A DNA stretch of 64,000 bases from positions 160,387 to 224,386 of the forward strand of contig PADB01000009.1 in assembly GCA_002700365.1 (NCBI GenBank), given 5' to 3'. The stretch is from Kordiimonas sp. GTDB taxonomy: Bacteria; Pseudomonadota; Alphaproteobacteria; Sphingomonadales; Emcibacteraceae. How positions within the stretch are numbered: position 1 is the first letter of the stretch; every line of letters starts with the position of its first letter. Positions 1 through 64,000 of this stretch are shown piece by piece. The notes under the pieces were generated by a model. It searched no databases, had not been told where the DNA came from, and saw nothing but the letters and a program-made list of their open reading frames with translations. Position numbers and translations under genes: made by a program.

Positions 1-1
1 C

Positions 2-3000
2 AGCCAACTCCCTTTGCGGGAATATCCTGACGTCAATCCGCCGATTGTTTCAGTGGAAACAAAATATACCGGTGCAGCCGCAGCAATTGTCGAAACCAAA
101 ATCACACAAGTATTAGAAGACCGTATTTCCGGCATCGAAGGCATTAAGACCATTGATTCCAAAAGCCGCGATGGCCTCTCTTCCATCACGATTGAATTCA
201 CTCTGTCCCGTGACATTGACGCGGCCGCCAATGATGTACGCGAACGCCTTTCACGTGTCCTCGGGAACCTCCCGGATGAGGCTGACGCCCCTGAAATTTT
301 CAAAGTCGATTCAAATACCAGCGTTATTTTATGGCTCAATCTCGCCAGCGACACCTTAAACCCTATGGCTCTTGCTGATTTTGCGCGCCGCAACCTTGTT
401 GACCGTTTATCCGTAATTGATGGTGTGGCCCGGGTGCGTGTTGGTACATCGCGGGATTATGCCATGCGGATATGGTTGGACCGGACCGCACTCGCGGCCC
501 GCAACCTGACGGTAAATGATGTAGAAAATGTCCTGCGCCGTGAAAATGTTGAATTACCCGCCGGGCGTGTCGAATCCATTACACGCGAATTCACTGTCCG
601 TGTCAGCCGCAGCTATAACAGCGCCGATGACTTCGCGGCAATGGTGATAAGCGAATCTCCGGACGGCCACCTCACCCGTCTTGGCGATGTTGCACAAGTC
701 GAAATTGGCGCGGGAGACTACCGCAGCGAAATGCGTGGTAATGGCGAACTGATGCTGGGGCTTGGGATCGTGAAACAGTCCCGTGCAAACACATTGGCTG
801 TAACCCGTGCTGTCAAAAAAGAAGTCACGGAAATCAACAAAACGCTGCCCGATGGTATCGTCCTGCATAATAGCTATGACACGTCTATTTTCATCGACCA
901 GGCCATCGATGAAGTCTACAAAACGTTATTTATTGCCGGCCTATTGGTCGTCATCGTCATCTACCTGTTCCTCGGCAATGCCCGCGCGATGCTCATCCCG
1001 GCGGTTACTGTACCTGTTTCTATCATTTCAGCTTTCATCTTCCTTTACATTGCCGACTTTTCCATCAACCTTCTGACCCTGCTGGCGATGGTACTGTCCA
1101 TTGGCCTGGTGGTTGACGATGCAATTTTGGTGCTGGAAAATATCTATCGGCGCATTGAATCAGGCGAACCCCCATTGGTCGCCGCCCATCACGGCGCACG
1201 ACAGGTCGGCTTCGCGGTTATCGCCACAACTATCGTACTCATCTCCGTATTTGTGCCGATTATATTTATTGAAGGAAATACAGGCCGCCTGTTTACAGAG
1301 TTTGCCATGGCCATGGCGGCGGCGGTTGCCTTTTCATCACTTGTGGCACTCACCCTTGCGCCCATGCTTTGTTCTAAACTTTTACGCAAACGTGACCGTA
1401 ATGGGCGTTTCGGACAAATCGTAGACCGGCTATTTCAACGTTTTGAAGGCCAATACGAAGCATCACTTCACCGTATCACGCGACACCCACTCCTGCTATC
1501 TGGTCTGCTTCTGGCCATACTTGTTGGCAGCTGGTTTCTATTTACCCTGCTTCCGGCGGAATTTGCCCCCAAAGAAGACCGCGGTTCCTTTGCCGTGATT
1601 GTCTCCGCACCGGAAGGGACCGGATACGATGCGATGCAGGACAATATGCGGGATATTGAACAGGATCTGCTACCTTTGGTCGAACGTCAGGATGCCAATC
1701 GTATTCTGGTGCGCGTCCCCGGTTCTTTTGGTTCCACCGACCTGGTCAATAGCGGCATTAGCTTCGTCCTGTTGGATCATTGGGATAACCGCGACAAATC
1801 CGCGTGGGATATCATGGGGGAACTTAGCGGTAAATTTGCAAAGCACCCCGAAGTCCGTGCGTTCCCTGTGATGCGACAGGGCCTTTCGCGCGGTTATGGC
1901 AAACCTGTACAGTTCGTCTTACAGGGTAATGACTATGAACAATTGGCAAAATGGCGTGACCACCTTATTCGCAAGGCCTCAGAAAATCCTAATCTGATTG
2001 CCCTTGATAGCGATTATAAAGAAACAAAACCCCAACTTGTTGTGGATATTAACCGCAACCGCGCCGCTGATCTTGGGGTTTCCCTGCAAAATATTGGTCG
2101 CACACTGGAAACGCTGCTGGGGTCACGTAAGGTTACCACCTATATCGACCGCGGCGAAGAATATGACGTCATCCTCGAAGCGCGCAAAGGATCACACCAA
2201 ACGCCCGGGGACCTTTCAAACATCTACGTCCGTTCCGAAAGAAGTGGGGAACTTATCCCGTTATCTAATCTTGTCACCACCCGCGAAGTCGCAACTGCCG
2301 CAACTCTGAACCGTTATAACCGTATGCGTGCGATCACGATCGATGCCTTGGTCGTGGGTAACTATACGGTGGGTGATGCCCTGGCCTACCTGGAAGATAT
2401 CGTCGCCAATGAAATGCCCAATGAAGTCAGCTACGACTATAAAGGGGAATCTCTGGACTTTAAGGAAAGCGGTCAATCGGTCGCCTTCGTATTTGTTCTG
2501 GCACTGATTGTCGTCTATCTGGTACTGGCCGCTCAGTTTGAAAGCTTTCGCCACCCCCTGATCATTATGTTAACAGTGCCCCTTGCCATCGCCGGTGCCT
2601 TTATCGGCCTTTACCTCACCGGGCAAACCCTGAATATTTACAGCCAAATTGCACTGATTATGCTAATCGGTCTTGCAGCAAAGAACGGTATTTTAATTGT
2701 TGAATTTGCCAACCAGCTCCGAGACAAGGGGGTAGAATTCAGTGAGGCTATTCATCATGCGGCGGCCCTGCGTCTACGCCCTATTATCATGACCGCCATC
2801 ACCACCATCATGGGTGCCATGGCCCTGATCTTCAGTTCCGGGGCGGGCGCAGAAACCCGTTATGTCATTGGTGTTGTGGTCATCTCAGGTGTATTGGCCG
2901 CGACATTCCTGACGCTGTATATTGTGCCCACCGCGTATCTCCTGATTGCCCGGGGGACAGGCTCCCCACAGGCAACACAACAAACACGCGAACGACAGGA

Positions 3001-3028
3001 AAAAGAATTGAACCGGGACATTACCTAA
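2..3028 (+). CDS. RND multidrug efflux permease (AcrB/MdtB-like), 5'-truncated by window edge
   Basis: Inner-membrane resistance-nodulation-division (HAE-1) permease that would export drugs or other hydrophobic compounds with a periplasmic adaptor and an outer-membrane channel. The reading frame is open from the first bases, so about 25-30 N-terminal residues (first membrane helix) lie outside the window; roughly 1008 residues are visible against a usual 1020-1050. The proton-relay signatures are present: the double aspartate in VVDDAILV (about visible residues 368-369, TM4) and the lysine in AAKNGILI (about residue 888, TM10). The N-terminal EYPDVNPP motif and the two large periplasmic loops are normal for the family. 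Adaptor and outer-membrane genes are not visible and may lie to the left. The exact substrate cannot be read from the sequence. Confidence 0.96.
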   Translation, partial: SQLPLREYPDVNPPIVSVETKYTGAAAAIVETKITQVLEDRISGIEGIKTIDSKSRDGLSSITIEFTLSRDIDAAANDVRERLSRVLGNLPDEADAPEIFKVDSNTSVILWLNLASDTLNPMALADFARRNLVDRLSVIDGVARVRVGTSRDYAMRIWLDRTALAARNLTVNDVENVLRRENVELPAGRVESITREFTVRVSRSYNSADDFAAMVISESPDGHLTRLGDVAQVEIGAGDYRSEMRGNGELMLGLGIVKQSRANTLAVTRAVKKEVTEINKTLPDGIVLHNSYDTSIFIDQAIDEVYKTLFIAGLLVVIVIYLFLGNARAMLIPAVTVPVSIISAFIFLYIADFSINLLTLLAMVLSIGLVVDDAILVLENIYRRIESGEPPLVAAHHGARQVGFAVIATTIVLISVFVPIIFIEGNTGRLFTEFAMAMAAAVAFSSLVALTLAPMLCSKLLRKRDRNGRFGQIVDRLFQRFEGQYEASLHRITRHPLLLSGLLLAILVGSWFLFTLLPAEFAPKEDRGSFAVIVSAPEGTGYDAMQDNMRDIEQDLLPLVERQDANRILVRVPGSFGSTDLVNSGISFVLLDHWDNRDKSAWDIMGELSGKFAKHPEVRAFPVMRQGLSRGYGKPVQFVLQGNDYEQLAKWRDHLIRKASENPNLIALDSDYKETKPQLVVDINRNRAADLGVSLQNIGRTLETLLGSRKVTTYIDRGEEYDVILEARKGSHQTPGDLSNIYVRSERSGELIPLSNLVTTREVATAATLNRYNRMRAITIDALVVGNYTVGDALAYLEDIVANEMPNEVSYDYKGESLDFKESGQSVAFVFVLALIVVYLVLAAQFESFRHPLIIMLTVPLAIAGAFIGLYLTGQTLNIYSQIALIMLIGLAAKNGILIVEFANQLRDKGVEFSEAIHHAAALRLRPIIMTAITTIMGAMALIFSSGAGAETRYVIGVVVISGVLAATFLTLYIVPTAYLLIARGTGSPQATQQTRERQEKELNRDIT

Positions 3029-3037
3029 GTCCCGGTT
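3011..3037 (+). terminator. Perfect 9-bp hairpin spanning the RND stop codon
   Basis: AACCGGGAC (3011-3019) and GTCCCGGTT (3029-3037) are exact inverted copies separated by 9 bases that contain the TAA stop. No T-run follows, so this is either a weak or factor-assisted terminator, or a 3'-end stabilising hairpin between two convergent genes. Confidence 0.5.
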
Positions 3038-3098
3038 GCGATATCCCCATAATATCAAAAGTGTCTTTTCAGAATTGATGCAGGCCGAAAAACAAAAT

Positions 3099-4076
3099 TT
3101 ACGGCACCCGGCGTATATGGTGTCCGCGATGGCGCAGCATTTCAATCAGGCTATCTTCGCCCGCCAGATGCGCCGCCCCCACAACGACAAAAGCATGAGC
3201 CCCGTTCTGAATTAATTCTTCTATCTGTTCAACCCAGGCACGGTTGCGATCCACCAAAAGAACCTGATAAACCCTGCGCTGTTCTTGCATGGGTTTTAAA
3301 ATCACATCTTCAATACGCCGCAGATCACCACTGCCCCATGCCGCTTCCATTCGGTCAACAACATTATCAATGTCGCCTAATTGCGCCAACGTATCTTTCA
3401 GCATTTCTTCTTGTACCGCAGGCGCATAATTTGACATGGCCTGCATTTGTTGCAATGGTCGCTCCAATCCGCGCAAACCCTTTTGGGCCTGCCTTGCTTC
3501 CTTCATCAACACGGCTTCCACGCCGTTATTCTGACTAAGCCCTAATTTCTGTACTGCTTGCACACTCAGCAACATGGATACATACCAAGGGCGAAGCGCA
3601 TTTATCGCCGCTCCCGGGATCCCATGGCCCTCTGCCATACTGACAACCTCTGCGAATAGATCTGATGAAATATTCCTTTGTAAGGTTTCACCAGCTGGAT
3701 ATAGTCCATGTGCTGCAATGAAATGACGTATTTCACGTTGCGCGCCTTCATCTATCACCGTTTCCATCACCAGCATATCTGCGGTGGAAAACGCCTTGCG
3801 CAATGATGACCTGTACCAATCCACACCAGAACGCAACATATGCACGGACCCAAACAAATATATGTCGCTCTTGGCAGAATCAATTTTCCACAGGGCTGGG
3901 CGAACCTCAGCCTTTTCTATAATTGTCTGCGGGCCAATTTCTGCGGCAACACCGGAGGCTAATGGGCATAACAACACCGCAAGCCCTAAGACGAACCCAC
4001 AGACATAGTTTTTAAAGCTCTTGTATTTCAATATGTTAATCACAATAAGACCATTTCCAATATCGTTATGCCCCAT
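3099..4076 (-). CDS. TraB/GumN-family protein (exported)
   Basis: A 325-residue TraB/GumN-family (PF01963-type) protein; members share a fold proposed to be metal-dependent hydrolytic, but function is unproven for most. Visible are an N-terminal signal-like hydrophobic segment (KNYVCGFVLGLAVLLCPLAS, ending near an Ala-Ala junction), the first family motif LFGSVHML, and the C-terminal motif VVVGAAHLAGEDSLIEML, which includes the characteristic GAAHL histidine. I chose the ATG at 4076; an upstream GTG at 4142 extends the frame but has no ribosome-binding site and pushes the signal peptide inward. It converges on the RND gene and diverges from rpmI. Confidence 0.8.
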   Translation of the reverse strand: MGHNDIGNGLIVINILKYKSFKNYVCGFVLGLAVLLCPLASGVAAEIGPQTIIEKAEVRPALWKIDSAKSDIYLFGSVHMLRSGVDWYRSSLRKAFSTADMLVMETVIDEGAQREIRHFIAAHGLYPAGETLQRNISSDLFAEVVSMAEGHGIPGAAINALRPWYVSMLLSVQAVQKLGLSQNNGVEAVLMKEARQAQKGLRGLERPLQQMQAMSNYAPAVQEEMLKDTLAQLGDIDNVVDRMEAAWGSGDLRRIEDVILKPMQEQRRVYQVLLVDRNRAWVEQIEELIQNGAHAFVVVGAAHLAGEDSLIEMLRHRGHHIRRVP

Positions 4077-4268
4077 AATGATGTCTTCTTTATCACACCC
4101 CGCAACACAAAAGGCATTTTTCCGCTGTCGGGGGACTTGCACAACAGATCAGTTCAGAGTATAACCCTGCGCTCACTGGCAGTATGGCTCGCAAGGGCAT
4201 GCCTCGCTGCCAGAAAAAGCTTCCAAAAGCTTATGGATCAACATTTAAGAACACGTTAGGAAAGCTAA

Positions 4269-4466
4269 ATGCCCAAGCTAAAAACGAAAAGCGGCGCCAA
4301 AAAACGCTTCAACCTTACTTCTAAGGGGAAAGTACGCGCAGGCCAGGCTGGTAAGCAGCACGGCATGATTAAACGCACAAACAAACAAATTCGTAATCAG
4401 CGCGGAACCACAGTTCTCTGTGATGCTGATGCACGTATTGTTAAAAAATTCCTCCCCTACGGTTAA
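4269..4466 (+). CDS. rpmI: 50S ribosomal protein L35
   Basis: A 65-residue, strongly basic protein starting [14 protein letters not shown], the conserved L35 N-terminus. It folds into the large ribosomal subunit. An AGGAAAG ribosome-binding site precedes the ATG. It is 12 bp upstream of rplT, in the conserved rpmI-rplT-pheS-pheT order. Confidence 0.98.
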
Positions 4467-4478
4467 GGAGAACAGAAA

Positions 4479-4838
4479 ATGGCACGTGTAAAACGCGGGA
4501 CTACAACACACGCCCGTCACAAAAAAGTTATTGATGCCGCCGCTGGTTACCGCGGTCGTCGTAAAAATACATTCCGCACTGCGGTTCAGGCTGTTGAAAA
4601 GGCCGGTCAATACGCATATCGCGACCGTCGCGTTCGCAAGCGTCAATTCCGGGCGCTATGGATTCAGCGGATTAATGCGGCAACACGCCTGCATGACATG
4701 ACGTACTCCCGTTTCATGAACGGCCTCAGCAAGGCAGGTATTGAGCTGGATCGTAAAGTTTTGGCAGATATCGCCGTACGCGAACCTGAAGCCTTTAAAG
4801 CATTGGTGGAACAGGCACAGGCCGCATTGGCTGCCTAA
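4479..4838 (+). CDS. rplT: 50S ribosomal protein L20
   Basis: A 119-residue basic protein of normal L20 length, beginning [16 protein letters not shown] and containing the conserved [12 protein letters not shown] segment. L20 binds 23S rRNA early in large-subunit assembly. AAGGAG lies just upstream of the ATG. In several bacteria L20 also controls its own operon through its mRNA; nothing in the short leader here proves that. A strong hairpin with a T-run follows before pheS. Confidence 0.98.
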
Positions 4839-4902
4839 AGCGGCCAAAGCAGCCCGGTAACGCGCCTTACGCGCTGACTGCGGGCCCAAACCGAATTCGA
4901 AA

Positions 4903-4932
4903 GGGGGCCTGTCCATGGACAAGCCCCCTTTT
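4903..4932 (+). terminator. Terminator or attenuator between rplT and pheS
   Basis: GGGGGC (4903-4908) pairs with GCCCCC (4923-4928). The interior TGTCC/GGACA extends the stem, and TTTT follows. It sits about 45 bp upstream of the pheS ATG. It could simply end rpmI-rplT transcripts or act as an attenuator for pheST; no Phe-rich leader peptide was seen. Confidence 0.75.
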
Positions 4933-4975
4933 ATATGACCACTGATAAAGACCACTTTTCCGATCGGATAACAGG

Positions 4976-6049
4976 ATGGAAGATCTCCAGGTGCTGGAAC
5001 AGGAACTGACCGCAACCGTAAACGCGGCCAATGATCTTAACAGTCTCGAAGATATCAGAGTAGCAGCCTTAGGTAAAAAAGGCCGTGTCAGCTTGATGAT
5101 GCGTGAACTGGGTAAAATGACCCCGGAACAACGCCAGGAATTCGGCCCTGCTCTGAACGGCCTAAAAACCCGGCTTCTCGACCGTATCGCCGATCGAAAA
5201 AACGAAATGGAGGCGGCCGCATTGGACGCCCGGCTTCAGGCGGAAAAAATCGACATTACGCTGCCCGGCCCTGCAGAAGTCCAAGGTAGCATCCACCCGA
5301 TTTCACAGGTCATTGACGAAGTTACCGAAATTTTTGCGGAAATGGGTTTTGCCGTCGCTGAAGGTCCGGATATCGAAGAAGATTTTTATAACTTCACCGC
5401 TTTGAATATTCCGGCGGAACACCCTGCACGACAAATGCACGACACATTTTATTTCCCGGAAGACGAAGACGGCAACCGCAAAGTCTTACGCACTCATACA
5501 TCCCCCGTGCAAATTCGCACCATGATGTCCTCACCGCCCCCCCATCGTATCATCGCGCCGGGCCGAACATTCCGCTGTGATTCAGACGCCACCCATACAC
5601 CCATGTTTCATCAGGTCGAAGCCTTGGTCATTGATAAAGATATTCATATGGGTCACCTGAAAGGAACACTGGAAGCCTTTATTAAGGCGTTCTTTGAAGT
5701 TAATAACGTCACCATGCGTTTCCGCCCCAGTTATTTTCCTTTCACAGAGCCTTCAGCCGAGGTGGATATTGGCTGCGATTTTAAGGCCGGTGAAATTAAG
5801 ATCGGTGAAGGCGATGATTGGCTGGAAATTCTCGGTTGCGGCATGGTCAATCCTCGCGTTTTGGAAAATGTTGGTATCGACCCTAATGAATATCAGGGCT
5901 TTGCCTTTGGCGTTGGTATTGATCGTATTGCCATGCTCAAATACGGCATTCCCGATCTGCGCGCCTTTTTTGATGCCGACTTACGCTGGCTAAAGCATTA
6001 CGGCTTTGCGGCACTTGATATCCCAACCCTTAGCACCCGGGGGGTATAA
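4976..6049 (+). CDS. pheS: Phenylalanine--tRNA ligase alpha subunit
   Basis: A 357-residue catalytic subunit of the alpha2beta2 cytoplasmic enzyme that charges tRNA-Phe. After an N-terminal coiled-coil region (about residues 1-90) comes the class II core. Motif 2 is visible around [20 protein letters not shown], the Phe-pocket [11 protein letters not shown] is present, and motif 3 [17 protein letters not shown] is near the C-terminus. The ATG at 4976 follows the hairpin terminator, and the gene ends 3 bp before pheT, so the two are translated as a pair. Confidence 0.98.
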
Positions 6050-6052
6050 GCC

Positions 6053-8458
6053 ATGAAATTCACTTTATCCTGGCTGAAGGACTATCTGGATACGATCGCC
6101 GATCTGGATACTATTCTGGAAAAACTGACCGCGCTTGGGTTAGAAGTAGAAGACGTCACCGATCCGGCTAAGGAAATGGCGAATATCGTCATTGCCGAAG
6201 TCATCAGCGCAGAAAAACACCCCGATGCAGATAAACTACAGGTTTGTCAGGTCAATACGGGGACAGAAACCCTCCAGGTTGTCTGCGGGGCACCTAATGC
6301 CCGTGCTGGCCTGAAGGGTGCCTTTGCCCCCGCCGGGACATATATTGCCAGCCTGGATGTGACTTTACGTAAAACTAAAATCCGTGGTGTTGAATCCAAT
6401 GGCATGATGTGTTCTGAACGGGAATTAGAACTCAGCGATGAACACTCAGGAATCATTGACCTGCCCGAAGACGCATCAGTGGGTACACCGTTTGCCACTT
6501 ATGCGGGGCTTGACGATCCGGTCATTGAAATTGCCATCACACCAAACCGTCAGGATGCACTGGGTGTCTACGGTATTGCCCGTGATATGGCGGCCGCGGG
6601 TCTTGGCACACTGAAATCCCGTCCGGCCACGGATATTCAGGGCAGCTACACAAGTCCCGTCAGCGTCACACTAGACTTTGACGCGGATGCAAAAGACACC
6701 TGTCCACTGTTTGCTGGCCGCTTTATCCGTGGTGTGAAAAACGGCCCCAGCCCCGACTGGCTGCAACGCCGCCTGAAAGCCATTGGTCTGCGCCCGATCT
6801 CCACGCTGGTGGATATCACCAATTATCTCACCTATGACCAGGCCCGCCCGCTGCATGTTTATGACGCGGCCAAACTCAATGGTGGTATTACCGTGCGCAA
6901 AAGTGTCGCTGGTGAGAAATTTACCGCACTGGACGATGTGGAATACACGCTGGACGATACCGCCTGTGTCATCGCCGATGACAACCGCGTGCTTGGTCTC
7001 GGGGGCATTATTGGTGGTCTGGACTCCGGATGCACAGAAGACACGGTTGATGTCTTTGTTGAATCGGCCTTTTTTGATCCGATCCGCACCGCCATGACCG
7101 GTCGTAAGCTCAGCATCGATTCAGATGCCCGCTATCGTTTCGAACGTGGTGTTGACCCTGAATATACCCTAGGCGGCCTGGATCAGGCCTGTCAGATAAT
7201 CCTCGACCTTTGTGGTGGCGAAGCCAGTGAAATGGTTGTCGCCGGTGATATCCCTAACCTGCGCAAAGACATCACATTGCGCGCCGGTCGCGTAAATGCA
7301 CTGGGCGGCATTGATGTGCCCATGCAGGAATGCGCTGATATCCTGACCACACTGGGCTTTGATGTGACCCCTGCCGGTGATGACCTCACCGTCACCGCGC
7401 CAAGCTGGCGTAATGACATCGACGGCGAAGCCGATCTGGTCGAAGAAGTCCTGCGAATTTATGGCTATGATAATATCCCTGCCGTGCCACTCCCCGAACA
7501 ATTTACTGGTATGAAGCCGGGCCTCAGCCCGATACAGAAACGCACCCGCCTTGCAAAACGTCTCGCTGCTGGCCGTGGCCTGAGCGAGGCTGTCACATGG
7601 TCCTTCCTGCCCCGCGCCCAGGCTGAACTGTTTGGCACTGTCAGCGATAAGACAGTACTAACAAACCCCATCAGTACAGACCTTGACACAATGCGCCCGA
7701 ATTTGTTGCCTAACCTGATCGCGGCTATTGGTCGCAACGTGGACCGCGGCTTCAAGAATATTGGCCTGTTCGAGGCCGCCGCCCAATATGGCAGTGATGA
7801 CCCGGCAGATCAGATCCGCATGCTCAGCGCAGTCCGTCGCGGTGCAGTGGCTGACCGTCATTGGGAAGGTACCCCACGCCCCTATGACACCTACAGCGTA
7901 CGTGAAGATGCTCTTGCTCTTCTGGCGGGCCTTGGTGCCAATCCCGCAAGTGTGCAAATCACAGCCAATGCCGCGGACTGGTATCACCCGGGCCGTTCTG
8001 GAGCCATACAACTCGGCCCGAAAAACACATTAGCGTATTTTGGGGAAGTCCATCCCCGGCTGCTTCAGGCCATGGACGTAAAAGGCCCCCTCTTCGCTTT
8101 TGAAATCTTTCTGGAAAACATCCCCTTACCAAAAGGCAAACCGTCCACCAACCGCGGCCCAATGAAAGCTTCCGATTTTCAGGCTGTCGACCGTGATTTT
8201 GCCTTTATCGTAGATCAGAACTGCCCTGCGGGCGATCTTGTCCGCGCGATTGCCAAAGCAGACAAAAAACTGATCGAAGACATCACAATCTTTGATCTGT
8301 ACACTGGTCCCGGGGTTGATGAAGATAAAAAGTCTGTCGCGCTAAGTGTCAGATTACAGGCTATGGACCGCACCCTGACGGATAAGGAAATTGAGGCTTT
8401 CTCTGAAAAAGCCATTGCGGAAGTGGCCAAAGCAACGGGTGGCACCCTGCGCCAATAA
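6053..8458 (+). CDS. pheT: Phenylalanine--tRNA ligase beta subunit
   Basis: An 801-residue beta subunit, the normal bacterial length. Domains run in the expected order: N-terminal B1/EMAP-like tRNA-binding OB domain (about 40-150, with VCGAPNARAGLKGAFAPAG), B3/B4 editing region in the middle, B5 region, catalytic-like B6-B7, and the C-terminal anticodon-binding FDX-ACB domain (about 705-801, with DRDFAFIVD). It pairs with PheS immediately upstream and provides editing of mischarged Tyr-tRNA. A strong rho-independent terminator follows. Confidence 0.98.
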   Translation: MKFTLSWLKDYLDTIADLDTILEKLTALGLEVEDVTDPAKEMANIVIAEVISAEKHPDADKLQVCQVNTGTETLQVVCGAPNARAGLKGAFAPAGTYIASLDVTLRKTKIRGVESNGMMCSERELELSDEHSGIIDLPEDASVGTPFATYAGLDDPVIEIAITPNRQDALGVYGIARDMAAAGLGTLKSRPATDIQGSYTSPVSVTLDFDADAKDTCPLFAGRFIRGVKNGPSPDWLQRRLKAIGLRPISTLVDITNYLTYDQARPLHVYDAAKLNGGITVRKSVAGEKFTALDDVEYTLDDTACVIADDNRVLGLGGIIGGLDSGCTEDTVDVFVESAFFDPIRTAMTGRKLSIDSDARYRFERGVDPEYTLGGLDQACQIILDLCGGEASEMVVAGDIPNLRKDITLRAGRVNALGGIDVPMQECADILTTLGFDVTPAGDDLTVTAPSWRNDIDGEADLVEEVLRIYGYDNIPAVPLPEQFTGMKPGLSPIQKRTRLAKRLAAGRGLSEAVTWSFLPRAQAELFGTVSDKTVLTNPISTDLDTMRPNLLPNLIAAIGRNVDRGFKNIGLFEAAAQYGSDDPADQIRMLSAVRRGAVADRHWEGTPRPYDTYSVREDALALLAGLGANPASVQITANAADWYHPGRSGAIQLGPKNTLAYFGEVHPRLLQAMDVKGPLFAFEIFLENIPLPKGKPSTNRGPMKASDFQAVDRDFAFIVDQNCPAGDLVRAIAKADKKLIEDITIFDLYTGPGVDEDKKSVALSVRLQAMDRTLTDKEIEAFSEKAIAEVAKATGGTLRQ

Positions 8459-8480
8459 CACTTCCCTATATATGAGAATG

Positions 8481-8509
8481 AAAAAGCCCCTGATCAGGGG
8501 CTTTTTTTA
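8481..8509 (+). terminator. Rho-independent terminator of pheST
   Basis: The AAAAAGCCCC arm pairs with GGGGCTTTTT around TGATCA, followed by a T-run. It lies 22 bp after the pheT stop. Confidence 0.92.
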
Positions 8510-8642
8510 TACGCACTTATCATTATTATACAGTAATTAATTGTAATTAATGATCTTTACCATTTATCAAGTTTGTTATTGTAGCGTTCTCACACGGGAA
8601 CATGACCATATAATAAAGAGATGATCCTAAAAGGTCAGCACA

Positions 8643-9644
8643 GTGGATATGGCGACAACAGAAAAGGTCAAGATCCCCCTGAAATGGCGTCTTAAAGCCT
8701 GGTGGGAGGGATACGACATTGAAGAATTAAAAGCGCGCATACGTGATCGTATGCTCCTAAGTGACGATCCCCATGGCGTGGGGGCCGGCACCTCTTCTGA
8801 GTTTGATACCCGTGACGATGAAACACTAATTACCAGCGATAAAAAGGTCGTTCGCCTTCCCTGGGATGACGCACGCATGGAAATTGCCCAGTTAATCTGG
8901 GGAGACGGTTATTGTGGCCCCGGGGGCCCAGATCATATTATCGCCATGTCTAAGCTATTGGCCATGTCACCTAAAATGAGCGCTGTTGTCATTGGGGCAG
9001 GCCTTGGTGGACCTGCGCGGGCCTTGGCACAGGAGTTTGGGGTCTGGATCACGGGTTACGAAGCGGCAGAGCCCTTGGCCATTAAAGGCATGGAATTATC
9101 TACCATGGCCGGATTGCAAAAAAAGGCCCCAATCACACATTTTGATCCGGCAAGTTCGGAAACATTTGAACGCACTTTTGATCGCGCTTTTTCAAAAGAA
9201 GCCAGCTTTACCGTCGAAGACAAAGCAGGATTGTATAAAAATGTCGAACATAATCTGAAGAAAGACGGCCTGTTTCTAATCTCTGATTATGTATTGTCTG
9301 ATGATAGCCTCATAGACAATGGCGATGTGAAAGATTGGATTGCCCAAGAACCCTTAAAACCGCATCCGTGTTCTCATCAAACCATGGAACAAGATTTGAA
9401 AGATGCCGGATTTGTTATCCGTGTGAATGAAGATATCACCGATATGTATATGAATATGATATCGCAGGCATGGGCGGGGGCCGATAAAGTCATAGCAAAA
9501 TTGGCTGAAGATGGCCCGGATTCACGGAATGTCATCGATACATTGCTCCGCGAGGCGGAATTTTGGACCCGCCGCACGCGCCTGATGGAACAGGGACACC
9601 TCAAGGTATGGCGCTTTTTGGCCAGTAAGCCGACCGTAATCTGA
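8643..9644 (+). CDS. SAM-dependent methyltransferase, substrate unknown
   Basis: A 333-residue protein with a class I methyltransferase core. The glycine-rich motif I is seen in VVIGAGLGGPARALAQEFG (about residues 117-135), followed by an acidic residue after the next strand (WITGYEAAEP). The N-terminal ~90 residues are charged and have no recognised domain. The start is GTG at 8643, or ATG at 8649 two codons later; AAAAGG lies about 8 bp before the GTG. A TATAAT-like box is at 8609-8614, and an AT-rich inverted repeat (ATTAATT-GT-AATTAAT, 8536-8551) lies further upstream. The substrate cannot be inferred from context between pheT and lepA. Confidence 0.8.
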   Translation: MDMATTEKVKIPLKWRLKAWWEGYDIEELKARIRDRMLLSDDPHGVGAGTSSEFDTRDDETLITSDKKVVRLPWDDARMEIAQLIWGDGYCGPGGPDHIIAMSKLLAMSPKMSAVVIGAGLGGPARALAQEFGVWITGYEAAEPLAIKGMELSTMAGLQKKAPITHFDPASSETFERTFDRAFSKEASFTVEDKAGLYKNVEHNLKKDGLFLISDYVLSDDSLIDNGDVKDWIAQEPLKPHPCSHQTMEQDLKDAGFVIRVNEDITDMYMNMISQAWAGADKVIAKLAEDGPDSRNVIDTLLREAEFWTRRTRLMEQGHLKVWRFLASKPTVI

Positions 9645-9699
9645 TCACCATTATTTTTTCAGACTTGGCAGCATCGCACCGCAATGATAAAAGCGGCGC

Positions 9700-11505
9700 A
9701 TGACTGATATCACGCACATACGTAACTTCTCTATCATTGCCCATATTGACCATGGTAAATCGACCCTTGCGGATCGTCTTATTCAGGAATGTGGGGCATT
9801 GAGCGACCGGGAAATGAAAGAACAGGTGCTCGATTCAATGGAGATCGAACGCGAACGGGGCATCACGATCAAAGCCCAAACCGTGCGCCTAGAATACAAA
9901 GCCCGAAATGGTGAGACTTATATTCTCAATTTAATGGACACCCCCGGCCATGTGGATTTCGCCTATGAAGTGAGCCGCTGCCTTTATGCCTGTGAAGGCT
10001 CCCTTCTGGTGGTCGATGCCAGTCAGGGGGTCGAAGCGCAAACGCTCGCTAATGTCTATCAGGCCATTGAACAGGACCACGAAATCATTTCTGTCCTGAA
10101 CAAAATTGACCTGCCGGCGGCCGAGCCTGAACGTGTACGTGCCCAGATTGAAGACGTGATCGGTCTTGATGCCTCAGATGCTATTCCCACCTCAGCCAAA
10201 ACAGGGGAAGGCATTATCGACGCTCTGGAAACACTGGTCACAAAACTTCCCGCCCCCCAAGGCGATATCAATGCCCCGCTAAAGGCGCTTTTGGTTGATA
10301 GTTGGTATGATGCCTATCTGGGCGTTATGATCTTGGTGCGCGTCATGGATGGTGTCATTAAAAAGGGCCAACGCATCAAAATGATGGCCCATGGCACAGA
10401 GCATCTTGTGGACCGCGTAGGTGTCTTTACGCCCAAAGGCGTAATGGTTGACCAGTTGGGACCGGGAGAAGTCGGCTTTATCACCGCCGCCATCAAAGAA
10501 GTTGCCGATACCGCGGTTGGTGACACGATAACCGATGCCCGCACCCCTACGGCCGAACCACTCCCCGGTTTCAAACCCGTGCAAAGCGTTGTCTTTTGTG
10601 GACTGTTTCCCGCCGATAGCGGTGATTTTGAACGCCTCCGCGAAAGCCTGCATAAACTTAAACTCAATGACGCCTCTTTCGAATTCGAAGCCGAAAGCTC
10701 TGCGGCACTCGGGTTCGGTTTCCGTTGTGGTTTTCTCGGTATGCTGCATCTGGAAATTATTCAGGAACGGCTAATCCGTGAATTCGACCTTGATATCATC
10801 ACCACCTCCCCCAGCGTGATCTACAAACTGCATATGACGGATGGTAGCCTGATGGAACTGCATAATCCGGCCGATATGCCTGATGTGGTCAAAGTCGATC
10901 ATATCGAAGAACCATGGATACGGGCCACCATTTTGGTCCCTGATGAACATTTAGGGGCTGTTCTGAAACTCTGTGAAGATAAACGCGGAGAGCAAGTAGA
11001 ACTAACCTATGCGGGCAGTCGCGCTATGTTGATCTATTTACTGCCCTTAAACGAAGTCGTTTATGACTTTTATGACCGCCTGAAATCCGTCAGCCGCGGC
11101 TATGCCAGTTTTGACTACCAGATGGAAGGTTACCGCACCTCTGATCTGGTGAAGATGTCTATACTGGTCAACGCGGAACCAGTGGACGCCCTCTCGATCA
11201 TGGTGCATCGCTCTATGGCCGAACCCCGCGGACGTTTATTATGTGAACGGTTAAAGGACCTCATTCCACGGCAATTGTTTAAGATTCCAATACAGGCCGC
11301 CATCGGCGGAAAAGTCATCGCCCGTGAAACCATCAGTGCTATGCGTAAGGACGTGACGGCAAAATGTTACGGCGGTGATATTACCCGTAAACGTAAACTG
11401 CTGGAAAAACAAAAAGCCGGTAAGAAGAAAATGCGCACCTATGGTAAGGTTGACATCCCCCATGATGCCTTTATTGCCGCCCTGCGCATGGATGACAAAA
11501 AATAG
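9700..11505 (+). CDS. lepA: Elongation factor 4 (back-translocating GTPase)
   Basis: A 601-residue translational GTPase of standard LepA length. G1 is AHIDHGKS, the switch region contains [10 protein letters not shown]3 is DTPGH, G4 NKID, and a SAK motif is present. The LepA-specific C-terminal domain ends in basic [16 protein letters not shown]. LepA acts on ribosomes, affecting initiation and recovery under ionic or cold stress. Convergent rpmF follows. Confidence 0.98.
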
Positions 11506-11593
11506 GGCACGGACGACAAGAAACAAAAAATAAGGGGACTAATCAGCCTCCTTTTTTAATGCCCATCCAACCCCAACACATAACCGCAGACAC

Positions 11594-11620
11594 AAAAAAG
11601 CCGGGTTCAAAAACCCGGCT
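11594..11620 (-). terminator. Terminator of rpmF
   Basis: AGCCGGGTT pairs with AACCCGGCT across a short loop. On the minus strand the hairpin is followed by TTTTTT, so it mainly ends rpmF; on the plus strand it may also stop lepA readthrough. Confidence 0.85.
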
Positions 11621-11646
11621 CTTCTTAAAACTTGAAACCTCAACAC

Positions 11647-11829
11647 TTAAACGTCTTGTGGTTCCAGAATTTGCTTACCACGATATTTACCTGTGGACAG
11701 GTCAATATGGTGACGACGACGCAGTTCACCGCTTTCCTGATCTTCTACATAGGACGGTGCCTTGAGTGCATCATGAGAGCGACGGTTGCCGCGACGCATG
11801 GGGGTTACTTTCCGCTTTGGTACAGCCAT
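11647..11829 (-). CDS. rpmF: 50S ribosomal protein L32
   Basis: A 60-residue L32 beginning [20 protein letters not shown], the conserved N-terminus. The protein lacks the zinc-binding cysteine pairs of some L32 forms, as is common in alphaproteobacteria. GAAGGTAAAAG provides the ribosome-binding site. It is monocistronic here, converging with lepA. Confidence 0.97.
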
Positions 11830-11989
11830 TTTCTTTTACCTTCAACAAAGATAAGGGGCATGGGGATTGCTCCCCTGAATTCGCATGAGCGCCTTTGTGG
11901 TAAATTCAGGCGCTTAAGTCAAGGATTCTCTACAGCAAAACCGTAAAAAAGACATATCACATGGATCTCACACGGCATTCCCCCAATTC

Positions 11990-12292
11990 TTATGAGGTCT
12001 TTTTACCTAAAAATAGCGCAATACTGCCAATCCCCACGGCCATATAAAGTGCCGCAATGTCCATCACAGGCTGCAATAATCCTTGCCAGATACCCGGGAA
12101 CATTCCTTGTGTGACCGCGTTTTCTAACGCCTGCAGACTCTCAATGTCCAGAATCGCCCACAGCGCAATCGTACTTAATGGGGCATACCGGCCTGACTCC
12201 ACGAACCGCAACAACTCCATTCCCAGCAAAACAATGCTGGTCGCAAGCAATAACCTTCCCACTGTCGTCACGATAAATGCACCCATAGGCAT
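11990..12292 (-). CDS. Small integral membrane protein, unknown function
   Basis: A 100-residue hydrophobic protein with about three predicted membrane segments (around residues 7-25, 38-55 and 72-93) ending in a lysine pair (GKKTS). The composition and intact frame suggest a real gene, but no family is recognised. GGATAATCT precedes the ATG. No partner gene is close; a 266-bp gap separates it from the tRNA-Ser gene. Confidence 0.55.
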   Translation of the reverse strand: MPMGAFIVTTVGRLLLATSIVLLGMELLRFVESGRYAPLSTIALWAILDIESLQALENAVTQGMFPGIWQGLLQPVMDIAALYMAVGIGSIALFLGKKTS

Positions 12293-12558
12293 AGATTATC
12301 CGAAAAATGCCGCTGTGAAAAACACAATGCCACAAATAGGCCGTAGCGTCGTCATCACTCCCCCCCACACAGACCCAAAGCTCTAAAACTGCAAGTAGTA
12401 AAAAAATCCCATTGCCTATAACCGCGCGTCTCCAACAACAAACTTACGTTCGCACATTCACACTACGCCGCTATTTAAGAAAAGAAAAAAAGCTGTAAAG
12501 AACCAATGCCCTCTTGCGTCTGTGCCGATGTTCGCTATATTGCCCCCATCTTTCTTGG
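12293..12558. other. Intergenic region upstream of tRNA-Ser
   Basis: No convincing gene. It must hold the tRNA-Ser promoter; a TATATT element about 20 bp before the tRNA is a possible -10 box, but no clear -35 was seen. Confidence 0.4.
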
Positions 12559-12646
12559 GGAGCGATGGCCGAGTGGTTTAAGGCGCACGCCTGGAAAGCG
12601 TGTTGGGCGCAAGCCCTCCGGGGTTCGAATCCCCGTCGCTCCGCCA
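12559..12646 (+). tRNA. tRNA-Ser (anticodon GGA)
   Basis: An 88-nt cloverleaf: acceptor GGAGCGA pairs with TCGCTCC, the anticodon stem is CACGC/GCGTG with loop CTGGAAA (anticodon GGA at 12593-12595), and the long class II variable arm, T-arm GGGGTTCGAATCCCC and encoded CCA are all present. Its 3' part serves as the attachment site of the neighbouring island. Confidence 0.97.
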
Positions 12647-12649
12647 TTA
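12609..12649 (+). repeat. attL-type direct repeat inside the tRNA-Ser 3' end
   Basis: A 41-bp segment running from the variable arm through CCA plus TTA. It is identical to 16046-16086; the match breaks on both sides (C versus G before, T versus C after). This is the classic footprint of tyrosine-recombinase integration into a tRNA gene. The tRNA stays intact on this side. Confidence 0.93.
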
Positions 12650-12674
12650 TCCCTGATACATTGATTGATTTCTA

Positions 12675-15600
12675 TTAGGCATCACTCTCAGTTGCCTTAG
12701 GGGTATCGTTATCCAAATCTTCACCGTATTCAAGTTTGCGCATAGCAATGTTCTGCTGCGTATGACGTGTAAAATCAGCAATTTGTAATTTTAGCGATCT
12801 AATCTCTTTTTCTGCAAATTGAACGACCTTAGTATTCCCATCTGCAAGCCAGCCCTCCAATTGCCTTACTTTCTCCTGACAAGCCTCAACACGACCAAAA
12901 TCGCCAGTCATAGTTCCTGTCTCATGAAAAATTAGCGAGACAGCGCGTTCTATATCATCTGTTACCTCATCTGAAGATAAAACAGCTCGCAGCAAAGGTA
13001 ACAAATCTTCCCGCCCATCATATCCTTTTAATGATGCAATAATAAAAGCTAAGTCACTCGTATCGCCACTTTCTATCATGCTAAAAAGTGCCGTCGATAA
13101 AGGCACCTCAAATGCAGGGTAAACCTTACTCAAAAAATGGGACCTATCCCAACTGCTAATAACGTCACTGTCCTCCTGCCAAAGTCTCACATGCGCAATC
13201 ACATCATCAGGGTAAGGCTGCAGTATTGTATGAACAGATTGGAAAGAAAAAGGAACTGCATCGTAGTCAGAAACGACAACTTCCTTAGCGTACTTCAGAC
13301 GCTCTCCGAACCAATCTAGTATCACATCATGGCGCTCTTCGCCTAGATCGGTCAAAATTTGTTCCGCTGGATAGTTAACCCGCTTCATACTGATCATAGA
13401 GTTAAGAAGGGTTTGCGCTTGCTCATCGGTCAAGTGACAAAAGAGTGATTCCTCTCCACCACTATACCCAATTCTATCAACCCAAATGGTAATGTCAGCT
13501 TCACGTAAAACCTTCAAGCAGGGGAAGAACACCTCATCGCGCCAGAGCGCTGGGTCATCAGAAAAGCGACGAACCGCTCCGTCGAGCATATATTCACAAG
13601 CGTCCCACTTACCTGACTTAATCACGTACTTTTTTGCTTTGTGAACAAGCTCTTTGCTAACACTCTCCGAGAAAGCAGCAATTTTGGCTATTTCGCTTAT
13701 AAACTGGCCTTCCTTAAGCCAATTAATCAATAAACTCTCCATCTCCGCCTGACGTTCTCCACCTAATAGTGCCCTCGCAATTGGCTGAATCGTCCATGCT
13801 GGAGTAGCTTCACGGTCTCGCAGTAATTCGATAGCAAATTCTGTATGACGTGCTGCAAGAACTGATAAAAACCGACTATATGGTGGAAAAAATGCTAAGT
13901 CAGAAGACTTTACACACGCCGCCAGCCCCAATCGTTCTTTCCATTGCGGCCAAGTATCCGACGTGACCGACTGAATAAGTTCGTCCTGTTTTGTATAACG
14001 GATTTTCTCATCGCGCTCGCGATCATATTCATACTTGCCCCACATATGCGGAAAAACAGATCTAAATCCGACGATAGTCTTAAAGATAGCAAACTCATCA
14101 TCAGCATTCAGTTTTTCACGCAAAGCCCCCATAGCATCACTCAGCTGTCCATGAGCAACCTTTACATCATCTTCAGTCTCAAATCTGTCCGGCAGAGTTT
14201 TATGACTACGCCAGTTTAACCATAAGATATACTCTGTCTCTTGACGAATACTTAGACTAGTACCATTGATAAAACTTGTTATGCGTTCGAATGCATATGC
14301 CAAGTCACCATATATCATCGCGGCAACCTCAGCACTCTCATCATTGAGACGCGGCAACTCCCCTGCCTCAAATAGAATGGAAATAGCACGTTGAAGCGCG
14401 TCTTCATCAGAAATCACGGTCTCCGCATGATTTGCAATCAGGTCAATCATTGCACGCCGCGCATCTTTTAGCTCTTCGCTATAACGAATGGCTCCCCTAT
14501 GAAATGTAACGGTTTCAGAACCTGCTGTAGTCCCGGTAATTTCAGATGAGAGAATTTCTCTGGCAATAGCCAATGCAAGCTGCGCATATGGGGCAATATC
14601 CTCTTCCTTTGTGAGGATATCAGCTAATTGAACCTGCATGTATGGACCAAGCTTTTCCCAAACTTGTAGTGTAGGGCATGCTAGGTGTTCAGCAATTTTA
14701 ACAAGTTGTTCTTTCGCCTCAGCAGTAGAGGTTTCAGCATAAAGGTAGCGAATAAACGCATACGTCTCGCCCGCATCAATATAACGATACTCATCAATAA
14801 TATCAGCAATAAGGCCAGTTACATCACTTGGTTTACAGCCGGAAAAGTTGCCAAAAGGTGTTTCATGTGGAATGACCTCGTCCACCTCAGCAGCAATCCA
14901 TACTTCTTTCAGGTTTGTACGAATTTCAGGAACTATCGTCTCAAGATCATCATAATAAGGAAGCACATCTTCCTTAAGCTTCCGCAGCGCTTCATGACGT
15001 TCATTATTATTTTTTGCGGTAAGTACTTTCCTCAGCACCCCCTGATCGAACAAACGTTTCCCCTCAGCAAGCCGCTCTACATCTGTTGCAATCTGTTGAA
15101 AAAGGTATCCTGCAGGCAGAAGGTGCTTCTGCATTACATCTCTAAGGCGCTCGCCAATGATGGCCGCCTCCTTCTCCTCAAAACCATCTAACTCAGGCTT
15201 TTTATAAATTGTATCATGTGCCATCTCAGCCCAAGCATGGTTAAGAGTCGTTTGAACCTGCACTTCACAATAAAGCCCCTCAAACTCACGATACTCACGT
15301 AGGCTCGTTCGGTCAGCTTTAAGCTTTACTACATAATTATTAGACTGGAAAAGCCGATCGACACTCTTTTCACCTGGATGCGGGTGGTGGAACTTTGACC
15401 GCTGCCAGTCAACATCAAATAAATCAGTAAGAAGTCCCGAGCTAGTAAAACGATTTACATCATTGTTCGTATAAAAAAGTATCCGACAACCTGCCAAATC
15501 CTTACGACACAACTCAATCTCGCTGCTATCAGATTGGCCTTTCTCTGCAAGCCTTCGCTTCAGCGAATCTATTGTCTTCGCTCGGCACTGAATCTGCTGT

Positions 15601-15710
15601 AGCCGATAACTGCCCGCAGCTTCCAGCTCAACCTCCAAAAGGTCCCGCACAATTTGCGCAAACTTTCCATATCGCCCGAAGCCATACTGCGTATATTCTT
15701 CAATATTCAT
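12675..15710 (-). CDS. Giant protein with N-terminal RelA/SpoT synthetase-type domain (island cargo)
   Basis: A 1011-residue protein. The N-terminal ~200 residues match the RelA/SpoT nucleotidyltransferase fold: R43-x-K45-x3-S49, D71-L-A-G-x-R76, a tyrosine (Y126) in a degenerate G-loop region, and E149-V-Q-V-Q-T followed by H-x-W-x-E-x2-x-H-D (158-166). The usual EIQIRT arginine is glutamine. There is no HD hydrolase domain, TGS or ACT domain. The remaining ~800 residues look mainly helical and repetitive, possibly HEAT-like, with a charged coiled-coil-like tail; no known domain is recognised. It could make (p)ppGpp or (p)ppApp, or pyrophosphorylate tRNA as toxSAS enzymes do. Island location suggests a toxin or phage-defence role. 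That is inference. Confidence 0.85.
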   Translation of the reverse strand: MNIEEYTQYGFGRYGKFAQIVRDLLEVELEAAGSYRLQQIQCRAKTIDSLKRRLAEKGQSDSSEIELCRKDLAGCRILFYTNNDVNRFTSSGLLTDLFDVDWQRSKFHHPHPGEKSVDRLFQSNNYVVKLKADRTSLREYREFEGLYCEVQVQTTLNHAWAEMAHDTIYKKPELDGFEEKEAAIIGERLRDVMQKHLLPAGYLFQQIATDVERLAEGKRLFDQGVLRKVLTAKNNNERHEALRKLKEDVLPYYDDLETIVPEIRTNLKEVWIAAEVDEVIPHETPFGNFSGCKPSDVTGLIADIIDEYRYIDAGETYAFIRYLYAETSTAEAKEQLVKIAEHLACPTLQVWEKLGPYMQVQLADILTKEEDIAPYAQLALAIAREILSSEITGTTAGSETVTFHRGAIRYSEELKDARRAMIDLIANHAETVISDEDALQRAISILFEAGELPRLNDESAEVAAMIYGDLAYAFERITSFINGTSLSIRQETEYILWLNWRSHKTLPDRFETEDDVKVAHGQLSDAMGALREKLNADDEFAIFKTIVGFRSVFPHMWGKYEYDRERDEKIRYTKQDELIQSVTSDTWPQWKERLGLAACVKSSDLAFFPPYSRFLSVLAARHTEFAIELLRDREATPAWTIQPIARALLGGERQAEMESLLINWLKEGQFISEIAKIAAFSESVSKELVHKAKKYVIKSGKWDACEYMLDGAVRRFSDDPALWRDEVFFPCLKVLREADITIWVDRIGYSGGEESLFCHLTDEQAQTLLNSMISMKRVNYPAEQILTDLGEERHDVILDWFGERLKYAKEVVVSDYDAVPFSFQSVHTILQPYPDDVIAHVRLWQEDSDVISSWDRSHFLSKVYPAFEVPLSTALFSMIESGDTSDLAFIIASLKGYDGREDLLPLLRAVLSSDEVTDDIERAVSLIFHETGTMTGDFGRVEACQEKVRQLEGWLADGNTKVVQFAEKEIRSLKLQIADFTRHTQQNIAMRKLEYGEDLDNDTPKATESDA

Positions 15711-16045
15711 TTTGGGATACTTAAAAAAACAACATAATTGAAAGATTTAGCATGCCACATCTGTTGGTCTCCAACCAAGCTGACATACGTTGGCCTGACA
15801 AAGACGGAAAAATTTTATCCAACAATGTATTCCCCCAAGAATTATTGCGCTCACATGAGAACTCTCTCATAACTCAGCTACATAACACAAGCACAGAGCT
15901 GAAAATTAAGAACCCCACCCTCCCTGCAACGGCACGTCCCCACAACACTCTGCACTATCACCCCTCACCTAAAGGCAGTCGCAGTCTATCAAGGGCGCGG
16001 TGATATCGTTTTGGAAGTGACCGGGCTTTATCCGCGTGCAAGACG
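15711..16045. other. Non-coding right arm of the micro-island
   Basis: It holds the promoter region of the RelA/SpoT-domain gene and the inner flank of the right repeat. A plus-strand frame of 83 codons (15752-16003) is open but has no ribosome-binding site, recognisable domain or coding character. No integrase remnant could be identified on either strand. Confidence 0.5.
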
Positions 16046-16086
16046 GCAAGCCCTCCGGGGTTCGAATCCCCGTCGCTCCGCCATTA
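16046..16086 (+). repeat. attR-type direct repeat (tRNA-Ser 3' fragment)
   Basis: An exact copy of 12609-12649. It carries only the 3' portion of tRNA-Ser (variable arm part, T-arm, acceptor strand, CCA), so it is not a functional tRNA but the far boundary of the island. Confidence 0.93.
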
Positions 16087-16206
16087 CATGTTTAATTTCC
16101 CCGCCAGTTACAATAACATCCACCTATAGTATGCACACGTCATGAAAGCAGATGTCTTTCGTGTCTGGCACCAAAATTCGCTGTCAACTTCCGAGCCAAG
16201 ATAAAG

Positions 16207-16953
16207 ATGAATTACGATCTTCTCATTGATCTGCATAAAGCAGAAGAACGTCAGGGGCCGGGCGGAGAAACCGAAACATTGCAAGCCTTGCAATTATCGG
16301 GACTTATGGAAAAGGCGGGACCTTTACAGATTGCAGACATTGGATGTGGCACAGGGGCTTCGACTTTGCTTCTCGCCGAATATTTAAAGGCTGACATTAC
16401 CGCAGTTGACCTTTTTCCAGCCTTTTTGGAACGCCTGAAGGAACGCGCAAAGGCAGCCCACATACAAGGGCATATCACCCCGCTTCTTTGTTCCATGGAA
16501 AGCCTTCCCTTCGCCCCTTGCAGTTTGGACGCCATCTGGTCGGAAGGTGCTATTTATAACATGGGCTTCGCAGCGGGCATTGCCGCCTTCAAACCATTTC
16601 TAAAACAAGGCGGGATATTGGCCGTATCGGAAATAACCTGGCTGACAAACCAACGGCCTCCCGCTCTTACACAGTATTGGGACAGCGAATATCCTGAAAT
16701 AGCGACAGCCGCAGAAAAAATCCGCATTCTGGAGAACGAGGGCTTTATTATAAAAGGCTATTTCCCGCTACCGGAAAGCTGCTGGCGCAATAACTACTAT
16801 GCCCCCTTGCAATCACGTTTTAACGACTTTCTCACAGCACACGACACACCCGATGCACGGGCGATTGTCTTGGCCGAGCAAGATGAAATCAAATTATATG
16901 AACAATACTGTCAATATTATAGCTACGGTTTTTATATCGCGCAAAAGACCTAA
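16207..16953 (+). CDS. Class I SAM-dependent methyltransferase, substrate unknown
   Basis: A 248-residue cytosolic methyltransferase. Motif I is IADIGCGTGASTLLLAEYL (about residues 42-60), motif II is the acidic end of the next strand (TAVDLFPAFL), and post-motif LDAIWSEGAIYNMGF precedes a second half rich in aromatic residues. The family (UbiE/YcgJ-like) covers small-molecule methylation and the substrate cannot be told. It lies 120 bp outside the island boundary, so it is probably the original chromosomal neighbour of tRNA-Ser. Confidence 0.85.
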   Translation: MNYDLLIDLHKAEERQGPGGETETLQALQLSGLMEKAGPLQIADIGCGTGASTLLLAEYLKADITAVDLFPAFLERLKERAKAAHIQGHITPLLCSMESLPFAPCSLDAIWSEGAIYNMGFAAGIAAFKPFLKQGGILAVSEITWLTNQRPPALTQYWDSEYPEIATAAEKIRILENEGFIIKGYFPLPESCWRNNYYAPLQSRFNDFLTAHDTPDARAIVLAEQDEIKLYEQYCQYYSYGFYIAQKT

Positions 16954-17025
16954 AGCTCTGATGGACCAACACATAATATCTGATCAGCAAGCTGCTTAAT
17001 AATGGCATAACTTACTTAAAGATAG

Positions 17026-17493
17026 TCATCCCCGGCTGAGCCGTTTCCTCATCACCTCTAGCGCCCGTTGATAACGCTTTGCCAAAGATTGGGCGCGCTC
17101 CGGGGGTAATTTAGCTAACCGTACAGGATCGCTGTTATCCATTAAATCACAGACCTTGACCTGCACCGCTGCCAAAGGTCCTGTCGCCGCCAAATTTTCC
17201 ATTCTCTGTTGATAGGTGAAGCCATCCGAAGGGTCTATTGTCACCGCTTCGACTATTGCAATCGTATTTTCACTATATCCACGTGCCCGCAAATCATCTG
17301 GACTAATATCGCAATCCTCAACAGTATCATGAAGTAAGGCCGCCAACCTCACGTCTATGCCCGCTTCCGGGAAAAGACGACATAATCGCTCATACACGCC
17401 CATCACATGCGTGATATAGGGGGCGCCGGTCTTATCTACCTGACCTGCATGCAATAGCCCCACCCACTCTTTCGTCTCTTCAATGTCTGGCAT
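17026..17493 (-). CDS. Small HD-domain hydrolase, MESH1/SpoT-hydrolase-like
   Basis: A 155-residue single-domain protein resembling the hydrolase domain of Rel/SpoT and the stand-alone small alarmone hydrolases. The metal and substrate motifs line up: KTGAPYITH (H29), ALLHDTVED (H55-D56, E59-D60) and KVCDLMDN (D116, N120), matching the HD metal ligands of SpoT. A (p)ppGpp or related nucleotide 3'-pyrophosphohydrolase role is therefore plausible, although such genes also act on other nucleotides. It lies about 0.9 kb outside the island that carries a synthetase-type domain, and its own strand and neighbours look chromosomal. Confidence 0.75.
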   Translation of the reverse strand: MPDIEETKEWVGLLHAGQVDKTGAPYITHVMGVYERLCRLFPEAGIDVRLAALLHDTVEDCDISPDDLRARGYSENTIAIVEAVTIDPSDGFTYQQRMENLAATGPLAAVQVKVCDLMDNSDPVRLAKLPPERAQSLAKRYQRALEVMRKRLSRG

Positions 17494-17622
17494 TTATCAC
17501 ATCTTTTTTTATTTATGAGATCACAATGTTTGATATCACAATGGCTTCTGACGTCAGCACCATTATATCCATTATAACAACAGACTATTTCCCTTTTTTT
17601 TCTACATTACCGAAAAACAATC

Positions 17623-17654
17623 CATTATCATACAAATGTATAAATATGATAATG
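17623..17654 (+). promoter_or_regulatory. Inverted repeat upstream of the first reductive-dehalogenase-like gene
   Basis: CATTATCATA (17623-17632) and TATGATAATG (17645-17654) are exact 10-bp inverted copies with a 12-bp spacer containing a TATAAA element. It ends 11 bp before the ATG at 17666, so it could be an operator or a 5'-UTR hairpin. A related palindrome, TATCATATGATA, overlaps the promoter of the fifth copy (22886-22897). Confidence 0.5.
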
Positions 17655-17665
17655 ACAGGTGAAAA

Positions 17666-18724
17666 ATGGGAATTTTCTCGGGAAAAATACGCGGTCATCA
17701 TGATTATGATCCCGCGCTGATTACAAAGTGGTTCATCCCTAAACAAAAGCCATATGGCAATGATTATAACGGCTTAGGCGAAACCGTAAAGCGTCGGCCT
17801 GGCCCGCTGATGCATGGACCCGATAATCACCCATGGAAAGGGATGATGGTATGGCTACTCATCAAGGGTAAAGTGCCCAACCCTCCCATTTGGTTCGTGG
17901 AAGTCCGCGGCATGATCCGTGACAAATTCGGCCATAAACCCATTGCCCCGGCAAAAGCCAAGGGCACCGCAGAAGAATTTAAAAAAGGCCTGGAAGAATT
18001 TGCGGAAGCCCACCCCTTCATCCACCAAATGGGGGTCACGCGGATGAAAGAAAGCTATATGTTTGCGGGCCAAAATGATCTGTCAAAAGAATATCCATGG
18101 GTTATTAGCGTTGCCCAACGCATGGAATATGATGTGCTGGTGAAAAACCTGGAAGGCGAATTTAAACGTTCCGGGGCGATTATTCACAAAGGCTATGAAG
18201 AAACCCATGTCGGGGCCGTGGACGTCGCCAACTGGATCCGCGCCAAAGGCTACAAAGCCAAAGGCTATGGCGGCACATCCATTATTAAAGGGGAATGGCA
18301 TACCATGATCCCTCCGGCAATTGACGGGGGGATTGGTCAGCTTGCTAAAAATGGCTCGATGATTAGTGACAAACTCGGCAGTGCCTTCCGCCTGTCAACA
18401 ACACTGACGGACATGCCGCTTATAACAGATGAGCCCCGTGAAATCGGTGTCGACGAATTCTGTATGTCCTGCAAAAAATGTCATACCGACTGCCCCCCTG
18501 GGGCCATTGGCAATGAAAAGCAAATGGTACGTGGCGTCGAAAAGTGGTACGTGGATTTTGATGTTTGCATGCCCTATATGCTGGAACAAAATGGCTGTGC
18601 CATTTGTGTCTCTACCTGCCCATGGAGCCGTCCCGGCGTTGCCCCCGGCCTATCGAAGAAGATGCTGAAAAAAATGGCCGCAGCTAATAAAAAAACAGAT
18701 GAGGGCCCCGCAACCACAGCCTAA
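17666..18724 (+). CDS. Reductive-dehalogenase-like Fe-S protein, copy 1
   Basis: A 352-residue cytosolic protein with RdhA-superfamily architecture. An N-terminal ~100-residue region (MGIFSGKIRG..., with GNDYNGLG) precedes a core with PWVISVAQRMEYD, the GYKAKGYGG segment, an EWH motif (residues 210-212) and GIGQLAKNGSMISDKLGSAF. Two [4Fe-4S] motifs follow: C266-x2-C269-x2-C272-x3-C276-P and C301-x9-C311-x2-C314-x3-C318-P. Known relatives are corrinoid-dependent reductive dehalogenases and, more distantly, QueG. There is no Tat signal, membrane segment or fused flavin/ferredoxin reductase domain, so it is neither a typical respiratory nor an NpRdhA-type enzyme. AGGTG precedes the ATG. It is the first of five tandem paralogues; halogenated-substrate reduction is inference. 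Confidence 0.85.
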   Translation: MGIFSGKIRGHHDYDPALITKWFIPKQKPYGNDYNGLGETVKRRPGPLMHGPDNHPWKGMMVWLLIKGKVPNPPIWFVEVRGMIRDKFGHKPIAPAKAKGTAEEFKKGLEEFAEAHPFIHQMGVTRMKESYMFAGQNDLSKEYPWVISVAQRMEYDVLVKNLEGEFKRSGAIIHKGYEETHVGAVDVANWIRAKGYKAKGYGGTSIIKGEWHTMIPPAIDGGIGQLAKNGSMISDKLGSAFRLSTTLTDMPLITDEPREIGVDEFCMSCKKCHTDCPPGAIGNEKQMVRGVEKWYVDFDVCMPYMLEQNGCAICVSTCPWSRPGVAPGLSKKMLKKMAAANKKTDEGPATTA

Positions 18725-18780
18725 AGTCTAAACATTTCTTGTCTTTTTATGACGTCTGGAAAGACATTACACTGAACACA

Positions 18781-18816
18781 AAAAGGTTCCTATCATAGCG
18801 GTGGGAACCTTTTTTC
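18781..18816 (+). terminator. Rho-independent terminator after copy 1
   Basis: AAAAGGTTCC (18781-18790) pairs with GGAACCTTTT (18804-18813), with a T-run after it. Copy 1 is therefore probably transcribed separately from copy 2. Confidence 0.9.
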
Positions 18817-18965
18817 GTGCCCGTCCTATAGACTCTCCACGCTATTCCTCTCTCACCCCCTGGTCACAACCTTTTACAGAAATCCACTTTTCTCTTGTTT
18901 TATACGATTGTATTAATATATTGTTTCTAAAGAATACATAAAATAGCGCCTTTAAGGATTAGAAA

Positions 18966-20009
18966 ATGGGAATTTTCTCGGGAAAATTACGCGGTCATCA
19001 TGATTATGATCCCGCGCTAATTACGAAGTGGTTCACCCCTAAACAAAAACCATTTGGCAATGATTACAATGGGTTAGGGGAAACCGTGAAACGCCGAGCC
19101 GGCCCCCTTATGCATGGCCCAGACACACATCCGTGGAATGGGATGATGGTGTGGCTGCTCATCAAGGGTAAAGTGCCTAATCCCCCTATTTGGTTTGTTG
19201 AACTACGCTGTATGCTGTTAGACAAATTCGGCCATAAGCCTGTTGCGCCAAAGAAAAAATCTGGCACTGCCGAAGAATTCAAAAAAGAATTAAACTCCTT
19301 CCTTGAAGATCACCCCTACATACATCAGACGGGTGTGACCCAGATGCGCGTGGACTACATGCATCAGGGGCAAAAGGACATGTCAAAGGAATATCCATGG
19401 ATCATCGTTCTGGCGCAACGCATGGAATACGACGCCCTCGCCCAGAATCTGGAAGGTAATTTTAAGATCGGCGGCCATACAGTGCATCGCGGCTATGAAG
19501 AAACCCATATCGCCGCCATTGATACCTCTAACTGGATCCGTAATCAGGGTTATAATGCTAAACCCTATGGTGGACTTACTGTCATTCCCGGCGAATGGCA
19601 TGTCATGATTCCGCCTGCTATAAAAGCCGGTATCGGTGAACTGGCAAAAAATGGCTCTATTATCAGTGACAAACTCGGCAGTGCCTTCCGCTTGGCCACA
19701 GTCCTCACAGACATGCCACTCGTCGCCGACAGCTTCCGCGAAGTCGGGGTCGATGAATTTTGCCTGTCTTGTAAAAAATGTCAGACAGACTGTCCCCCCG
19801 GTGCCATTTCCAACGAGAAACAGCTGGTCCGTGGTGTAGAACGCTGGTATGTGGATTTTGATAAATGCATCTCCGTAATGCTGGAAAACCACGGCTGTGC
19901 ATTATGTCTATCCACCTGCCCGTGGAGCCATCCGGGCGTCGCCCCAAGCTTATCGAAAAAGATGCTCGCCAAAATGGCCCGAAAATCAGACACCGCAGTC
20001 GCATCATAA
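18966..20009 (+). CDS. Reductive-dehalogenase-like Fe-S protein, copy 2
   Basis: A 347-residue paralogue collinear with copy 1 without gaps through residue ~335; 86 of the first 100 residues are identical. The two cluster motifs keep the same positions (C266, C269, C272, C276; C301, C311, C314, C318), as do EWH (210-212) and GIGELAKNGS. The first ~60 bases are almost identical to copy 1 at the DNA level even at silent sites, pointing to recent duplication or gene conversion. AAGGATTAG precedes the ATG. It lies exactly 1,300 bp after copy 1, behind its own AT-rich upstream region. Cytosolic, with no targeting signal. Confidence 0.85.
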   Translation: MGIFSGKLRGHHDYDPALITKWFTPKQKPFGNDYNGLGETVKRRAGPLMHGPDTHPWNGMMVWLLIKGKVPNPPIWFVELRCMLLDKFGHKPVAPKKKSGTAEEFKKELNSFLEDHPYIHQTGVTQMRVDYMHQGQKDMSKEYPWIIVLAQRMEYDALAQNLEGNFKIGGHTVHRGYEETHIAAIDTSNWIRNQGYNAKPYGGLTVIPGEWHVMIPPAIKAGIGELAKNGSIISDKLGSAFRLATVLTDMPLVADSFREVGVDEFCLSCKKCQTDCPPGAISNEKQLVRGVERWYVDFDKCISVMLENHGCALCLSTCPWSHPGVAPSLSKKMLAKMARKSDTAVAS

Positions 20010-20016
20010 ATCATAA

Positions 20017-20057
20017 CGCCGGACTGATTTCCTCTCTTCGCGATATTCAGTCCGGCG
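20017..20057 (+). terminator. Hairpin terminator after copy 2
   Basis: CGCCGGACTGA (20017-20027) and TCAGTCCGGCG (20047-20057) form an exact 11-bp stem with a 19-nt loop. Only a short T-rich stretch follows, so termination is likely but not certain. Confidence 0.65.
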
Positions 20058-20454
20058 ACCTTTATTGTCCCCAAGACCGAAAATACAGGTCCCGGTGCTG
20101 TTGGCTTTGATACAAATTGCCTTTCAAAATCCGCCACGTTATTTTTTTCAAATAATAAGATAAATAACAGCCCAACCCTTGAGGCAGTTGCGCTCAAACA
20201 TCTGCCATAGACTAATCTGCAACGAATATTACAGATTTTGAATATTGTTTGAGATGTATAATTCAGACCACGGCAGCTTGCCCCTTAACGCCCGCAATAA
20301 TAACGGCGGCAAAGGACGCACCAAAAGCATTTAACAACGATAATAAAAGAAATCACGGAAATTTCCTGCCCGCCATGGGCAATGGCGTTAAGGCTATTAA
20401 CTTGTAACCATAATAATCTTCTTCAAGAAGAGGCGACGTTCTCAGGAGTGTGAC
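20058..20454. other. Long gap between copies 2 and 3
   Basis: No gene is seen. A TATAAT element at 20257-20262 sits in GTATAATTC context, and the same 9-mer occurs upstream of copy 4. The best TTGAAT candidate for -35 (20238-20243) is too close, so the promoter is unproven. AGGAG precedes the copy 3 ATG. Confidence 0.4.
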
Positions 20455-21480
20455 ATGGGACTTTTTGTCGGCAAAGAATTACCTAATAATGAATATCGGC
20501 CGGGGGCCATAATGCGCTGGCTCTGGCCAAAGCACTTATCCGGTAATGAGTCCAACGGTTATGGTGTCAAAGAAAAGGTCCCGCCGACGCAGATGCTGGA
20601 TGGCCCCAACAAAAAATACTGGGTGGCACCGGGGCTGTGGTTTCTGGTGCGCTGTTATGTCGGCAACATGGAAACGCTAAAGTCTTTCTTCATTTACATG
20701 AAAAGGGAAAAGTCCGGTCATATTGATGTCGCCCCGCAAAAAATAGAAGAAAGTGGTGAAAAAACCGCAGCGGCCTTACGAGAATATGCAAAAGACCACC
20801 CCCAAATTGACATTCTCGGCATCACACACATGCGCGATGAATGGATGTTTGTCGGGCAGAAACCACCGCGCGGCAAATGGATCATCGTCATTGCCAAGGC
20901 AATGGATTATGAAAAAGTCGCCGCAAACCTAAAGGGCAATTTTAACCCTACCCTGACCCAGGTCATCGGTGGTTACGAACGCACACAGAAGGCGGCCGTT
21001 GATATTGCCAATTGGATTCGGGCGCGCGGTTATGATGCGAAGGGTTTTGGCGGCATGGCCCCGGTCAAGGATGAATGGCATCTCGTCATTCCTGCGGCCA
21101 TTGAATCCGGGATCGGTCAGTTGGCCAAAAATGGCTCTATTATCAGTGACAAACTGGGGAGCTGTTTTCGTCTGGCCTCTGTGATTACAGAAATTCCGCT
21201 CGCGGCTGATAGCCCCCGTGAAATTGGCGTGGATGAATTCTGTTATGCCTGTAAAAAATGCCAAACTGACTGCCCTGCCGGGGCCATCACAAATGAAAAA
21301 CATTTAGTCCGTGGCGTCATGAAATGGTACGTCAATTTTGACAAATGTATGCCTTATATGGCCGAACATAAGGCCTGTGCAATTTGTCTGTCTACCTGCC
21401 CCTGGAGCCGCCCTGGGGTCGCCCCAAGCTTATCGAAGAAAATGTTGGCCAAAATGGCCCGCAACAAGGATGACGCCTAA
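20455..21480 (+). CDS. Reductive-dehalogenase-like Fe-S protein, copy 3
   Basis: A 341-residue member of the same array. The N-terminal region differs from copies 1-2 (GKELPNNEYRPGAIMRWLWP), and copies 3 and 4 resemble each other more in this part. The core keeps KWIIVIAKAMDYE, RGYDAKGFGG, DEWH, and GIGQLAKNGSIISDKLGSCF. The cluster cysteines are C263, C266, C269, C273 and C298, C308, C311, C315, each set ending in CP. Copies 3-5 have a cysteine in GSCF where copies 1-2 have alanine. No signal peptide. An AGGAGTGTGAC ribosome-binding site precedes the ATG. Function is inferred as for copy 1. Confidence 0.84.
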   Translation: MGLFVGKELPNNEYRPGAIMRWLWPKHLSGNESNGYGVKEKVPPTQMLDGPNKKYWVAPGLWFLVRCYVGNMETLKSFFIYMKREKSGHIDVAPQKIEESGEKTAAALREYAKDHPQIDILGITHMRDEWMFVGQKPPRGKWIIVIAKAMDYEKVAANLKGNFNPTLTQVIGGYERTQKAAVDIANWIRARGYDAKGFGGMAPVKDEWHLVIPAAIESGIGQLAKNGSIISDKLGSCFRLASVITEIPLAADSPREIGVDEFCYACKKCQTDCPAGAITNEKHLVRGVMKWYVNFDKCMPYMAEHKACAICLSTCPWSRPGVAPSLSKKMLAKMARNKDDA

Positions 21481-21610
21481 GATATAGACAACGGAACGTA
21501 AAGTTTAAACAATTGAACAATAAACCGCATTATATGAAGAAGGCGGTACGTCCCTATTTCCGGTATAATTCGTCTAAACCATAACGAAGATATTGGACAT
21601 AGGTACAAAC

Positions 21611-22660
21611 ATGGGATTATTCGTCGGAGAACAATTAGGGCCCCACAATTATAAACCTGCGTGGATTACACGCTGGCTCTTCCCCAAAGGCTTAAGCGGT
21701 AATGGCCCATCAGGCAATGGCGTTGGTATCAAAGAAAAGTCACAACCCGTAAACTTCCTCACGGGGTCTGAACGGAAAGCGTGGCTCCCTTTAGGCCTGG
21801 TGTTCTTATTTCGCTGTTACCTTGGTAACTTTAATACGTTCCGTTCCTTTATCATTTACAATTGGCGTGAAAAATTCGGCCACGTCAAAATTGCTGACCA
21901 GAAAGCAAATAAAACAGCCGCAGAATTCAAAGCCGACCTTAAAGAATTCACCAAGGACCACCCGCAAATTGATATCCTGGGTGTTGCGCGCATGAATCCC
22001 GACTGGATGTTTCAAGGCATGCATGCCCCTTTTGGGGACTGGGTTGTTGTGATTGCCAAGGCTATGGACTACGACGAATTAGCGCATAACCTGAAAGGTG
22101 ATTTTACCCCCGCGCTGAAACAGGTCATTGGCGGTTATGAACGCACACAGTTTGCCGCCGTTGACGTTGCCAACTGGATGCGTAAACAAGGGTATATGGC
22201 AAAAGGTTTCGGTGGTCTTGCCCCGGTTAAAAACGAATGGCACGCGGTCATACCACCGGCCATTGAAGCCGGAATCGGACAACTGGCAAAAAACGGCTCT
22301 TTAATCAGCGACAAACTGGGAAGCTGCTTCCGTATTGCAACCGTCATGACCACCATGCCGCTGGTAGCCGACCAGCCCCGTGAACAGGGGGTCGATGAAT
22401 TTTGCGTCTCTTGCCGCAAATGTACGACGGACTGTCCACCCGGGGCCATCTATGATGAAAAGAAACTCGTGCGGGGTGTAGAGAAGTGGTACGTGGATTT
22501 CGATAAATGTATTCCCTTTATGTCTGAAAATAAGGCCTGCGCTATTTGCCTATCCACCTGTCCCTGGAGCCGCCCCGGCATCGCCCCCAGCCTATCACAA
22601 AAAATGCTCAAAAAATTGGCCCGCCGTGAAACCGCAACAGAGGCTGCAATGGCCGAATAA
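21611..22660 (+). CDS. Reductive-dehalogenase-like Fe-S protein, copy 4
   Basis: A 349-residue paralogue. I chose the ATG at 21611, which gives the family N-terminus MGLFVGEQ; a TTG at 21593 only adds six unconserved residues. An AGG lies upstream. The core has DWVVVIAKAMDYD, QGYMAKGFGG, NEWH and GIGQLAKNGSLISDKLGSCF. Cluster cysteines: C265, C268, C271, C275 and C300, C310, C313, C317. The gap from copy 3 is only 130 bp with no terminator, so copies 3 and 4 may share a transcript, although GTATAATTC just upstream could give copy 4 its own start. Confidence 0.84.
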   Translation: MGLFVGEQLGPHNYKPAWITRWLFPKGLSGNGPSGNGVGIKEKSQPVNFLTGSERKAWLPLGLVFLFRCYLGNFNTFRSFIIYNWREKFGHVKIADQKANKTAAEFKADLKEFTKDHPQIDILGVARMNPDWMFQGMHAPFGDWVVVIAKAMDYDELAHNLKGDFTPALKQVIGGYERTQFAAVDVANWMRKQGYMAKGFGGLAPVKNEWHAVIPPAIEAGIGQLAKNGSLISDKLGSCFRIATVMTTMPLVADQPREQGVDEFCVSCRKCTTDCPPGAIYDEKKLVRGVEKWYVDFDKCIPFMSENKACAICLSTCPWSRPGIAPSLSQKMLKKLARRETATEAAMAE

Positions 22661-22720
22661 GTAATTATCAGGACAATAACAATAAAATTCTAAGTCACTT
22701 CATCAGGACGACTTATCCTT

Positions 22721-22797
22721 AAAAGCAGTAGTCCCGGGCACACTGTCTGTATCTCACAGTGTTGCCTCCTCCTCCCCAGGGGCTGCTGCTTTTTTTT
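22721..22797 (+). terminator. Large structured terminator after copy 4
   Basis: AAAAGCAGTAGTCCC (22721-22735) pairs with GGGGCTGCTGCTTTT allowing G-U pairs. An inner CACTGT/ACAGTG hairpin lies between, and eight or more Ts follow. The stem is unusually long and branched for a simple terminator; a small processed RNA is an alternative reading. Confidence 0.8.
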
Positions 22798-22870
22798 ATT
22801 TTTACCCCAAAAAATATGAGCCTGCAAAATCACGCCACACCCGCTGCAGTTTTTTAGCTTTACCCTAACT

Positions 22871-22899
22871 TTGACTGCTATAACATATCATATGATAAA
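22871..22899 (+). promoter_or_regulatory. Sigma-70-like promoter with palindromic operator, copy 5
   Basis: TTGACT (22871-22876), a 17-bp spacer, then GATAAA (22894-22899). The 12-bp palindrome TATCATATGATA (22886-22897) overlaps the -10 box and shares its half-site with the inverted repeat before copy 1. Confidence 0.5.
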
Positions 22900-22943
22900 A
22901 AATAATATTTGCTCACCTATTCTGATATCATGGGAGGATCTAG

Positions 22944-23972
22944 ATGGGACTTTTTCGTGGACGCAAAATTGCCCAAAACGTATGGGAACCCGCCTTACTG
23001 ACACAATGGCTTATCCCAAAGAACGCCTCTGGCAATGATTACAATCGTGTCGGCTCTGCAAGACACGAACGCCCGTCTCCTCTATTTCATGGACCGGAAA
23101 AACACCCGTGGATGAGCATAATGCTCTATTTCAAGGTCCGGGAAAATTACGATAATCTCACTATTCTGATACAGCAATTTGTCCATGGCTGGCGGGACCG
23201 CTTCGGCCATGTCCGTCAAGCAGAAAAGCGCGTAGAAGCGACACCAGAAGAATTTACCAAACGCTTACGTGCTTTTGCTGCTGACCATCCCGAAGCCGAT
23301 ATTGTTGGCTTTACCCGCATGCGCCCCGAATGGATGTTCAAAGGGCAACTTCCTCCAAAGCACCCCTGGATTGTGGTCGTTGCGAAGGCCATGGATTACG
23401 ACACCCTGTCCTACAATTTAAAGGGAGATTTCCGCACTGCTGTCAAAGCAGTAATGGGAGGGTATGAACGCAACCATAAAGCCGTTGTCGACATTGCCAA
23501 CTGGATCCTGAAACAGGGCTACAGTGCTAAAGGCTATGGCGGGTTGACGATGATCAAAGATGAATGGCATGTCATGATCCCCCCGGCCATCGAATGCGGA
23601 ATTGGCCAGCTCGCCAAAAATGGCTCCATGATTAACGACCAGCTCGGCAGCTGTTTTCGTTTGGCAACCGTCCTGACCGATATGCCCTTTGTCGCCGACC
23701 AGCCCCGCGAAATTGGCGTTGATGAATTTTGCACATCCTGCAAAAAATGTCAGACCGATTGCCCACCCGGGGCCATTTCCAATGAAAAGCAGCTGGTCCG
23801 CGGGGATGTGAAATGGTACGTAGATTTTGATAAATGCATGCCATTCCTCGCCGAACATAAGGCCTGTGGCCTCTGCCTGTCCACCTGTCCATGGAGCCGC
23901 CCGGGCATCGCCCCCAACCTATCGCAAAAAATGCTTAAGAAAATGGCCCGTCAGGCCACCCCGGCTCACTAA
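22944..23972 (+). CDS. Reductive-dehalogenase-like Fe-S protein, copy 5
   Basis: A 342-residue paralogue that combines a copy-1-like GNDYN element with a more divergent N-terminal half (NYDNLTILIQQFVHGWRDRF). The core shows PWIVVVAKAMDYD, QGYSAKGYGG, DEWH and GIGQLAKNGSMINDQLGSCF, and the serine and lysine of the ISDK motif are changed to NDQ. Cluster cysteines are C263, C266, C269, C273 and C298, C308, C311, C315. GGGAGG precedes the ATG. It has its own promoter and lies behind a strong terminator. Its end converges on the Kef-type antiporter gene. Confidence 0.84.
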   Translation: MGLFRGRKIAQNVWEPALLTQWLIPKNASGNDYNRVGSARHERPSPLFHGPEKHPWMSIMLYFKVRENYDNLTILIQQFVHGWRDRFGHVRQAEKRVEATPEEFTKRLRAFAADHPEADIVGFTRMRPEWMFKGQLPPKHPWIVVVAKAMDYDTLSYNLKGDFRTAVKAVMGGYERNHKAVVDIANWILKQGYSAKGYGGLTMIKDEWHVMIPPAIECGIGQLAKNGSMINDQLGSCFRLATVLTDMPFVADQPREIGVDEFCTSCKKCQTDCPPGAISNEKQLVRGDVKWYVDFDKCMPFLAEHKACGLCLSTCPWSRPGIAPNLSQKMLKKMARQATPAH

Positions 23973-24023
23973 TCGGCGCAAGCAAGTTATCACTGCGTTA
24001 GTAAAGACAATGAGTTAACATGC

Positions 24024-24050
24024 GGCAGCCTAACTAAACATTAGGCTGCC
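24024..24050. terminator. Shared hairpin between convergent genes
   Basis: GGCAGCCTAA (24024-24033) and TTAGGCTGCC (24041-24050) are exact inverted copies. The right arm contains the stop codon of the antiporter gene. No T-run on either side. Confidence 0.5.
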
Positions 24051-25732
24051 TCTTCCTCCTGGCGCATCTTCAACAGCACATCTGTCACGGCATCTTCACT
24101 GACCCCCACCTCGCGAAGTACAGTGGCCCCCAGTTGTAAGCTCGTTTCCGTCAGTTCCGGCACCGAATGAACCACGCCCAATGTTTCTAATTCACGGGCA
24201 TGAGTCTCATCGCGTGAACGGCTAATAATGGGCACCTCTGGGAAATTCTGCCTCAACATGTGTATAGCCTTATTGACCTGCTGTTTATTATCCAGCGTCA
24301 ATAACACCGCACAGGCCCGGTCTACGCCTGAATCGCGCATTACATTTAACGATGTCGCATCACCATAAAAAACCGTCAAATCATTACGTAAACAATCCCG
24401 CACACGGTTTTGGTCCATATCCAATGCTACGTAGGGCACCCCCAGATTTCCTAACATTTGCGCCGCCATTTTACCAACGCGGCCAAAACCTGCGATCACC
24501 ACATGCCCCTCGAAATCGCCCATCGCCCCCTTAATATCTGTCAACTGTTCGTCCTGAACCGCATGGAACATCGCATTCCATTTTTGTCCCATCCAGTCCA
24601 GAAACGGTGTCGCAATCATTGACAACACGACAACGGCTGTAATGGTCTGGGCAATATTATCCGCAATAAGACTATGCATGGTGGCTGTTGCCAAAATGAC
24701 AAAGGCAAATTCCCCCCCCTGGCCAAGCAACATGCCCACACGACCTGACACTGGCCATGGTGTGCCAAACACAAAACAGGACAGTGAAATCAATAAGAAC
24801 TTTAAGCCCAACATCCCCACAAGCAGCAATACCACGTTCAGTAAGTTTTCCTGTATAAGATTGACATCTATTCCCATGCCCACCGTCATAAAGAACAGCC
24901 CCAACAGCATTCCTTTAAATGGACCGATATCGGCCTCTACCTGATGGTGATATTCCGTTTCCGCAATCAATACACCACACAGGAAAGCACTCAAGGTCAT
25001 AGAAATCCCCATGCTCACCATAGCAACCCCGCTGCCCACAAGGATCAGCAACGTTACTGCCAGGAACAATTCCGGCACCTTTGCCACCGCGACCATGCGA
25101 TAAACCGGGGCCAATATGACCCGCCCCAATATGACAATCGCAATCACGGCAACGGTGGCTGTCGCCAAAGCCTCTAACAAGGCGGTCCCAATCCCGCCTT
25201 CAGTACCGCTTCCCTGGGCCAGAACGGGGAGCAATGCCAATATCGGCACAACCGCCAAATCCTGCATCAGCAAAATCGCAATAGAGAGACGGCCGTGATA
25301 GGTAATCTGCTCTTGGCGTTCCATAATCATCTGCATGACGAATGCCGTTGATGATAACGCCAGCGCGCAGGCGACAATTATAGATGCCGTCGGGCCTAAC
25401 CCTATAAAAAAATAACTCACCCCGCCAATCGCTATGCCGGTGGCCACCACCTGCGTACCACCAATCCCAAAAATATCCCGCCGCATCATCTTTAAGCGAT
25501 CAAAGGACAGCTCCATACCGATCAGGAACATCAAAAAGACGATACCGAATTCCGCCAGAACCAGAATATGCTCTTCGGCTTTAATCACTCCTAAAATAGA
25601 AGGACCGATTATAAAACCTGCCACCAGATATCCTAAAACAGCACTTAAATTCAGCCGTTTGAAAATAGGGACAATGACCACGGCGGCCATAAGAAAATAA
25701 ACGACCTCGACCAGATAATGTTCCGTATGCAT
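24041..25732 (-). CDS. Kef-type K+/H+ antiporter (CPA2) with RCK domain
   Basis: A 563-residue inner-membrane protein. About a dozen membrane helices form a CPA2 exchanger domain (residues ~1-380) with the FGIVFLMFLIGMEL segment, followed by a cytosolic RCK/TrkA-N nucleotide-binding domain (about 405-525) starting HVVIAGFGRVGKMAA. KefB/KefC are gated by glutathione conjugates and protect against electrophiles; whether this one is glutathione-gated cannot be read. I start at the ATG at 25732 rather than a TTG three codons earlier. It sits between the dehalogenase-like array and the meta-cleavage operon. Confidence 0.9.
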   Translation of the reverse strand: MHTEHYLVEVVYFLMAAVVIVPIFKRLNLSAVLGYLVAGFIIGPSILGVIKAEEHILVLAEFGIVFLMFLIGMELSFDRLKMMRRDIFGIGGTQVVATGIAIGGVSYFFIGLGPTASIIVACALALSSTAFVMQMIMERQEQITYHGRLSIAILLMQDLAVVPILALLPVLAQGSGTEGGIGTALLEALATATVAVIAIVILGRVILAPVYRMVAVAKVPELFLAVTLLILVGSGVAMVSMGISMTLSAFLCGVLIAETEYHHQVEADIGPFKGMLLGLFFMTVGMGIDVNLIQENLLNVVLLLVGMLGLKFLLISLSCFVFGTPWPVSGRVGMLLGQGGEFAFVILATATMHSLIADNIAQTITAVVVLSMIATPFLDWMGQKWNAMFHAVQDEQLTDIKGAMGDFEGHVVIAGFGRVGKMAAQMLGNLGVPYVALDMDQNRVRDCLRNDLTVFYGDATSLNVMRDSGVDRACAVLLTLDNKQQVNKAIHMLRQNFPEVPIISRSRDETHARELETLGVVHSVPELTETSLQLGATVLREVGVSEDAVTDVLLKMRQEEEAA

Positions 25733-25820
25733 TAGGGACAAAATTCCATAATTAAGCGTGAAAAATAAAGACGTTGTTTATCACCCCATTAAATCCTATT
25801 TCCCGCATCGCAACAAACAA

Positions 25821-25850
25821 AAAAAGCCTGCCGCAAGCGACAGGCTTTCT
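25821..25850 (-). terminator. Terminator of the meta-cleavage operon
   Basis: AAAGCCTG (25823-25830) pairs with CAGGCTTT (25841-25848). On the minus strand a run of seven Ts follows, just beyond the last gene of the operon. Confidence 0.88.
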
Positions 25851-25866
25851 TTTCATTGAAAAAGGG

Positions 25867-26640
25867 CTAGGCTTTTGTGGAAAAATTCACCCGTCCGATA
25901 TTTTCAGCATCTAAACGAACATTCAGGCCGCGGGACAATGCCGCCGCTGCTGTCGCCCCACCTGCCAGAATAATCCAGCCTTCTTCCAGAACCATTCCGG
26001 CTTCGGCCGCCATACGGGCGGCACCGACCAATGCCCTTGTCGGGTGGCCCAGAATTGAGGCAGTTGAACCGATTTCCACGGGACGGCCATCAAATTCCAT
26101 CACCATACCGAGGTTTGAAAAATCCTGGTCAGGACGATTCCAGTTACCAATTACAAAGCTTGAAGAAGAACTGTTATCAGCAACCACATCGGGCAAATTA
26201 AATTTGAAGTTTTCATAGCGACTGTCGATGATTTCCATCGCCGGGGCAATGGCTTCAACCGCTTCCATAGCTTCAAATGGTGTCATGTTACCGTAAAGTG
26301 GACGCTTTAGCAGAAAGGCCAGTTCAGGCTCAACACGTGGATGAACATAATCAGCGATATCAATTTCGCCGCCGTCTTCAACCAGCATCTTGTCTGTCAG
26401 GCGACCCCAGATCAGATCATCCAGGCCCATCTGGACCATTTTGGCACGGGAGGTAAATCCCATTTTGACCCCTACCTGCATTTCACCACGGCCATAACGG
26501 CGCCCCATGGATAATGCCTGCACTTCGTAAGCTTCTTCCAAGGTCAGTTCATAAGTTTCAGACAGCTGTGCAATGGCATTGCCGTCTTTAGCCGCGGTAT
26601 CTACGATTTCCGCGATTTTCTGAAGTTCATTCACGTTCAT
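25867..26640 (-). CDS. dmpH: 4-oxalocrotonate decarboxylase (DmpH/NahK-like)
   Basis: A 257-residue member of the hydratase/decarboxylase family. It would decarboxylate 2-oxo-3-hexenedioate to 2-hydroxypenta-2,4-dienoate, normally in a complex with the hydratase. KMGFTSRAKMVQMGLDDLIW with WGRLTDKM is typical of the decarboxylase branch, and VEPELAFLL carries metal-binding glutamates. Last gene of the four-gene operon; its ATG overlaps the stop of the aldolase gene by one base. The match to the decarboxylase rather than a second hydratase rests on sequence flavour and on gene order E-F-G-H. Confidence 0.85.
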   Translation of the reverse strand: MNVNELQKIAEIVDTAAKDGNAIAQLSETYELTLEEAYEVQALSMGRRYGRGEMQVGVKMGFTSRAKMVQMGLDDLIWGRLTDKMLVEDGGEIDIADYVHPRVEPELAFLLKRPLYGNMTPFEAMEAVEAIAPAMEIIDSRYENFKFNLPDVVADNSSSSSFVIGNWNRPDQDFSNLGMVMEFDGRPVEIGSTASILGHPTRALVGAARMAAEAGMVLEEGWIILAGGATAAAALSRGLNVRLDAENIGRVNFSTKA

Positions 26641-27659
26641 TAGGCTTCTTCTCTCTCTTTAAGAATGTCCAAAGCCACGTCAACAATCATATCTTCCTGG
26701 CCGCCAACCATTTTACGTGCCCCCAGCTCAACCAGGATATCACGTACGTCCAGACCATATGTTTCCGCAGCAGTTTCTGAGTGACGCAGGAATGAAGAAT
26801 ACACACCGGCATAACCCAGCGACAATGTCTCACGGTCAACACGTACTGGACGATCTTGCAGTGGACGAACCAGCTCATCAGCGGCATCCATCAGCTTGAA
26901 CAGGTCACAACCATGTTCCCAACCCATGCGGTCGGCTGCTGCAATAAACACTTCCAGAGGTGCATTACCCGCACCCGCGCCCATACCTGTCAGTGAGGCA
27001 TCAACGCGCACGGCACCGTTTTGAACAGCGGCGATAGAGTTCGCAACACCCAGTGACAGGTTGTGGTGTGCATGCACACCGCGTTCCGTCGCAGGATCCA
27101 GCACGTCGTTAAACGCCTGCATACGGGCTGCGATATCGTCCATGTTCTGCGCCCCGCCACTGTCCACAACATAAACAGTTGTCGCACCGTAGCTTTCCAT
27201 CATCTTAGCTTGTTCAGCCAGATGGGCAGGCTCGATCATGTGGGACATCATCAGGAAGCCAACAGTATCCATACCCATTTCACGGGCAATTTCGATATGC
27301 TGCTTGGAAATATCCGCTTCTGTACAATGCGTAGCAATACGTACAGACCGCACACCCAGATCATAGGCACGCTTCAGATCTTCTTTGGTACCAATACCTG
27401 GCAGCAACAGTGTTGCCAGCTTGGCTTTGTCCAGTACGTCAGCAACAGCTTCCAGCCATTCCCAGTCAGTGTGGGCACCGAAGCCATAGTTGAAGCTGGA
27501 ACCGGCCAGACCGTCACCATGGGCAACCTCAATGGCATCTACACCGGCATCTTCCAACGCCTTGGCAATATTGCGGACATGGTCAATGCTATACTGGTGA
27601 CGGATGGCATGCATCCCATCGCGCAGGGTAACGTCCTGAATGTAAAGTTTCTTATCCAT
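26640..27659 (-). CDS. dmpG: 4-hydroxy-2-oxovalerate aldolase
   Basis: A 339-residue metal-dependent aldolase of the DmpG/BphI family that splits 4-hydroxy-2-oxopentanoate to pyruvate and acetaldehyde. The TIM-barrel entry motif [16 protein letters not shown] carries the catalytic histidine and metal aspartate, [13 protein letters not shown] gives the two metal-binding histidines, and the C-terminal communication domain holds [10 protein letters not shown]. It forms a channelled complex with the dehydrogenase encoded just upstream. AAGGAG precedes the ATG. Confidence 0.96.
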
Positions 27660-27670
27660 CTCAATTCTCC

Positions 27671-28609
27671 TTACGCTGCGGCGCCAAATTTAAGTTCGGC
27701 AATTTTCTCACCAGTACCCAGCGCTGCTGAAGTCATGATGTCCAGATTACCAGCATAAGCAGGCAGGTAATGGGCAGCACCTTCAACTTCCAGGAATACG
27801 GACGTCTTCAGGCCCTCAAACTCACCATACCCCGGAATGGTCAGCGGGTTATTGGAACCAAAACGCTCGAACTGAACTTTTTGTTTCAGACGGTAGCCAG
27901 GAACGTAGCTCTGTACGTCTTTCACCATTTGCTCAATGCTGGCTTCAACTTCTTTTTCATCAGCCATATCAGACAAAGTGAAAACAGTGTCCCGCATCAA
28001 CAAAGGCGGTTCAGCAGGGTTCAAAATAATAATGGCTTTACCTTTACCGGCACCACCAACTTTTTCGATGGCGCGTGATGTGGTTTCGGTAAATTCATCG
28101 ATGTTCGCACGGGTACCCGGGCCCGCAGACTTTGATGAAATACTGGCCACAATCTCACCGTAATGAACTTTGGCAACGCGGCTCACGGCAGCAACGATCG
28201 GAATAGTCGCCTGACCACCACATGTCACCATGTTCACGTTTGGCTCGTCCAGGTGCGCTTCCATGTTCACAACTGGCACCGTGTACGGGCCAATCGCCGC
28301 AGGTGTCAGGTCAACAATAACCTTGCCTGCCTTCTGGCAAACGTCAGAATGGATTTTGTGGGCATATGCGGATGTGGCATCAAACACAACTTTGATGTCG
28401 TCCCATACGTCCATTTTTTGCAGGCCTTCAATGCCTTCCGCGGTGGTTGCAACACCCATACGTTCCGCCCGGGCAAGACCATCTGATTTTGGATCAACCC
28501 CAACCATGGCACCCATTTCCAGAAGCTCACTGGTCCGCAGGACTTTAATCATAAGGTCTGTACCAATATTACCGGAACCGATAATGGCAACTTTTACTTT
28601 ATTGCTCAT
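27671..28609 (-). CDS. dmpF: Acetaldehyde dehydrogenase (acylating)
   Basis: A 312-residue NAD-dependent enzyme converting aldolase-derived acetaldehyde to acetyl-CoA. The Rossmann motif [19 protein letters not shown] is at the N-terminus and the catalytic cysteine is in [13 protein letters not shown] (about residue 131). Normal length for DmpF/BphJ. It is preceded by a GGGGGA ribosome-binding site, 11 bp upstream of the aldolase gene with which it forms the channelling complex. Confidence 0.96.
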
Positions 28610-28626
28610 CTTTTATCCCCCTCATA

Positions 28627-29418
28627 CTATACAAAATTAGCGCGTACGGAACCCAGTCCGTTAATACGCAGCTCATAAACACCCGGCCCATTAACCGGCA
28701 CCATCGGCCCCAGCGCGCCAGACAAAACAGTATCGCCAGCCATCAGCGGACGGCCTGCCTTTACCATTGTCTGTGCAAGCCATAAGGTCGCGTTCAGCGG
28801 ATTCCCCAGACAGGCTGCACCAGCCCCTGTCGCCACGGGATCACCGGCATGTTCGATCACCATCCCACACAGACGCGGATCAAACTCACCCAATGCTTTT
28901 GGCTCACTTCCCAACACATAAAGACCGGAGGAGGCATTATCAGCAATAGTATTCATAATCGTGATTTTCCAGTCAGCAACCCGACTGTCCACAATTTCAA
29001 TTGCGGCCACCGCATAATCAATGGCGCTCATGACATCCGTGATGGTCAGATTATCGCTGTCCAGGTCGTCACCCAATACAAAGGCAATTTCGCCTTCGAT
29101 TTTAGGCTGCAACAGACGCGACAATGGAATTTCTGCACCATCAGCATAAGCCATATCCGCATACAGCATGCCGAAGTCCGGCTGATCCACACCCAACTGG
29201 GCCTGAACGGCCTTCGCGGTCAAACCGATCTTGCGGCCCACCAGACGACGGCCCTGTTCCAGCCAGTAAGCTGTATTGGCGTCTTGTACGGCATAACCAA
29301 CATCAAGATCATCAGCAGGCAAAAAACTGCTTAATGGCGGGCAAGGCTCACCCTTCTCTGCTGCCACTCGAAGCATCTCTGCGCCGCGTTGAATGTCCGC
29401 GTCACTTACTTCCGACAT
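28627..29418 (-). CDS. dmpE: 2-oxopent-4-enoate (2-hydroxypentadienoate) hydratase
   Basis: A 263-residue MhpD/DmpE-family hydratase adding water to 2-hydroxypenta-2,4-dienoate to give 4-hydroxy-2-oxopentanoate. The conserved GRKIGLTAKAVQAQLGVDQPDFG block and the metal-binding PKIEGEIAFVLG segment are seen. First gene of the E-F-G-H operon, with GAGGAG before the ATG. The upper pathway (ring-cleavage dioxygenase, semialdehyde dehydrogenase, tautomerase) and a regulator are absent from this window. Confidence 0.92.
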   Translation of the reverse strand: MSEVSDADIQRGAEMLRVAAEKGEPCPPLSSFLPADDLDVGYAVQDANTAYWLEQGRRLVGRKIGLTAKAVQAQLGVDQPDFGMLYADMAYADGAEIPLSRLLQPKIEGEIAFVLGDDLDSDNLTITDVMSAIDYAVAAIEIVDSRVADWKITIMNTIADNASSGLYVLGSEPKALGEFDPRLCGMVIEHAGDPVATGAGAACLGNPLNATLWLAQTMVKAGRPLMAGDTVLSGALGPMVPVNGPGVYELRINGLGSVRANFV

Positions 29419-29858
29419 CTAATTCTCCTCTACACATTCTTTTCTGATATCGACATTACATCGTGCATAAGTCAATCCCATGATAATACAGCCACAAAGC
29501 CACGTCCCCCTAGGATCACCGTGCAATATAACGGATTCGAAACAGCAAGAAAGTACAAAAACGCAAAAAGGTCTATCAATAAAGAAAAATGGTCCCTCGC
29601 AACATGGCATGCAACTACAATTTACATGATGAGACAATAACAAATAGGCTTCCTCACAATAATTCTACATGCAAAGTCCTATTATATTTTTATCTTCGAT
29701 AAAGGCTTTATTAGGCCTATCGGTGTTAAAGTAGCAAAAGACAGACGTTATGACTTGACCAACATTTTCTATTTATATGAGGCCTGAACTACTGCTTGTC
29801 TGCCTTACTCCGACACGCTAGGCTTATTGTAATATTTTCAGCCAGAGGTATGATCTTC
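29419..29858. other. Intergenic region between divergent genes
   Basis: About 440 bp, A/T-rich, separating the meta-cleavage operon from the TPR gene. Short frames on both strands (83 and 74 codons) overlap each other and lack coding character. It must contain both promoters, but I see no unambiguous -35/-10 pair or operator. Confidence 0.4.
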
Positions 29859-32687
29859 ATGAAGAAAAACATGATCTTTTCTTACAGTATCGCTGTGATG
29901 ATGACGGCTTTAACAGTGACATCATCATGGGCGAATGAGGATAAGCTGGCGCAATCTGCCGCCGCCTATGAAGAAGCCCTCGACAGTCTCAATGATAATG
30001 CCCTTGATGAGGCAACCATTCATCTGCGCAATGCAATCAAATATAATCCCGATAGTTTGCCGGCCTATATTAAATTGGCTGAAACATATCTTCAGTTGGA
30101 TCAACCGGCCGCCGCCGAATGGACCTTGGGCCGACTGCGGTCCAAAAACGTCGATATTTCTCTTTACGCGGAACTTATGGCCACAGCCTATTTTCGTCAA
30201 AGCCGATATGAAGAACTATTAGAAACGCTGCCCGCGGTCGGATTGGCAATTGACCTTCAAAGTAAGATTACCTTATGGCGCGGGAAGGCCTATCTAGGCT
30301 TGCGTAATTATGCCAGTGCCGAACACGCCTTCGAAAGCGCGTTGGCCCTGACCCCCACGTTGGCCGAAGCCCACGTACAACTTTCTCGCCTTCGTCTTCT
30401 GACCGGGCAGACAGATGCTGCCGAACAGGCCCTCAAAACAGCCCAAAGCTACAATATGACCGGGGCGGAATATTTATATTTATGGGGGGAACTTTATCGT
30501 CAACGCCACCAATTCGATCAGGCGATTGCCTTTTATGACAAAACCCTGCAGGCAGATCCAGATCACCTTATGGCCCTTGTTACCAAGGCTGGCCTTCTCC
30601 TGGATACAGGCAGTATTGGACAGGCGGAAAGCCTTATTGCTGCCCTACGCAAAAAATACCCCTCTAATCTGCACGTCGCCTATTTGCACACTTTAATGCT
30701 ATCCAATAAAGGGGATCGGCGCGGGGCGGCGGCGGCTTTGGAAAAGACGGGAAAAATCCTTGATAGTGAAACCCTCACGGATTATCAGGACGACCCCCGC
30801 ACGTTAAATATTGCCGGCGCGGTCTACTATTTCTTGAACCGTCATCAGGACGCCATTAATGCCCTGGACCTGTATCTCAACATTGCTCCCCACAACAATG
30901 AAGTCCGCCGCATTCTCGCATCGGCGCAGCTCAAACACGGCATGCCCCGCGATGCTCTTAAAACATTGCGGGATGGACTGTATTACGAAGACAAAAATTT
31001 ACCGCTCATGGAGCTTCTGGGCCGCACATTTATGGAACTTGGCCGTTATGAAGAAGCCGCAGAAACCTATGAGTTCCTCTCCAATACTGTCCCCGATAAC
31101 GAAAGCTTGCAGCGGGAACTGGCACTGGCAAAATTTTCCACTGGCGTCCGGGGTGAAGCCATCCGCAAACTGGAAGAACTCTCCCACGGGAAGGAAGAAG
31201 GCTTAGATAGCGCATTGGTGTTGGCCAACCTCTACATCCGCAATCAGGAATTCTCAAAGGCCATAGAATACACAGCAACCCTAAAAGAAACATATCCAAA
31301 GGTTCCTCTGCTTTACAACATTTCCGCCAGCGCCCATTTGGCACTGGGGCAAGATGAAGCCGCCCGCGCCGATTATCTAAAGGCCATTGCGTTGGCCCCG
31401 CGTTACACGCCCGCCATGTTTAATCTGGCCAGCCTTGACCATAAACAGGGCCGGCTGGCCGCGGCCAAACAGTTACTCAATCGTGTCGTTGATATTGATA
31501 GCAACAACCATATGGCGATGATTCAATTATCGCGCATTGCACAGGCTGAACATGATCTCAACAATGCCGTGCGCTGGCTGGAACGGGCCCTGACGGATTA
31601 CGACTCCATTGATGAAAGCTTACGTCTGGCCAATCTGCACCTAAAGACGAACAACCTCACCGCAGCGACCACCGTCATTGATGCCCTCACCGCCGCCCAT
31701 GAGGATAACCTGCGCGTACTGGAAGCTTCCGCCTTGATTAAAACCATGCATGGCGATGTCAACCGCGCCCGAAGTTTATACCGCCAGATCAGCAGTCGCG
31801 CGGTAAATTCCCCTGACACGCTCTATTGGCTACATCGCATTGCCCGGCGGCAGAAGGATATCCGTGATATTGACGCCGCCCGTGACACCTTGCAGCTGGC
31901 ATTGGAATATGATGCCGATAACTTACGTACCCACACTATTTTAGCGGAACTGGATATTGTCAGCCACCGCTACCAGGATGCGCTGGCAGGGGCTGAAAAC
32001 CTTATTACTCAGGCCCCTGACCACCCTGTGGGATACAGCATGGCGTCTGATATCATGATGATACAAAACAACCATCAACAGGCCCTCACTTACCTGCAAC
32101 GTGGTCTGCAACAACGCCCAGATGCGGCAGCACTCGCCCTGCGTATCTACAAAATCGTGGAAAAAAAGGATGGCCTGGAACCAGCGTTAAAGTATCTGGC
32201 CGATTGGGAAACACAACATAGAACCCAAAACACTTCTGTTCTTCAGGCCCTGGGCGCAGCATACACCCGCAATGGTGAATATAATAAGGCGGCCAAGATT
32301 AATGGGTTTTTATTAACCAATGACCCTCAAAACCCTGTTTTGCTTAATAACCTTGCCGCACTTTATATGCAGACCGGTGATCCTCGTGCAGAAGAATATG
32401 CACAAATGGCTTATACCCGTGCACCTGATAACCCCGCTGTGATGGATACGTTAGGCTGGATTCTTATTCGCAAGGGCGTCATGGATAAAGGCCTGTCCCT
32501 CCTGCGAAATGCCCATAGTCGCGCCCCTGCGGACTTGGAAATAGCCTATCACACTGCCACAGCACTGATTCAAACGAATAACAGAGCCGAAGCCATCGAA
32601 ACGCTTCAACGCAGCTTGGCCCTCACACAGCAATTAGATGCCGATAATGAAGCCTCTCGCCTCTTAACCAGCCTGCTTGACAAATAG
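29859..32687 (+). CDS. PrsT-like TPR-repeat protein (PEP-CTERM system type), secreted
   Basis: A 942-residue protein from the chosen ATG at 29859, which gives a clean signal peptide (MKKNMIFSYSIAVMM..., cleavage near SWA-NED); upstream starts would bury it. The rest is a long array of tetratricopeptide repeats from about residue 30 to the end. Length and layout match the PEP-CTERM-system TPR protein PrsT, which is usually a lipoprotein; here no lipobox cysteine is present. It is probably periplasmic and helps polysaccharide assembly or sorting of exosortase substrates. A PEP-CTERM protein gene lies 1.8 kb downstream, which supports the reading. Confidence 0.75.
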   Translation: MKKNMIFSYSIAVMMTALTVTSSWANEDKLAQSAAAYEEALDSLNDNALDEATIHLRNAIKYNPDSLPAYIKLAETYLQLDQPAAAEWTLGRLRSKNVDISLYAELMATAYFRQSRYEELLETLPAVGLAIDLQSKITLWRGKAYLGLRNYASAEHAFESALALTPTLAEAHVQLSRLRLLTGQTDAAEQALKTAQSYNMTGAEYLYLWGELYRQRHQFDQAIAFYDKTLQADPDHLMALVTKAGLLLDTGSIGQAESLIAALRKKYPSNLHVAYLHTLMLSNKGDRRGAAAALEKTGKILDSETLTDYQDDPRTLNIAGAVYYFLNRHQDAINALDLYLNIAPHNNEVRRILASAQLKHGMPRDALKTLRDGLYYEDKNLPLMELLGRTFMELGRYEEAAETYEFLSNTVPDNESLQRELALAKFSTGVRGEAIRKLEELSHGKEEGLDSALVLANLYIRNQEFSKAIEYTATLKETYPKVPLLYNISASAHLALGQDEAARADYLKAIALAPRYTPAMFNLASLDHKQGRLAAAKQLLNRVVDIDSNNHMAMIQLSRIAQAEHDLNNAVRWLERALTDYDSIDESLRLANLHLKTNNLTAATTVIDALTAAHEDNLRVLEASALIKTMHGDVNRARSLYRQISSRAVNSPDTLYWLHRIARRQKDIRDIDAARDTLQLALEYDADNLRTHTILAELDIVSHRYQDALAGAENLITQAPDHPVGYSMASDIMMIQNNHQQALTYLQRGLQQRPDAAALALRIYKIVEKKDGLEPALKYLADWETQHRTQNTSVLQALGAAYTRNGEYNKAAKINGFLLTNDPQNPVLLNNLAALYMQTGDPRAEEYAQMAYTRAPDNPAVMDTLGWILIRKGVMDKGLSLLRNAHSRAPADLEIAYHTATALIQTNNRAEAIETLQRSLALTQQLDADNEASRLLTSLLDK

Positions 32688-32709
32688 GCTCTTATAAAAG
32701 GTCGTCGGG

Positions 32710-34233
32710 ATGAACCGTCAGGAAAGACGTGCACAGAAACAGAAGCAAGCCGCAGAAGCGCGCAAGCTACAACAACAACTGCGGCGTCAATCCTTATCTC
32801 CCGACGCATTATTAAAAGCAGGCGATCGTTTCTTGCAATTACGAAAGTGGAACGATGCCATAGACAGTTACCAACAGGTCTTGGCAGCGGAAGACCAGCT
32901 TAACCCTGAAAGCCTGTCTCTGGCGCATGAGCGTATTGCTTATGCTTTATCGAATATCGGAAAAGTGCGGCAGGCACTATCAGCCTTGCAGCGGGCTATT
33001 GCCCTTACCCCGGAACGATCAGGACCACATAAGAATATCGCGGCCCTATATAATAATTTACACAAAACTGAACTGGCCCTGCCACATCTTGAACGCGCCT
33101 CTCAAACATTAAAAGATGACCCGGATCTGCATTACCTGACAGCAGAATGTCACCGCCGCCTAAAAGATCGTAAAGCTGCCATTGCCGAATACGCCAAAGC
33201 CATTAATCTTTATGGCAGCCAGAATCAGGACGCCCATCGGCTCATAAAACTAGGCCGCAGTCTCGCCTACTGCGGGCAGACCGCGCCCGCACGGGATTGT
33301 TTTAAGACCGCCATCACGTTACGGCCCGATATCCCGGGAGGCTATATGGAACTATCCGCCTTATTGGAACGTGATGGCGAAATACAACCCGCCATTACCG
33401 CCTGCCGCAAGGCCCTCTCCCTCATGCCACAACACCCGACCAGCTTATCGCGGCTGGCTGGCCTGATGGCACAACAAGGACGTCTGTCAAAGGCGGCCTG
33501 GGCCTATCGGCGCCTGCAACACCTCTTCCCCGGCGATCATGCAACCGCGCATTTACTGGCCGCCGTTTCAGAAAAGAAGACCCCTGAAATCGCTGATGAA
33601 GACTATGTCCGCGACCTTTTTGACGATTATGCCGATCGCTTTGATGACCATCTGGTCAATGGCCTGGGCTATCAAACGCCTCAATTGCTGCAGCAACTTC
33701 TGGCCGACCATCTTCCGGACACCCCGCAATGGAATATGCTTGATCTGGGATGTGGAACCGGACTTTGTGGCCCGCTGATCAAACCCGCAGCTAAAAAGCT
33801 CACCGGCATTGACCTCTCCCAGGGAATGCTGGACAAGGCCGCCGCCCGCGATGTGTACGATCGCCTCACGCTTTGTGATGCACTGGCGGCATTGGAAGAT
33901 GAATATCATAGCCTTGACCTATGTTTGTCCGCCGATGTTTTCGTCTACATCGGTGATCTATCTGCAATTTTCGCCGCCTGTGTCCATGCCTTACGCAGCG
34001 GTGGACTGTTTGCTTTTTCCGTTGAAAAGACAGACCATGAAGGCTTCCACCTTGATATCACCGGGCGTTATCAACATAGCGACAGTTATATTCACGACCT
34101 GGCCCAACAGTATAACTTCACTATTCTGCGCCAAAACGAAGACATATTGCGTTATGAAAACAAAAAACCCGTTGCAGGCACATTGTACTTAATGACGCCT
34201 GCCAACAACGACCTTTCCCATCCCGCAGCCTGA
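32710..34233 (+). CDS. TPR-repeat/methyltransferase fusion protein
   Basis: A 507-residue soluble protein. A basic, glutamine-rich N-terminus (1-35) is followed by about seven TPR units (roughly 33-285) and a class I methyltransferase domain (about 300-490) with motif I MLDLGCGTGLCGPLI and the acidic LTGIDLSQGMLDKA. It starts 22 bp after the PrsT-like gene, so the two probably form an operon. TPR-methyltransferase fusions occur near polysaccharide and protein-glycosylation loci; the substrate here is unknown. The stop is followed after 32 bp by the 9-bp tandem repeat. Confidence 0.8.
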   Translation: MNRQERRAQKQKQAAEARKLQQQLRRQSLSPDALLKAGDRFLQLRKWNDAIDSYQQVLAAEDQLNPESLSLAHERIAYALSNIGKVRQALSALQRAIALTPERSGPHKNIAALYNNLHKTELALPHLERASQTLKDDPDLHYLTAECHRRLKDRKAAIAEYAKAINLYGSQNQDAHRLIKLGRSLAYCGQTAPARDCFKTAITLRPDIPGGYMELSALLERDGEIQPAITACRKALSLMPQHPTSLSRLAGLMAQQGRLSKAAWAYRRLQHLFPGDHATAHLLAAVSEKKTPEIADEDYVRDLFDDYADRFDDHLVNGLGYQTPQLLQQLLADHLPDTPQWNMLDLGCGTGLCGPLIKPAAKKLTGIDLSQGMLDKAAARDVYDRLTLCDALAALEDEYHSLDLCLSADVFVYIGDLSAIFAACVHALRSGGLFAFSVEKTDHEGFHLDITGRYQHSDSYIHDLAQQYNFTILRQNEDILRYENKKPVAGTLYLMTPANNDLSHPAA

Positions 34234-34265
34234 AGCCAGACTGCAGATTATGGCCTGAACAGGTA

Positions 34266-34352
34266 CTCTGGATGCTCTGGATGCTCTGGATGCTCTGGAT
34301 GCTCTGGATGCTCTGGATGCTCTGGATGCTCTGGATGCTCTGGATGCTCTGG
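34266..34352 (+). repeat. 9-bp tandem repeat, CTCTGGATG x 9.7
   Basis: Nine perfect copies of CTCTGGATG plus a 6-bp partial copy, with no mismatches. It sits between the stop of the TPR-methyltransferase gene and the terminator of the convergent PEP-CTERM gene. The unit is a multiple of three, so frames through it stay open, but none is supported as a gene. Confidence 0.97.
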
Positions 34353-34411
34353 CAAAGCAATATCAGTAATTCCATAACCTAACACCGCCTGCCTTATCAT
34401 GGTCGTCACAT

Positions 34412-34439
34412 TAAAAAAGGCCACCATACGGCAGCCTTT
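34412..34439 (-). terminator. Probable terminator of the PEP-CTERM gene
   Basis: AAAGGC (34416-34421) pairs with GCCTTT (34434-34439). On the minus strand a run of six Ts follows, about 45 bp after the stop. Confidence 0.6.
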
Positions 34440-34482
34440 CTTTAAATACGGACCTGATACTGAATAGGTCAGCCTCTACCTG

Positions 34483-35412
34483 CTAGTGGCGTCGCCGATG
34501 TCGCCGCCAGCCCAAGGCCGCTAATCCCATCCCCAATAACGCCATGCCCGCAGGCTCCGACACCTCACCCGGCGGGGTCGTCGGATCACAATTATTGGCA
34601 TCTATACACGGTGGGTTAAAGTCTTCAGGGGCCCCCTGTTTAGCGGGTGAGGCATGCGCGCCGGGCGATGCCAAATTGGCCAGTGAGAAACTTGAAAACG
34701 CACTACCGTCCAAGACAAATTCATAGATCACCTGTGTTTCCCAATTGGCATCAATCCGGGCTGGGTCTAACGGATTGTATATGGGGCTTGTAATCGGCGC
34801 GTTTAACGAATCCACGTCACTGATGTCTGATTTAATATCAATCAGCTCCGCCGCTGTATACAATGTCATATCATATTCCAGTGACGTTGCCACATCCAGA
34901 ACGATCCCATCCGGGTCGCTCTCGATTTGGGCCACATAATCTGGCGAAGACGGACCTTTTGTCTTCTTACTTTCATCATCCAGAAGGTCCAGCTCAATCG
35001 TATTGGTACCTAAGTCGCTCGTGATATCAATGACAAAATTATCACTAACAATCAGGTCTTTAAATGTGTGACCACCTGTACCAGCACCACCACCTTTTAG
35101 CCAATCGCGGGCGGGGTCATCTGCGGGATTACCAAAGACGTTATCAACAAAATCTTCTGGCAGGGCAAACAGGACAAAAATCTTACTGCCCGCATCCCCC
35201 AAAGTGCCATCAATGGAATACATCAATTTTCCTGATTCCGGGGTTGCCCCAACCGGAGAAGAATTTTGTGCAAAACCCAAATCATATGAAAAATCATAGC
35301 TATCCGCACCAGTCAGGATCCCATCGACCACTGCGGCCTGCGCCACGGATGCCGCCAGTCCCATCCCCAGGGACAGCGCAACCAAACTTGCTGATGTTTT
35401 TAGTGTCGTCAT
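34483..35412 (-). CDS. PEP-CTERM-sorted secreted protein
   Basis: A 309-residue protein with a signal peptide (TSASLVALSLGMGLAASVAQ, then AA), an acidic extracellular body and a C-terminal sorting signal: EPAGMALLGMGLAALGW followed by RRHRRRH. This tripartite tail (proline-containing motif, hydrophobic helix, basic end) is the exosortase recognition signal of PEP-CTERM proteins. The final ~40 residues before it are Pro/Asn/Asp-rich linker (NNCDPTTPPGEVS). The body resembles no family I can name. A cognate exosortase is not in the window. Confidence 0.88.
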   Translation of the reverse strand: MTTLKTSASLVALSLGMGLAASVAQAAVVDGILTGADSYDFSYDLGFAQNSSPVGATPESGKLMYSIDGTLGDAGSKIFVLFALPEDFVDNVFGNPADDPARDWLKGGGAGTGGHTFKDLIVSDNFVIDITSDLGTNTIELDLLDDESKKTKGPSSPDYVAQIESDPDGIVLDVATSLEYDMTLYTAAELIDIKSDISDVDSLNAPITSPIYNPLDPARIDANWETQVIYEFVLDGSAFSSFSLANLASPGAHASPAKQGAPEDFNPPCIDANNCDPTTPPGEVSEPAGMALLGMGLAALGWRRHRRRH

Positions 35413-35825
35413 AATACTACAACCTACTTTCCAATGCAGTCATCGCGTTGATGCATCTCATTACATACTGAAAACGTATTAACATATACCTTATCGCTGT
35501 ATGCTTTTACTGCTCTAATGCTTGATATTAATTAAGCAAATATCGCGCCAATATTTTTTTATTCATATAAAACATATAGTTAAAGCAATTATCCTTGATA
35601 TATTCTAAAAAAAATCCCGCCTGACTGCATTTTTTGTAAAAAATACCGACAGTCTCCGGCCCAAAATAATGCCAAACACACTCACCCTCATCACACAAAC
35701 CAATCATAACCATTTGATCTTGCAGATTAATGTCATCTCCCAAGGCATGGCCACACGCCGTCTAAATCCTTTACATAAAGGCCAAACTTGACACAAATGC
35801 GCAAAGCCATGATATTTCCAGAAGT
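35413..35825. other. A/T-rich region upstream of PEP-CTERM and ArsR genes
   Basis: It holds the divergent promoters of the PEP-CTERM gene and arsR-like gene, and one weak short ORF (see 35528-35743). I looked for a sigma-54 GG/GC promoter, as reported for some PEP-CTERM genes, and did not find one. Confidence 0.4.
35528..35743 (-). CDS. Possible small protein, unknown
   Basis: A 71-codon frame with TTG as its first start. The peptide is rich in aromatic residues and cysteines (GECVWHYFGPETVGIFYKKC). It might be a fragment of a sensor domain. No strong ribosome-binding site, no family. It may not be translated. Confidence 0.25.
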   Translation of the reverse strand: MGDDINLQDQMVMIGLCDEGECVWHYFGPETVGIFYKKCSQAGFFLEYIKDNCFNYMFYMNKKILARYLLN

Positions 35826-36155
35826 ATGGATACCGAAAGATCACTTATCGCGTTGTCAGCCTTGGCGCAGGACACACGCCTACAAACCTTCCGTCATCTC
35901 GTGCGGGCGGGAGAAGCCGGGCTTACGGCTGGCGAAATTGCCGAACAACTAGGTGTCCTGCAAAATACATTGTCCACAAATCTTGGGATATTGCACCGCG
36001 CTGGCATGATCCGCAAACAGCGCGAAGGGCGCAGTATCCGCTATTTTGCGGATTTTGACGGCATGCGCGATTTGTTGGCTTTCCTGCTGGAAGACTGCTG
36101 CGCTGGCGATGCAACAAAATGCCAGCCGCTCCTGGACGCGGCTATTTGTTCATAA
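35826..36155 (+). CDS. ArsR-family winged-helix regulator
   Basis: A 109-residue ArsR/SmtB-type repressor. The helix-turn-helix lies in LTAGEIAEQLGVLQNTLSTN with wing KQREGRSIRYFAD. The C-terminal EDCCAGDATKC provides a cysteine cluster typical of alphaproteobacterial ArsR proteins, suggesting metalloid (arsenite) or thiol sensing. No ars operon is adjacent; the next gene downstream is on the other strand. Confidence 0.88.
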   Translation: MDTERSLIALSALAQDTRLQTFRHLVRAGEAGLTAGEIAEQLGVLQNTLSTNLGILHRAGMIRKQREGRSIRYFADFDGMRDLLAFLLEDCCAGDATKCQPLLDAAICS

Positions 36156-36197
36156 GGGCGGTTTGGCCCCCGATGATAAAACACCCCGATACCATTC

Positions 36198-36848
36198 TTA
36201 CTTGCTGACCGCCGCATCACTGACAAAAGGATTCGTTTCCCGCTCCTGACCAAAAGTTGACAAGGGGCCATGGCCCGAGACAAACGTAATATCATCCCCA
36301 AGCGGGAAAAGTTTGTTACGTATAGAGGCTATCAGGTCCGCATGATTGCCCTTCGGGAAATCGGTCCGACCGATAGATCCTTGAAACAGAACATCCCCCA
36401 CCAACGCCACTTTTGAAGGTTCATGATAAAAAACCACATGACCGGGGGTATGTCCGGGACAGTGAATCACATCCAGTGTTAATTGGCCCACCGTTACCTG
36501 ATCCCCATCTTTTAACCACTGATCCGGCACACAACTGCGCGCACCCGCAAACCCGTATTCCTTGCCCTGTGCCTCTATCCCTTCCAGCCAGAACTGATCC
36601 CCACGTTCCGGGCCGATAATGGGCAAATTCTGTAATTCTTTTAATTCCGCGGCCCCGCCTGCATGGTCCAAATGCCCATGGGTCAATAATATTTTTTCCA
36701 ATGTCACCTTATTATCTTCGGCCGCCTTGATAACAGCCGCAATATCCCCGCCGGGATCAACCGCTGCCCCCGTCATGGTGGCATCATCCCATAAAATCGT
36801 ACAATTCTGGGCAAAGGGAGTCACAGGAACAATGGCGGCTTTCAACAT
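36198..36848 (-). CDS. Metallo-beta-lactamase-fold hydrolase (YcbL/glyoxalase II-like)
   Basis: A 216-residue cytosolic hydrolase. THGHLDHAGG is the HxHxDH di-metal motif, with further ligands in CPGHTPGHVV, LVGDVLFQGSIGRTDFP and the terminal SGHGP. The compact size without the glyoxalase II C-terminal helical domain fits YcbL-type enzymes acting on thioesters such as lactoylglutathione. I chose the ATG at 36848, preceded by GGAAG; upstream in-frame codons lack a binding site. Confidence 0.9.
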   Translation of the reverse strand: MLKAAIVPVTPFAQNCTILWDDATMTGAAVDPGGDIAAVIKAAEDNKVTLEKILLTHGHLDHAGGAAELKELQNLPIIGPERGDQFWLEGIEAQGKEYGFAGARSCVPDQWLKDGDQVTVGQLTLDVIHCPGHTPGHVVFYHEPSKVALVGDVLFQGSIGRTDFPKGNHADLIASIRNKLFPLGDDITFVSGHGPLSTFGQERETNPFVSDAAVSK

Positions 36849-37031
36849 AACGTCTTCCAAACTCATATAGAGGGCGCGGTAGACTATAGATGTACTGTCG
36901 GCCCCGCCTTTTGTCCAGACCCCGAACATCTGCCGTCCCCCCGCTATCAGAGCAGGAGTGCCCTAAATCTGCCGCATTGTTCTTCAAAACTTTCAAAGTC
37001 TAAAACACATTTTTATATAGGGAGCCTCATA

Positions 37032-37331
37032 ATGTTGACGATATCACACACCAGATCTCTATCTCTGGCCATTGCCTTCACATTATCCATGGCCGCCCCT
37101 GCGCTGGCGGACGATCATGGAAAAGGTAAAATGCCCGGCGATCATGGGCGCAGTCACGCCGAAGAAATGAAACACAAACATGATGACTGGAAAGCCGAAA
37201 AAGCCACAGCCAAAGAAGCCAAGAAAAAAAATAAAGAGGCCTTAAAAGACAAAGCTGATGACGCCGAAGATGACATGAAAGAACGTCATGAGGAAATGAA
37301 GGAAAAACACAAAGAAAAATATAAAAAATAA
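37032..37331 (+). CDS. Small secreted lysine/glutamate-rich protein, unknown
   Basis: A 99-residue protein with a clear signal peptide (SLSLAIAFTLSMAAPALA, then DD) and a mature part of about 72 residues that is almost wholly charged (Lys, Glu, Asp, His), likely a single extended helix. HDDHGKGK- and MKEKHKEK-like stretches could bind metals or nucleic acids, but no family is recognised. GGAG lies 8-12 bp before the ATG. Confidence 0.65.
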   Translation: MLTISHTRSLSLAIAFTLSMAAPALADDHGKGKMPGDHGRSHAEEMKHKHDDWKAEKATAKEAKKKNKEALKDKADDAEDDMKERHEEMKEKHKEKYKK

Positions 37332-37655
37332 TAACGGTTCAGCGGACAGGCGCTACGCTTCACACCCGACTGTATACCGGGGGAAGAACACCTTCACCTT
37401 TACCGATATATACTGACACATCTGGTCCGAAGCTATGGCCTGGTATGGTCCCGGTCCTGAATGCATGAAGGGGGGGTGCCTCCCCCTTCATGCATGGAAA
37501 ACCGGTTTCAACCACGACTACCGAAGATCCATGCCCCTTTGCACATCCAACGCTGCATCTCCAATACCTAAGACATTGCATCTTGGTGGAAAATAGGCCA
37601 AAGTGCGGCTGGATCCATAAATTAAAAACGCATACATCTACTCATAGGTCCCTGA
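37332..37655. other. Gap containing a strong hairpin
   Basis: No convincing gene. Its only notable feature is the 14-bp inverted repeat at 37461-37495. Short open frames on both strands here lack ribosome-binding sites. Confidence 0.45.
37461..37495. repeat. 14-bp perfect inverted repeat
   Basis: ATGCATGAAGGGGG (37461-37474) and CCCCCTTCATGCAT (37482-37495) are exact inverted copies around a 7-nt loop. No T-run on either side. It may terminate or stabilise the upstream transcript; its symmetry is stronger than other hairpins in the window. Confidence 0.85.
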
Positions 37656-38357
37656 ATGTCTCTTGGCAGTTCCCGACAAAAAGAACGCTTAAGGCGTCGC
37701 CGCCGTTTCTGGCTTGGATTTTTTAAATGGCTTTTTATCGTGGCCGTTTTTGCGGGCATGGGATACTTCGCATGGAACACAGGGTCAAAAATAGCCCGCC
37801 TTGATATAGACCTTCTCAATGAACGTTATACAAAGCTGCAACTGGATTATGAGGGCCTGCAACTCGAACTGGGTAAATCACAGGCCCGCGTTCAGGAATT
37901 AGAAAAACGCGTCCCCGATGAACGGTCACAGAGTTTACTGACCCTTATCAACAAACGACTGGACGAAGGACTGCCTTCCCAGCGTCTGGCGCAGGTTATC
38001 GCCACCTTGTCGCCCACCCAGAAATGTGAGGATACCTCACAACTGAAACGCTTTATCGTGCCCACCGCCATTCTCACGACAGGAAGTGGGGTAGTTTCCT
38101 TTGAAAAAGGCCTCCTGACCGTAAGTGGTAAGGGTCGCCCCTCCCTGAATGCTGAAGGCAAACCGGAAGCCTGGTACGATCCTGCTCAGGATGTTGATAT
38201 CAGCTTTACCCTTCCCGGTGGTGAGACACAAAAAATTAGCGGCACACTCCCCCTTCATCACACTGTTATCCTGGGCGACACCGAATATCGCTTTACCCTC
38301 AGTGCAGGCAATCGCAGCTTTATGGCTGTGGCGCTGTTAAAGTGCAGCTATCCCTGA
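37656..38357 (+). CDS. Membrane-anchored coiled-coil protein, unknown
   Basis: A 233-residue protein. A very basic N-terminus (KERLRRRRRFW) precedes one membrane helix (about 20-42), a coiled coil (about 50-90, with repeated Leu/Glu heptads) and a C-terminal beta-rich domain of about 110 residues facing the periplasm, with two cysteines (KCEDTS and LKCSYP) that may bridge. Family not recognised. It converges with the glutathione-transferase gene, 7 bp apart. Confidence 0.7.
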   Translation: MSLGSSRQKERLRRRRRFWLGFFKWLFIVAVFAGMGYFAWNTGSKIARLDIDLLNERYTKLQLDYEGLQLELGKSQARVQELEKRVPDERSQSLLTLINKRLDEGLPSQRLAQVIATLSPTQKCEDTSQLKRFIVPTAILTTGSGVVSFEKGLLTVSGKGRPSLNAEGKPEAWYDPAQDVDISFTLPGGETQKISGTLPLHHTVILGDTEYRFTLSAGNRSFMAVALLKCSYP

Positions 38358-38364
38358 GGCCTGC

Positions 38365-38982
38365 TCAGGCCGCCGCGATCCACTCTTGCATCGCCGGTAA
38401 GGCCATTATGGTCTTCACATAAGAAAGGCATGGCTCCGCCAACGGCACCTGAAACGTGACAAAGCGCGATGCGACGGGGGCAAACATGGCATCGGCAATT
38501 GAAAAATCACCAAACAGAAACGGGCCGCCCTGCCCGTAACAATGACGGCAATCCTGCCAAATTTCCATAATCCGCTGGACATCATGCTGTAATGCCTCAT
38601 CCATAACGATGGGATCATGTATTGCCTTGCATTCCATCGGCATTTGCTGTCGTAATGATTGAAAACCGGAATGCATTTCCGCGCTGACCGCACGGGCCAC
38701 CGCACGGACCCTGGCCTCTTGTGGCCACAACATTTTCTCCGGGTAACAATCCGCGAGAAACTCACAAATCGCCAAACTGTCCCAGACTTTCAACTCCCCC
38801 GCTTTCAATACGGGCACTTTGAAGGACGGGGAATGGGCGCGACATTGCGCCCGGGTATCATCTTGGCGCAGTTGAATAAAGACTTCTTCAAATTCAATGC
38901 CTGCCATTTTCATCAGCAGCCACGGACGTAATGACCATGTCGACCAATTCTTGTTACCGATCACTAATTGATATGTTGTCAT
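38365..38982 (-). CDS. Glutathione S-transferase family protein
   Basis: A 205-residue GST. The N-terminal thioredoxin-like domain begins TYQLVIGNKNWSTWSLRPWL, with the catalytic Ser/Thr region in NWSTWSLR and the SLAICEFLADCYP segment that binds the glutathione gamma-glutamyl group. The C-terminal helical domain ends in FGDFSIADAMFAPVASRF, the N-capping box. The ATG at 38982 is chosen; the longer frame adds 22 unconserved residues. Confidence 0.9.
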   Translation of the reverse strand: MTTYQLVIGNKNWSTWSLRPWLLMKMAGIEFEEVFIQLRQDDTRAQCRAHSPSFKVPVLKAGELKVWDSLAICEFLADCYPEKMLWPQEARVRAVARAVSAEMHSGFQSLRQQMPMECKAIHDPIVMDEALQHDVQRIMEIWQDCRHCYGQGGPFLFGDFSIADAMFAPVASRFVTFQVPLAEPCLSYVKTIMALPAMQEWIAAA

Positions 38983-39081
38983 AAGGCACGATTTCCTCTT
39001 GCAGGTGATATTTACAATACCCATCTCTTGCTTAAACTGGTACTTCACATCTTATCAAGACGCAATCAGGGAATATCCGCT

Positions 39082-40527
39082 GTGCCTTCAACAGAAACAC
39101 AACCCGCCGCCTCAACACTGGATTTTATTTTTCGTGATCTTCCATCCCCTTTTGGTCCCTCTTCGGACGACGCTATACCCGTTTGGCCCATAGATCAGGA
39201 AAGTTACCCGGACTGGGTCGCACAGCAAGAACCTCTATGGCAAAAATGGGCATCTAGTTCCGACTTTACCGCCGCCAAAAATACGATCCTTTTGCTGCCC
39301 GATACCCAAGGGGAGATCGCCGGGGTAATCTTAGGATTAGGGCAAAACAACGGGCTTGAGGCCGACCCTTGGCCTTACGCCAGTTTGGCGAAAAAACTTC
39401 CCGCAGGCCTTTATTACATCGATGCCCCCCTTTCTGAGCAGGCCGCTTTTCATGCGGGGTTAGGATGGGCTCTCAGCAGCTACCGTTTTACCCATTACAA
39501 AGAAAACGATCCACAAAAAGCCCGCTTGGTATTGCCCCGCCCCGAACAGGCAGAAAACATATTAGCCCTGGCGGCGGGCACACAATTAACCCGGGATTTG
39601 GTGAATCTACCGACCGAAGACATGGGACCGGATACCTTGGGCGATGTCAGCGAACATATTGCCGCGGAATATGGTGCTCAGATCACACAAATTATTGGCG
39701 ATGACTTGCTTGCGGCGGGGTATCGCACCATTCACACCGTAGGCCGCGCAGCCGCAAAAGCTTCGCGCCTCATTGATATCACTTGGGGACGGTCAGACGC
39801 CCCGAAAGTCACGCTGGTCGGTAAAGGCGTTTGTTTTGACACCGGCGGACTGGACCTCAAACCTTCCTCTGCCATGCGCAATATGAAAAAAGATATGGGA
39901 GGGGCCGCCCATGTTCTGGGTCTGGCAACCGCGATTATGCGTACGGGACTGGATATCCGTTTGCGGGTACTCATTCCCGCTGTTGAAAATAATATCAGCG
40001 GAAACGCGTTTCGCCCCGGTGACATTATCCGCACCTATAAAGGGCTGACGGTAGAAATTGGCAATACCGATGCCGAAGGCCGTCTGATCCTTTGTGATGC
40101 CCTGACACTTGCCGATGAAGAACAGCCAGAATTGATGTTGGATTTTGCGACATTAACTGGCGCCGCACGTGTGGCCTTGGGGGCCGATATCCCTCCCTTC
40201 TTCACAGACGATCATCAATTAGCCGCGGATCTTGCCAATCATGCCGCTGCACAAGCCGACCCTGTCTGGCGGCTGCCGTTGTATGGCCCCTATGCGGAAC
40301 AACTGGACAGCCCCATTGCTGACCTGTGCAATGTAAGCGACAGTTCCTTTGCTGGCGCCATTACCGCCGCACTGTATCTTAAGAATTTCGTGGAAAAGAC
40401 CCCCTCATGGGTACATTTTGACGTCTTTGCATGGAATATGGCCGATCGTCCCGGGCGGCCCAAGGGCGGTGAGGCTATGGGCCTCAGGTCTGTCTACGCC
40501 TTACTATGTGAAAGATATAAGTCTTAG
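39082..40527 (+). CDS. M17-family leucyl aminopeptidase
   Basis: A 481-residue cytosolic metallo-aminopeptidase removing N-terminal residues from peptides. The zinc/active-site blocks are present: GKGVCFDTGGLDLKPSSAM with the conserved lysine and aspartate, KKDMGGAA, and the signature NTDAEGRLILCDAL. The N-terminal macrodomain-like part is less conserved. I start at GTG 39082, preceded by AGGGA; upstream in-frame codons overlap the divergent GST gene. Confidence 0.92.
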   Translation: MPSTETQPAASTLDFIFRDLPSPFGPSSDDAIPVWPIDQESYPDWVAQQEPLWQKWASSSDFTAAKNTILLLPDTQGEIAGVILGLGQNNGLEADPWPYASLAKKLPAGLYYIDAPLSEQAAFHAGLGWALSSYRFTHYKENDPQKARLVLPRPEQAENILALAAGTQLTRDLVNLPTEDMGPDTLGDVSEHIAAEYGAQITQIIGDDLLAAGYRTIHTVGRAAAKASRLIDITWGRSDAPKVTLVGKGVCFDTGGLDLKPSSAMRNMKKDMGGAAHVLGLATAIMRTGLDIRLRVLIPAVENNISGNAFRPGDIIRTYKGLTVEIGNTDAEGRLILCDALTLADEEQPELMLDFATLTGAARVALGADIPPFFTDDHQLAADLANHAAAQADPVWRLPLYGPYAEQLDSPIADLCNVSDSSFAGAITAALYLKNFVEKTPSWVHFDVFAWNMADRPGRPKGGEAMGLRSVYALLCERYKS

Positions 40528-40598
40528 CCCATCTAACCCTTGCATTAGACACCTCTCATTGGCATTATTTCGCAATGCAGCATGAAGGAGACGGCAAC

Positions 40599-40961
40599 GT
40601 GAATGCCGATCAGGAATTAACCTTTGACCTTAGCGGTCATAACGGCCTACGCCTCTGGCACGGCACGTTATTAAAAACAGTGCGTCAGGACAGTATTGAC
40701 CTGTCCGCACGCCAACAGGCTTTATTGTTGCAAATATACCTGGAACCGGCTCCTCATACAGTTCGCGGCCTCGCGGCCGCCTTACAGGTGTCCAAGCCCG
40801 TTGTGACGCGGGCCTTAGACACACTCAGCACCATGGGGCTGGTCCGTCGCAAACGCGATGAAGCAGATAAACGTAATGTATTGGTTCAGCGCACGGTTAA
40901 AGGGGCGGTATATTTAACGGACCTTGCAGATTTAATAGAAAAGACCAATAGTGAATTATAA
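40599..40961 (+). CDS. MarR-like winged-helix regulator
   Basis: A 120-residue DNA-binding protein. A winged helix is visible in HTVRGLAAALQVSKPVVTRA (recognition helix) and the wing RKRDEADKRNVLVQRT. It starts at GTG 40599, with AAGGAG 8 bp upstream; the ATG eight codons earlier would cover this site. It lies just before the NlpC/P60 gene. The inducer is unknown. Confidence 0.85.
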   Translation: MNADQELTFDLSGHNGLRLWHGTLLKTVRQDSIDLSARQQALLLQIYLEPAPHTVRGLAAALQVSKPVVTRALDTLSTMGLVRRKRDEADKRNVLVQRTVKGAVYLTDLADLIEKTNSEL

Positions 40962-41030
40962 ATAATCCAAAGGGGGGGGTATACACTCCTCCTCTCCGCT
41001 TAATCGCAAGATGAAATCACAAAGGTGGAA

Positions 41031-41900
41031 ATGACACATTCGCTAGACAACCGCACATCCCCCTACCGCGATGATCTTGCGGCGAAGCATTTGTCAGACG
41101 TTGTAACCGCACCACGTTACACCACAGGCACCACCCAACAAGTCCTCAGCCCTCTGGCTCCGCTCTATGCCATGCCAGATGATAATACCCCTACCACCAG
41201 TACGCTTTTGTATGGTGAAAAATTTATAGTTTATGATCAACAGGATGGCTGGGCCTGGGGCCAATGTGAACATGACGATTATGTCGGCTACCTGCGCGAA
41301 GAACACCTCCGCACGGATACCTCCCCCGCAAGTCACTATGTCAGTGCCCTCAGCACCTATCTTTTTTCCTCACCAGACGTGAAATCCCCGCCTTACCACC
41401 CGATTTATTTCATGTCGCCTGTTTGTATCGACACGGACACCACACAACCCACGGAAAATGGCTTTATTGCCGTCAAGGGGGGCGGCTGGGTCTATGCGGA
41501 ACATATAAGCCGTGATTATGGAACCGACCATACGGCAGAGGCCCTTAAATTTCTCTATACACCTTATCTTTGGGGGGGCCGGAGCCATGCTGGGCTTGAC
41601 TGCTCTGCCCTTGTGCAAATTTCCTTAGCCGCAACAGGACGCGCCGCACCGCGTGATAGTGATATGCAGGAAGCCATACTCGGCACCCCTCTGGACGGCG
41701 AAGACGTGCCTGAAAAAGGTGATCTTGCTTTCTTTCCCGGTCATGTTGGCATCATGCTGGATGATATGCATCTATTGCATGCCAATGCTACGCATATGCG
41801 CGTCAGCATTGATCCCTTGAAAGATGTCATTGGCTGGATCGAACGTGAAAGCGGCCACGGCCTCAACTGTATCCGCAGGCTCGCCCCCGCAGGTTTCTAG
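41031..41900 (+). CDS. NlpC/P60 cysteine peptidase with SH3-like domains
   Basis: A 289-residue cell-wall hydrolase. Two bacterial SH3-like segments (about 40-95 and 100-160) precede the NlpC/P60 domain (about 165-289) with catalytic cysteine in GLDCSALVQ, histidine in GHVGIML and third polar residue in LLHANATHM. It would cut gamma-D-Glu-meso-diaminopimelate links or recycle muropeptides. No signal peptide is seen, so it is probably cytosolic. The ATG at 41031 is preceded by AAAGGTGG. Confidence 0.9.
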   Translation: MTHSLDNRTSPYRDDLAAKHLSDVVTAPRYTTGTTQQVLSPLAPLYAMPDDNTPTTSTLLYGEKFIVYDQQDGWAWGQCEHDDYVGYLREEHLRTDTSPASHYVSALSTYLFSSPDVKSPPYHPIYFMSPVCIDTDTTQPTENGFIAVKGGGWVYAEHISRDYGTDHTAEALKFLYTPYLWGGRSHAGLDCSALVQISLAATGRAAPRDSDMQEAILGTPLDGEDVPEKGDLAFFPGHVGIMLDDMHLLHANATHMRVSIDPLKDVIGWIERESGHGLNCIRRLAPAGF

Positions 41901-42041
41901 ATAATGCGTCTATACACTCAGGACTTTGGCAAATCTACCTGCAAAACCTGATCTGGCCACAAACGCCCCCCTTGCCACAACGTTCCACAGATACTGCCAC
42001 GGGCTGTAACTAAAGGAACGCACACAGACACCTTTGGCCGC

Positions 42042-42467
42042 TCAACGACGCTGCATGCTCACATCAGAAATGAGGACCTCTACACCACCTTTTTCGCTCA
42101 AGACGCGATCAGTTTCATATTGGAAATACTGGGTCAGAAATTCTATATCAACGGGCTGATCCACCCGCAGATACAGACGCGAAAGGTCTGAAAATTTACG
42201 AAGCAGGGCATCCTGCACTCTCATCCGCTGTCTTTCAACCTCAGATTGAACTTCTTCATCTTCAATCACGAGCGTCACATGCACGGTTACGACCCCTTCG
42301 CGCCGTACGCCTTTATACAGATTCGCGACCAGCGGCTGCATATGCATATATATATATTCCTGTTTTACACTAGCCTCTTCAGATTCGGCCCCGCTTGCCG
42401 CAAATGACATCGCTGAAAACTGCATAAAACAGCCTAAAAAGACGATAATGTACCTTATTTTCATCAA
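42042..42467 (-). CDS. FliL-like exported protein
   Basis: A 141-residue protein with a signal peptide (YIIVFLGCFMQFSAMSF, cut near FAAS). The rest has the FliL pattern: paired strand region VTVHVTLVIEDEEVQSEVE, a RVQDALLRKFSDL helix and a C-terminal VEVLISDVSMQ strand. FliL proteins associate with the flagellar stator; this version has a cleavable-looking leader rather than a clear anchor. It may be a relative outside the main flagellar cluster. Neighbouring genes do not include motor components. Confidence 0.55.
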   Translation of the reverse strand: MMKIRYIIVFLGCFMQFSAMSFAASGAESEEASVKQEYIYMHMQPLVANLYKGVRREGVVTVHVTLVIEDEEVQSEVERQRMRVQDALLRKFSDLSRLYLRVDQPVDIEFLTQYFQYETDRVLSEKGGVEVLISDVSMQRR

Positions 42468-42558
42468 AAGGTGACCTGCTATTAAATCCCTGTTTCATAT
42501 AGTGATTATGACATTTTATATCAGAAGGCTCTTAAAAAAGGCCTAAATAATGTCAATT

Positions 42559-42586
42559 TTGTTACAAAAAACGTAACTTCTATCTT
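42559..42586 (+). promoter_or_regulatory. Candidate promoter of the plus-strand small RNA
   Basis: TTGTTA (42559-42564), a 16-bp spacer, TATCTT (42581-42586). It is moderately close to consensus and points towards the hairpin-terminator region downstream. Confidence 0.4.
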
Positions 42587-42592
42587 GTCTAA

Positions 42593-42737
42593 ATCTAAGC
42601 TTTCCCTTATATTGCGCGTGCCTCTGGAGCAGGGGCGGAGACAAGTACTTATCCGACCCCCAACGGACTACTTGGCTCCGCCTACTCCAGGATGTAAGAT
42701 GAAAATAGCACCTCAAATTCTGGGTGCTTTTTTTTAT
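42593..42737 (+). ncRNA. Candidate small RNA with long hairpin and terminator
   Basis: Between two minus-strand genes lies a plus-strand transcript-like unit of about 145 nt. A long stem comprises CTGGAG/CTCCAG (42624-42629, 42685-42690), GGCGGAG/CTCCGCC (42634-42640, 42676-42682), CAAGTA/TACTTG (42642-42647, 42669-42674) and TCCG/CGGA around an ACCCCCAA loop. AGCACC/GGTGCT then forms a second hairpin followed by eight Ts (to about 42736). The C-rich loop could pair with Shine-Dalgarno regions. A match to a known RNA family was not recognised. Confidence 0.5.
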
Positions 42738-42761
42738 GCAAAAATATCACCAATAATTGAT

Positions 42762-45563
42762 TTAAACTAAAACGCCACCTGACCCGATCAATAAATTATT
42801 TAGGCCACTTTGATAGTTTGCTAATTGGCTGGCTTGATAGCTTGAAATGGTCCCGCTTTGTAACCGGCTTTGCTGCAAAAGTTGTGCTTTCAGCGGATCA
42901 AAAGTCAAAGACCGAAATGCGCGCTGGATTGTAGATAGGGCAAAATCTAACTGGTTTGCCACATACTCTGCCTCTTTTTTGCTGCGCGTCCCCCAATTTG
43001 TCTCTAACCGCAACCCGAACACGCCGCCCAGGTCGTCGGGGTCCGTTCCTTCAGATTCACTATCTAATTTAAACAATACCTCTGTCGGCAGAATTTTTGC
43101 TGGCTCCAGCCCTAACTTCGCAAGTGCATCTTCACCGCCATCCCCGGCAAGGATCCTGATTTCACCGCCGTTCTTGGCTTCAATTTTTAAAGTCGGTCCC
43201 TCTGCGCTGAAAACTTTGGATGCTTCCATTTTTGTTAATGACAAACGGTCAATACGGGCCGCCAATGATTCATACGTATCATCCTCACGTATTGTCACTT
43301 TTATCGGCGCGCGGTCATCTATGGAAATATAAAAATGATCCCCGGCACGCGCCGTTGTCTGATCGACGATAGTGCGTTCCTGATCGTAATTTACTGTTCC
43401 CACTGGCAACCCCAGTGTCGTTAAGATGGAAGAACCGTTTTGTGAAAAAGCAATCCCCGTAGAACCGTTCTGTCCTTGCACACCGCCAAATTGTTGTATC
43501 CAGTCGGTGCTACCTGTCGTACCATTAATTTTCGCCGCATATCCATTGCTGCTGCCGATTAATGTTTCCCCTGGCAAGCTACCTGTCGTCCGTCCGGCAA
43601 CATACACATTACCCCCCTGGGCAATGATCGCCTCAATGCTATCTGTATCATTGGACCCCAGAAAATGCGTCCAATCGGCAGCCCCGCTTCCCCCATTATC
43701 ACTAATGCGCGTGACAAAGCCGTCATCTCCTCCGCTGGCGGCATTCACCACACTCCCCCCGCCGGACAAACTACTATTGCCTGTCACACCGGCCAGATAA
43801 ACATTACCACCTTCCACCGCTAGGCCGGAAATGCGGCCGCCGTTCAGGTCTCCCAAATCAACGGACCATAGCGTCGATGACAAATCTGCTGCATCTAATT
43901 TTCGTAAAACCGCCCGGCCATCTTCTTCGCTTGCCACCAGAACATGGCCATCACTGGCAAGCGCTGTTGCACGAGCGATATCATCATTGGCAGCACCAAA
44001 CTGACTGCTGGCCAGAACGCTTCCATCACTACCGGACAGCCTCAGGGCATAAGCGTCTTTGCCACCCGCAGAAGTCAAACTACTAGAGATAATGCCGCTG
44101 GTTTGCCCCACAACGATAACATCACCATTACTGTCCACGGCTAAGGAAGCCGCCTGGTCTGACGCTACACTATCCAATTGCTGCACCCACAATTCGGTGC
44201 CTAATCCGTCATACTTTGCGACAAAGCTGTCTTGTCCGGTGTACAGGTCTGCATCTTCGATTTCCGAATTAACATGGCCCGCAATCAGAACATTATCATC
44301 ATTATCTACGGCAACTGCATAAGCCTCCGCCTGGTCAGCTGCCCCCAATAACCTGTTCCAAACGACATTGCCGGACGCATCATACTTGGTCAAAAAGACA
44401 TCCGATATCTCTGCGGTATTTATTTCGCGATCAAAACTGCCAATACTCTGTCCCACAACGTAAACAGAACCCTGACTATCAACGGCCGTCGCCACGGCGG
44501 AAGTTGTCCCGACCGGTACGTCTGTCACCACATCTTCATCGTCATTGGTCGGCACCTCTGATATTTCACCGGTCAACCCGGCAATATCCTGCTTGAAATC
44601 CTGAGTTGCATTGCTGCCTGTCAATCCGCCAAGTTTTGTTAAAGTGCCCGTCTCAACCGCGTCCAAACCATCATCCAGATGGGTTCCTGTGACATAAAGC
44701 GCAGGTTCCGTCACCGCTGCACTAAAAGTCAATTCCTCCAGGGACGCCAATTTTACTTTCAGGGCGTAACGCTCTTCCGCTACTTCTTCCACACTGAACC
44801 GCGTTGAATATTTACTGACATTCTCACCATTCGAATCAACAGTTGTGAATTCGGCAATTTTGCTGTTAATCAGACTATTCAAACTGGTGATTGTGACATC
44901 CCCCTCAATTTCTGACAGGTCAACAATCACGTCATCGCTGTTGCTGCCGGCTGTGATATTGATCGTAAAAACTTCATCGCCCTGCACACCCACAAGAGGC
45001 GCGGTTTTATCGCCCACATGAACGGTCTGAAAGACTTGTTCCCGTGGATCTTTGCCTAATGAAACCCCTGTCTCCACCCTGTTTGCTTTTTCACCGAACA
45101 ACAAAACCAGCTTATCCAGCTCCACATCGGAAATATAATCCTGCACTTGGGCGAGCCCGTTTTGGAACTGATTGTGAATACGCGCCAATAAAGCGTCCGG
45201 TGTTGCCTCATCCGCCGCATATTGCGCCAATGCCTGCAGATCGCTTAATCCCTCATATAAAGCAAATAGGGCTTTTTCATCTTTATTCGCCCCCGCTTCC
45301 AGTACCGCTGCACTGTCCAACCGGATAAAATCATCCTGATCCCGCAATTCATTAAAACGACGCACCAGCGTCTTTTCTGCACCTTGATTATCCCATGGTG
45401 TAACAACGGCCGGACCGCGACTGGCACTGCTTTGCGCCGCTGTCGGCAGACTGGACAAAGTCCGGGCCTGCACCTGTGCGGAATAATAACCACTCAGCAC
45501 TGACGTATCTAAGCCAATGATCGTAAAAGTCGGTGCATCATTTGTGGAAAAAAGGCTGACCAT
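42762..45563 (-). CDS. Large SBBP beta-propeller protein, possibly flagellar (FlaEY-like)
   Basis: A 933-residue protein with no signal peptide. After an N-terminal helical region (1-160) and a mixed domain come about six SBBP-type beta-propeller repeats (roughly 355-720), each with the pattern AVDxxGxVxVVGxT (for example AVDSNGDVIVVGQTSG). The C-terminal ~130 residues are helical and Gln-rich (FDPLKAQLLQQSRL), reminiscent of flagellin or hook-associated termini. It may be a FlaEY-like flagellar regulator/structural protein as annotated in other alphaproteobacteria; the FliL-like neighbour fits, but evidence is thin. Acidic overall. Confidence 0.6.
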   Translation of the reverse strand: MVSLFSTNDAPTFTIIGLDTSVLSGYYSAQVQARTLSSLPTAAQSSASRGPAVVTPWDNQGAEKTLVRRFNELRDQDDFIRLDSAAVLEAGANKDEKALFALYEGLSDLQALAQYAADEATPDALLARIHNQFQNGLAQVQDYISDVELDKLVLLFGEKANRVETGVSLGKDPREQVFQTVHVGDKTAPLVGVQGDEVFTINITAGSNSDDVIVDLSEIEGDVTITSLNSLINSKIAEFTTVDSNGENVSKYSTRFSVEEVAEERYALKVKLASLEELTFSAAVTEPALYVTGTHLDDGLDAVETGTLTKLGGLTGSNATQDFKQDIAGLTGEISEVPTNDDEDVVTDVPVGTTSAVATAVDSQGSVYVVGQSIGSFDREINTAEISDVFLTKYDASGNVVWNRLLGAADQAEAYAVAVDNDDNVLIAGHVNSEIEDADLYTGQDSFVAKYDGLGTELWVQQLDSVASDQAASLAVDSNGDVIVVGQTSGIISSSLTSAGGKDAYALRLSGSDGSVLASSQFGAANDDIARATALASDGHVLVASEEDGRAVLRKLDAADLSSTLWSVDLGDLNGGRISGLAVEGGNVYLAGVTGNSSLSGGGSVVNAASGGDDGFVTRISDNGGSGAADWTHFLGSNDTDSIEAIIAQGGNVYVAGRTTGSLPGETLIGSSNGYAAKINGTTGSTDWIQQFGGVQGQNGSTGIAFSQNGSSILTTLGLPVGTVNYDQERTIVDQTTARAGDHFYISIDDRAPIKVTIREDDTYESLAARIDRLSLTKMEASKVFSAEGPTLKIEAKNGGEIRILAGDGGEDALAKLGLEPAKILPTEVLFKLDSESEGTDPDDLGGVFGLRLETNWGTRSKKEAEYVANQLDFALSTIQRAFRSLTFDPLKAQLLQQSRLQSGTISSYQASQLANYQSGLNNLLIGSGGVLV

Positions 45564-45815
45564 TTACCGGGACCTCACACAACCTTGCGTATTTTCACCG
45601 TTCCTGATTTTTATCGGGAAAGCGGCACACACATCCGTGAAGCCATTCTGGCCTTCATCGCTTAAGATTACATTAACATTTACCTTTTGAAAAGGTTATC
45701 CTGAAAATGCAGGAATAGAACAACTCATTTCCACAACAACAGTTGCACCATCCCCTGCTTCGCTTATATCTTATGGACAAGATGAGCCGCGAAAGGGCGA
45801 AACAGGACAGAAAGC

Positions 45816-46106
45816 ATGTATGCGTTATTTAATCTAATTGCCACCGTTATCGATCTTTATATCTGGGCACTGATTATCTCTGTGATTCTCAGCTGGCTTG
45901 TTGCCTATAACGTCGTCAACACAGGGAACAAATTTGTACTGACCGTTATGGATTTTCTGAATAGAATCACGGCACCCGCCCTTCGCCCGATCCGCAATAT
46001 TCTCCCTGATATGGGGGGATTGGACCTATCCCCGATCGTGCTGATTCTGGGGCTGATATTCCTGAAAAATTTATTACTTTATGACCTGTTACCCCATCTG
46101 ACCTGA
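45816..46106 (+). CDS. YggT-family membrane protein
   Basis: A 96-residue integral membrane protein with two YGGT segments: IWALIISVILSWLVAY and a second copy before FLKNLLLYDLLP. The NRITAPALRPIRNILPDMGG loop is the family hallmark. YggT proteins have been linked to osmotic protection and cell-division or envelope factors. First gene of the YggT-DUF167-folD group. Confidence 0.93.
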   Translation: MYALFNLIATVIDLYIWALIISVILSWLVAYNVVNTGNKFVLTVMDFLNRITAPALRPIRNILPDMGGLDLSPIVLILGLIFLKNLLLYDLLPHLT

Positions 46107-46122
46107 TGATTGTTGTGCCTTG

Positions 46123-46452
46123 ATGCCACTGCAGAAAACACCCACTGGCGTCATACTGGCAATCCGCCTCACGCCGAACGCCGCTACTTCCGGTATCGGC
46201 CCCATCGAAGACGGCCCCTATGGCCCCCGACTAAAGTGCCGCGTGACGACATACCCTGAAGACGGCAAGGCCAACAAAACCCTTCTCAAATTTGTGGCCA
46301 AATCACTGGGACGGCCCGTTAGCACAATTACAGTTGCATCCGGCGTCACAAATCGTAATAAACAATTACACATTACAGGTGACCCCGACCTGCTCTACCA
46401 ACAGGTCCATGCCTGGCTTAATGCTGTCCACGAAAGTAAGATAAAAGGATAA
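46123..46452 (+). CDS. DUF167 (YggU) family protein
   Basis: A 109-residue protein of the small alpha/beta DUF167 family. The conserved [12 protein letters not shown] and [21 protein letters not shown] blocks are present. Function is unknown. I start at ATG 46123; an in-frame TTG sits one codon earlier. Adjacency to yggT and folD is common in alphaproteobacteria. Confidence 0.9.
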
Positions 46453-46457
46453 ATGTT

Positions 46458-47351
46458 GTGAGTGCCAAAATTATTGATGGCAAGGCCTTTGCCCAAGACT
46501 TGCGTGATAAAATTGCCCAACAAGTGGCCAAGTTAAAGGCAGATCACAACCTAACCCCCGGCCTTGCAGTCGTCCTGGTGGGAGAAGACCCCGCCAGTCA
46601 GGTGTATGTCCGTAGCAAAGGGAAGTCCACATTAGAAGCGGGCATGCAATCCTTTGAACATAAGCTGCCGGAATCCACAACACAGGATGACCTTATCGCC
46701 GTCGTAGAAAAACTAAATGCCGACCCAGCTGTACACGGCATTCTTGTGCAATTACCCCTCCCGGCGCAAATTGATGAAGCCGCGGTGATCGCGGCTATCA
46801 ACCCGGCAAAAGACGTTGACGGTTTTCATATTATCAATTCTGGTTTGCTGGCGACAGGTCAGAATGCCATGGTGCCGTGCACGCCTCTGGGCTGTCTGCT
46901 TATGCTTAAAGATACGCTAGGGGATCTTAGCGGCCTTGATGCCGTTGTCGTCGGACGATCTAATATTGTCGGCAAGCCTATGGCCCAGCTACTTCTGGAT
47001 GAGAGCTGCACCGTCACCATCTGCCATAGCCGCACGAAAGATTTACCCGCTGTGATCGGCCGGGCGGATATTGTCGTTGCAGCAGTAGGTCGCCCACAAA
47101 TGATTAATGGGGAATGGATAAAACCGGGTGCCACCGTCATCGATGTGGGGATTAATCGCATCCCTGCTCCGGAAAAAGGGGATGGCAAAACCCGTCTGGT
47201 TGGCGATGTGGATTTTGACGCCGCAACAGATCACGTGGGGGCAATTACCCCTGTTCCCGGCGGTGTTGGCCCCATGACGATTGCCTGCCTGTTAAAAAAC
47301 ACCGTCACCGCCGCCTGTCGTCAGGCTGGCATTGATGAACCTGACATCTAA
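46458..47351 (+). CDS. folD: Bifunctional methylenetetrahydrofolate dehydrogenase/cyclohydrolase
   Basis: A 297-residue cytosolic enzyme interconverting 5,10-methylene-, methenyl- and 10-formyl-tetrahydrofolate. The catalytic domain has [14 protein letters not shown] (with the active-site tyrosine and lysine) and VQLPLP; the NADP domain has [17 protein letters not shown] and the C-terminal [16 protein letters not shown]. The start is GTG at 46458, just after the DUF167 stop. Confidence 0.97.
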
Positions 47352-47456
47352 AGCCAAACGCTTTCTTCTCCTCTACGCCCTTTAAGAATGCAGCTTGCGT
47401 ATTATATGTAAGTAGGTATGATTTTCATTATTAATAAAAAGAGCCCAAAGGGCCTT

Positions 47457-47471
47457 AATATCATTGATATT
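47457..47471 (+). promoter_or_regulatory. Small palindrome upstream of the 79-residue ORF
   Basis: AATATCA-T-TGATATT (47457-47471), 16 bp before the ATG and immediately upstream of the CAGGAG ribosome-binding site. It could be an operator or a 5' hairpin. Confidence 0.3.
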
Positions 47472-47487
47472 ATCAGGAGCGTAAAAA

Positions 47488-47727
47488 ATGTTATCCACTT
47501 ACCGGGATTCCCGTGAAACTCTCGAAGATGAGCCCAAAAATCTTATCGAGCAGTTGAAAAAAGACCCCATTTTTGTAAGCCAGCATAAAGTTGACTATCA
47601 ACTTCATCAGCTAGACCGTCTTATTAAAATCTATGACTACGATAGCCACTGGCAGGACCGGGCCACCAAGTTACGTACCGAGCTGTTAAATGCTGCGCAT
47701 AACAGCAATTATCATCCCGGTTATTAA
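47488..47727 (+). CDS. Small charged protein, unknown
   Basis: A 79-residue soluble protein starting MLSTYRDSRETLEDE, helical and rich in Leu, Asp and Gln (YQLHQLDRLIKIYDYDSHW). It has no cysteine or signal peptide. Good CAGGAG ribosome-binding site and a downstream terminator support a real gene. No family recognised. Confidence 0.65.
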   Translation: MLSTYRDSRETLEDEPKNLIEQLKKDPIFVSQHKVDYQLHQLDRLIKIYDYDSHWQDRATKLRTELLNAAHNSNYHPGY

Positions 47728-47773
47728 TTCTACTGGCACACTGCTATCAGTATTAGCTCGCATTTATTTCCAC

Positions 47774-47804
47774 AAAAAAGGCCGCTGTTGAGCGGCCTTT
47801 TTTT
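47774..47804. terminator. Bidirectional terminator before argG
   Basis: AAGGCCGCT pairs with AGCGGCCTT around GTTG, with A-run before and T-run after. It serves both the 79-residue ORF and the convergent argG. Confidence 0.93.
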
Positions 47805-47831
47805 CATGATCTACCTGCGTTCAAAGCTGGC

Positions 47832-49064
47832 TTATTCATAACTGGGATCGACAGCAACATGACCACGCTGTTTTTGCAAACGTAGTCTTAATGCGTTCAG
47901 TTTAATAAACCCTTCGGCATCGCGCTGATCATAGACCTGATCTTCTTCGAAGGTGACATGCTCCATAGAATACAAAGACTTGTCAGATTTACGGCCAACC
48001 AGATGGACACCGCCTTTATAAAGCTTCAAACGAACGGCCCCTTCCACATGCTCCTGTGACTTATCAATAAGTGCTTGCAGCATCTCCCGTTCTGGTGAGA
48101 ACCAGAACCCATTATAAATCAGCTCGGCATAGCGTGGCATCACTTCATCTTTCAGATGCATAGCCCCGCGGTCCAGCGTGGCCTGCTCAATACCACGGTG
48201 GGCCGTCAGCAAAATGGTGCCGCCTGGTGTTTCATAAATACCCCGGGATTTCATGCCGACGAAACGATTTTCCAGAAGGTCCAGACGCCCAATACCATTG
48301 GCCCGGCCATATTCATTGAGGGCCGCCAGCAACGTTGCCGGCGACATGGCCTCACCATTAATAGCAACCGGATCACCTTTTTTGAATTCTATTTCAATAT
48401 AGGTCGGCTCGTCTGGGGCGTCCTCGGGCGATACTGTGCGCTGATACACATATTCCGGACATTCCGCCCATGGATCTTCCAGCGCCTTCCCTTCGGACGA
48501 GGTATGCAGCAGGTTGGCATCCACAGAAAACGGGGCTTCGCCGCGCTTGTCCTTGGCAATAGGAATACCATGCTCTTCGGCATAGGCAATCAGCTTGGCA
48601 CGGGAATTAAGGTCCCATTCGCGCCATGGGGCAATCACTTTGATCTCCGGGTTCAGGCCATAATAACCCAATTCAAACCGCACCTGATCGTTCCCTTTAC
48701 CGGTCGCCCCGTGGCACACTGCATCGGCCCCCACAGCTTTGGCAATTTCAATCTGGCGTTTGGCGATCAAAGGGCGGGCAATCGCGGTACCCAGCAGGTA
48801 AACCCCCTCATATTGGGCATTGGCGCGGAACATCGGGAAGACATAATCGCGGACAAATTCTTCACGCAGGTCTTCAATGAAGATTTCCTTCACCCCGAAC
48901 ATTTCGGCCTTCTGGCGGGCTGGCTCCAGTTCTTCACCCTGGCCCAGGTCCGCTGTAAAGGTCACCACTTCACAATTATATGTTTCTTCCAGCCATTTCA
49001 GAATAATTGATGTATCCAGACCACCGGAATAGGCCAGAACCACTTTATTGATTTTATCACCCAT
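47832..49064 (-). CDS. argG: Argininosuccinate synthase
   Basis: A 410-residue enzyme that joins citrulline and aspartate using ATP in arginine synthesis. The N-terminal ATP-pyrophosphatase P-loop [15 protein letters not shown], the [14 protein letters not shown] block and [13 protein letters not shown] are all present. Type I length. A GGAAGCG ribosome-binding site precedes the ATG. Monocistronic; its terminator is shared with the convergent small ORF. Confidence 0.98.
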
Positions 49065-49368
49065 GGGACGCTTCCTTCATCACTTGAGCATGTCTAAACG
49101 TTGCGCGCAGTATAGGCAAAAGCCTTTGCGGCGCAAGCGGAATAGCATCACCCGCAAGCGTACAATACGCTGCGACCTGCCTAAAATTGCATTTATGTTT
49201 TTTTATGGTCTTTGCTGCTGTTTTTTTGACACAGAGCTGAGCTTTTTCATAAAAACTTCAGAATGACTTAACGACTACTGTGCAATTCTGTCCGGCAAAA
49301 GCGATCTTCCCCTTTGTGCCCGGCATGATGCTGGCATAAAGTAGTGAAAAATAACTGGTTAGAACAAA
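49065..49368. other. Divergent intergenic region argG/flippase
   Basis: About 300 bp without a gene. TTGACA (49226-49231) followed 17 bp later by ATAAAA is a possible plus-strand promoter for the polysaccharide genes. Confidence 0.4.
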
Positions 49369-50865
49369 ATGTCAGAACAGACCAAATCACTCGGTCAATC
49401 CATCACCAGCGGTGCATTGTGGATGATCCTGCTCAAATTCCTCGAACGGGGCATTGGCACAATCAGCACATTGATATTGGCCCGCCTGTTATTTCCCGAA
49501 GACTTTGGTCTGGTCGCACTGGCAACCATCATTGCCGGTTTCCTCGTTATCATGACAGAATTCCGGTTTGATACTGCCCTCATCCAAAATCAGCAAACAA
49601 CAGATGACCATTTCAATACCGCCTGGACCTTGGCGGTGATACGCGGTGGCGCGGTAGCGATCATATTAGCTCTATGTTCCTACCAGATTGCGTTATTTTT
49701 TAATGATGAACGTCTGACAGAAATATTATTCTGCTTAGCCGGACTGACATTCCTAAACGGATTTCAGAATATTGGCGTTGTCCATTTCCGCAAGGACATG
49801 AATTTTAAACAAGAATTTCGTTATTTACTTTTTCCGAAAATTATTCGTTTTGTCGTCACCATCGCCGCCGCTTTTTATTTGCGAAGCTATTGGGCACTGG
49901 TCATCGGGATTACCGCCAATCAGGTTACGCAATTCCTTTTGGGCTATGTGATGCACCACTATCGTCCAACATTCGGCCTAAAGCATGCAAAATCAATTTT
50001 TGGTTTTTCCACATGGTTATGGATAAGCAATATCATTGTTTATCTGGCGGACCGCACAGACCAGTTTTTGATCGGTAAATACACCAATACGGCAAAACTC
50101 GGTGTCTACAATGTCAGCTATGAAATCTCTAACCTTCCCACCACCGAACTTATTCACCCTATGTCACGGGCCATGCTGCCGGGCCTGTCAAAGATCGGTC
50201 ATGACCACCAAACATTAATTAACATGTATCTCAAGGCCGTAGGGGTAATAACCATTCTGGCGTTCCCGGCCTCTATTGGTATTTTGGTCACAGCCCCTCT
50301 CTTGGTGCCCGTGGTCTTGGGACAAAACTGGCTGGACACCATCCCGCTGATCCAAGTTCTGGCCATTGGCGGCGCCATTCGTGTATCGCTGGGTCATGTC
50401 TCTTCTTTATATGTTGCCTGTGGACAGCCCAAATTCGGCACACTGCACGTCATGTTAAATACGGCCCTCCGCCTGCCATTACTTTTCCTTGGTATGTATT
50501 ATTTCGATATTCTCGGCGTGGCCTGGGCTTTGGTCATCAGCAATGTTGTGGGCACCGTGATTGGTATTACCTTATGTAAAATGATACTACCCTTACCTCT
50601 CACTGGACTTTTTTCCACGATATGGCGGCAGGCTGTAGCCACGGGGGCAATGTGGTTTGGGCTGGATTATATTATGCAGCAATTACCCACGACGCTCACA
50701 TCTGTTGAACAGCTTCTCATATTGTTGGGATTAATTTTACTGGGGGCATTGCTCTACGGATTTGTTCTTCTGGCCCTGTGGTCCCTTTCCGGTCGTCCCA
50801 ATAGCGGTGAACAAGCGACACTTGATTTCATAACGGCTAAATTTATTAAGAAACCTGCCTCATGA
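49369..50865 (+). CDS. Polysaccharide flippase (Wzx/RfbX-like, MOP superfamily)
   Basis: A 498-residue inner-membrane protein with about 13-14 membrane helices, starting ITSGALWMILLKFLERG and LILARLLFPEDFGLVALATI, the signature of WzxC-type flippases. It would move lipid-linked oligosaccharide units across the inner membrane for surface polysaccharide assembly. Its stop overlaps the start of the next glycosyltransferase by 4 bp. Confidence 0.92.
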   Translation: MSEQTKSLGQSITSGALWMILLKFLERGIGTISTLILARLLFPEDFGLVALATIIAGFLVIMTEFRFDTALIQNQQTTDDHFNTAWTLAVIRGGAVAIILALCSYQIALFFNDERLTEILFCLAGLTFLNGFQNIGVVHFRKDMNFKQEFRYLLFPKIIRFVVTIAAAFYLRSYWALVIGITANQVTQFLLGYVMHHYRPTFGLKHAKSIFGFSTWLWISNIIVYLADRTDQFLIGKYTNTAKLGVYNVSYEISNLPTTELIHPMSRAMLPGLSKIGHDHQTLINMYLKAVGVITILAFPASIGILVTAPLLVPVVLGQNWLDTIPLIQVLAIGGAIRVSLGHVSSLYVACGQPKFGTLHVMLNTALRLPLLFLGMYYFDILGVAWALVISNVVGTVIGITLCKMILPLPLTGLFSTIWRQAVATGAMWFGLDYIMQQLPTTLTSVEQLLILLGLILLGALLYGFVLLALWSLSGRPNSGEQATLDFITAKFIKKPAS

Positions 50866-52019
50866 ATATTCTCTTTACACTCACCGGCCACCCCGAACGC
50901 ATTTCAGAAGGCATCACCATGGCCACAACCCGATTGGCCAAAAACATGGATGCCATTGATGACATGCACAGTTTTTATATTAATGCAGATATGGATGCCG
51001 GGCTTTGGGGGCATGAAGAAACAGACACCGCTCAACCCTGCCTTTCGATCAGGCTACCCACCAATACCGGGAAAGCCAATGTCTTATGGCGGTATATCAT
51101 GTGGCTGCCTAAATTTATTATCGTGACACTGCGCCTTTACTTTTTTTGTCGTAAACATCGCATCGATTACATTGTCACCTATCTACATGCCCGTCATATG
51201 TATTTTTACTGGTTATCCAAATTTTGTGGGCTGCGTTACATCTGTGTTCTGCATGGAAGCGAGATCTATTATTTTCATGATTTACCCTCTGGCGTCCAGA
51301 AAACCTTATACAAACTGGCGCATGGCGCTGTGGCCCTCACCGCAGTCAGCAAAGGACTTGCTCACCATGCCCGCACAATTTTTCAGGACATCCCGCAGAT
51401 TACAACCATTCACAATGGCGTTGCGCTGACACCCCCCCAAACCAGGGACGCGCTTCCATTTGAACTTCCCCAAAGCTTCATCGTTTCCATCGGCAGATTA
51501 CACCCGGTAAAAGGATTCGATCTGGCTATTCAGGCTTTTCATAATACCCAATATCACGCGCCCGATCTTCATTATGTCATCATTGGCGAAGGTGATGAAC
51601 GCCCGGCTCTTGCTGCATTAATAGACCAATACAAACTAAAGGATCGCGTACATTTAATAGGGCAACTAGATTCTGATCATATCCCTACTGTCTTACACGC
51701 AGCGACATTATGTCTGGCCCCCTCACGATCCGAAGGCCTGCCCAATGTTATTCTGGAAGCCGCCTTTATGGGAACCCCCCTATTGGCAACCCGCGTTGGA
51801 GGCATCCCTGAAATTATAGCCGATGACCACTATGGAACACTGGTCCCCGCTGACGACATTGAGTCCCTGACAACAGCACTTGGCCATCTCATTGCACACC
51901 CGCAGACGCGCCAGAACAAAGCCGAAAATTTAAAACATTTCGTCCGCAAAGAATTTTCCATCGAAAGAATGGTCACATCTTATCGCGATTTATTCCGCGC
52001 CCTCAGGCTGGACCGCTAA
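50862..52019 (+). CDS. Glycosyltransferase, GT4 family
   Basis: A 385-residue GT-B fold enzyme for polysaccharide assembly. The N-terminal acceptor half has YICVLHGSEIYYF; the C-terminal nucleotide-sugar half has FIVSIGRLHPVKGFDLAIQ, then SRSEGLPNVILEAAFMGTPL (the E-x7-E motif) and GGIPEIIADD. Translationally coupled to the flippase (ATGA overlap). Its 3' end overlaps the 3' end of the convergent gene by 30 bp. Confidence 0.93.
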   Translation: MNILFTLTGHPERISEGITMATTRLAKNMDAIDDMHSFYINADMDAGLWGHEETDTAQPCLSIRLPTNTGKANVLWRYIMWLPKFIIVTLRLYFFCRKHRIDYIVTYLHARHMYFYWLSKFCGLRYICVLHGSEIYYFHDLPSGVQKTLYKLAHGAVALTAVSKGLAHHARTIFQDIPQITTIHNGVALTPPQTRDALPFELPQSFIVSIGRLHPVKGFDLAIQAFHNTQYHAPDLHYVIIGEGDERPALAALIDQYKLKDRVHLIGQLDSDHIPTVLHAATLCLAPSRSEGLPNVILEAAFMGTPLLATRVGGIPEIIADDHYGTLVPADDIESLTTALGHLIAHPQTRQNKAENLKHFVRKEFSIERMVTSYRDLFRALRLDR

Positions 52020-53228
52020 CCCCTGCAACAGCTCATCTATCTGCTGGCAGCGCTGGTCCCAGGTATTGGCAAACGCGACAGCCTGACGTTCTTCCCTGCT
52101 GCCCTTACCCCTTCCTGCCACGGCCCGCTCAATTGCGCTCATGCATTCTTCCGGGCCATGCACAATATCAATAACACGCTCAAATTCACGAATGGCCGGC
52201 AATTCCGTACTGACAACCGGGTGTCCTGTCGCCAGATATTCATGCATTTTTAAAGGGTAACCAAATTCCCACCACCCGCCGCGAACACGGTAGAACATGG
52301 CATTCACATCCATATGCGCGACATACGCTGGTACTTCTGCGGTCTGTTTGAAATTAAGAAAATGGACATTGGAACGGGCTACACATTTCTGCCATAACGC
52401 CAAATCATCGCCCTCCAATATCAGCTCCCCGACAATAACAAAATGCCAGTCCGGGCGCATCGCGCTCAACTGATCCAATAAATCCACATCAAATTTTTTA
52501 CTGACATTGCCAACATAACCAATACGGGGATGAGGGATTTCTTTTAAATCATCCGGTTCCGGTAATTGTAACGCTGCCTGAAACGCCGCTGCATCCGCAC
52601 CGTTTGGAATAATATGCAACTTATGTTGGTCTTTGTCCGGCACACCCCGCGCCATATCCGCCCCGGAGGCAATAATAAGATCTGCCCGGTTACATAATGT
52701 CTCAAAACGGTCTTTGACCGGTATCTTCGTCTCTGCTTTCAAATAATAATCACGGATGTGAAAAACCGTACGGACTGGCCGAAGGGCATCCAGATAATCT
52801 GCAAATTGCGGATTATAACAATAAAACAGCAACGGCTTATCATGCCCCTGTTGCAGTGACCGCTTCAGAAAGCGGGCATGGAACCCCACAGCAAGACGAT
52901 GTAAAAACCCTTTACCCGGCCAAATACAAAAACGCCGCCCACGCTTTTCGACCAACACATTATCCGCCGACACAACGTCCGGGTAATGATTGGCTTGTTG
53001 CCAGTTCGCTGTCTTGCGCTCCCAGACGGTAAAAGCCCCGGTGCTATAAAGTACAGGCCATCCCATCGCCCCCAAACGTGACAAAATCTGTTGTCTGTTC
53101 ATCCACGGCGTGAACCAGTCATTATCATCCATCGCCACAAGGGCAAATGGTTTATCTTCCGCAGCAGGGGTATTTTCTACATTCACAGGGACAGGTCCAG
53201 CTATGTTAAGGTTGCCTCTAAGTATCAT
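51990..53228 (-). CDS. Glycosyltransferase, GT-B fold (group 1)
   Basis: A 412-residue protein. The N-terminal half is less typical (DNDWFTPWMNRQQILSRL); the C-terminal half has the GYVGNVSKKFDVDLL opening, LHIIPNGADAAAF and a short EYLATGHPVVSTELP motif. It probably adds a sugar to the same surface polysaccharide as its neighbours, although it is transcribed in the opposite direction. AAGGG precedes the ATG. Confidence 0.85.
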   Translation of the reverse strand: MILRGNLNIAGPVPVNVENTPAAEDKPFALVAMDDNDWFTPWMNRQQILSRLGAMGWPVLYSTGAFTVWERKTANWQQANHYPDVVSADNVLVEKRGRRFCIWPGKGFLHRLAVGFHARFLKRSLQQGHDKPLLFYCYNPQFADYLDALRPVRTVFHIRDYYLKAETKIPVKDRFETLCNRADLIIASGADMARGVPDKDQHKLHIIPNGADAAAFQAALQLPEPDDLKEIPHPRIGYVGNVSKKFDVDLLDQLSAMRPDWHFVIVGELILEGDDLALWQKCVARSNVHFLNFKQTAEVPAYVAHMDVNAMFYRVRGGWWEFGYPLKMHEYLATGHPVVSTELPAIREFERVIDIVHGPEECMSAIERAVAGRGKGSREERQAVAFANTWDQRCQQIDELLQGLAVQPEGAE

Positions 53229-53304
53229 CAGGCCCTTAAAAATATCTTACACAGGTCTTTTTTGACCTGTAAAGACGATTACCATTTCAGCTGCTCTATG
53301 ATCT

Positions 53305-54477
53305 TCAGGAAACAGATCCGCGTTTCTCTTCCGCCAGAATTTCACTCTTGCGCTTTTTCTGACTTTCAGACTTCAACTGCCCGCAGGCCGCCAGGATATC
53401 CTGCCCGCGTGTCGCCCGGATGGGCGCGGAAATCCCCGCTTCAAAAATAATATCCGAAAAACGCCGCACCCGGTTATTGCTCGACCGTTCATAACCGGAC
53501 CCGGGCCACGGGTTAAAGGGGATCAGGTTCACCTTCGCGGGAATATTATACTGGCGCAGCAGGCGCACTAACTCACGCGCGTCCTCGTCTGAATCGTTGA
53601 TGCCTTTTAACATAATATATTCAAAGGTGATGCGCCGGGCATTGCTGGCCCCCGGATAATCCCGGCACGCCGCCAATAATTCCTCCAGCGGATATTTGTT
53701 ATTAATGGGCATGATGTCACTGCGGGTCTTATTGTCCACCGCATGCAGGGAAATCGCCAGATTAACCCCCAGCTCCTCGCCACAACGCTTCATTTCCGGC
53801 ACCACCCCGGATGTGGATAATGTGATCCGGCGACGGGACAAGGAAATACCCTGTTCATCCATTAACACCTGCATGGCGGTCTTCACATTATCAAAATTAT
53901 ATAAAGGCTCCCCCATACCCATGAGCACAATATTGGTCAGCAACCGTCCTTCAATGGGGCTGGGCCATTCCCCCAATGTATCGCGCGCCACCAACACCTG
54001 CATGACGATTTCCTGTGGCGTCAGGTTACGCACCAGGTTTTGGGTACCGGTATGACAAAACTTACAGGTCAGCGTGCACCCCACTTGTGATGAAACACAT
54101 AGGGTCCCCCTGTCGTCATCGGGAATGAAAACCGTCTCCACATCCTGCCCATCGGGAAAACGCATCAACCATTTACGCGTGCCATCTTCTGATAACAGGG
54201 ATTCGATAATTTCCGGGCGACCGATTTCGTAATGCGCAATCAGCTTTTCCCGCAGGTCCTTGGACACGTTGCTCATCTCTTCAAAGCTCTGGACACCACG
54301 GTGATACATCCAGTGCCATACCTGCTGGACGCGCATTTTTATCTGCTTATCCGCAACGCCAATCGCTTTCAGTCGTTCGCCGATTTCATCTCTGCTCAAT
54401 CCCACAAGCGAACGTGTCGCCCCCTGTAAAGGGCGGGCAACCACTATCGGCTCTTTCCCTAATGCTGTTGTCTGCAT
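53305..54477 (-). CDS. rlmN: 23S rRNA/tRNA (adenine-C2) methyltransferase
   Basis: A 390-residue radical SAM enzyme that methylates C2 of A2503 in 23S rRNA and A37 in tRNAs. The N-terminal HhH-like domain is followed by the radical SAM core with C-x3-C-x2-C in [11 protein letters not shown] and GMGEPLYN. The catalytic second cysteine lies in DILAACGQL near the C-terminus, and the first is SSQVGC. Typical length. Confidence 0.96.
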
Positions 54478-54569
54478 GCTTCCACCACCCTATCAAGGGT
54501 CTTATTCACAAGGACACGACCGTGCATAACGCCGCGATCATTACGTACGACCTGTTTACGACCTGTCTA

Positions 54570-55085
54570 TTATCTGCAGGCCTTTGTAATCGCATTGTGT
54601 GCAGCTGTAAATCCTGACAAACTATATTTATCCTTTGTCTTGGTTCCCCGGCTTGATACGCCATGCACATACAGTACATTCCCCCGCTTCATTGCCGCCG
54701 CCATCGCGGTATCCTGTTTCGCATCATAGGCCCACGCCCCATCACCCGACGTAAATAATGTGTAGGACCGCTTATCAATCACGACTTTAGAAGTACTGTT
54801 TTTCTTGAATGGATACCCGACCACCACATTAATTTCATTCTTCACTTTGGTTCTCGGGCGATGTTTTACAGTAATGTATATATCTCCGCGCCGGACATTT
54901 TTGGGGTGCGTATCCTTTGGCACGGAAATCATATAACAGATTTTTTCGTTGTTCTGTTTTTTAAGTAAAAAAGCATCCCAGTCCCGATAGCTCCCTAATA
55001 ACTGTCGGGCATCTGCCCGGGCAGGACTATTTGCTAACGTCATACCGCCAACGCATATCAACAACGTCATAACGACTAATTTCAT
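54570..55085 (-). CDS. IalB-like (invasion-associated locus B) exported protein
   Basis: A 171-residue periplasmic protein from the chosen ATG at 55085, giving the signal peptide MKLVVMTLLICVGGMTLANS with cleavage after ARA. The mature chain follows the IalB pattern: DWDAFL, KICYMISVPK, a central GYPF block, the LFTSGDGAWAYDA motif and a C-terminal GFTAAHNAITKAC. A cysteine pair likely forms a disulfide. The name is historical; these proteins are common in non-pathogenic alphaproteobacteria. Longer in-frame starts exist but lack binding sites. Confidence 0.82.
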   Translation of the reverse strand: MKLVVMTLLICVGGMTLANSPARADARQLLGSYRDWDAFLLKKQNNEKICYMISVPKDTHPKNVRRGDIYITVKHRPRTKVKNEINVVVGYPFKKNSTSKVVIDKRSYTLFTSGDGAWAYDAKQDTAMAAAMKRGNVLYVHGVSSRGTKTKDKYSLSGFTAAHNAITKACR

Positions 55086-55256
55086 GACATTGTTCTTCAA
55101 ACAAATGTCCATCTGCATCATGGTGCTGCTAACAATCCCTTTATTTGCCTGTCCCAAATGCTTTCGCCGCATCTCTTCTACATCCTTCAACATATCCCTG
55201 GCCCCGCGCCACACTAACAAACCACCCCTCCACGAACAAGAGAGAGACCCGCCTTT

Positions 55257-55790
55257 TTAAGGCCATTTCTTTCGGCGGATCGGATCTCCCTGCACATGAG
55301 GTGGCAGAATTTCTGTCGGCCCGCCGGGCTTTACCGGCCTTTCGGCAAAACGACCCATACTACACATCCTGTCATACATAATAATCGCGCCGGCAGTTGC
55401 CACATTAAGAGAGAATTTTGTCGGAATTTGGATCATATGATCGCATCGTGCTTGCGTCTCCTCGGTCAGGCCATACCATTCCGACCCCAGAATATAAATA
55501 GCAGAACGCGGATGCCGAAAACTGGGCAGCTCAACCGAACTATCTGTCAATTCCACGCCCACCACCTGACAACCTTGCGGTAAAGTCATTTCATCAATCG
55601 ACTGGTAATGATAAAGGGGGATATTGTCTTGCGCCTGACTGGTGTCTATTTTTGCATGTTCCGCTTTATAATCCGCCTCGATTGTAAAAACGAAAGAGGC
55701 CCCGAAACCATGGGCCGTACGAAAAAGGTTTCCTAAATTACGCCCTTTATGAACACGTTCAATCCCAATACCAAAATAACCGCGCATCAT
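55257..55790 (-). CDS. SpoU/TrmH-family RNA 2'-O-methyltransferase
   Basis: A 177-residue SPOUT enzyme. Motif 1 is GRNLGNLFRTAHGFGA, motif 2 AIYILGSEWYGLTEE, and motif 3 IPTKFSLNVATAGAIIMYD, the SAM-binding trefoil knot. Target nucleoside unknown; small TrmL/TrmH-like members modify tRNA. The ATG at 55790 is preceded by GGTGG; an extended frame adds 23 unconserved residues. Confidence 0.9.
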   Translation of the reverse strand: MMRGYFGIGIERVHKGRNLGNLFRTAHGFGASFVFTIEADYKAEHAKIDTSQAQDNIPLYHYQSIDEMTLPQGCQVVGVELTDSSVELPSFRHPRSAIYILGSEWYGLTEETQARCDHMIQIPTKFSLNVATAGAIIMYDRMCSMGRFAERPVKPGGPTEILPPHVQGDPIRRKKWP

Positions 55791-56031
55791 GCCCTTTGTC
55801 CCACCGCCAAATTTATTGCGGCGCACATTATATAAATCATAATATCTACAACACCCCACAAGGCCTTATTGACAAAGCCCTCGTAATTTGCTGCACTGCA
55901 AATAATTACGTCTGAACAGTGGTCATAAATATGGGCTGCAATAAATCTCATGGGGCATAACAAAAAGACTGTACATCACAGTGCCCGCCTTTTCCACATC
56001 AGACCACCAGAATTTTGAGGAGTAGAGAATC

Positions 56032-56745
56032 ATGCAAAAGGTCTTCACAGATGCCGCATCTGCACTGGAAGGTCTGTTATTTGATGACATGACCATTATG
56101 GCCGGGGGCTTTGGCCTGTGCGGCATACCGGAAAACCTGATTATGGCACTGCATGATTCAGGCACAACAGGCATCACGGCTATTTCAAATAATGCCGGGG
56201 TTGATGACTGGGGTCTGGGGTTATTGCTACAGACACGCCAAATTAAAAAAATGATTTCCTCTTATGTGGGCGAAAATAAAGAATTCGAACGCCAGTATCT
56301 CAGCGGGGAACTGGAGCTTGAATTCAATCCCCAGGGCACGTTGGCCGAACGTTGTCGCGCGGGTGGTGCAGGAATTCCTGCATTTTATACAAAAACTGGC
56401 GTCGGTACGTTGGTCGCCGAAGGAAAAGAACATAAAGATTTCAATGGCGAAACCTATATCATGGAAACTGGCCTTGTAGCCGATGTTTCGCTGGTCAAAG
56501 CATGGAAAGGCGATACGGAAGGTAATCTTATTTACCGTAAAACCGCCCGTAATTTTAACCCGATGATGGCAACCGCCGGCAAAGTCACCGTGGCCGAGGT
56601 TGAAGAACTGGTGGAACCCGGTGTTCTTGACCCGGACCATATCCATACCCCCGGCATCTTCGTGCAACGCATTATTGTCGGTCAACACGAAAAGCGCATC
56701 GAACAACGCACGACCCGGCCACGCCCGGCAACTGCAGACGCATAA
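56032..56745 (+). CDS. scoA: 3-oxoacid CoA-transferase subunit A
   Basis: A 237-residue alpha subunit of the SCOT-type CoA-transferase that moves CoA from succinyl-CoA to acetoacetate or another 3-oxoacid. The N-terminal glycine-rich [13 protein letters not shown] and the [16 protein letters not shown] segment are family-typical. It uses the same strand and 15-bp spacing as subunit B, so the two are co-transcribed. Precise substrate (succinyl or other) is not certain. Confidence 0.95.
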
Positions 56746-56759
56746 GGGGAGCACAGCAT

Positions 56760-57401
56760 ATGGCTTGGACACGCGAACAAATGGCCGAACGCGCCGCACA
56801 AGAGCTCCGTGATGGATTTTATGTCAATCTGGGAATCGGGATCCCCACCTTGGTGGCAAATTTTATTCCGGAAGGTATGCATGTCACGCTGCAAAGTGAA
56901 AACGGCATGTTGGGTATGGGCCCGTTCCCCTATGAAGGTGAAGAAGATCCTGATCTGATTAATGCCGGAAAGCAAACTATCACTGAACTCCCGCAAACCA
57001 GCTATTTTTCATCCGCAGATAGTTTTGGCATGGTGCGCGGTGGTCACATCGACCTCTCAATTCTTGGGGCGATGCAGGTCGCCCAGAATGGTGATTTAGC
57101 AAACTGGATGATCCCCGGCAAAATGGTAAAAGGCATGGGCGGGGCAATGGACCTGGTTGCCGGTGTGAAGCGCGTGGTCGTCATCATGGATCACAATGCC
57201 CGTGATGGGTCGCCCAAATTACTGAAAGCATGTGACCTGCCGCTCACGGGTCAGGGGGTTGTCGACATGATTATCAGTGATGTGGGTGTTTTTGAAATTA
57301 AGGAGGGCCGCCTGACATTGATCCAGTTGGCACCTGATGTCACCGTTGAGGATGTCAAAGAACGCACCGAAGCTGATTTCACCATCGCAGAAGGGCTATA
57401 A
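56760..57401 (+). CDS. scoB: 3-oxoacid CoA-transferase subunit B
   Basis: A 213-residue beta subunit carrying the catalytic glutamate in SENGMLGMGP. YVNLGIGIPTLVANF and GGAMDLVAGVKRVVVIMDH are also conserved. GGGGAGC precedes the ATG. It works with ScoA upstream, linking ketone-body or polyhydroxyalkanoate metabolism to the TCA cycle. A strong terminator follows. Confidence 0.95.
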   Translation: MAWTREQMAERAAQELRDGFYVNLGIGIPTLVANFIPEGMHVTLQSENGMLGMGPFPYEGEEDPDLINAGKQTITELPQTSYFSSADSFGMVRGGHIDLSILGAMQVAQNGDLANWMIPGKMVKGMGGAMDLVAGVKRVVVIMDHNARDGSPKLLKACDLPLTGQGVVDMIISDVGVFEIKEGRLTLIQLAPDVTVEDVKERTEADFTIAEGL

Positions 57402-57441
57402 TCTCCACGGCAACAGCCCGCCACAACTTCATCCGTAAAAG

Positions 57442-57470
57442 AAGCCCCCGACCTTCCGGGGGCTTTTTTT
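57442..57470 (+). terminator. Terminator of scoAB
   Basis: AAGCCCCCG (57442-57450) pairs with CGGGGGCTT (57457-57465) followed by a run of Ts. Confidence 0.93.
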
Positions 57471-57588
57471 TATGCCCTGAGAGCCCGCTAACACACTTGC
57501 AAACACGACTTTTTTAATTGACATTACGTCATAAACTTATCCATGATGCAGCGTCATATTTTTTAATCGTAATCTAATTGGGGGGATT

Positions 57589-58545
57589 ATGCTTTTACGC
57601 TCTAAGCACTCTCGCATTCTCTGTACTGCCGCTGTTCTTTTATCTTCTGCGGCTATTACCACACCTACGCTTGCCCTTGATACAACTGCTGCACTAGCAC
57701 AAGCATCCTCAGCACAGGCACAAAAAAAGCTCAAACTCAAACTCGCGCTCGGCCGTTTCACCAACGAAACCGTTTACGGCAAAAGCTTGCTGCGCGATCA
57801 GGATCTTGACCCTCTTGGCAAACAGGCCGCGGATATCTTATCCACCTACCTAATCCAAAGCGGCAAATTTATGGTCTTTGAACGACCCGATCTTGTGAAG
57901 ATCCAAAGAGAACAGAATGTCTCTGGCCAAGCCGCCGACAGTAATCTAATCGGTGCTGATACACTGATCCTTGGCTCTGTTGTCGAATTTGGCCGCACAA
58001 CAGATGGCAAACGCGGCCTTTTCAATAAAAAGAAAATCCAGCGGGCCCATGCGAAGGTTGCCATCCGCCTTGTGGACGTCAAAACCGGTCATGTATTTCA
58101 CTCTGCCACCGGGCAGGGCGAAGCTAATACCGAAACAAGTACAGTGCTGGGTATGGGTAGCTCCTCTAAGTATAACGCCACCCTCAGCGACAAGGTCCTC
58201 TCCCTTGCTATTGAAGATGTGATCGAAGAACTGATCAACACCTTATCCGGACGCACATGGAAAACGGACATTCTGAAAGTAAGCGACAAGACCGTCTTTA
58301 TCTCTGGTGGCAAAACCCAAGGCTTGCAAGTCGGCGACAAACTCACCGTTATGAAAGCTGGTGAAACCATCCAAAGCGGACAAACAGGCTTTAATATCGC
58401 TTTACCACCTGAGAAAGTAGGTGAGCTGGAAGTAGTCTCCCTCTTTGGCGATAGTGAACTTAACGAAGGTGCCGTCACTCGATTAACAACCGGTACACTC
58501 GAAAACGGCCGCCCTGAAGGTCTGTTTGTCACAACGCCACAATAA
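57589..58545 (+). CDS. CsgG/HfaB-family outer-membrane assembly protein
   Basis: A 318-residue exported protein with a signal peptide (ILCTAAVLLSSAAITTPTLA). It has the CsgG fold pattern: LGRFTNETVYGKSLL, a DILSTYLIQSGKFMVFERPD strand-helix unit, GADTLILGSVVEFG and RLVDVKTGHVFHSATGQG. CsgG forms an outer-membrane secretion pore for curli, but related proteins also sit in lipoprotein operons with GNA1162-like partners. No lipobox cysteine is seen, unlike classical CsgG. GGGGGGA precedes the ATG. It is the first of four co-directional envelope genes. Confidence 0.88.
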   Translation: MLLRSKHSRILCTAAVLLSSAAITTPTLALDTTAALAQASSAQAQKKLKLKLALGRFTNETVYGKSLLRDQDLDPLGKQAADILSTYLIQSGKFMVFERPDLVKIQREQNVSGQAADSNLIGADTLILGSVVEFGRTTDGKRGLFNKKKIQRAHAKVAIRLVDVKTGHVFHSATGQGEANTETSTVLGMGSSSKYNATLSDKVLSLAIEDVIEELINTLSGRTWKTDILKVSDKTVFISGGKTQGLQVGDKLTVMKAGETIQSGQTGFNIALPPEKVGELEVVSLFGDSELNEGAVTRLTTGTLENGRPEGLFVTTPQ

Positions 58546-58571
58546 TCTGATTTAGAAGACGGAGAACAACA

Positions 58572-58880
58572 ATGTTAAGAGTTCTAGCTCTGACCATGTG
58601 TCTTGTCCTTGCAGCATGCGGCAGCATGCCCAAGCATTACAACACCCGTGGCACTGATACCCCTGAAATTTCAATCATGAACGCACCTGAAGGCAGCACC
58701 CTGCTTTTGGACGGCCAAAACATCGGGGCCGTTACTGCTGAACGCCATATTATACCCGTGGCTAAAGGCAGTCACGACATAAGTATTATGAATGCCGGCA
58801 GCGTTATTTATGAACGCACAATCTTTATCGAGAACGGCACACGTAAAGAAATTGATCTCAGTACGATACCAACAAAATAA
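58572..58880 (+). CDS. Small lipoprotein with PEGA-like fold
   Basis: A 102-residue protein with lipobox LAAC (MCLVLAACGS, cysteine ~17). The mature part has a PEGA-like beta pattern: ISIMNAPEGSTLLLDGQNIG followed by a second ISIMNAGS strand. GGAG precedes the ATG. It is inserted between the CsgG-type gene and the DUF4810 gene, a position that usual csgG-DUF4810-DUF799 sets lack. Role unknown, probably structural in the envelope. Confidence 0.75.
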   Translation: MLRVLALTMCLVLAACGSMPKHYNTRGTDTPEISIMNAPEGSTLLLDGQNIGAVTAERHIIPVAKGSHDISIMNAGSVIYERTIFIENGTRKEIDLSTIPTK

Positions 58881-58910
58881 CCTTACATAAATTAGGGGGA
58901 TACCAATCTA

Positions 58911-59279
58911 ATGAATAGTAGATTTATCAAAATTACAGCGATGATTGGGCTAGTTTTCAGCCTGTCCGCCTGTATGAAAAACACCAAGTATGAATGGGGG
59001 AACTATAACCAGGACCTTCTGGATTACTATTATGATGGCGATTTGAACGAATTCGCCCAATCACTGGAAAAGAACCTTACAAAGGCAGAAGAAAAAGGAA
59101 GTGTTCCACCTGGCCTTTATGCTGAATACGGCTATATCCTGCTGCAACAGGGCGATGCAAATAAAGCCATCCTTTACTTCCAGAAAGAAAAAAATGCATG
59201 GCCTGAATCTGCATATCTGATGGAAAAAGTCATCACACGTCTTTCACCAAAACAATCTGCCCAGGCAGATACCCTGTAA
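58911..59279 (+). CDS. DUF4810-family lipoprotein
   Basis: A 122-residue lipoprotein (lipobox LSAC in GLVFSLSACMKN). The mature part starts KYEWGNYNQDLLDYYY, the family opening, and continues into a TPR-like helical pair (PPGLYAEYGYILLQQGDANK). DUF4810 proteins occur with CsgG- and DUF799-family genes in proteobacteria, and function is unknown. AGGGGG precedes the ATG. Confidence 0.88.
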   Translation: MNSRFIKITAMIGLVFSLSACMKNTKYEWGNYNQDLLDYYYDGDLNEFAQSLEKNLTKAEEKGSVPPGLYAEYGYILLQQGDANKAILYFQKEKNAWPESAYLMEKVITRLSPKQSAQADTL

Positions 59280-59297
59280 GCTCAAGGAGATCAGACG

Positions 59298-60017
59298 ATG
59301 ACAAAATCTATCAAACTTCTTATCGCCCTGGCCATTACAGTGACGATTTCTGCATGTGCCAGTACAAAAGAAAGCAAAGACTACACAGCTTTCCGTGAAG
59401 CAAACCCAAGATCTGTCGTGATTGTTCCTGTGATCAATCACTCAACAGAAGCACTGGCCGCTGACCTATTCCTATCAACGCTGTCTCAGCCTCTGGCGGA
59501 ACGTGGCTACTACGTGTTCCCGAACTATATGGTCAAGCATCTGATGGAAAGCGATGGCCTCGCAGACCCAATGCTGGTGCACACAGCAAATCCATCGGAT
59601 GTGGCATCGCTATTTGGCGCAGACACCGTGTTTTATGTGGAAATTCTCGATTGGACAGCAAAATATGCCTTAGTTTCATCTGGGATCAACGTCCACTTTA
59701 TCTATTCTCTACGCGATGGCAAAACAGGCCAGCTGCTATGGCAGGATGAAGAAGCCTTTTTCCACCAAACTTCGGGTGGTTCGGGCAATATCTTTGCTGA
59801 CATGATCACCGCAGCGATCACGACAGCTGTTGACAACGCTCGTGCGGACTATACCCCTGCCGCCAATGCGGCGACAAATCAGGCAATTGCCCTTGATGGT
59901 CAAGGCCTTCCATTTGGGCCTTATGCTGACCAATATCAAAAGGATACATCACAATTCCCAAGTTCCGGCTCAGGGGTTGTCAGTGATGCCACGACAAAGG
60001 CGGTATTCCAGCAGTAA
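59298..60017 (+). CDS. DUF799/GNA1162-family lipoprotein
   Basis: A 239-residue lipoprotein (lipobox ISACA, cysteine ~21) of the family containing Neisseria GNA1162. Conserved features seen are SVVIVPVINHSTEALAADLF, GADTVFYVEILDWTAKYA and YSLRDGKTGQLLWQ. The fold resembles the TolB/CsgG-associated alpha/beta domain. Last gene of the operon, followed by a terminator. It probably works with the CsgG-type protein in an outer-membrane complex. Confidence 0.88.
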   Translation: MTKSIKLLIALAITVTISACASTKESKDYTAFREANPRSVVIVPVINHSTEALAADLFLSTLSQPLAERGYYVFPNYMVKHLMESDGLADPMLVHTANPSDVASLFGADTVFYVEILDWTAKYALVSSGINVHFIYSLRDGKTGQLLWQDEEAFFHQTSGGSGNIFADMITAAITTAVDNARADYTPAANAATNQAIALDGQGLPFGPYADQYQKDTSQFPSSGSGVVSDATTKAVFQQ

Positions 60018-60039
60018 TACCTAACCGATATCCCTACAA

Positions 60040-60065
60040 AAAGCCCCCGCATCGCCGGGGGCTTT
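60040..60065 (+). terminator. Terminator of the CsgG operon
   Basis: AAAGCCCCCG pairs with CGGGGGCTTT around a short loop; only a short T-rich tract follows. Confidence 0.85.
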
Positions 60066-60216
60066 ACTTATGATAACAGCACGCATGTAATGATGGGCGC
60101 CCGACGCTTCCATTGCGCCAAATCCCTGCGTTACGTCACATCGCCACATAAACAGGTCCTTCTTAATTCTTTGATGGCCTTTGCCTTATTTGTTTCCTTC
60201 CCCTGACAACGGGTGT

Positions 60217-61182
60217 ATGGATATCTGTAAAACCTACGAAACCACCGGATTTCAGATGGCACCACAGGCAGAGAATACCGCGCGTCCCGATAATGTCTTG
60301 CTGGCATCGGTCTATATGCTGATTTCCTGTCTCGCCTTTGTGGGAATATGGACATGCACACGTTATCTTATCGTTGATATGCACCCCTTTCTGGTGGCCT
60401 TTTACCGTACGGCCTTCGGCCTTCTTTTTCTGTTACCCACGGCACTACGCGGCCGTCACCTGCGCATTCAGCATCGCGCAAACCTCCCCCTTTTTGCACT
60501 GCGGGCCTTAATGTCCTGCATCACGGTATTTTCCATGTTTTATGCGGTCGGGGCCTTACCATTAACCGATGCCGTGGCCTATAGCTATGCGGCACCAATA
60601 TTTGCAACGTTAGGGGCAGCCCTGTTCCTCAAGGAAAAATTACATCTTCCGCGCATCGCTACGGTAATCACCGGTTTTATTGGCATGCTGATTTTGATGC
60701 GACCTGGTATCAATACGATCAATGCCGGGGTTATGGCAGCTCTTCTCGCCTCTGTCAGCATTGCCGGGGTTATTTTGACAATGAAAAGGCTCAGTGCCAG
60801 GGATGAAAACCCCCAGACTATTGCGGCACAGGGCTTCGTGATGATGTTACCCATTGTTATTCCCATTGCCATTTACCACTGGTACTGGCCCAATTGGCAA
60901 CAGCTATTGCTTTTGTGCGGTGTCGGGGCTTTTTCGGCTATTTCCCAAACATTTCTCGGTAAGTCCTTATCGCAGGCCGATGCCTCCGCCGTGATCCCCA
61001 TAGATTTCACCCGGCTGATCTTTGCCGCCCTCGTCGGATTTGTCCTGTTTGCTGAACAACCGGATATCTACAGTTTTATTGGTGCCGGGGTCATTCTTGC
61101 GAGTTCTATCTATGCGGCGCACCGCGAAGCCTTACATGCCCGGCGCGAAAAGGCGGCTATTCTGCCTCATGACGGGTCTTAA
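60217..61182 (+). CDS. EamA/DMT-superfamily exporter (first of a pair)
   Basis: A 321-residue inner-membrane transporter with about ten membrane helices in two EamA halves. Conserved DMT features include YRTAFGLLFLLPTAL, SYAAPIFATLGAALFLKE and the second-half DFTRLIFAALVGFVLFAEQP. Substrate unknown (metabolites or amino acids). I start at ATG 60217; a TTG 12 codons earlier has no support. Stop is 2 bp before the second EamA gene. Confidence 0.88.
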   Translation: MDICKTYETTGFQMAPQAENTARPDNVLLASVYMLISCLAFVGIWTCTRYLIVDMHPFLVAFYRTAFGLLFLLPTALRGRHLRIQHRANLPLFALRALMSCITVFSMFYAVGALPLTDAVAYSYAAPIFATLGAALFLKEKLHLPRIATVITGFIGMLILMRPGINTINAGVMAALLASVSIAGVILTMKRLSARDENPQTIAAQGFVMMLPIVIPIAIYHWYWPNWQQLLLLCGVGAFSAISQTFLGKSLSQADASAVIPIDFTRLIFAALVGFVLFAEQPDIYSFIGAGVILASSIYAAHREALHARREKAAILPHDGS

Positions 61183-61184
61183 CG

Positions 61185-62123
61185 ATGGCCATGACTGAAA
61201 AAACGGCTCCCCGGCAGGACACCAAACAATCCCAGAATAATCTTTTGGGTATTGGCTTCATTATGGCAGCGGGCCTCAGCATGACCCTTTCTTTTTTGGT
61301 CATCAAAACCGCCAGTCAAAGCGTTGGCAGTTTTGAGACACTATTCTTCCGCAGCATTATCAGCATGCTTATCGTTCTCGTCATGTCACGACAACAGGGA
61401 CTTACCATCCTGCATACAGAACAACCGGGAAAATTGCTATTTCGCACGCTGATGATTTCCATCTCCATGGTCACCATGTATCTCGCGTTAAAGGAATTAC
61501 CGCTGGTACAGGTCATGTCCATACAATTTTCACGCCCTATTTATGTGTTAGTGCTAGCGGCTTTATTTTTAGGGGAAAAAGTACGCCTACCGCGTTCTGT
61601 GGCCACCTTCGTTGGCTTTATCGGCGTGCTGATTATTTTACGCCCCGGTGATGACATGCACCCCGCTATGCTGATGATGGTGGGCGGCGTCATGTGTTCT
61701 GCCATCGTACCAATCCTGACCCGTAAACTGACAAAAACTGATAAAACCTCCACCTTGATGATTTATGGCAGTATAGGCCCTTTGCTGATTTCCCTCATAC
61801 CCACATATTATTATTGGGTAACCCCGGACATTCCCACATTGGCCATGCTCATCTTTTTGGGCTTTTCATCGGCCATGACGCAATATTGCATCGTTCGGGC
61901 TTTCACTTATGGCGAAGCCTCTGTGGTTTCCCCATTTGATTACACCCGGCTTATTTTCGTAACAGCGGCCGGCTATATCGTCTTTGCTGAAATTCCCGAT
62001 CAATATACGATTATCGGGACAATTATCATTTGCGGGTCCAGCCTGTTTATTGCCTGGCGACAGGCCATCAAACAGCGCCGCAGCACCTCCGTCCCCCCCG
62101 ACGAACAGGTCAACAAATCCTAA
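61185..62123 (+). CDS. EamA/DMT-superfamily exporter (second of a pair)
   Basis: A 312-residue paralogue of the preceding transporter, also with ten helices and two EamA domains (SRPIYVLVLAALFLGEKVRL and FDYTRLIFVTAAGYIVFAEIP). The short 2-bp gap implies co-translation, and the two may form a heterodimer or act on related substrates. N-terminus MAMTEKTAPRQDTK is soluble. Followed by convergent DUF1232. Confidence 0.88.
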   Translation: MAMTEKTAPRQDTKQSQNNLLGIGFIMAAGLSMTLSFLVIKTASQSVGSFETLFFRSIISMLIVLVMSRQQGLTILHTEQPGKLLFRTLMISISMVTMYLALKELPLVQVMSIQFSRPIYVLVLAALFLGEKVRLPRSVATFVGFIGVLIILRPGDDMHPAMLMMVGGVMCSAIVPILTRKLTKTDKTSTLMIYGSIGPLLISLIPTYYYWVTPDIPTLAMLIFLGFSSAMTQYCIVRAFTYGEASVVSPFDYTRLIFVTAAGYIVFAEIPDQYTIIGTIIICGSSLFIAWRQAIKQRRSTSVPPDEQVNKS

Positions 62124-62179
62124 TCCCTGTGTCTGTTCTTATGCCACCCGTTCTTATGACATCAGCCAAATGGCCCGCG

Positions 62180-62641
62180 TCATTCGGACAAACTGCGCCT
62201 GTCACCACGTAAGAACTTTTCTGCCCGCTCCATATGGTCTGGTGTCATGTGTTCGCGGACCATAGCAATGGTCGCCATCAATACGGACAAATCATCCCCG
62301 TAACCCACGACCGCCATAAAGTCCGGTATCAAATCGGTAGGGATTACAAAATATGCCAGCGCCCCCATTAACAAGGCCTTGGCTTTAAAGGGTGTTTTTG
62401 GATCTACCGCACAATAATAGCCTGCGACTAAATCTTTCGCGAACGGCAATCGTCCCGCCAACTTGCGTACTTTGCGTCCGAACCCGGCCTTGACGATACG
62501 TTCATTACGCCCCCATTGCTGCGGGTTAATGAAACGACGGCTACGTGCCAGAAGTGTCTCGTCTGTCTTTGCATCCTTTCGACGCTTGGAATCACTCTGT
62601 GGCTGCGGGTCACTTGGTTGAGAACGAAAAATCGACATCAT
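62180..62641 (-). CDS. DUF1232 (YkvA-like) membrane protein
   Basis: A 153-residue protein. A hydrophilic N-terminal half precedes the DUF1232 core (about 75-125) with KALLMGALAYFVIPTDLIPDFM and a following GYGDDLSVL, the family signature of a short membrane-embedded region. Function unknown. Starts ATG-ATG at 62641. Confidence 0.88.
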   Translation of the reverse strand: MMSIFRSQPSDPQPQSDSKRRKDAKTDETLLARSRRFINPQQWGRNERIVKAGFGRKVRKLAGRLPFAKDLVAGYYCAVDPKTPFKAKALLMGALAYFVIPTDLIPDFMAVVGYGDDLSVLMATIAMVREHMTPDHMERAEKFLRGDRRSLSE

Positions 62642-62652
62642 TTATGCCCCTT

Positions 62653-62955
62653 TTAGGTCGCCTCTTTATCCATAACCAGCCTGTCCATAATTTGTGCCAT
62701 TTCTTGGTCCAGCAACGTCACCCCACCCGCGTCATGAGTGCGCAATGTCACCTCCACTTTATTATAAACGTTAAACCATTCAGGATGGTGATCCATACGT
62801 TCTGCCTGCATCGCAACCTGGGTCATAAAACCAAAGGCCTGTATGAAATCATCAAAAACAAATGACCGTTGCAACGCCTGACCATCATCAGACAATGTCC
62901 ATGCAGGCAATATTTCCCGTACGGCCCCAAGGGCCTCTGCAGATAGTTTATCCAT
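62653..62955 (-). CDS. phhB: 4a-hydroxytetrahydrobiopterin dehydratase (pterin-4a-carbinolamine dehydratase)
   Basis: A 100-residue PCD/DCoH-fold protein recycling the oxidised pterin from aromatic amino-acid hydroxylases. The motif [18 protein letters not shown] with its histidine pair is the active site. The ATG at 62955 is preceded by GAGGGAGAAG and overlaps the sirtuin stop by 8 bp, indicating coupling. No phenylalanine hydroxylase gene is nearby, so the protein may serve another pterin function. Confidence 0.9.
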
Positions 62956-63673
62956 GCTTCTCCCTCTCTGAACGAAGTAATTGATTGACATAATGGGGAA
63001 CAATTTCCGTTGCCGGGCCATAGTATTGTATATCGAACGGGGAATTGCCCTGTGACGGTTCCAAATTCAGCTCTACTGTTTGCGCCCGGCCCTGCTCTTG
63101 AACGGCCGCCGCAAACCCCGCTGCCGGGTACACGGTTCCCGATGTTCCGATCGAAATAAAAAGATCGCACTGGGCCAACATCATCTGAATTTCCGGCATA
63201 TGGTGGGGCATCTCTCCAAACCAAACGATATGCGGCCGCAATCGCCCAATCTCACCGCATGTGGGGCATTTGTCTTGCCGGGTCGCGTTGCCCGCCCAGT
63301 CATGCACCCCGCCACAAGCCATGCATCGCATTTGATTCAAACATCCATGCATGTGCCACAGGTTGCGGCTCCCCGCCGCCTCATGCAGGCCATCCACATT
63401 CTGTGTAATAATGTCCACCTGCCCGTCAAATGCGCTCTCCAATCGGGCCAGCGCAAGATGGGCTGCATTCGGCTGTGCCTTCTCTGCCGCACGGCGGCGC
63501 ATATTGTAAAAATCCAGCACAACATCAGGACGCGCGGCAAAAGCTTCGAGCGTGGCTAATTCCATCAGGTCATATTTTTCCCACAAACCGCCGCCATCGC
63601 GATACGTCTCAAGACCTGATTCTGCAGAAATTCCTGCCCCTGTCAGAATCACGATACGTTCCCCTGACCTCAC
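62948..63673 (-). CDS. cobB: NAD-dependent protein deacylase (sirtuin, CobB-like)
   Basis: A 241-residue Sir2-family enzyme. The NAD-binding [28 protein letters not shown] and catalytic histidine in HMHGCL are present, with four zinc cysteines in [10 protein letters not shown] and CPTCGE. The FYNMRRR segment carries the Tyr and Arg that select succinyl/malonyl-lysine in class III sirtuins, so desuccinylase activity is expected. Overlaps the pterin dehydratase gene. Confidence 0.95.
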
Positions 63674-63930
63674 CCTCTTGTCCTCAAATTCCTGAAAGCT
63701 CTGGTCTTCATTCTACGGCTCAACTCTTCTTATCCACCCTGACGTCCGGCCCGCTCCAGTACATGTTCCGCGTCACGTCATTATGCAAATGAGTCACTCT
63801 TTTCTCACAAGTTATTCTCTCATGCGGCGCACATCATGTGAAGGCAAAACCATGAATTACCTATTCACTTTATGCAGGCCTTAGGCCATGATACGCGCGC
63901 TAAAGTAATAACGATGACTGTGGAAATTAC

Positions 63931-64000
63931 ATGATTAAAGTACTGTTTGTCTGTATGGGAAATATTTGTCGTTCCCCGACCGCAGAAGCTGTCTTTCGGC
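63931..64000 (+). CDS. Low-molecular-weight protein-tyrosine phosphatase, 3'-truncated by window edge
   Basis: Only the first 23 codons are visible, starting MIKVLFVCMGNICRSPTAEA. This is the P-loop C-x5-R of LMW-PTPs (CMGNICRS, with cysteine at residue 8 and arginine at 14). Such enzymes dephosphorylate tyrosine kinases, often in polysaccharide regulation. The rest lies beyond the window. Confidence 0.93.
   Translation, partial: MIKVLFVCMGNICRSPTAEAVFR

Follow-up and report, generated by a model that had tools for sequence, protein, structure and literature searches.

Thirteen short RdhA-like proteins, five of them in one tandem array, in a small marine genome: candidate minimal cytosolic reductive dehalogenases

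Five intact tandem genes in the window (the whole stretch of DNA analysed, 64,000 nucleotides) encode short RdhA-like proteins of a distinct clade, of which the 2.4-Mb genome holds thirteen full-length copies. Most probably, with a likelihood that we put at roughly 0.68, they are cytosolic, corrinoid-dependent reductive dehalogenases with two [4Fe-4S] clusters, acting on halogenated aromatics and diversified in substrate. That the genes are intact, to which family and predicted fold they belong, how well the catalytic residues and Fe-S ligands are conserved, how many copies exist and which genes surround them was established directly; the cofactor content, dehalogenation, substrates and redox partner of these proteins, as well as cobamide salvage, are what we infer.

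In the proposed mechanism, a base-off cobamide would be held in the nitroreductase-like core, and electrons would reach the cobalt through two [4Fe-4S] clusters close to the C-terminus. Tyr174, activated by Arg239 (copy 5 numbering), could donate the proton as the carbon-halogen bond becomes a carbon-hydrogen bond. The thirteen paralogues may differ in the halogenated aromatics that they accept, halophenols and halo-hydroxybenzoates being examples, and the dehalogenated ring would be passed to the enzymes that act on 4-hydroxybenzoate and phenol and that cleave catechol, whose genes adjoin the arrays. Reducing power would come from NAD(P)H via a separate reductase, for which the best candidate is a phthalate-dioxygenase-type reductase by the second array.

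The five-gene array

As the first-pass annotation had described, the five genes lie in tandem on the forward strand with intact reading frames (Table 1), and copies 2 to 5 share 51-74% identity with copy 1, aligned over the full length. Both CP-ended [4Fe-4S] motifs are present in each of the five proteins, C-x2-C-x2-C-x3-CP at 263-266 and C-x9-C-x2-C-x3-CP at 298-301, and the GY/GG segment and GIG[QE]LAKNG block are as reported. The E-W-H segment, in contrast, is invariant within the five only; other copies in the same genome carry E-L-H, E-F-H, E-W-F or N-I-L, and the segment is missing from most relatives.

Table 1. Features of the array and of the adjoining genes in the window
Feature	Position	Strand	Basis
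Short RdhA-like protein, copy 1	17666..18724	+	ORF, 352 aa; TIGR02486 102.6 bits, QueG model 38.4; motifs
Terminator-like hairpin and T-tract after copy 1	18770..18825	+	fold z -4.36
Short RdhA-like protein, copy 2	18966..20009	+	ORF, 347 aa; 74% identity with copy 1
Strong hairpin after copy 2, without T-tract	20010..20070	+	fold z -4.81
Short RdhA-like protein, copy 3	20455..21480	+	ORF, 341 aa
Short RdhA-like protein, copy 4	21608..22660	+	ORF, 350 aa, ATG start; in-frame alternative TTG start at 21593
Terminator-like hairpin and T-tract after copy 4	22715..22805	+	fold z -7.73
Short RdhA-like protein, copy 5	22944..23972	+	ORF, 342 aa; structure modelled, pLDDT 94
DmpH/DmpE-like decarboxylase/hydratase, lower meta-cleavage pathway	25867..26640	-	TIGR03218 220 bits, below cut-off
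4-Hydroxy-2-oxovalerate aldolase DmpG	26640..27659	-	TIGR03217 580 bits, over cut-off
Acetaldehyde dehydrogenase (acetylating) DmpF	27671..28609	-	TIGR03215 475 bits, over cut-off
FAA-hydrolase-fold enzyme, probable hydratase/decarboxylase of lower meta-cleavage pathway	28627..29418	-	PF01557

The proteins had also been described as lacking a Tat signal, an anchor and a fused reductase, and all three statements were borne out. No Tat-like RR motif occurs in the first 45 residues of the array proteins or of any other of the thirteen genome copies, and a single, chance-like match was found among 96 entries scanned. No rdhB-like ORF is located between or beside the five genes; the intergenic forward-strand ORFs of the array are of 46 and 52 aa only and, judged by eye, are not membrane-like. 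Finally, a length of 341-352 aa leaves no room for a reductase domain or for the duplicated inactive N-terminal half. These features bear on the idea of respiratory-type dehalogenases that have lost Tat signal and anchor but still take part in energy conservation at the membrane through a hydrophobic segment. Several copies do possess a moderately hydrophobic segment at about residues 58-80 (Kyte-Doolittle up to 1.9), and the count of thirteen recalls the many rdhA copies of organohalide respirers. However, region 57-87 of the copy 5 model forms two helices inside the fold aligned to NpRdhA, and the genome encodes two haem-copper oxidases, which, along with the missing Tat signal and RdhB, makes a membrane role of this kind highly improbable.

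Each copy had been thought to have its own upstream region. A generic promoter/terminator scan gave nothing above chance, so hairpin folding was used instead. Since hairpins follow genes 1, 2 and 4 but only a weaker fold (z -2.8) lies in the 127 bp between genes 3 and 4, four transcription units are likely, and the claim holds in part.

Family assignment

Profile, PDB and AlphaFold comparisons clearly favour NpRdhA and PceA, in agreement with the earlier description of the proteins as resembling RdhA and, more distantly, QueG. All five score 102-109 bits against the reductive dehalogenase model TIGR02486 and 38-47 bits against the QueG model TIGR00276; these values are under the curated cut-offs of both models (160 and 200, respectively), with TIGR02486 still the best family there. 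Both models match all 78 clade members, the reductive dehalogenase model with the better best E-value. In a PDB profile comparison, E-values of 7e-26 for PceA, 2e-20 for NpRdhA and 2.5e-7 for QueG were obtained. Structure comparison of the copy 5 AF2 model (pLDDT 94.2, pTM 0.92) gave Z 27.4 for NpRdhA, with 290 residues aligned (39-336), and Z 25-26.6 for PceA; RdhA structures overall gave Z 25-27 over 272-294 residues, typically about 285, versus Z 15 over 198 residues (100-322) for QueG. Judged by profiles and predicted structure, the five proteins are RdhA-like and not QueG.

Since the Fe-S half gives weak matches to QueG, the proteins could still be taken for tRNA epoxyqueuosine reductases of the QueG type, or for direct derivatives of them, and the AU test does not reject such a grouping (p = 0.479). 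Against this, PF08331 (QueG_DUF1730), which E. coli QueG matches, is absent in all five at E-values up to 1, a true QueG has its own gene in another part of the genome (C4, 454 bits), thirteen divergent copies would be senseless for one tRNA step, and RdhA scores far higher in both structure and profile comparisons. A QueG function is hardly credible. Placement within QueG or another known family had been named at first pass as the outcome that would speak against a new subfamily; the free tree keeps the clade separate with a support of 98, but its deep branching is provisional, as the AU test rejects neither a joining with NpRdhA/BhbA (p = 0.122) nor one with QueG.

The model also resembles MMACHC/CblD weakly (Z 5-7), a trait shared by the entire nitroreductase-like superfamily; this resemblance would fit a non-catalytic B12 protein such as a cobalamin chaperone, reductive activase or sensor. 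The complete two-cluster machinery, the invariant catalytic dyad and the thirteen divergent copies render such a role very doubtful.

None of the 78 clade members matches Pfam PF13486, and a search of the array genome with this model found no match. PF13486 is not diagnostic, as it is matched by PceA-like, Dehalococcoides and 412-aa proteins but not by the proven RDase BhbA. Because, in addition, the controls of the genome search gave no match either, its null result in the genome is no evidence against RdhA membership.

Predicted active site and reaction

The catalytic dyad of NpRdhA, Y426 and K488 (PMC7565698), aligns with Tyr174 and Arg239 of copy 5. These two residues and the eight cluster cysteines are invariant in the alignment of 78 relatives, in which regular expressions recovered the first [4Fe-4S] motif in 76 and the second in all, and the dyad is kept in all thirteen genome copies. 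As far as the alignment can tell, the invariant Tyr-Arg pair argues for ordinary dehalogenation chemistry. Neither the hydroxyl-binding Arg552 nor Ser422 of NpRdhA is kept (Leu302 and Val170, respectively, in copy 5), and the pocket therefore differs from that of NpRdhA. Moreover, an N-terminal SGN-x2-NG-x-G motif, family-specific and near-invariant across the 78, lies outside the part aligned to NpRdhA.

The first-pass annotation had allowed for a different reaction. With the same cofactors and fold, the natural reaction might be, for instance, the reductive breaking of a C-O bond (in a dehydroxylation or ether cleavage) or the reduction of an epoxide, an enone or an aryl- or acyl-CoA. This would be compatible with the loss of Arg552 and Ser422, with the family-specific motif, with the separation of the clade from all RdhA groups in the tree, and with the precedent of QueG, in which the same fold is capable of non-halogen chemistry (PMC7585037). 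A CoA ligase gene is found within 4.5 kb in 9 of 80 loci, overlapping or abutting in several (L090, L097, L137 and L141) and at some accompanied by an acyl-CoA dehydrogenase or thioesterase gene. In other lineages the gene adjoins CoA ligases or CMD/MFS genes, so that the substrates may not be free halophenols. On the other hand, the proton-donating Tyr and Lys/Arg pair known from dehalogenases is kept without exception, and the islands of aromatic catabolism around the arrays include dihydroxy-aromatic dioxygenases, a setting in which halogens would be expected to be removed early. A reaction other than dehalogenation thus appears unlikely, though it deserves more weight than the other alternatives.

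Copy number and gene context

The thirteen copies (5+5+2+1) form one lineage-specific clade, and a complete count in eleven other genomes gave 1-4 copies each. Synonymous sites among the copies are saturated, indicating that the copies are old and no assembly artefact, and dN/dS ratios are not usable for the same reason. Divergence among the paralogues is concentrated in the front half, whereas the electron-transfer half is conserved. This accords with the diversification suggested at first pass, and diversification in substrate is probably the best reading of the sequences. A 251-aa Fe-S-like protein adjoining the two-copy locus gave no Pfam or NCBIfam match and only about 1 bit with the clade model. 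Supply of the cobamide by salvage is plausible; a BtuB-like receptor scores 307 bits, under its cut-off, and CobI only 37.6 bits.

The window array adjoins lower meta-cleavage genes (DmpF/DmpG/DmpH-like), and the second five-gene array lies inside an aromatic-catabolism island. PobA, 2-hydroxymuconic semialdehyde dehydrogenase, catechol 2,3-dioxygenase and PcaF are encoded there with scores over cut-off, together with a chlorocatechol-1,2-dioxygenase-like enzyme, two FAD ring hydroxylases, an XylR/MobR-type regulator and a TonB receptor. The reported lack of a reductase partner is correct within the window, but the genome's sole phthalate-dioxygenase-type reductase (L027:4644-5606) adjoins the second array. 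It shares 35-38% identity, over nearly its full length, with the fused reductase domains of BhbA, Nitratireductor OM-1 and Ruegeria RdhA. In the reductase tree, no specific grouping with the fused dehalogenase reductases and no dehalogenase-specific lineage were observed, and the neighbourhood of the nearest stand-alone reductase in a relative (L195) was uninformative. The reductase could instead serve a VanA-like Rieske oxygenase, or it could reactivate the catechol dioxygenase, whose gene lies at a distance of 37 bp.

Distribution and significance of the clade

The clade consists of short (about 320-350 aa), Tat-less, anchor-less and unfused proteins in Proteobacteria and Acidobacteria. Members occur in the isolates Luminiphilus syltensis NOR5-1B, Edaphobacter lichenicola and Granulicella aggregans. 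A scan of the genome collection with the five proteins alone confirmed no relative, whereas a broader alignment gave 491. Viral contigs yielded no relatives, and phage and plasmid records yielded distant RdhA or QueG only. The literature searched, which left out most subscription journals and a 36-RDase screen cited in PMC13101508 that might contain a member, gave no description of the clade or host and no assayed member.

Tentatively, these data could be read as pointing to minimal cytosolic reductive enzymes with B12 that form a widespread clade and that PF13486-based surveys have overlooked. In one small marine genome of aerobic type, the clade would have grown to thirteen paralogues, each specialised in substrate; such a genome would be the oxygen-compatible equivalent of the many-rdhA genomes found in organohalide respirers. 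Some branches would act on CoA-activated or otherwise new substrates. PF13486-type searches, such as that behind the RDase network in PMC13101508, skip the short clade. If the interpretation is true, anchor-less, unfused reductive dehalogenation would for this reason be far commoner in aerobic-type bacteria and soil Acidobacteria than catalogues show, and natural halogenated aromatics would be an important carbon source for such marine bacteria. A soluble enzyme of about 345 residues would be a smaller scaffold than any characterised dehalogenase in this comparison, and thirteen natural paralogues that vary in the front half while the electron-transfer half stays constant would offer a ready-made substrate-specificity series.

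Comparison with known systems

NpRdhA from Nitratireductor pacificus and the BhbA/JtRdhA-type enzymes share with the array proteins the fold (Z 27), two C-terminal [4Fe-4S] motifs and the catalytic Tyr and Lys/Arg positions. They likewise have no Tat signal and come from hosts with aerobic-respiration genes and aromatic catabolism, and the BhbA-type fused reductase has its stand-alone homologue in the array genome. In contrast, the array proteins are half as long or less (about 345 versus about 700-1070 aa), without the N-terminal inactive half and the fused reductase; they carry Arg in place of Lys488, do not keep Arg552 and Ser422, and form a separate supported clade marked by an N-terminal motif not shared with these enzymes.

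Respiratory RdhA such as PceA of Sulfurospirillum and Desulfitobacterium show the same fold (Z 25-27), cluster motifs and Tyr-Arg pair, with PceA residue 305 aligned to R239. Compared to these, the array proteins have no Tat signal or RdhB anchor, are about 150 aa shorter, do not match PF13486 and occur in an aerobic-type genome. QueG shares the class-III cobalamin fold core and the Fe-S half, but differs in its DUF1730 match, in structural agreement restricted to residues 100-322 (Z 15) and in being encoded elsewhere in the same genome.

Tat-less catabolic relatives of other clades dehalogenate bromo- and iodophenols (PMC13101508, PMC10463259). Among them, RDases of the Ros_A3X954/Pararhodobacter A0A2T7UTL8 type, also unfused, with two [4Fe-4S] motifs and from marine Alphaproteobacteria, act on 2,6-dibromophenol or triiodophenol (PMC13101508). 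Ros_A3X954 matches PF13486, unlike the array proteins, and its reported spacing from the end of the first to the start of the second cluster motif is 43, versus 34 in the array; this spacing would place it with a clade of 397-437 aa rather than with the array.

Family assignment of the five-gene array

The five RdhA-like genes of the window (table) are intact and, as the first-pass annotation had described, stand head to tail; genes 2-5 share 51-74% identity with the first over full-length alignments. All five proteins have the same architecture and both CP-ended four-cysteine motifs; a search of the array gave no Tat motif, no rdhB-like ORF and no fused domain. The E-W-H segment, previously called invariant, proved private to the five window proteins. 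Strong hairpins lie 3′ of genes 1, 2 and 4, which makes a transcription boundary likely at three of the four junctions; the suggestion that each copy has its own upstream region would then probably hold except at the junction of genes 3 and 4, which has no such hairpin.

The proposed resemblance to RdhA, with QueG more distant, is supported by NCBIfam scores (RDH model, 102-109 bits; QueG, 38-47 bits), by a PDB profile search (PceA and NpRdhA, 7e-26 to 2e-20; QueG, 2.5e-7) and by an AlphaFold2 model built from 78 sequences (pLDDT 94.2). This model matches NpRdhA with a Z score of 27.4, PceA with 25-26.6 and QueG with 15, the last over residues 100-322 only. PF13486 matches none of 78 clade members, but it is not a fair gate because BhbA also lacks a match. 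In a tree of 80 domains, 55 short proteins form one clade (SH-aLRT 98) separate from QueG, respiratory RdhA, NpRdhA/BhbA and another short-protein group. AU tests did not reject joining the clade with QueG or with NpRdhA; the case for keeping it apart from QueG is built on structure, residues, Pfam content and a separate true QueG encoded elsewhere in the genome.

The catalytic dyad of NpRdhA consists of Y426 and K488 (PMC7565698). In a phmmer alignment, where chain numbering equals the published NpRdhA numbers, these correspond to Tyr174 and Arg239 of the fifth window protein, and the K488Q entry 6zy0 deviates at exactly the Arg239 column. Both residues are invariant among 78 relatives. The residues with which NpRdhA binds the hydroxyl of its substrate, Arg552 and Ser422, are not kept in these proteins.

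Copy number and divergence

The genome carries thirteen full-length copies: five in the window, five more in an array on contig C11, two as a pair and one alone. They form one clade (support 98), within which the window array (85), the C11 array (83) and the pair (98) are each a subclade. At a strict cut-off, 26 of 385 alphaproteobacterial genomes contain a match, and 11 other genomes counted in full have 1-4 copies each. Synonymous sites between copies are saturated while amino-acid divergence is modest, so the copies are old and have been maintained under purifying selection. Across the 13, mean identity rises from 29% at residues 61-100 and 44% at 101-160 to 73-75% at 211-322, and for most window pairs dN is ~0.6 in the front half, against ~0.2 in the Fe-S half. 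This gradient is consistent with substrate diversification but is not proof of it, because relatives show a similar one.

Coordinates of the features discussed
Feature	Location	Remarks
Five RdhA-like genes	window 17666-23972, +	341-352 codons
tRNA-Ser gene, then opposite-strand 1011-aa protein	window 12559-15710	RelA/SpoT domain
Two TPR-rich proteins	window 29796-34233	by meta-pathway genes; methyltransferase domain in second
Phthalate-dioxygenase-type reductase	L027:4644-5606 (C11:34643-35605)	320 aa; flavin/2Fe-2S; beside C11 array
251-aa protein	L028:2819-3574 (C3)	cysteine-rich CP motif; no Pfam or NCBIfam match
RdhA-type protein	L030:6951-8057 (C4)	368 aa; long separate tree branch
RdhA-type protein	L030:9580-11835 (C4)	751 aa; NAD(P)-reductase-like C-terminus by eye; long separate tree branch
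Truncated clade member	L030:14399-15094 (C4)	231 aa; without Fe-S half

Other RdhA-type genes include one for a 751-aa NpRdhA-like protein on C5 and the C4 pair, which by eye is interleaved with TetR-like regulators. The truncated copy adjoins a VanA-like Rieske oxygenase; in L100 and L127, loci of relatives, such neighbours are intact. The 251-aa protein directly adjoins the two-copy locus, beside which an HsaA-like flavin monooxygenase is also found.

Gene context and candidate redox partner

The C11 array sits in an aromatic island with matches over cut-off to PobA, HMS dehydrogenase, catechol 2,3-dioxygenase and PcaF and one below it to a chlorocatechol-1,2-dioxygenase-like enzyme, together with CoA-transferase genes, LigB, two FAD ring hydroxylases, an XylR/MobR-type regulator, a TonB receptor and an iron-type alcohol dehydrogenase, which could be a maleylacetate reductase. 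The adjacent reductase, the only one of its type in the genome, shares 35-38% identity with the reductase domain fused to BhbA-type dehalogenases. In a tree it showed no specific grouping with these fused reductases. Its gene lies 37 bp from that of catechol 2,3-dioxygenase, and it could alternatively serve the VanA-like oxygenase or the adjoining dioxygenase. DmpH-like, DmpG and DmpF genes come after the window array. From gene content, two haem-copper oxidases indicate aerobic respiration, and a BtuB-like receptor with only a weak CobI match suggests that cobamide is taken up rather than made. The RelA/SpoT protein may be the product of a stress or defence gene located beside a tRNA.

Among the best 80 of 491 relatives in the genome collection, from Alpha-, Gamma- and Betaproteobacteria, Acidobacteria and a few MAGs named Chloroflexi or Acidimicrobiia, an MFS transporter is adjacent, and often overlapping, in 16 mostly acidobacterial loci; carboxymuconolactone-decarboxylase-family genes are near 16, and a CoA ligase is near nine, abutting in several. 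These neighbours suggest that substrate classes probably differ among lineages. The order of RdhA-like gene, overlapping MFS gene and nearby carboxymuconolactone-decarboxylase-family gene recurs in L109, L111, L117, L147, L151, L157 and other acidobacterial loci. An AMP-forming CoA ligase overlaps or abuts the RdhA-like gene in L090, L097, L137 and L141, hinting at CoA-activated substrates in these lineages.

Proposed function

The proteins are most simply read as minimal, cytosolic reductive dehalogenases of the catabolic kind, which would receive electrons via an external NAD(P)H reductase and whose copies may have been amplified for several halogenated aromatics. A reaction other than dehalogenation is possible because QueG, a non-dehalogenating B12 reductase, has the same fold (PMC7585037). 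Dehalogenation of bromo- and iodophenols is known from Tat-less catabolic relatives in other clades (PMC13101508, PMC10463259). The copy number is unusual, and this variant of a known enzyme type is probably under-recorded.
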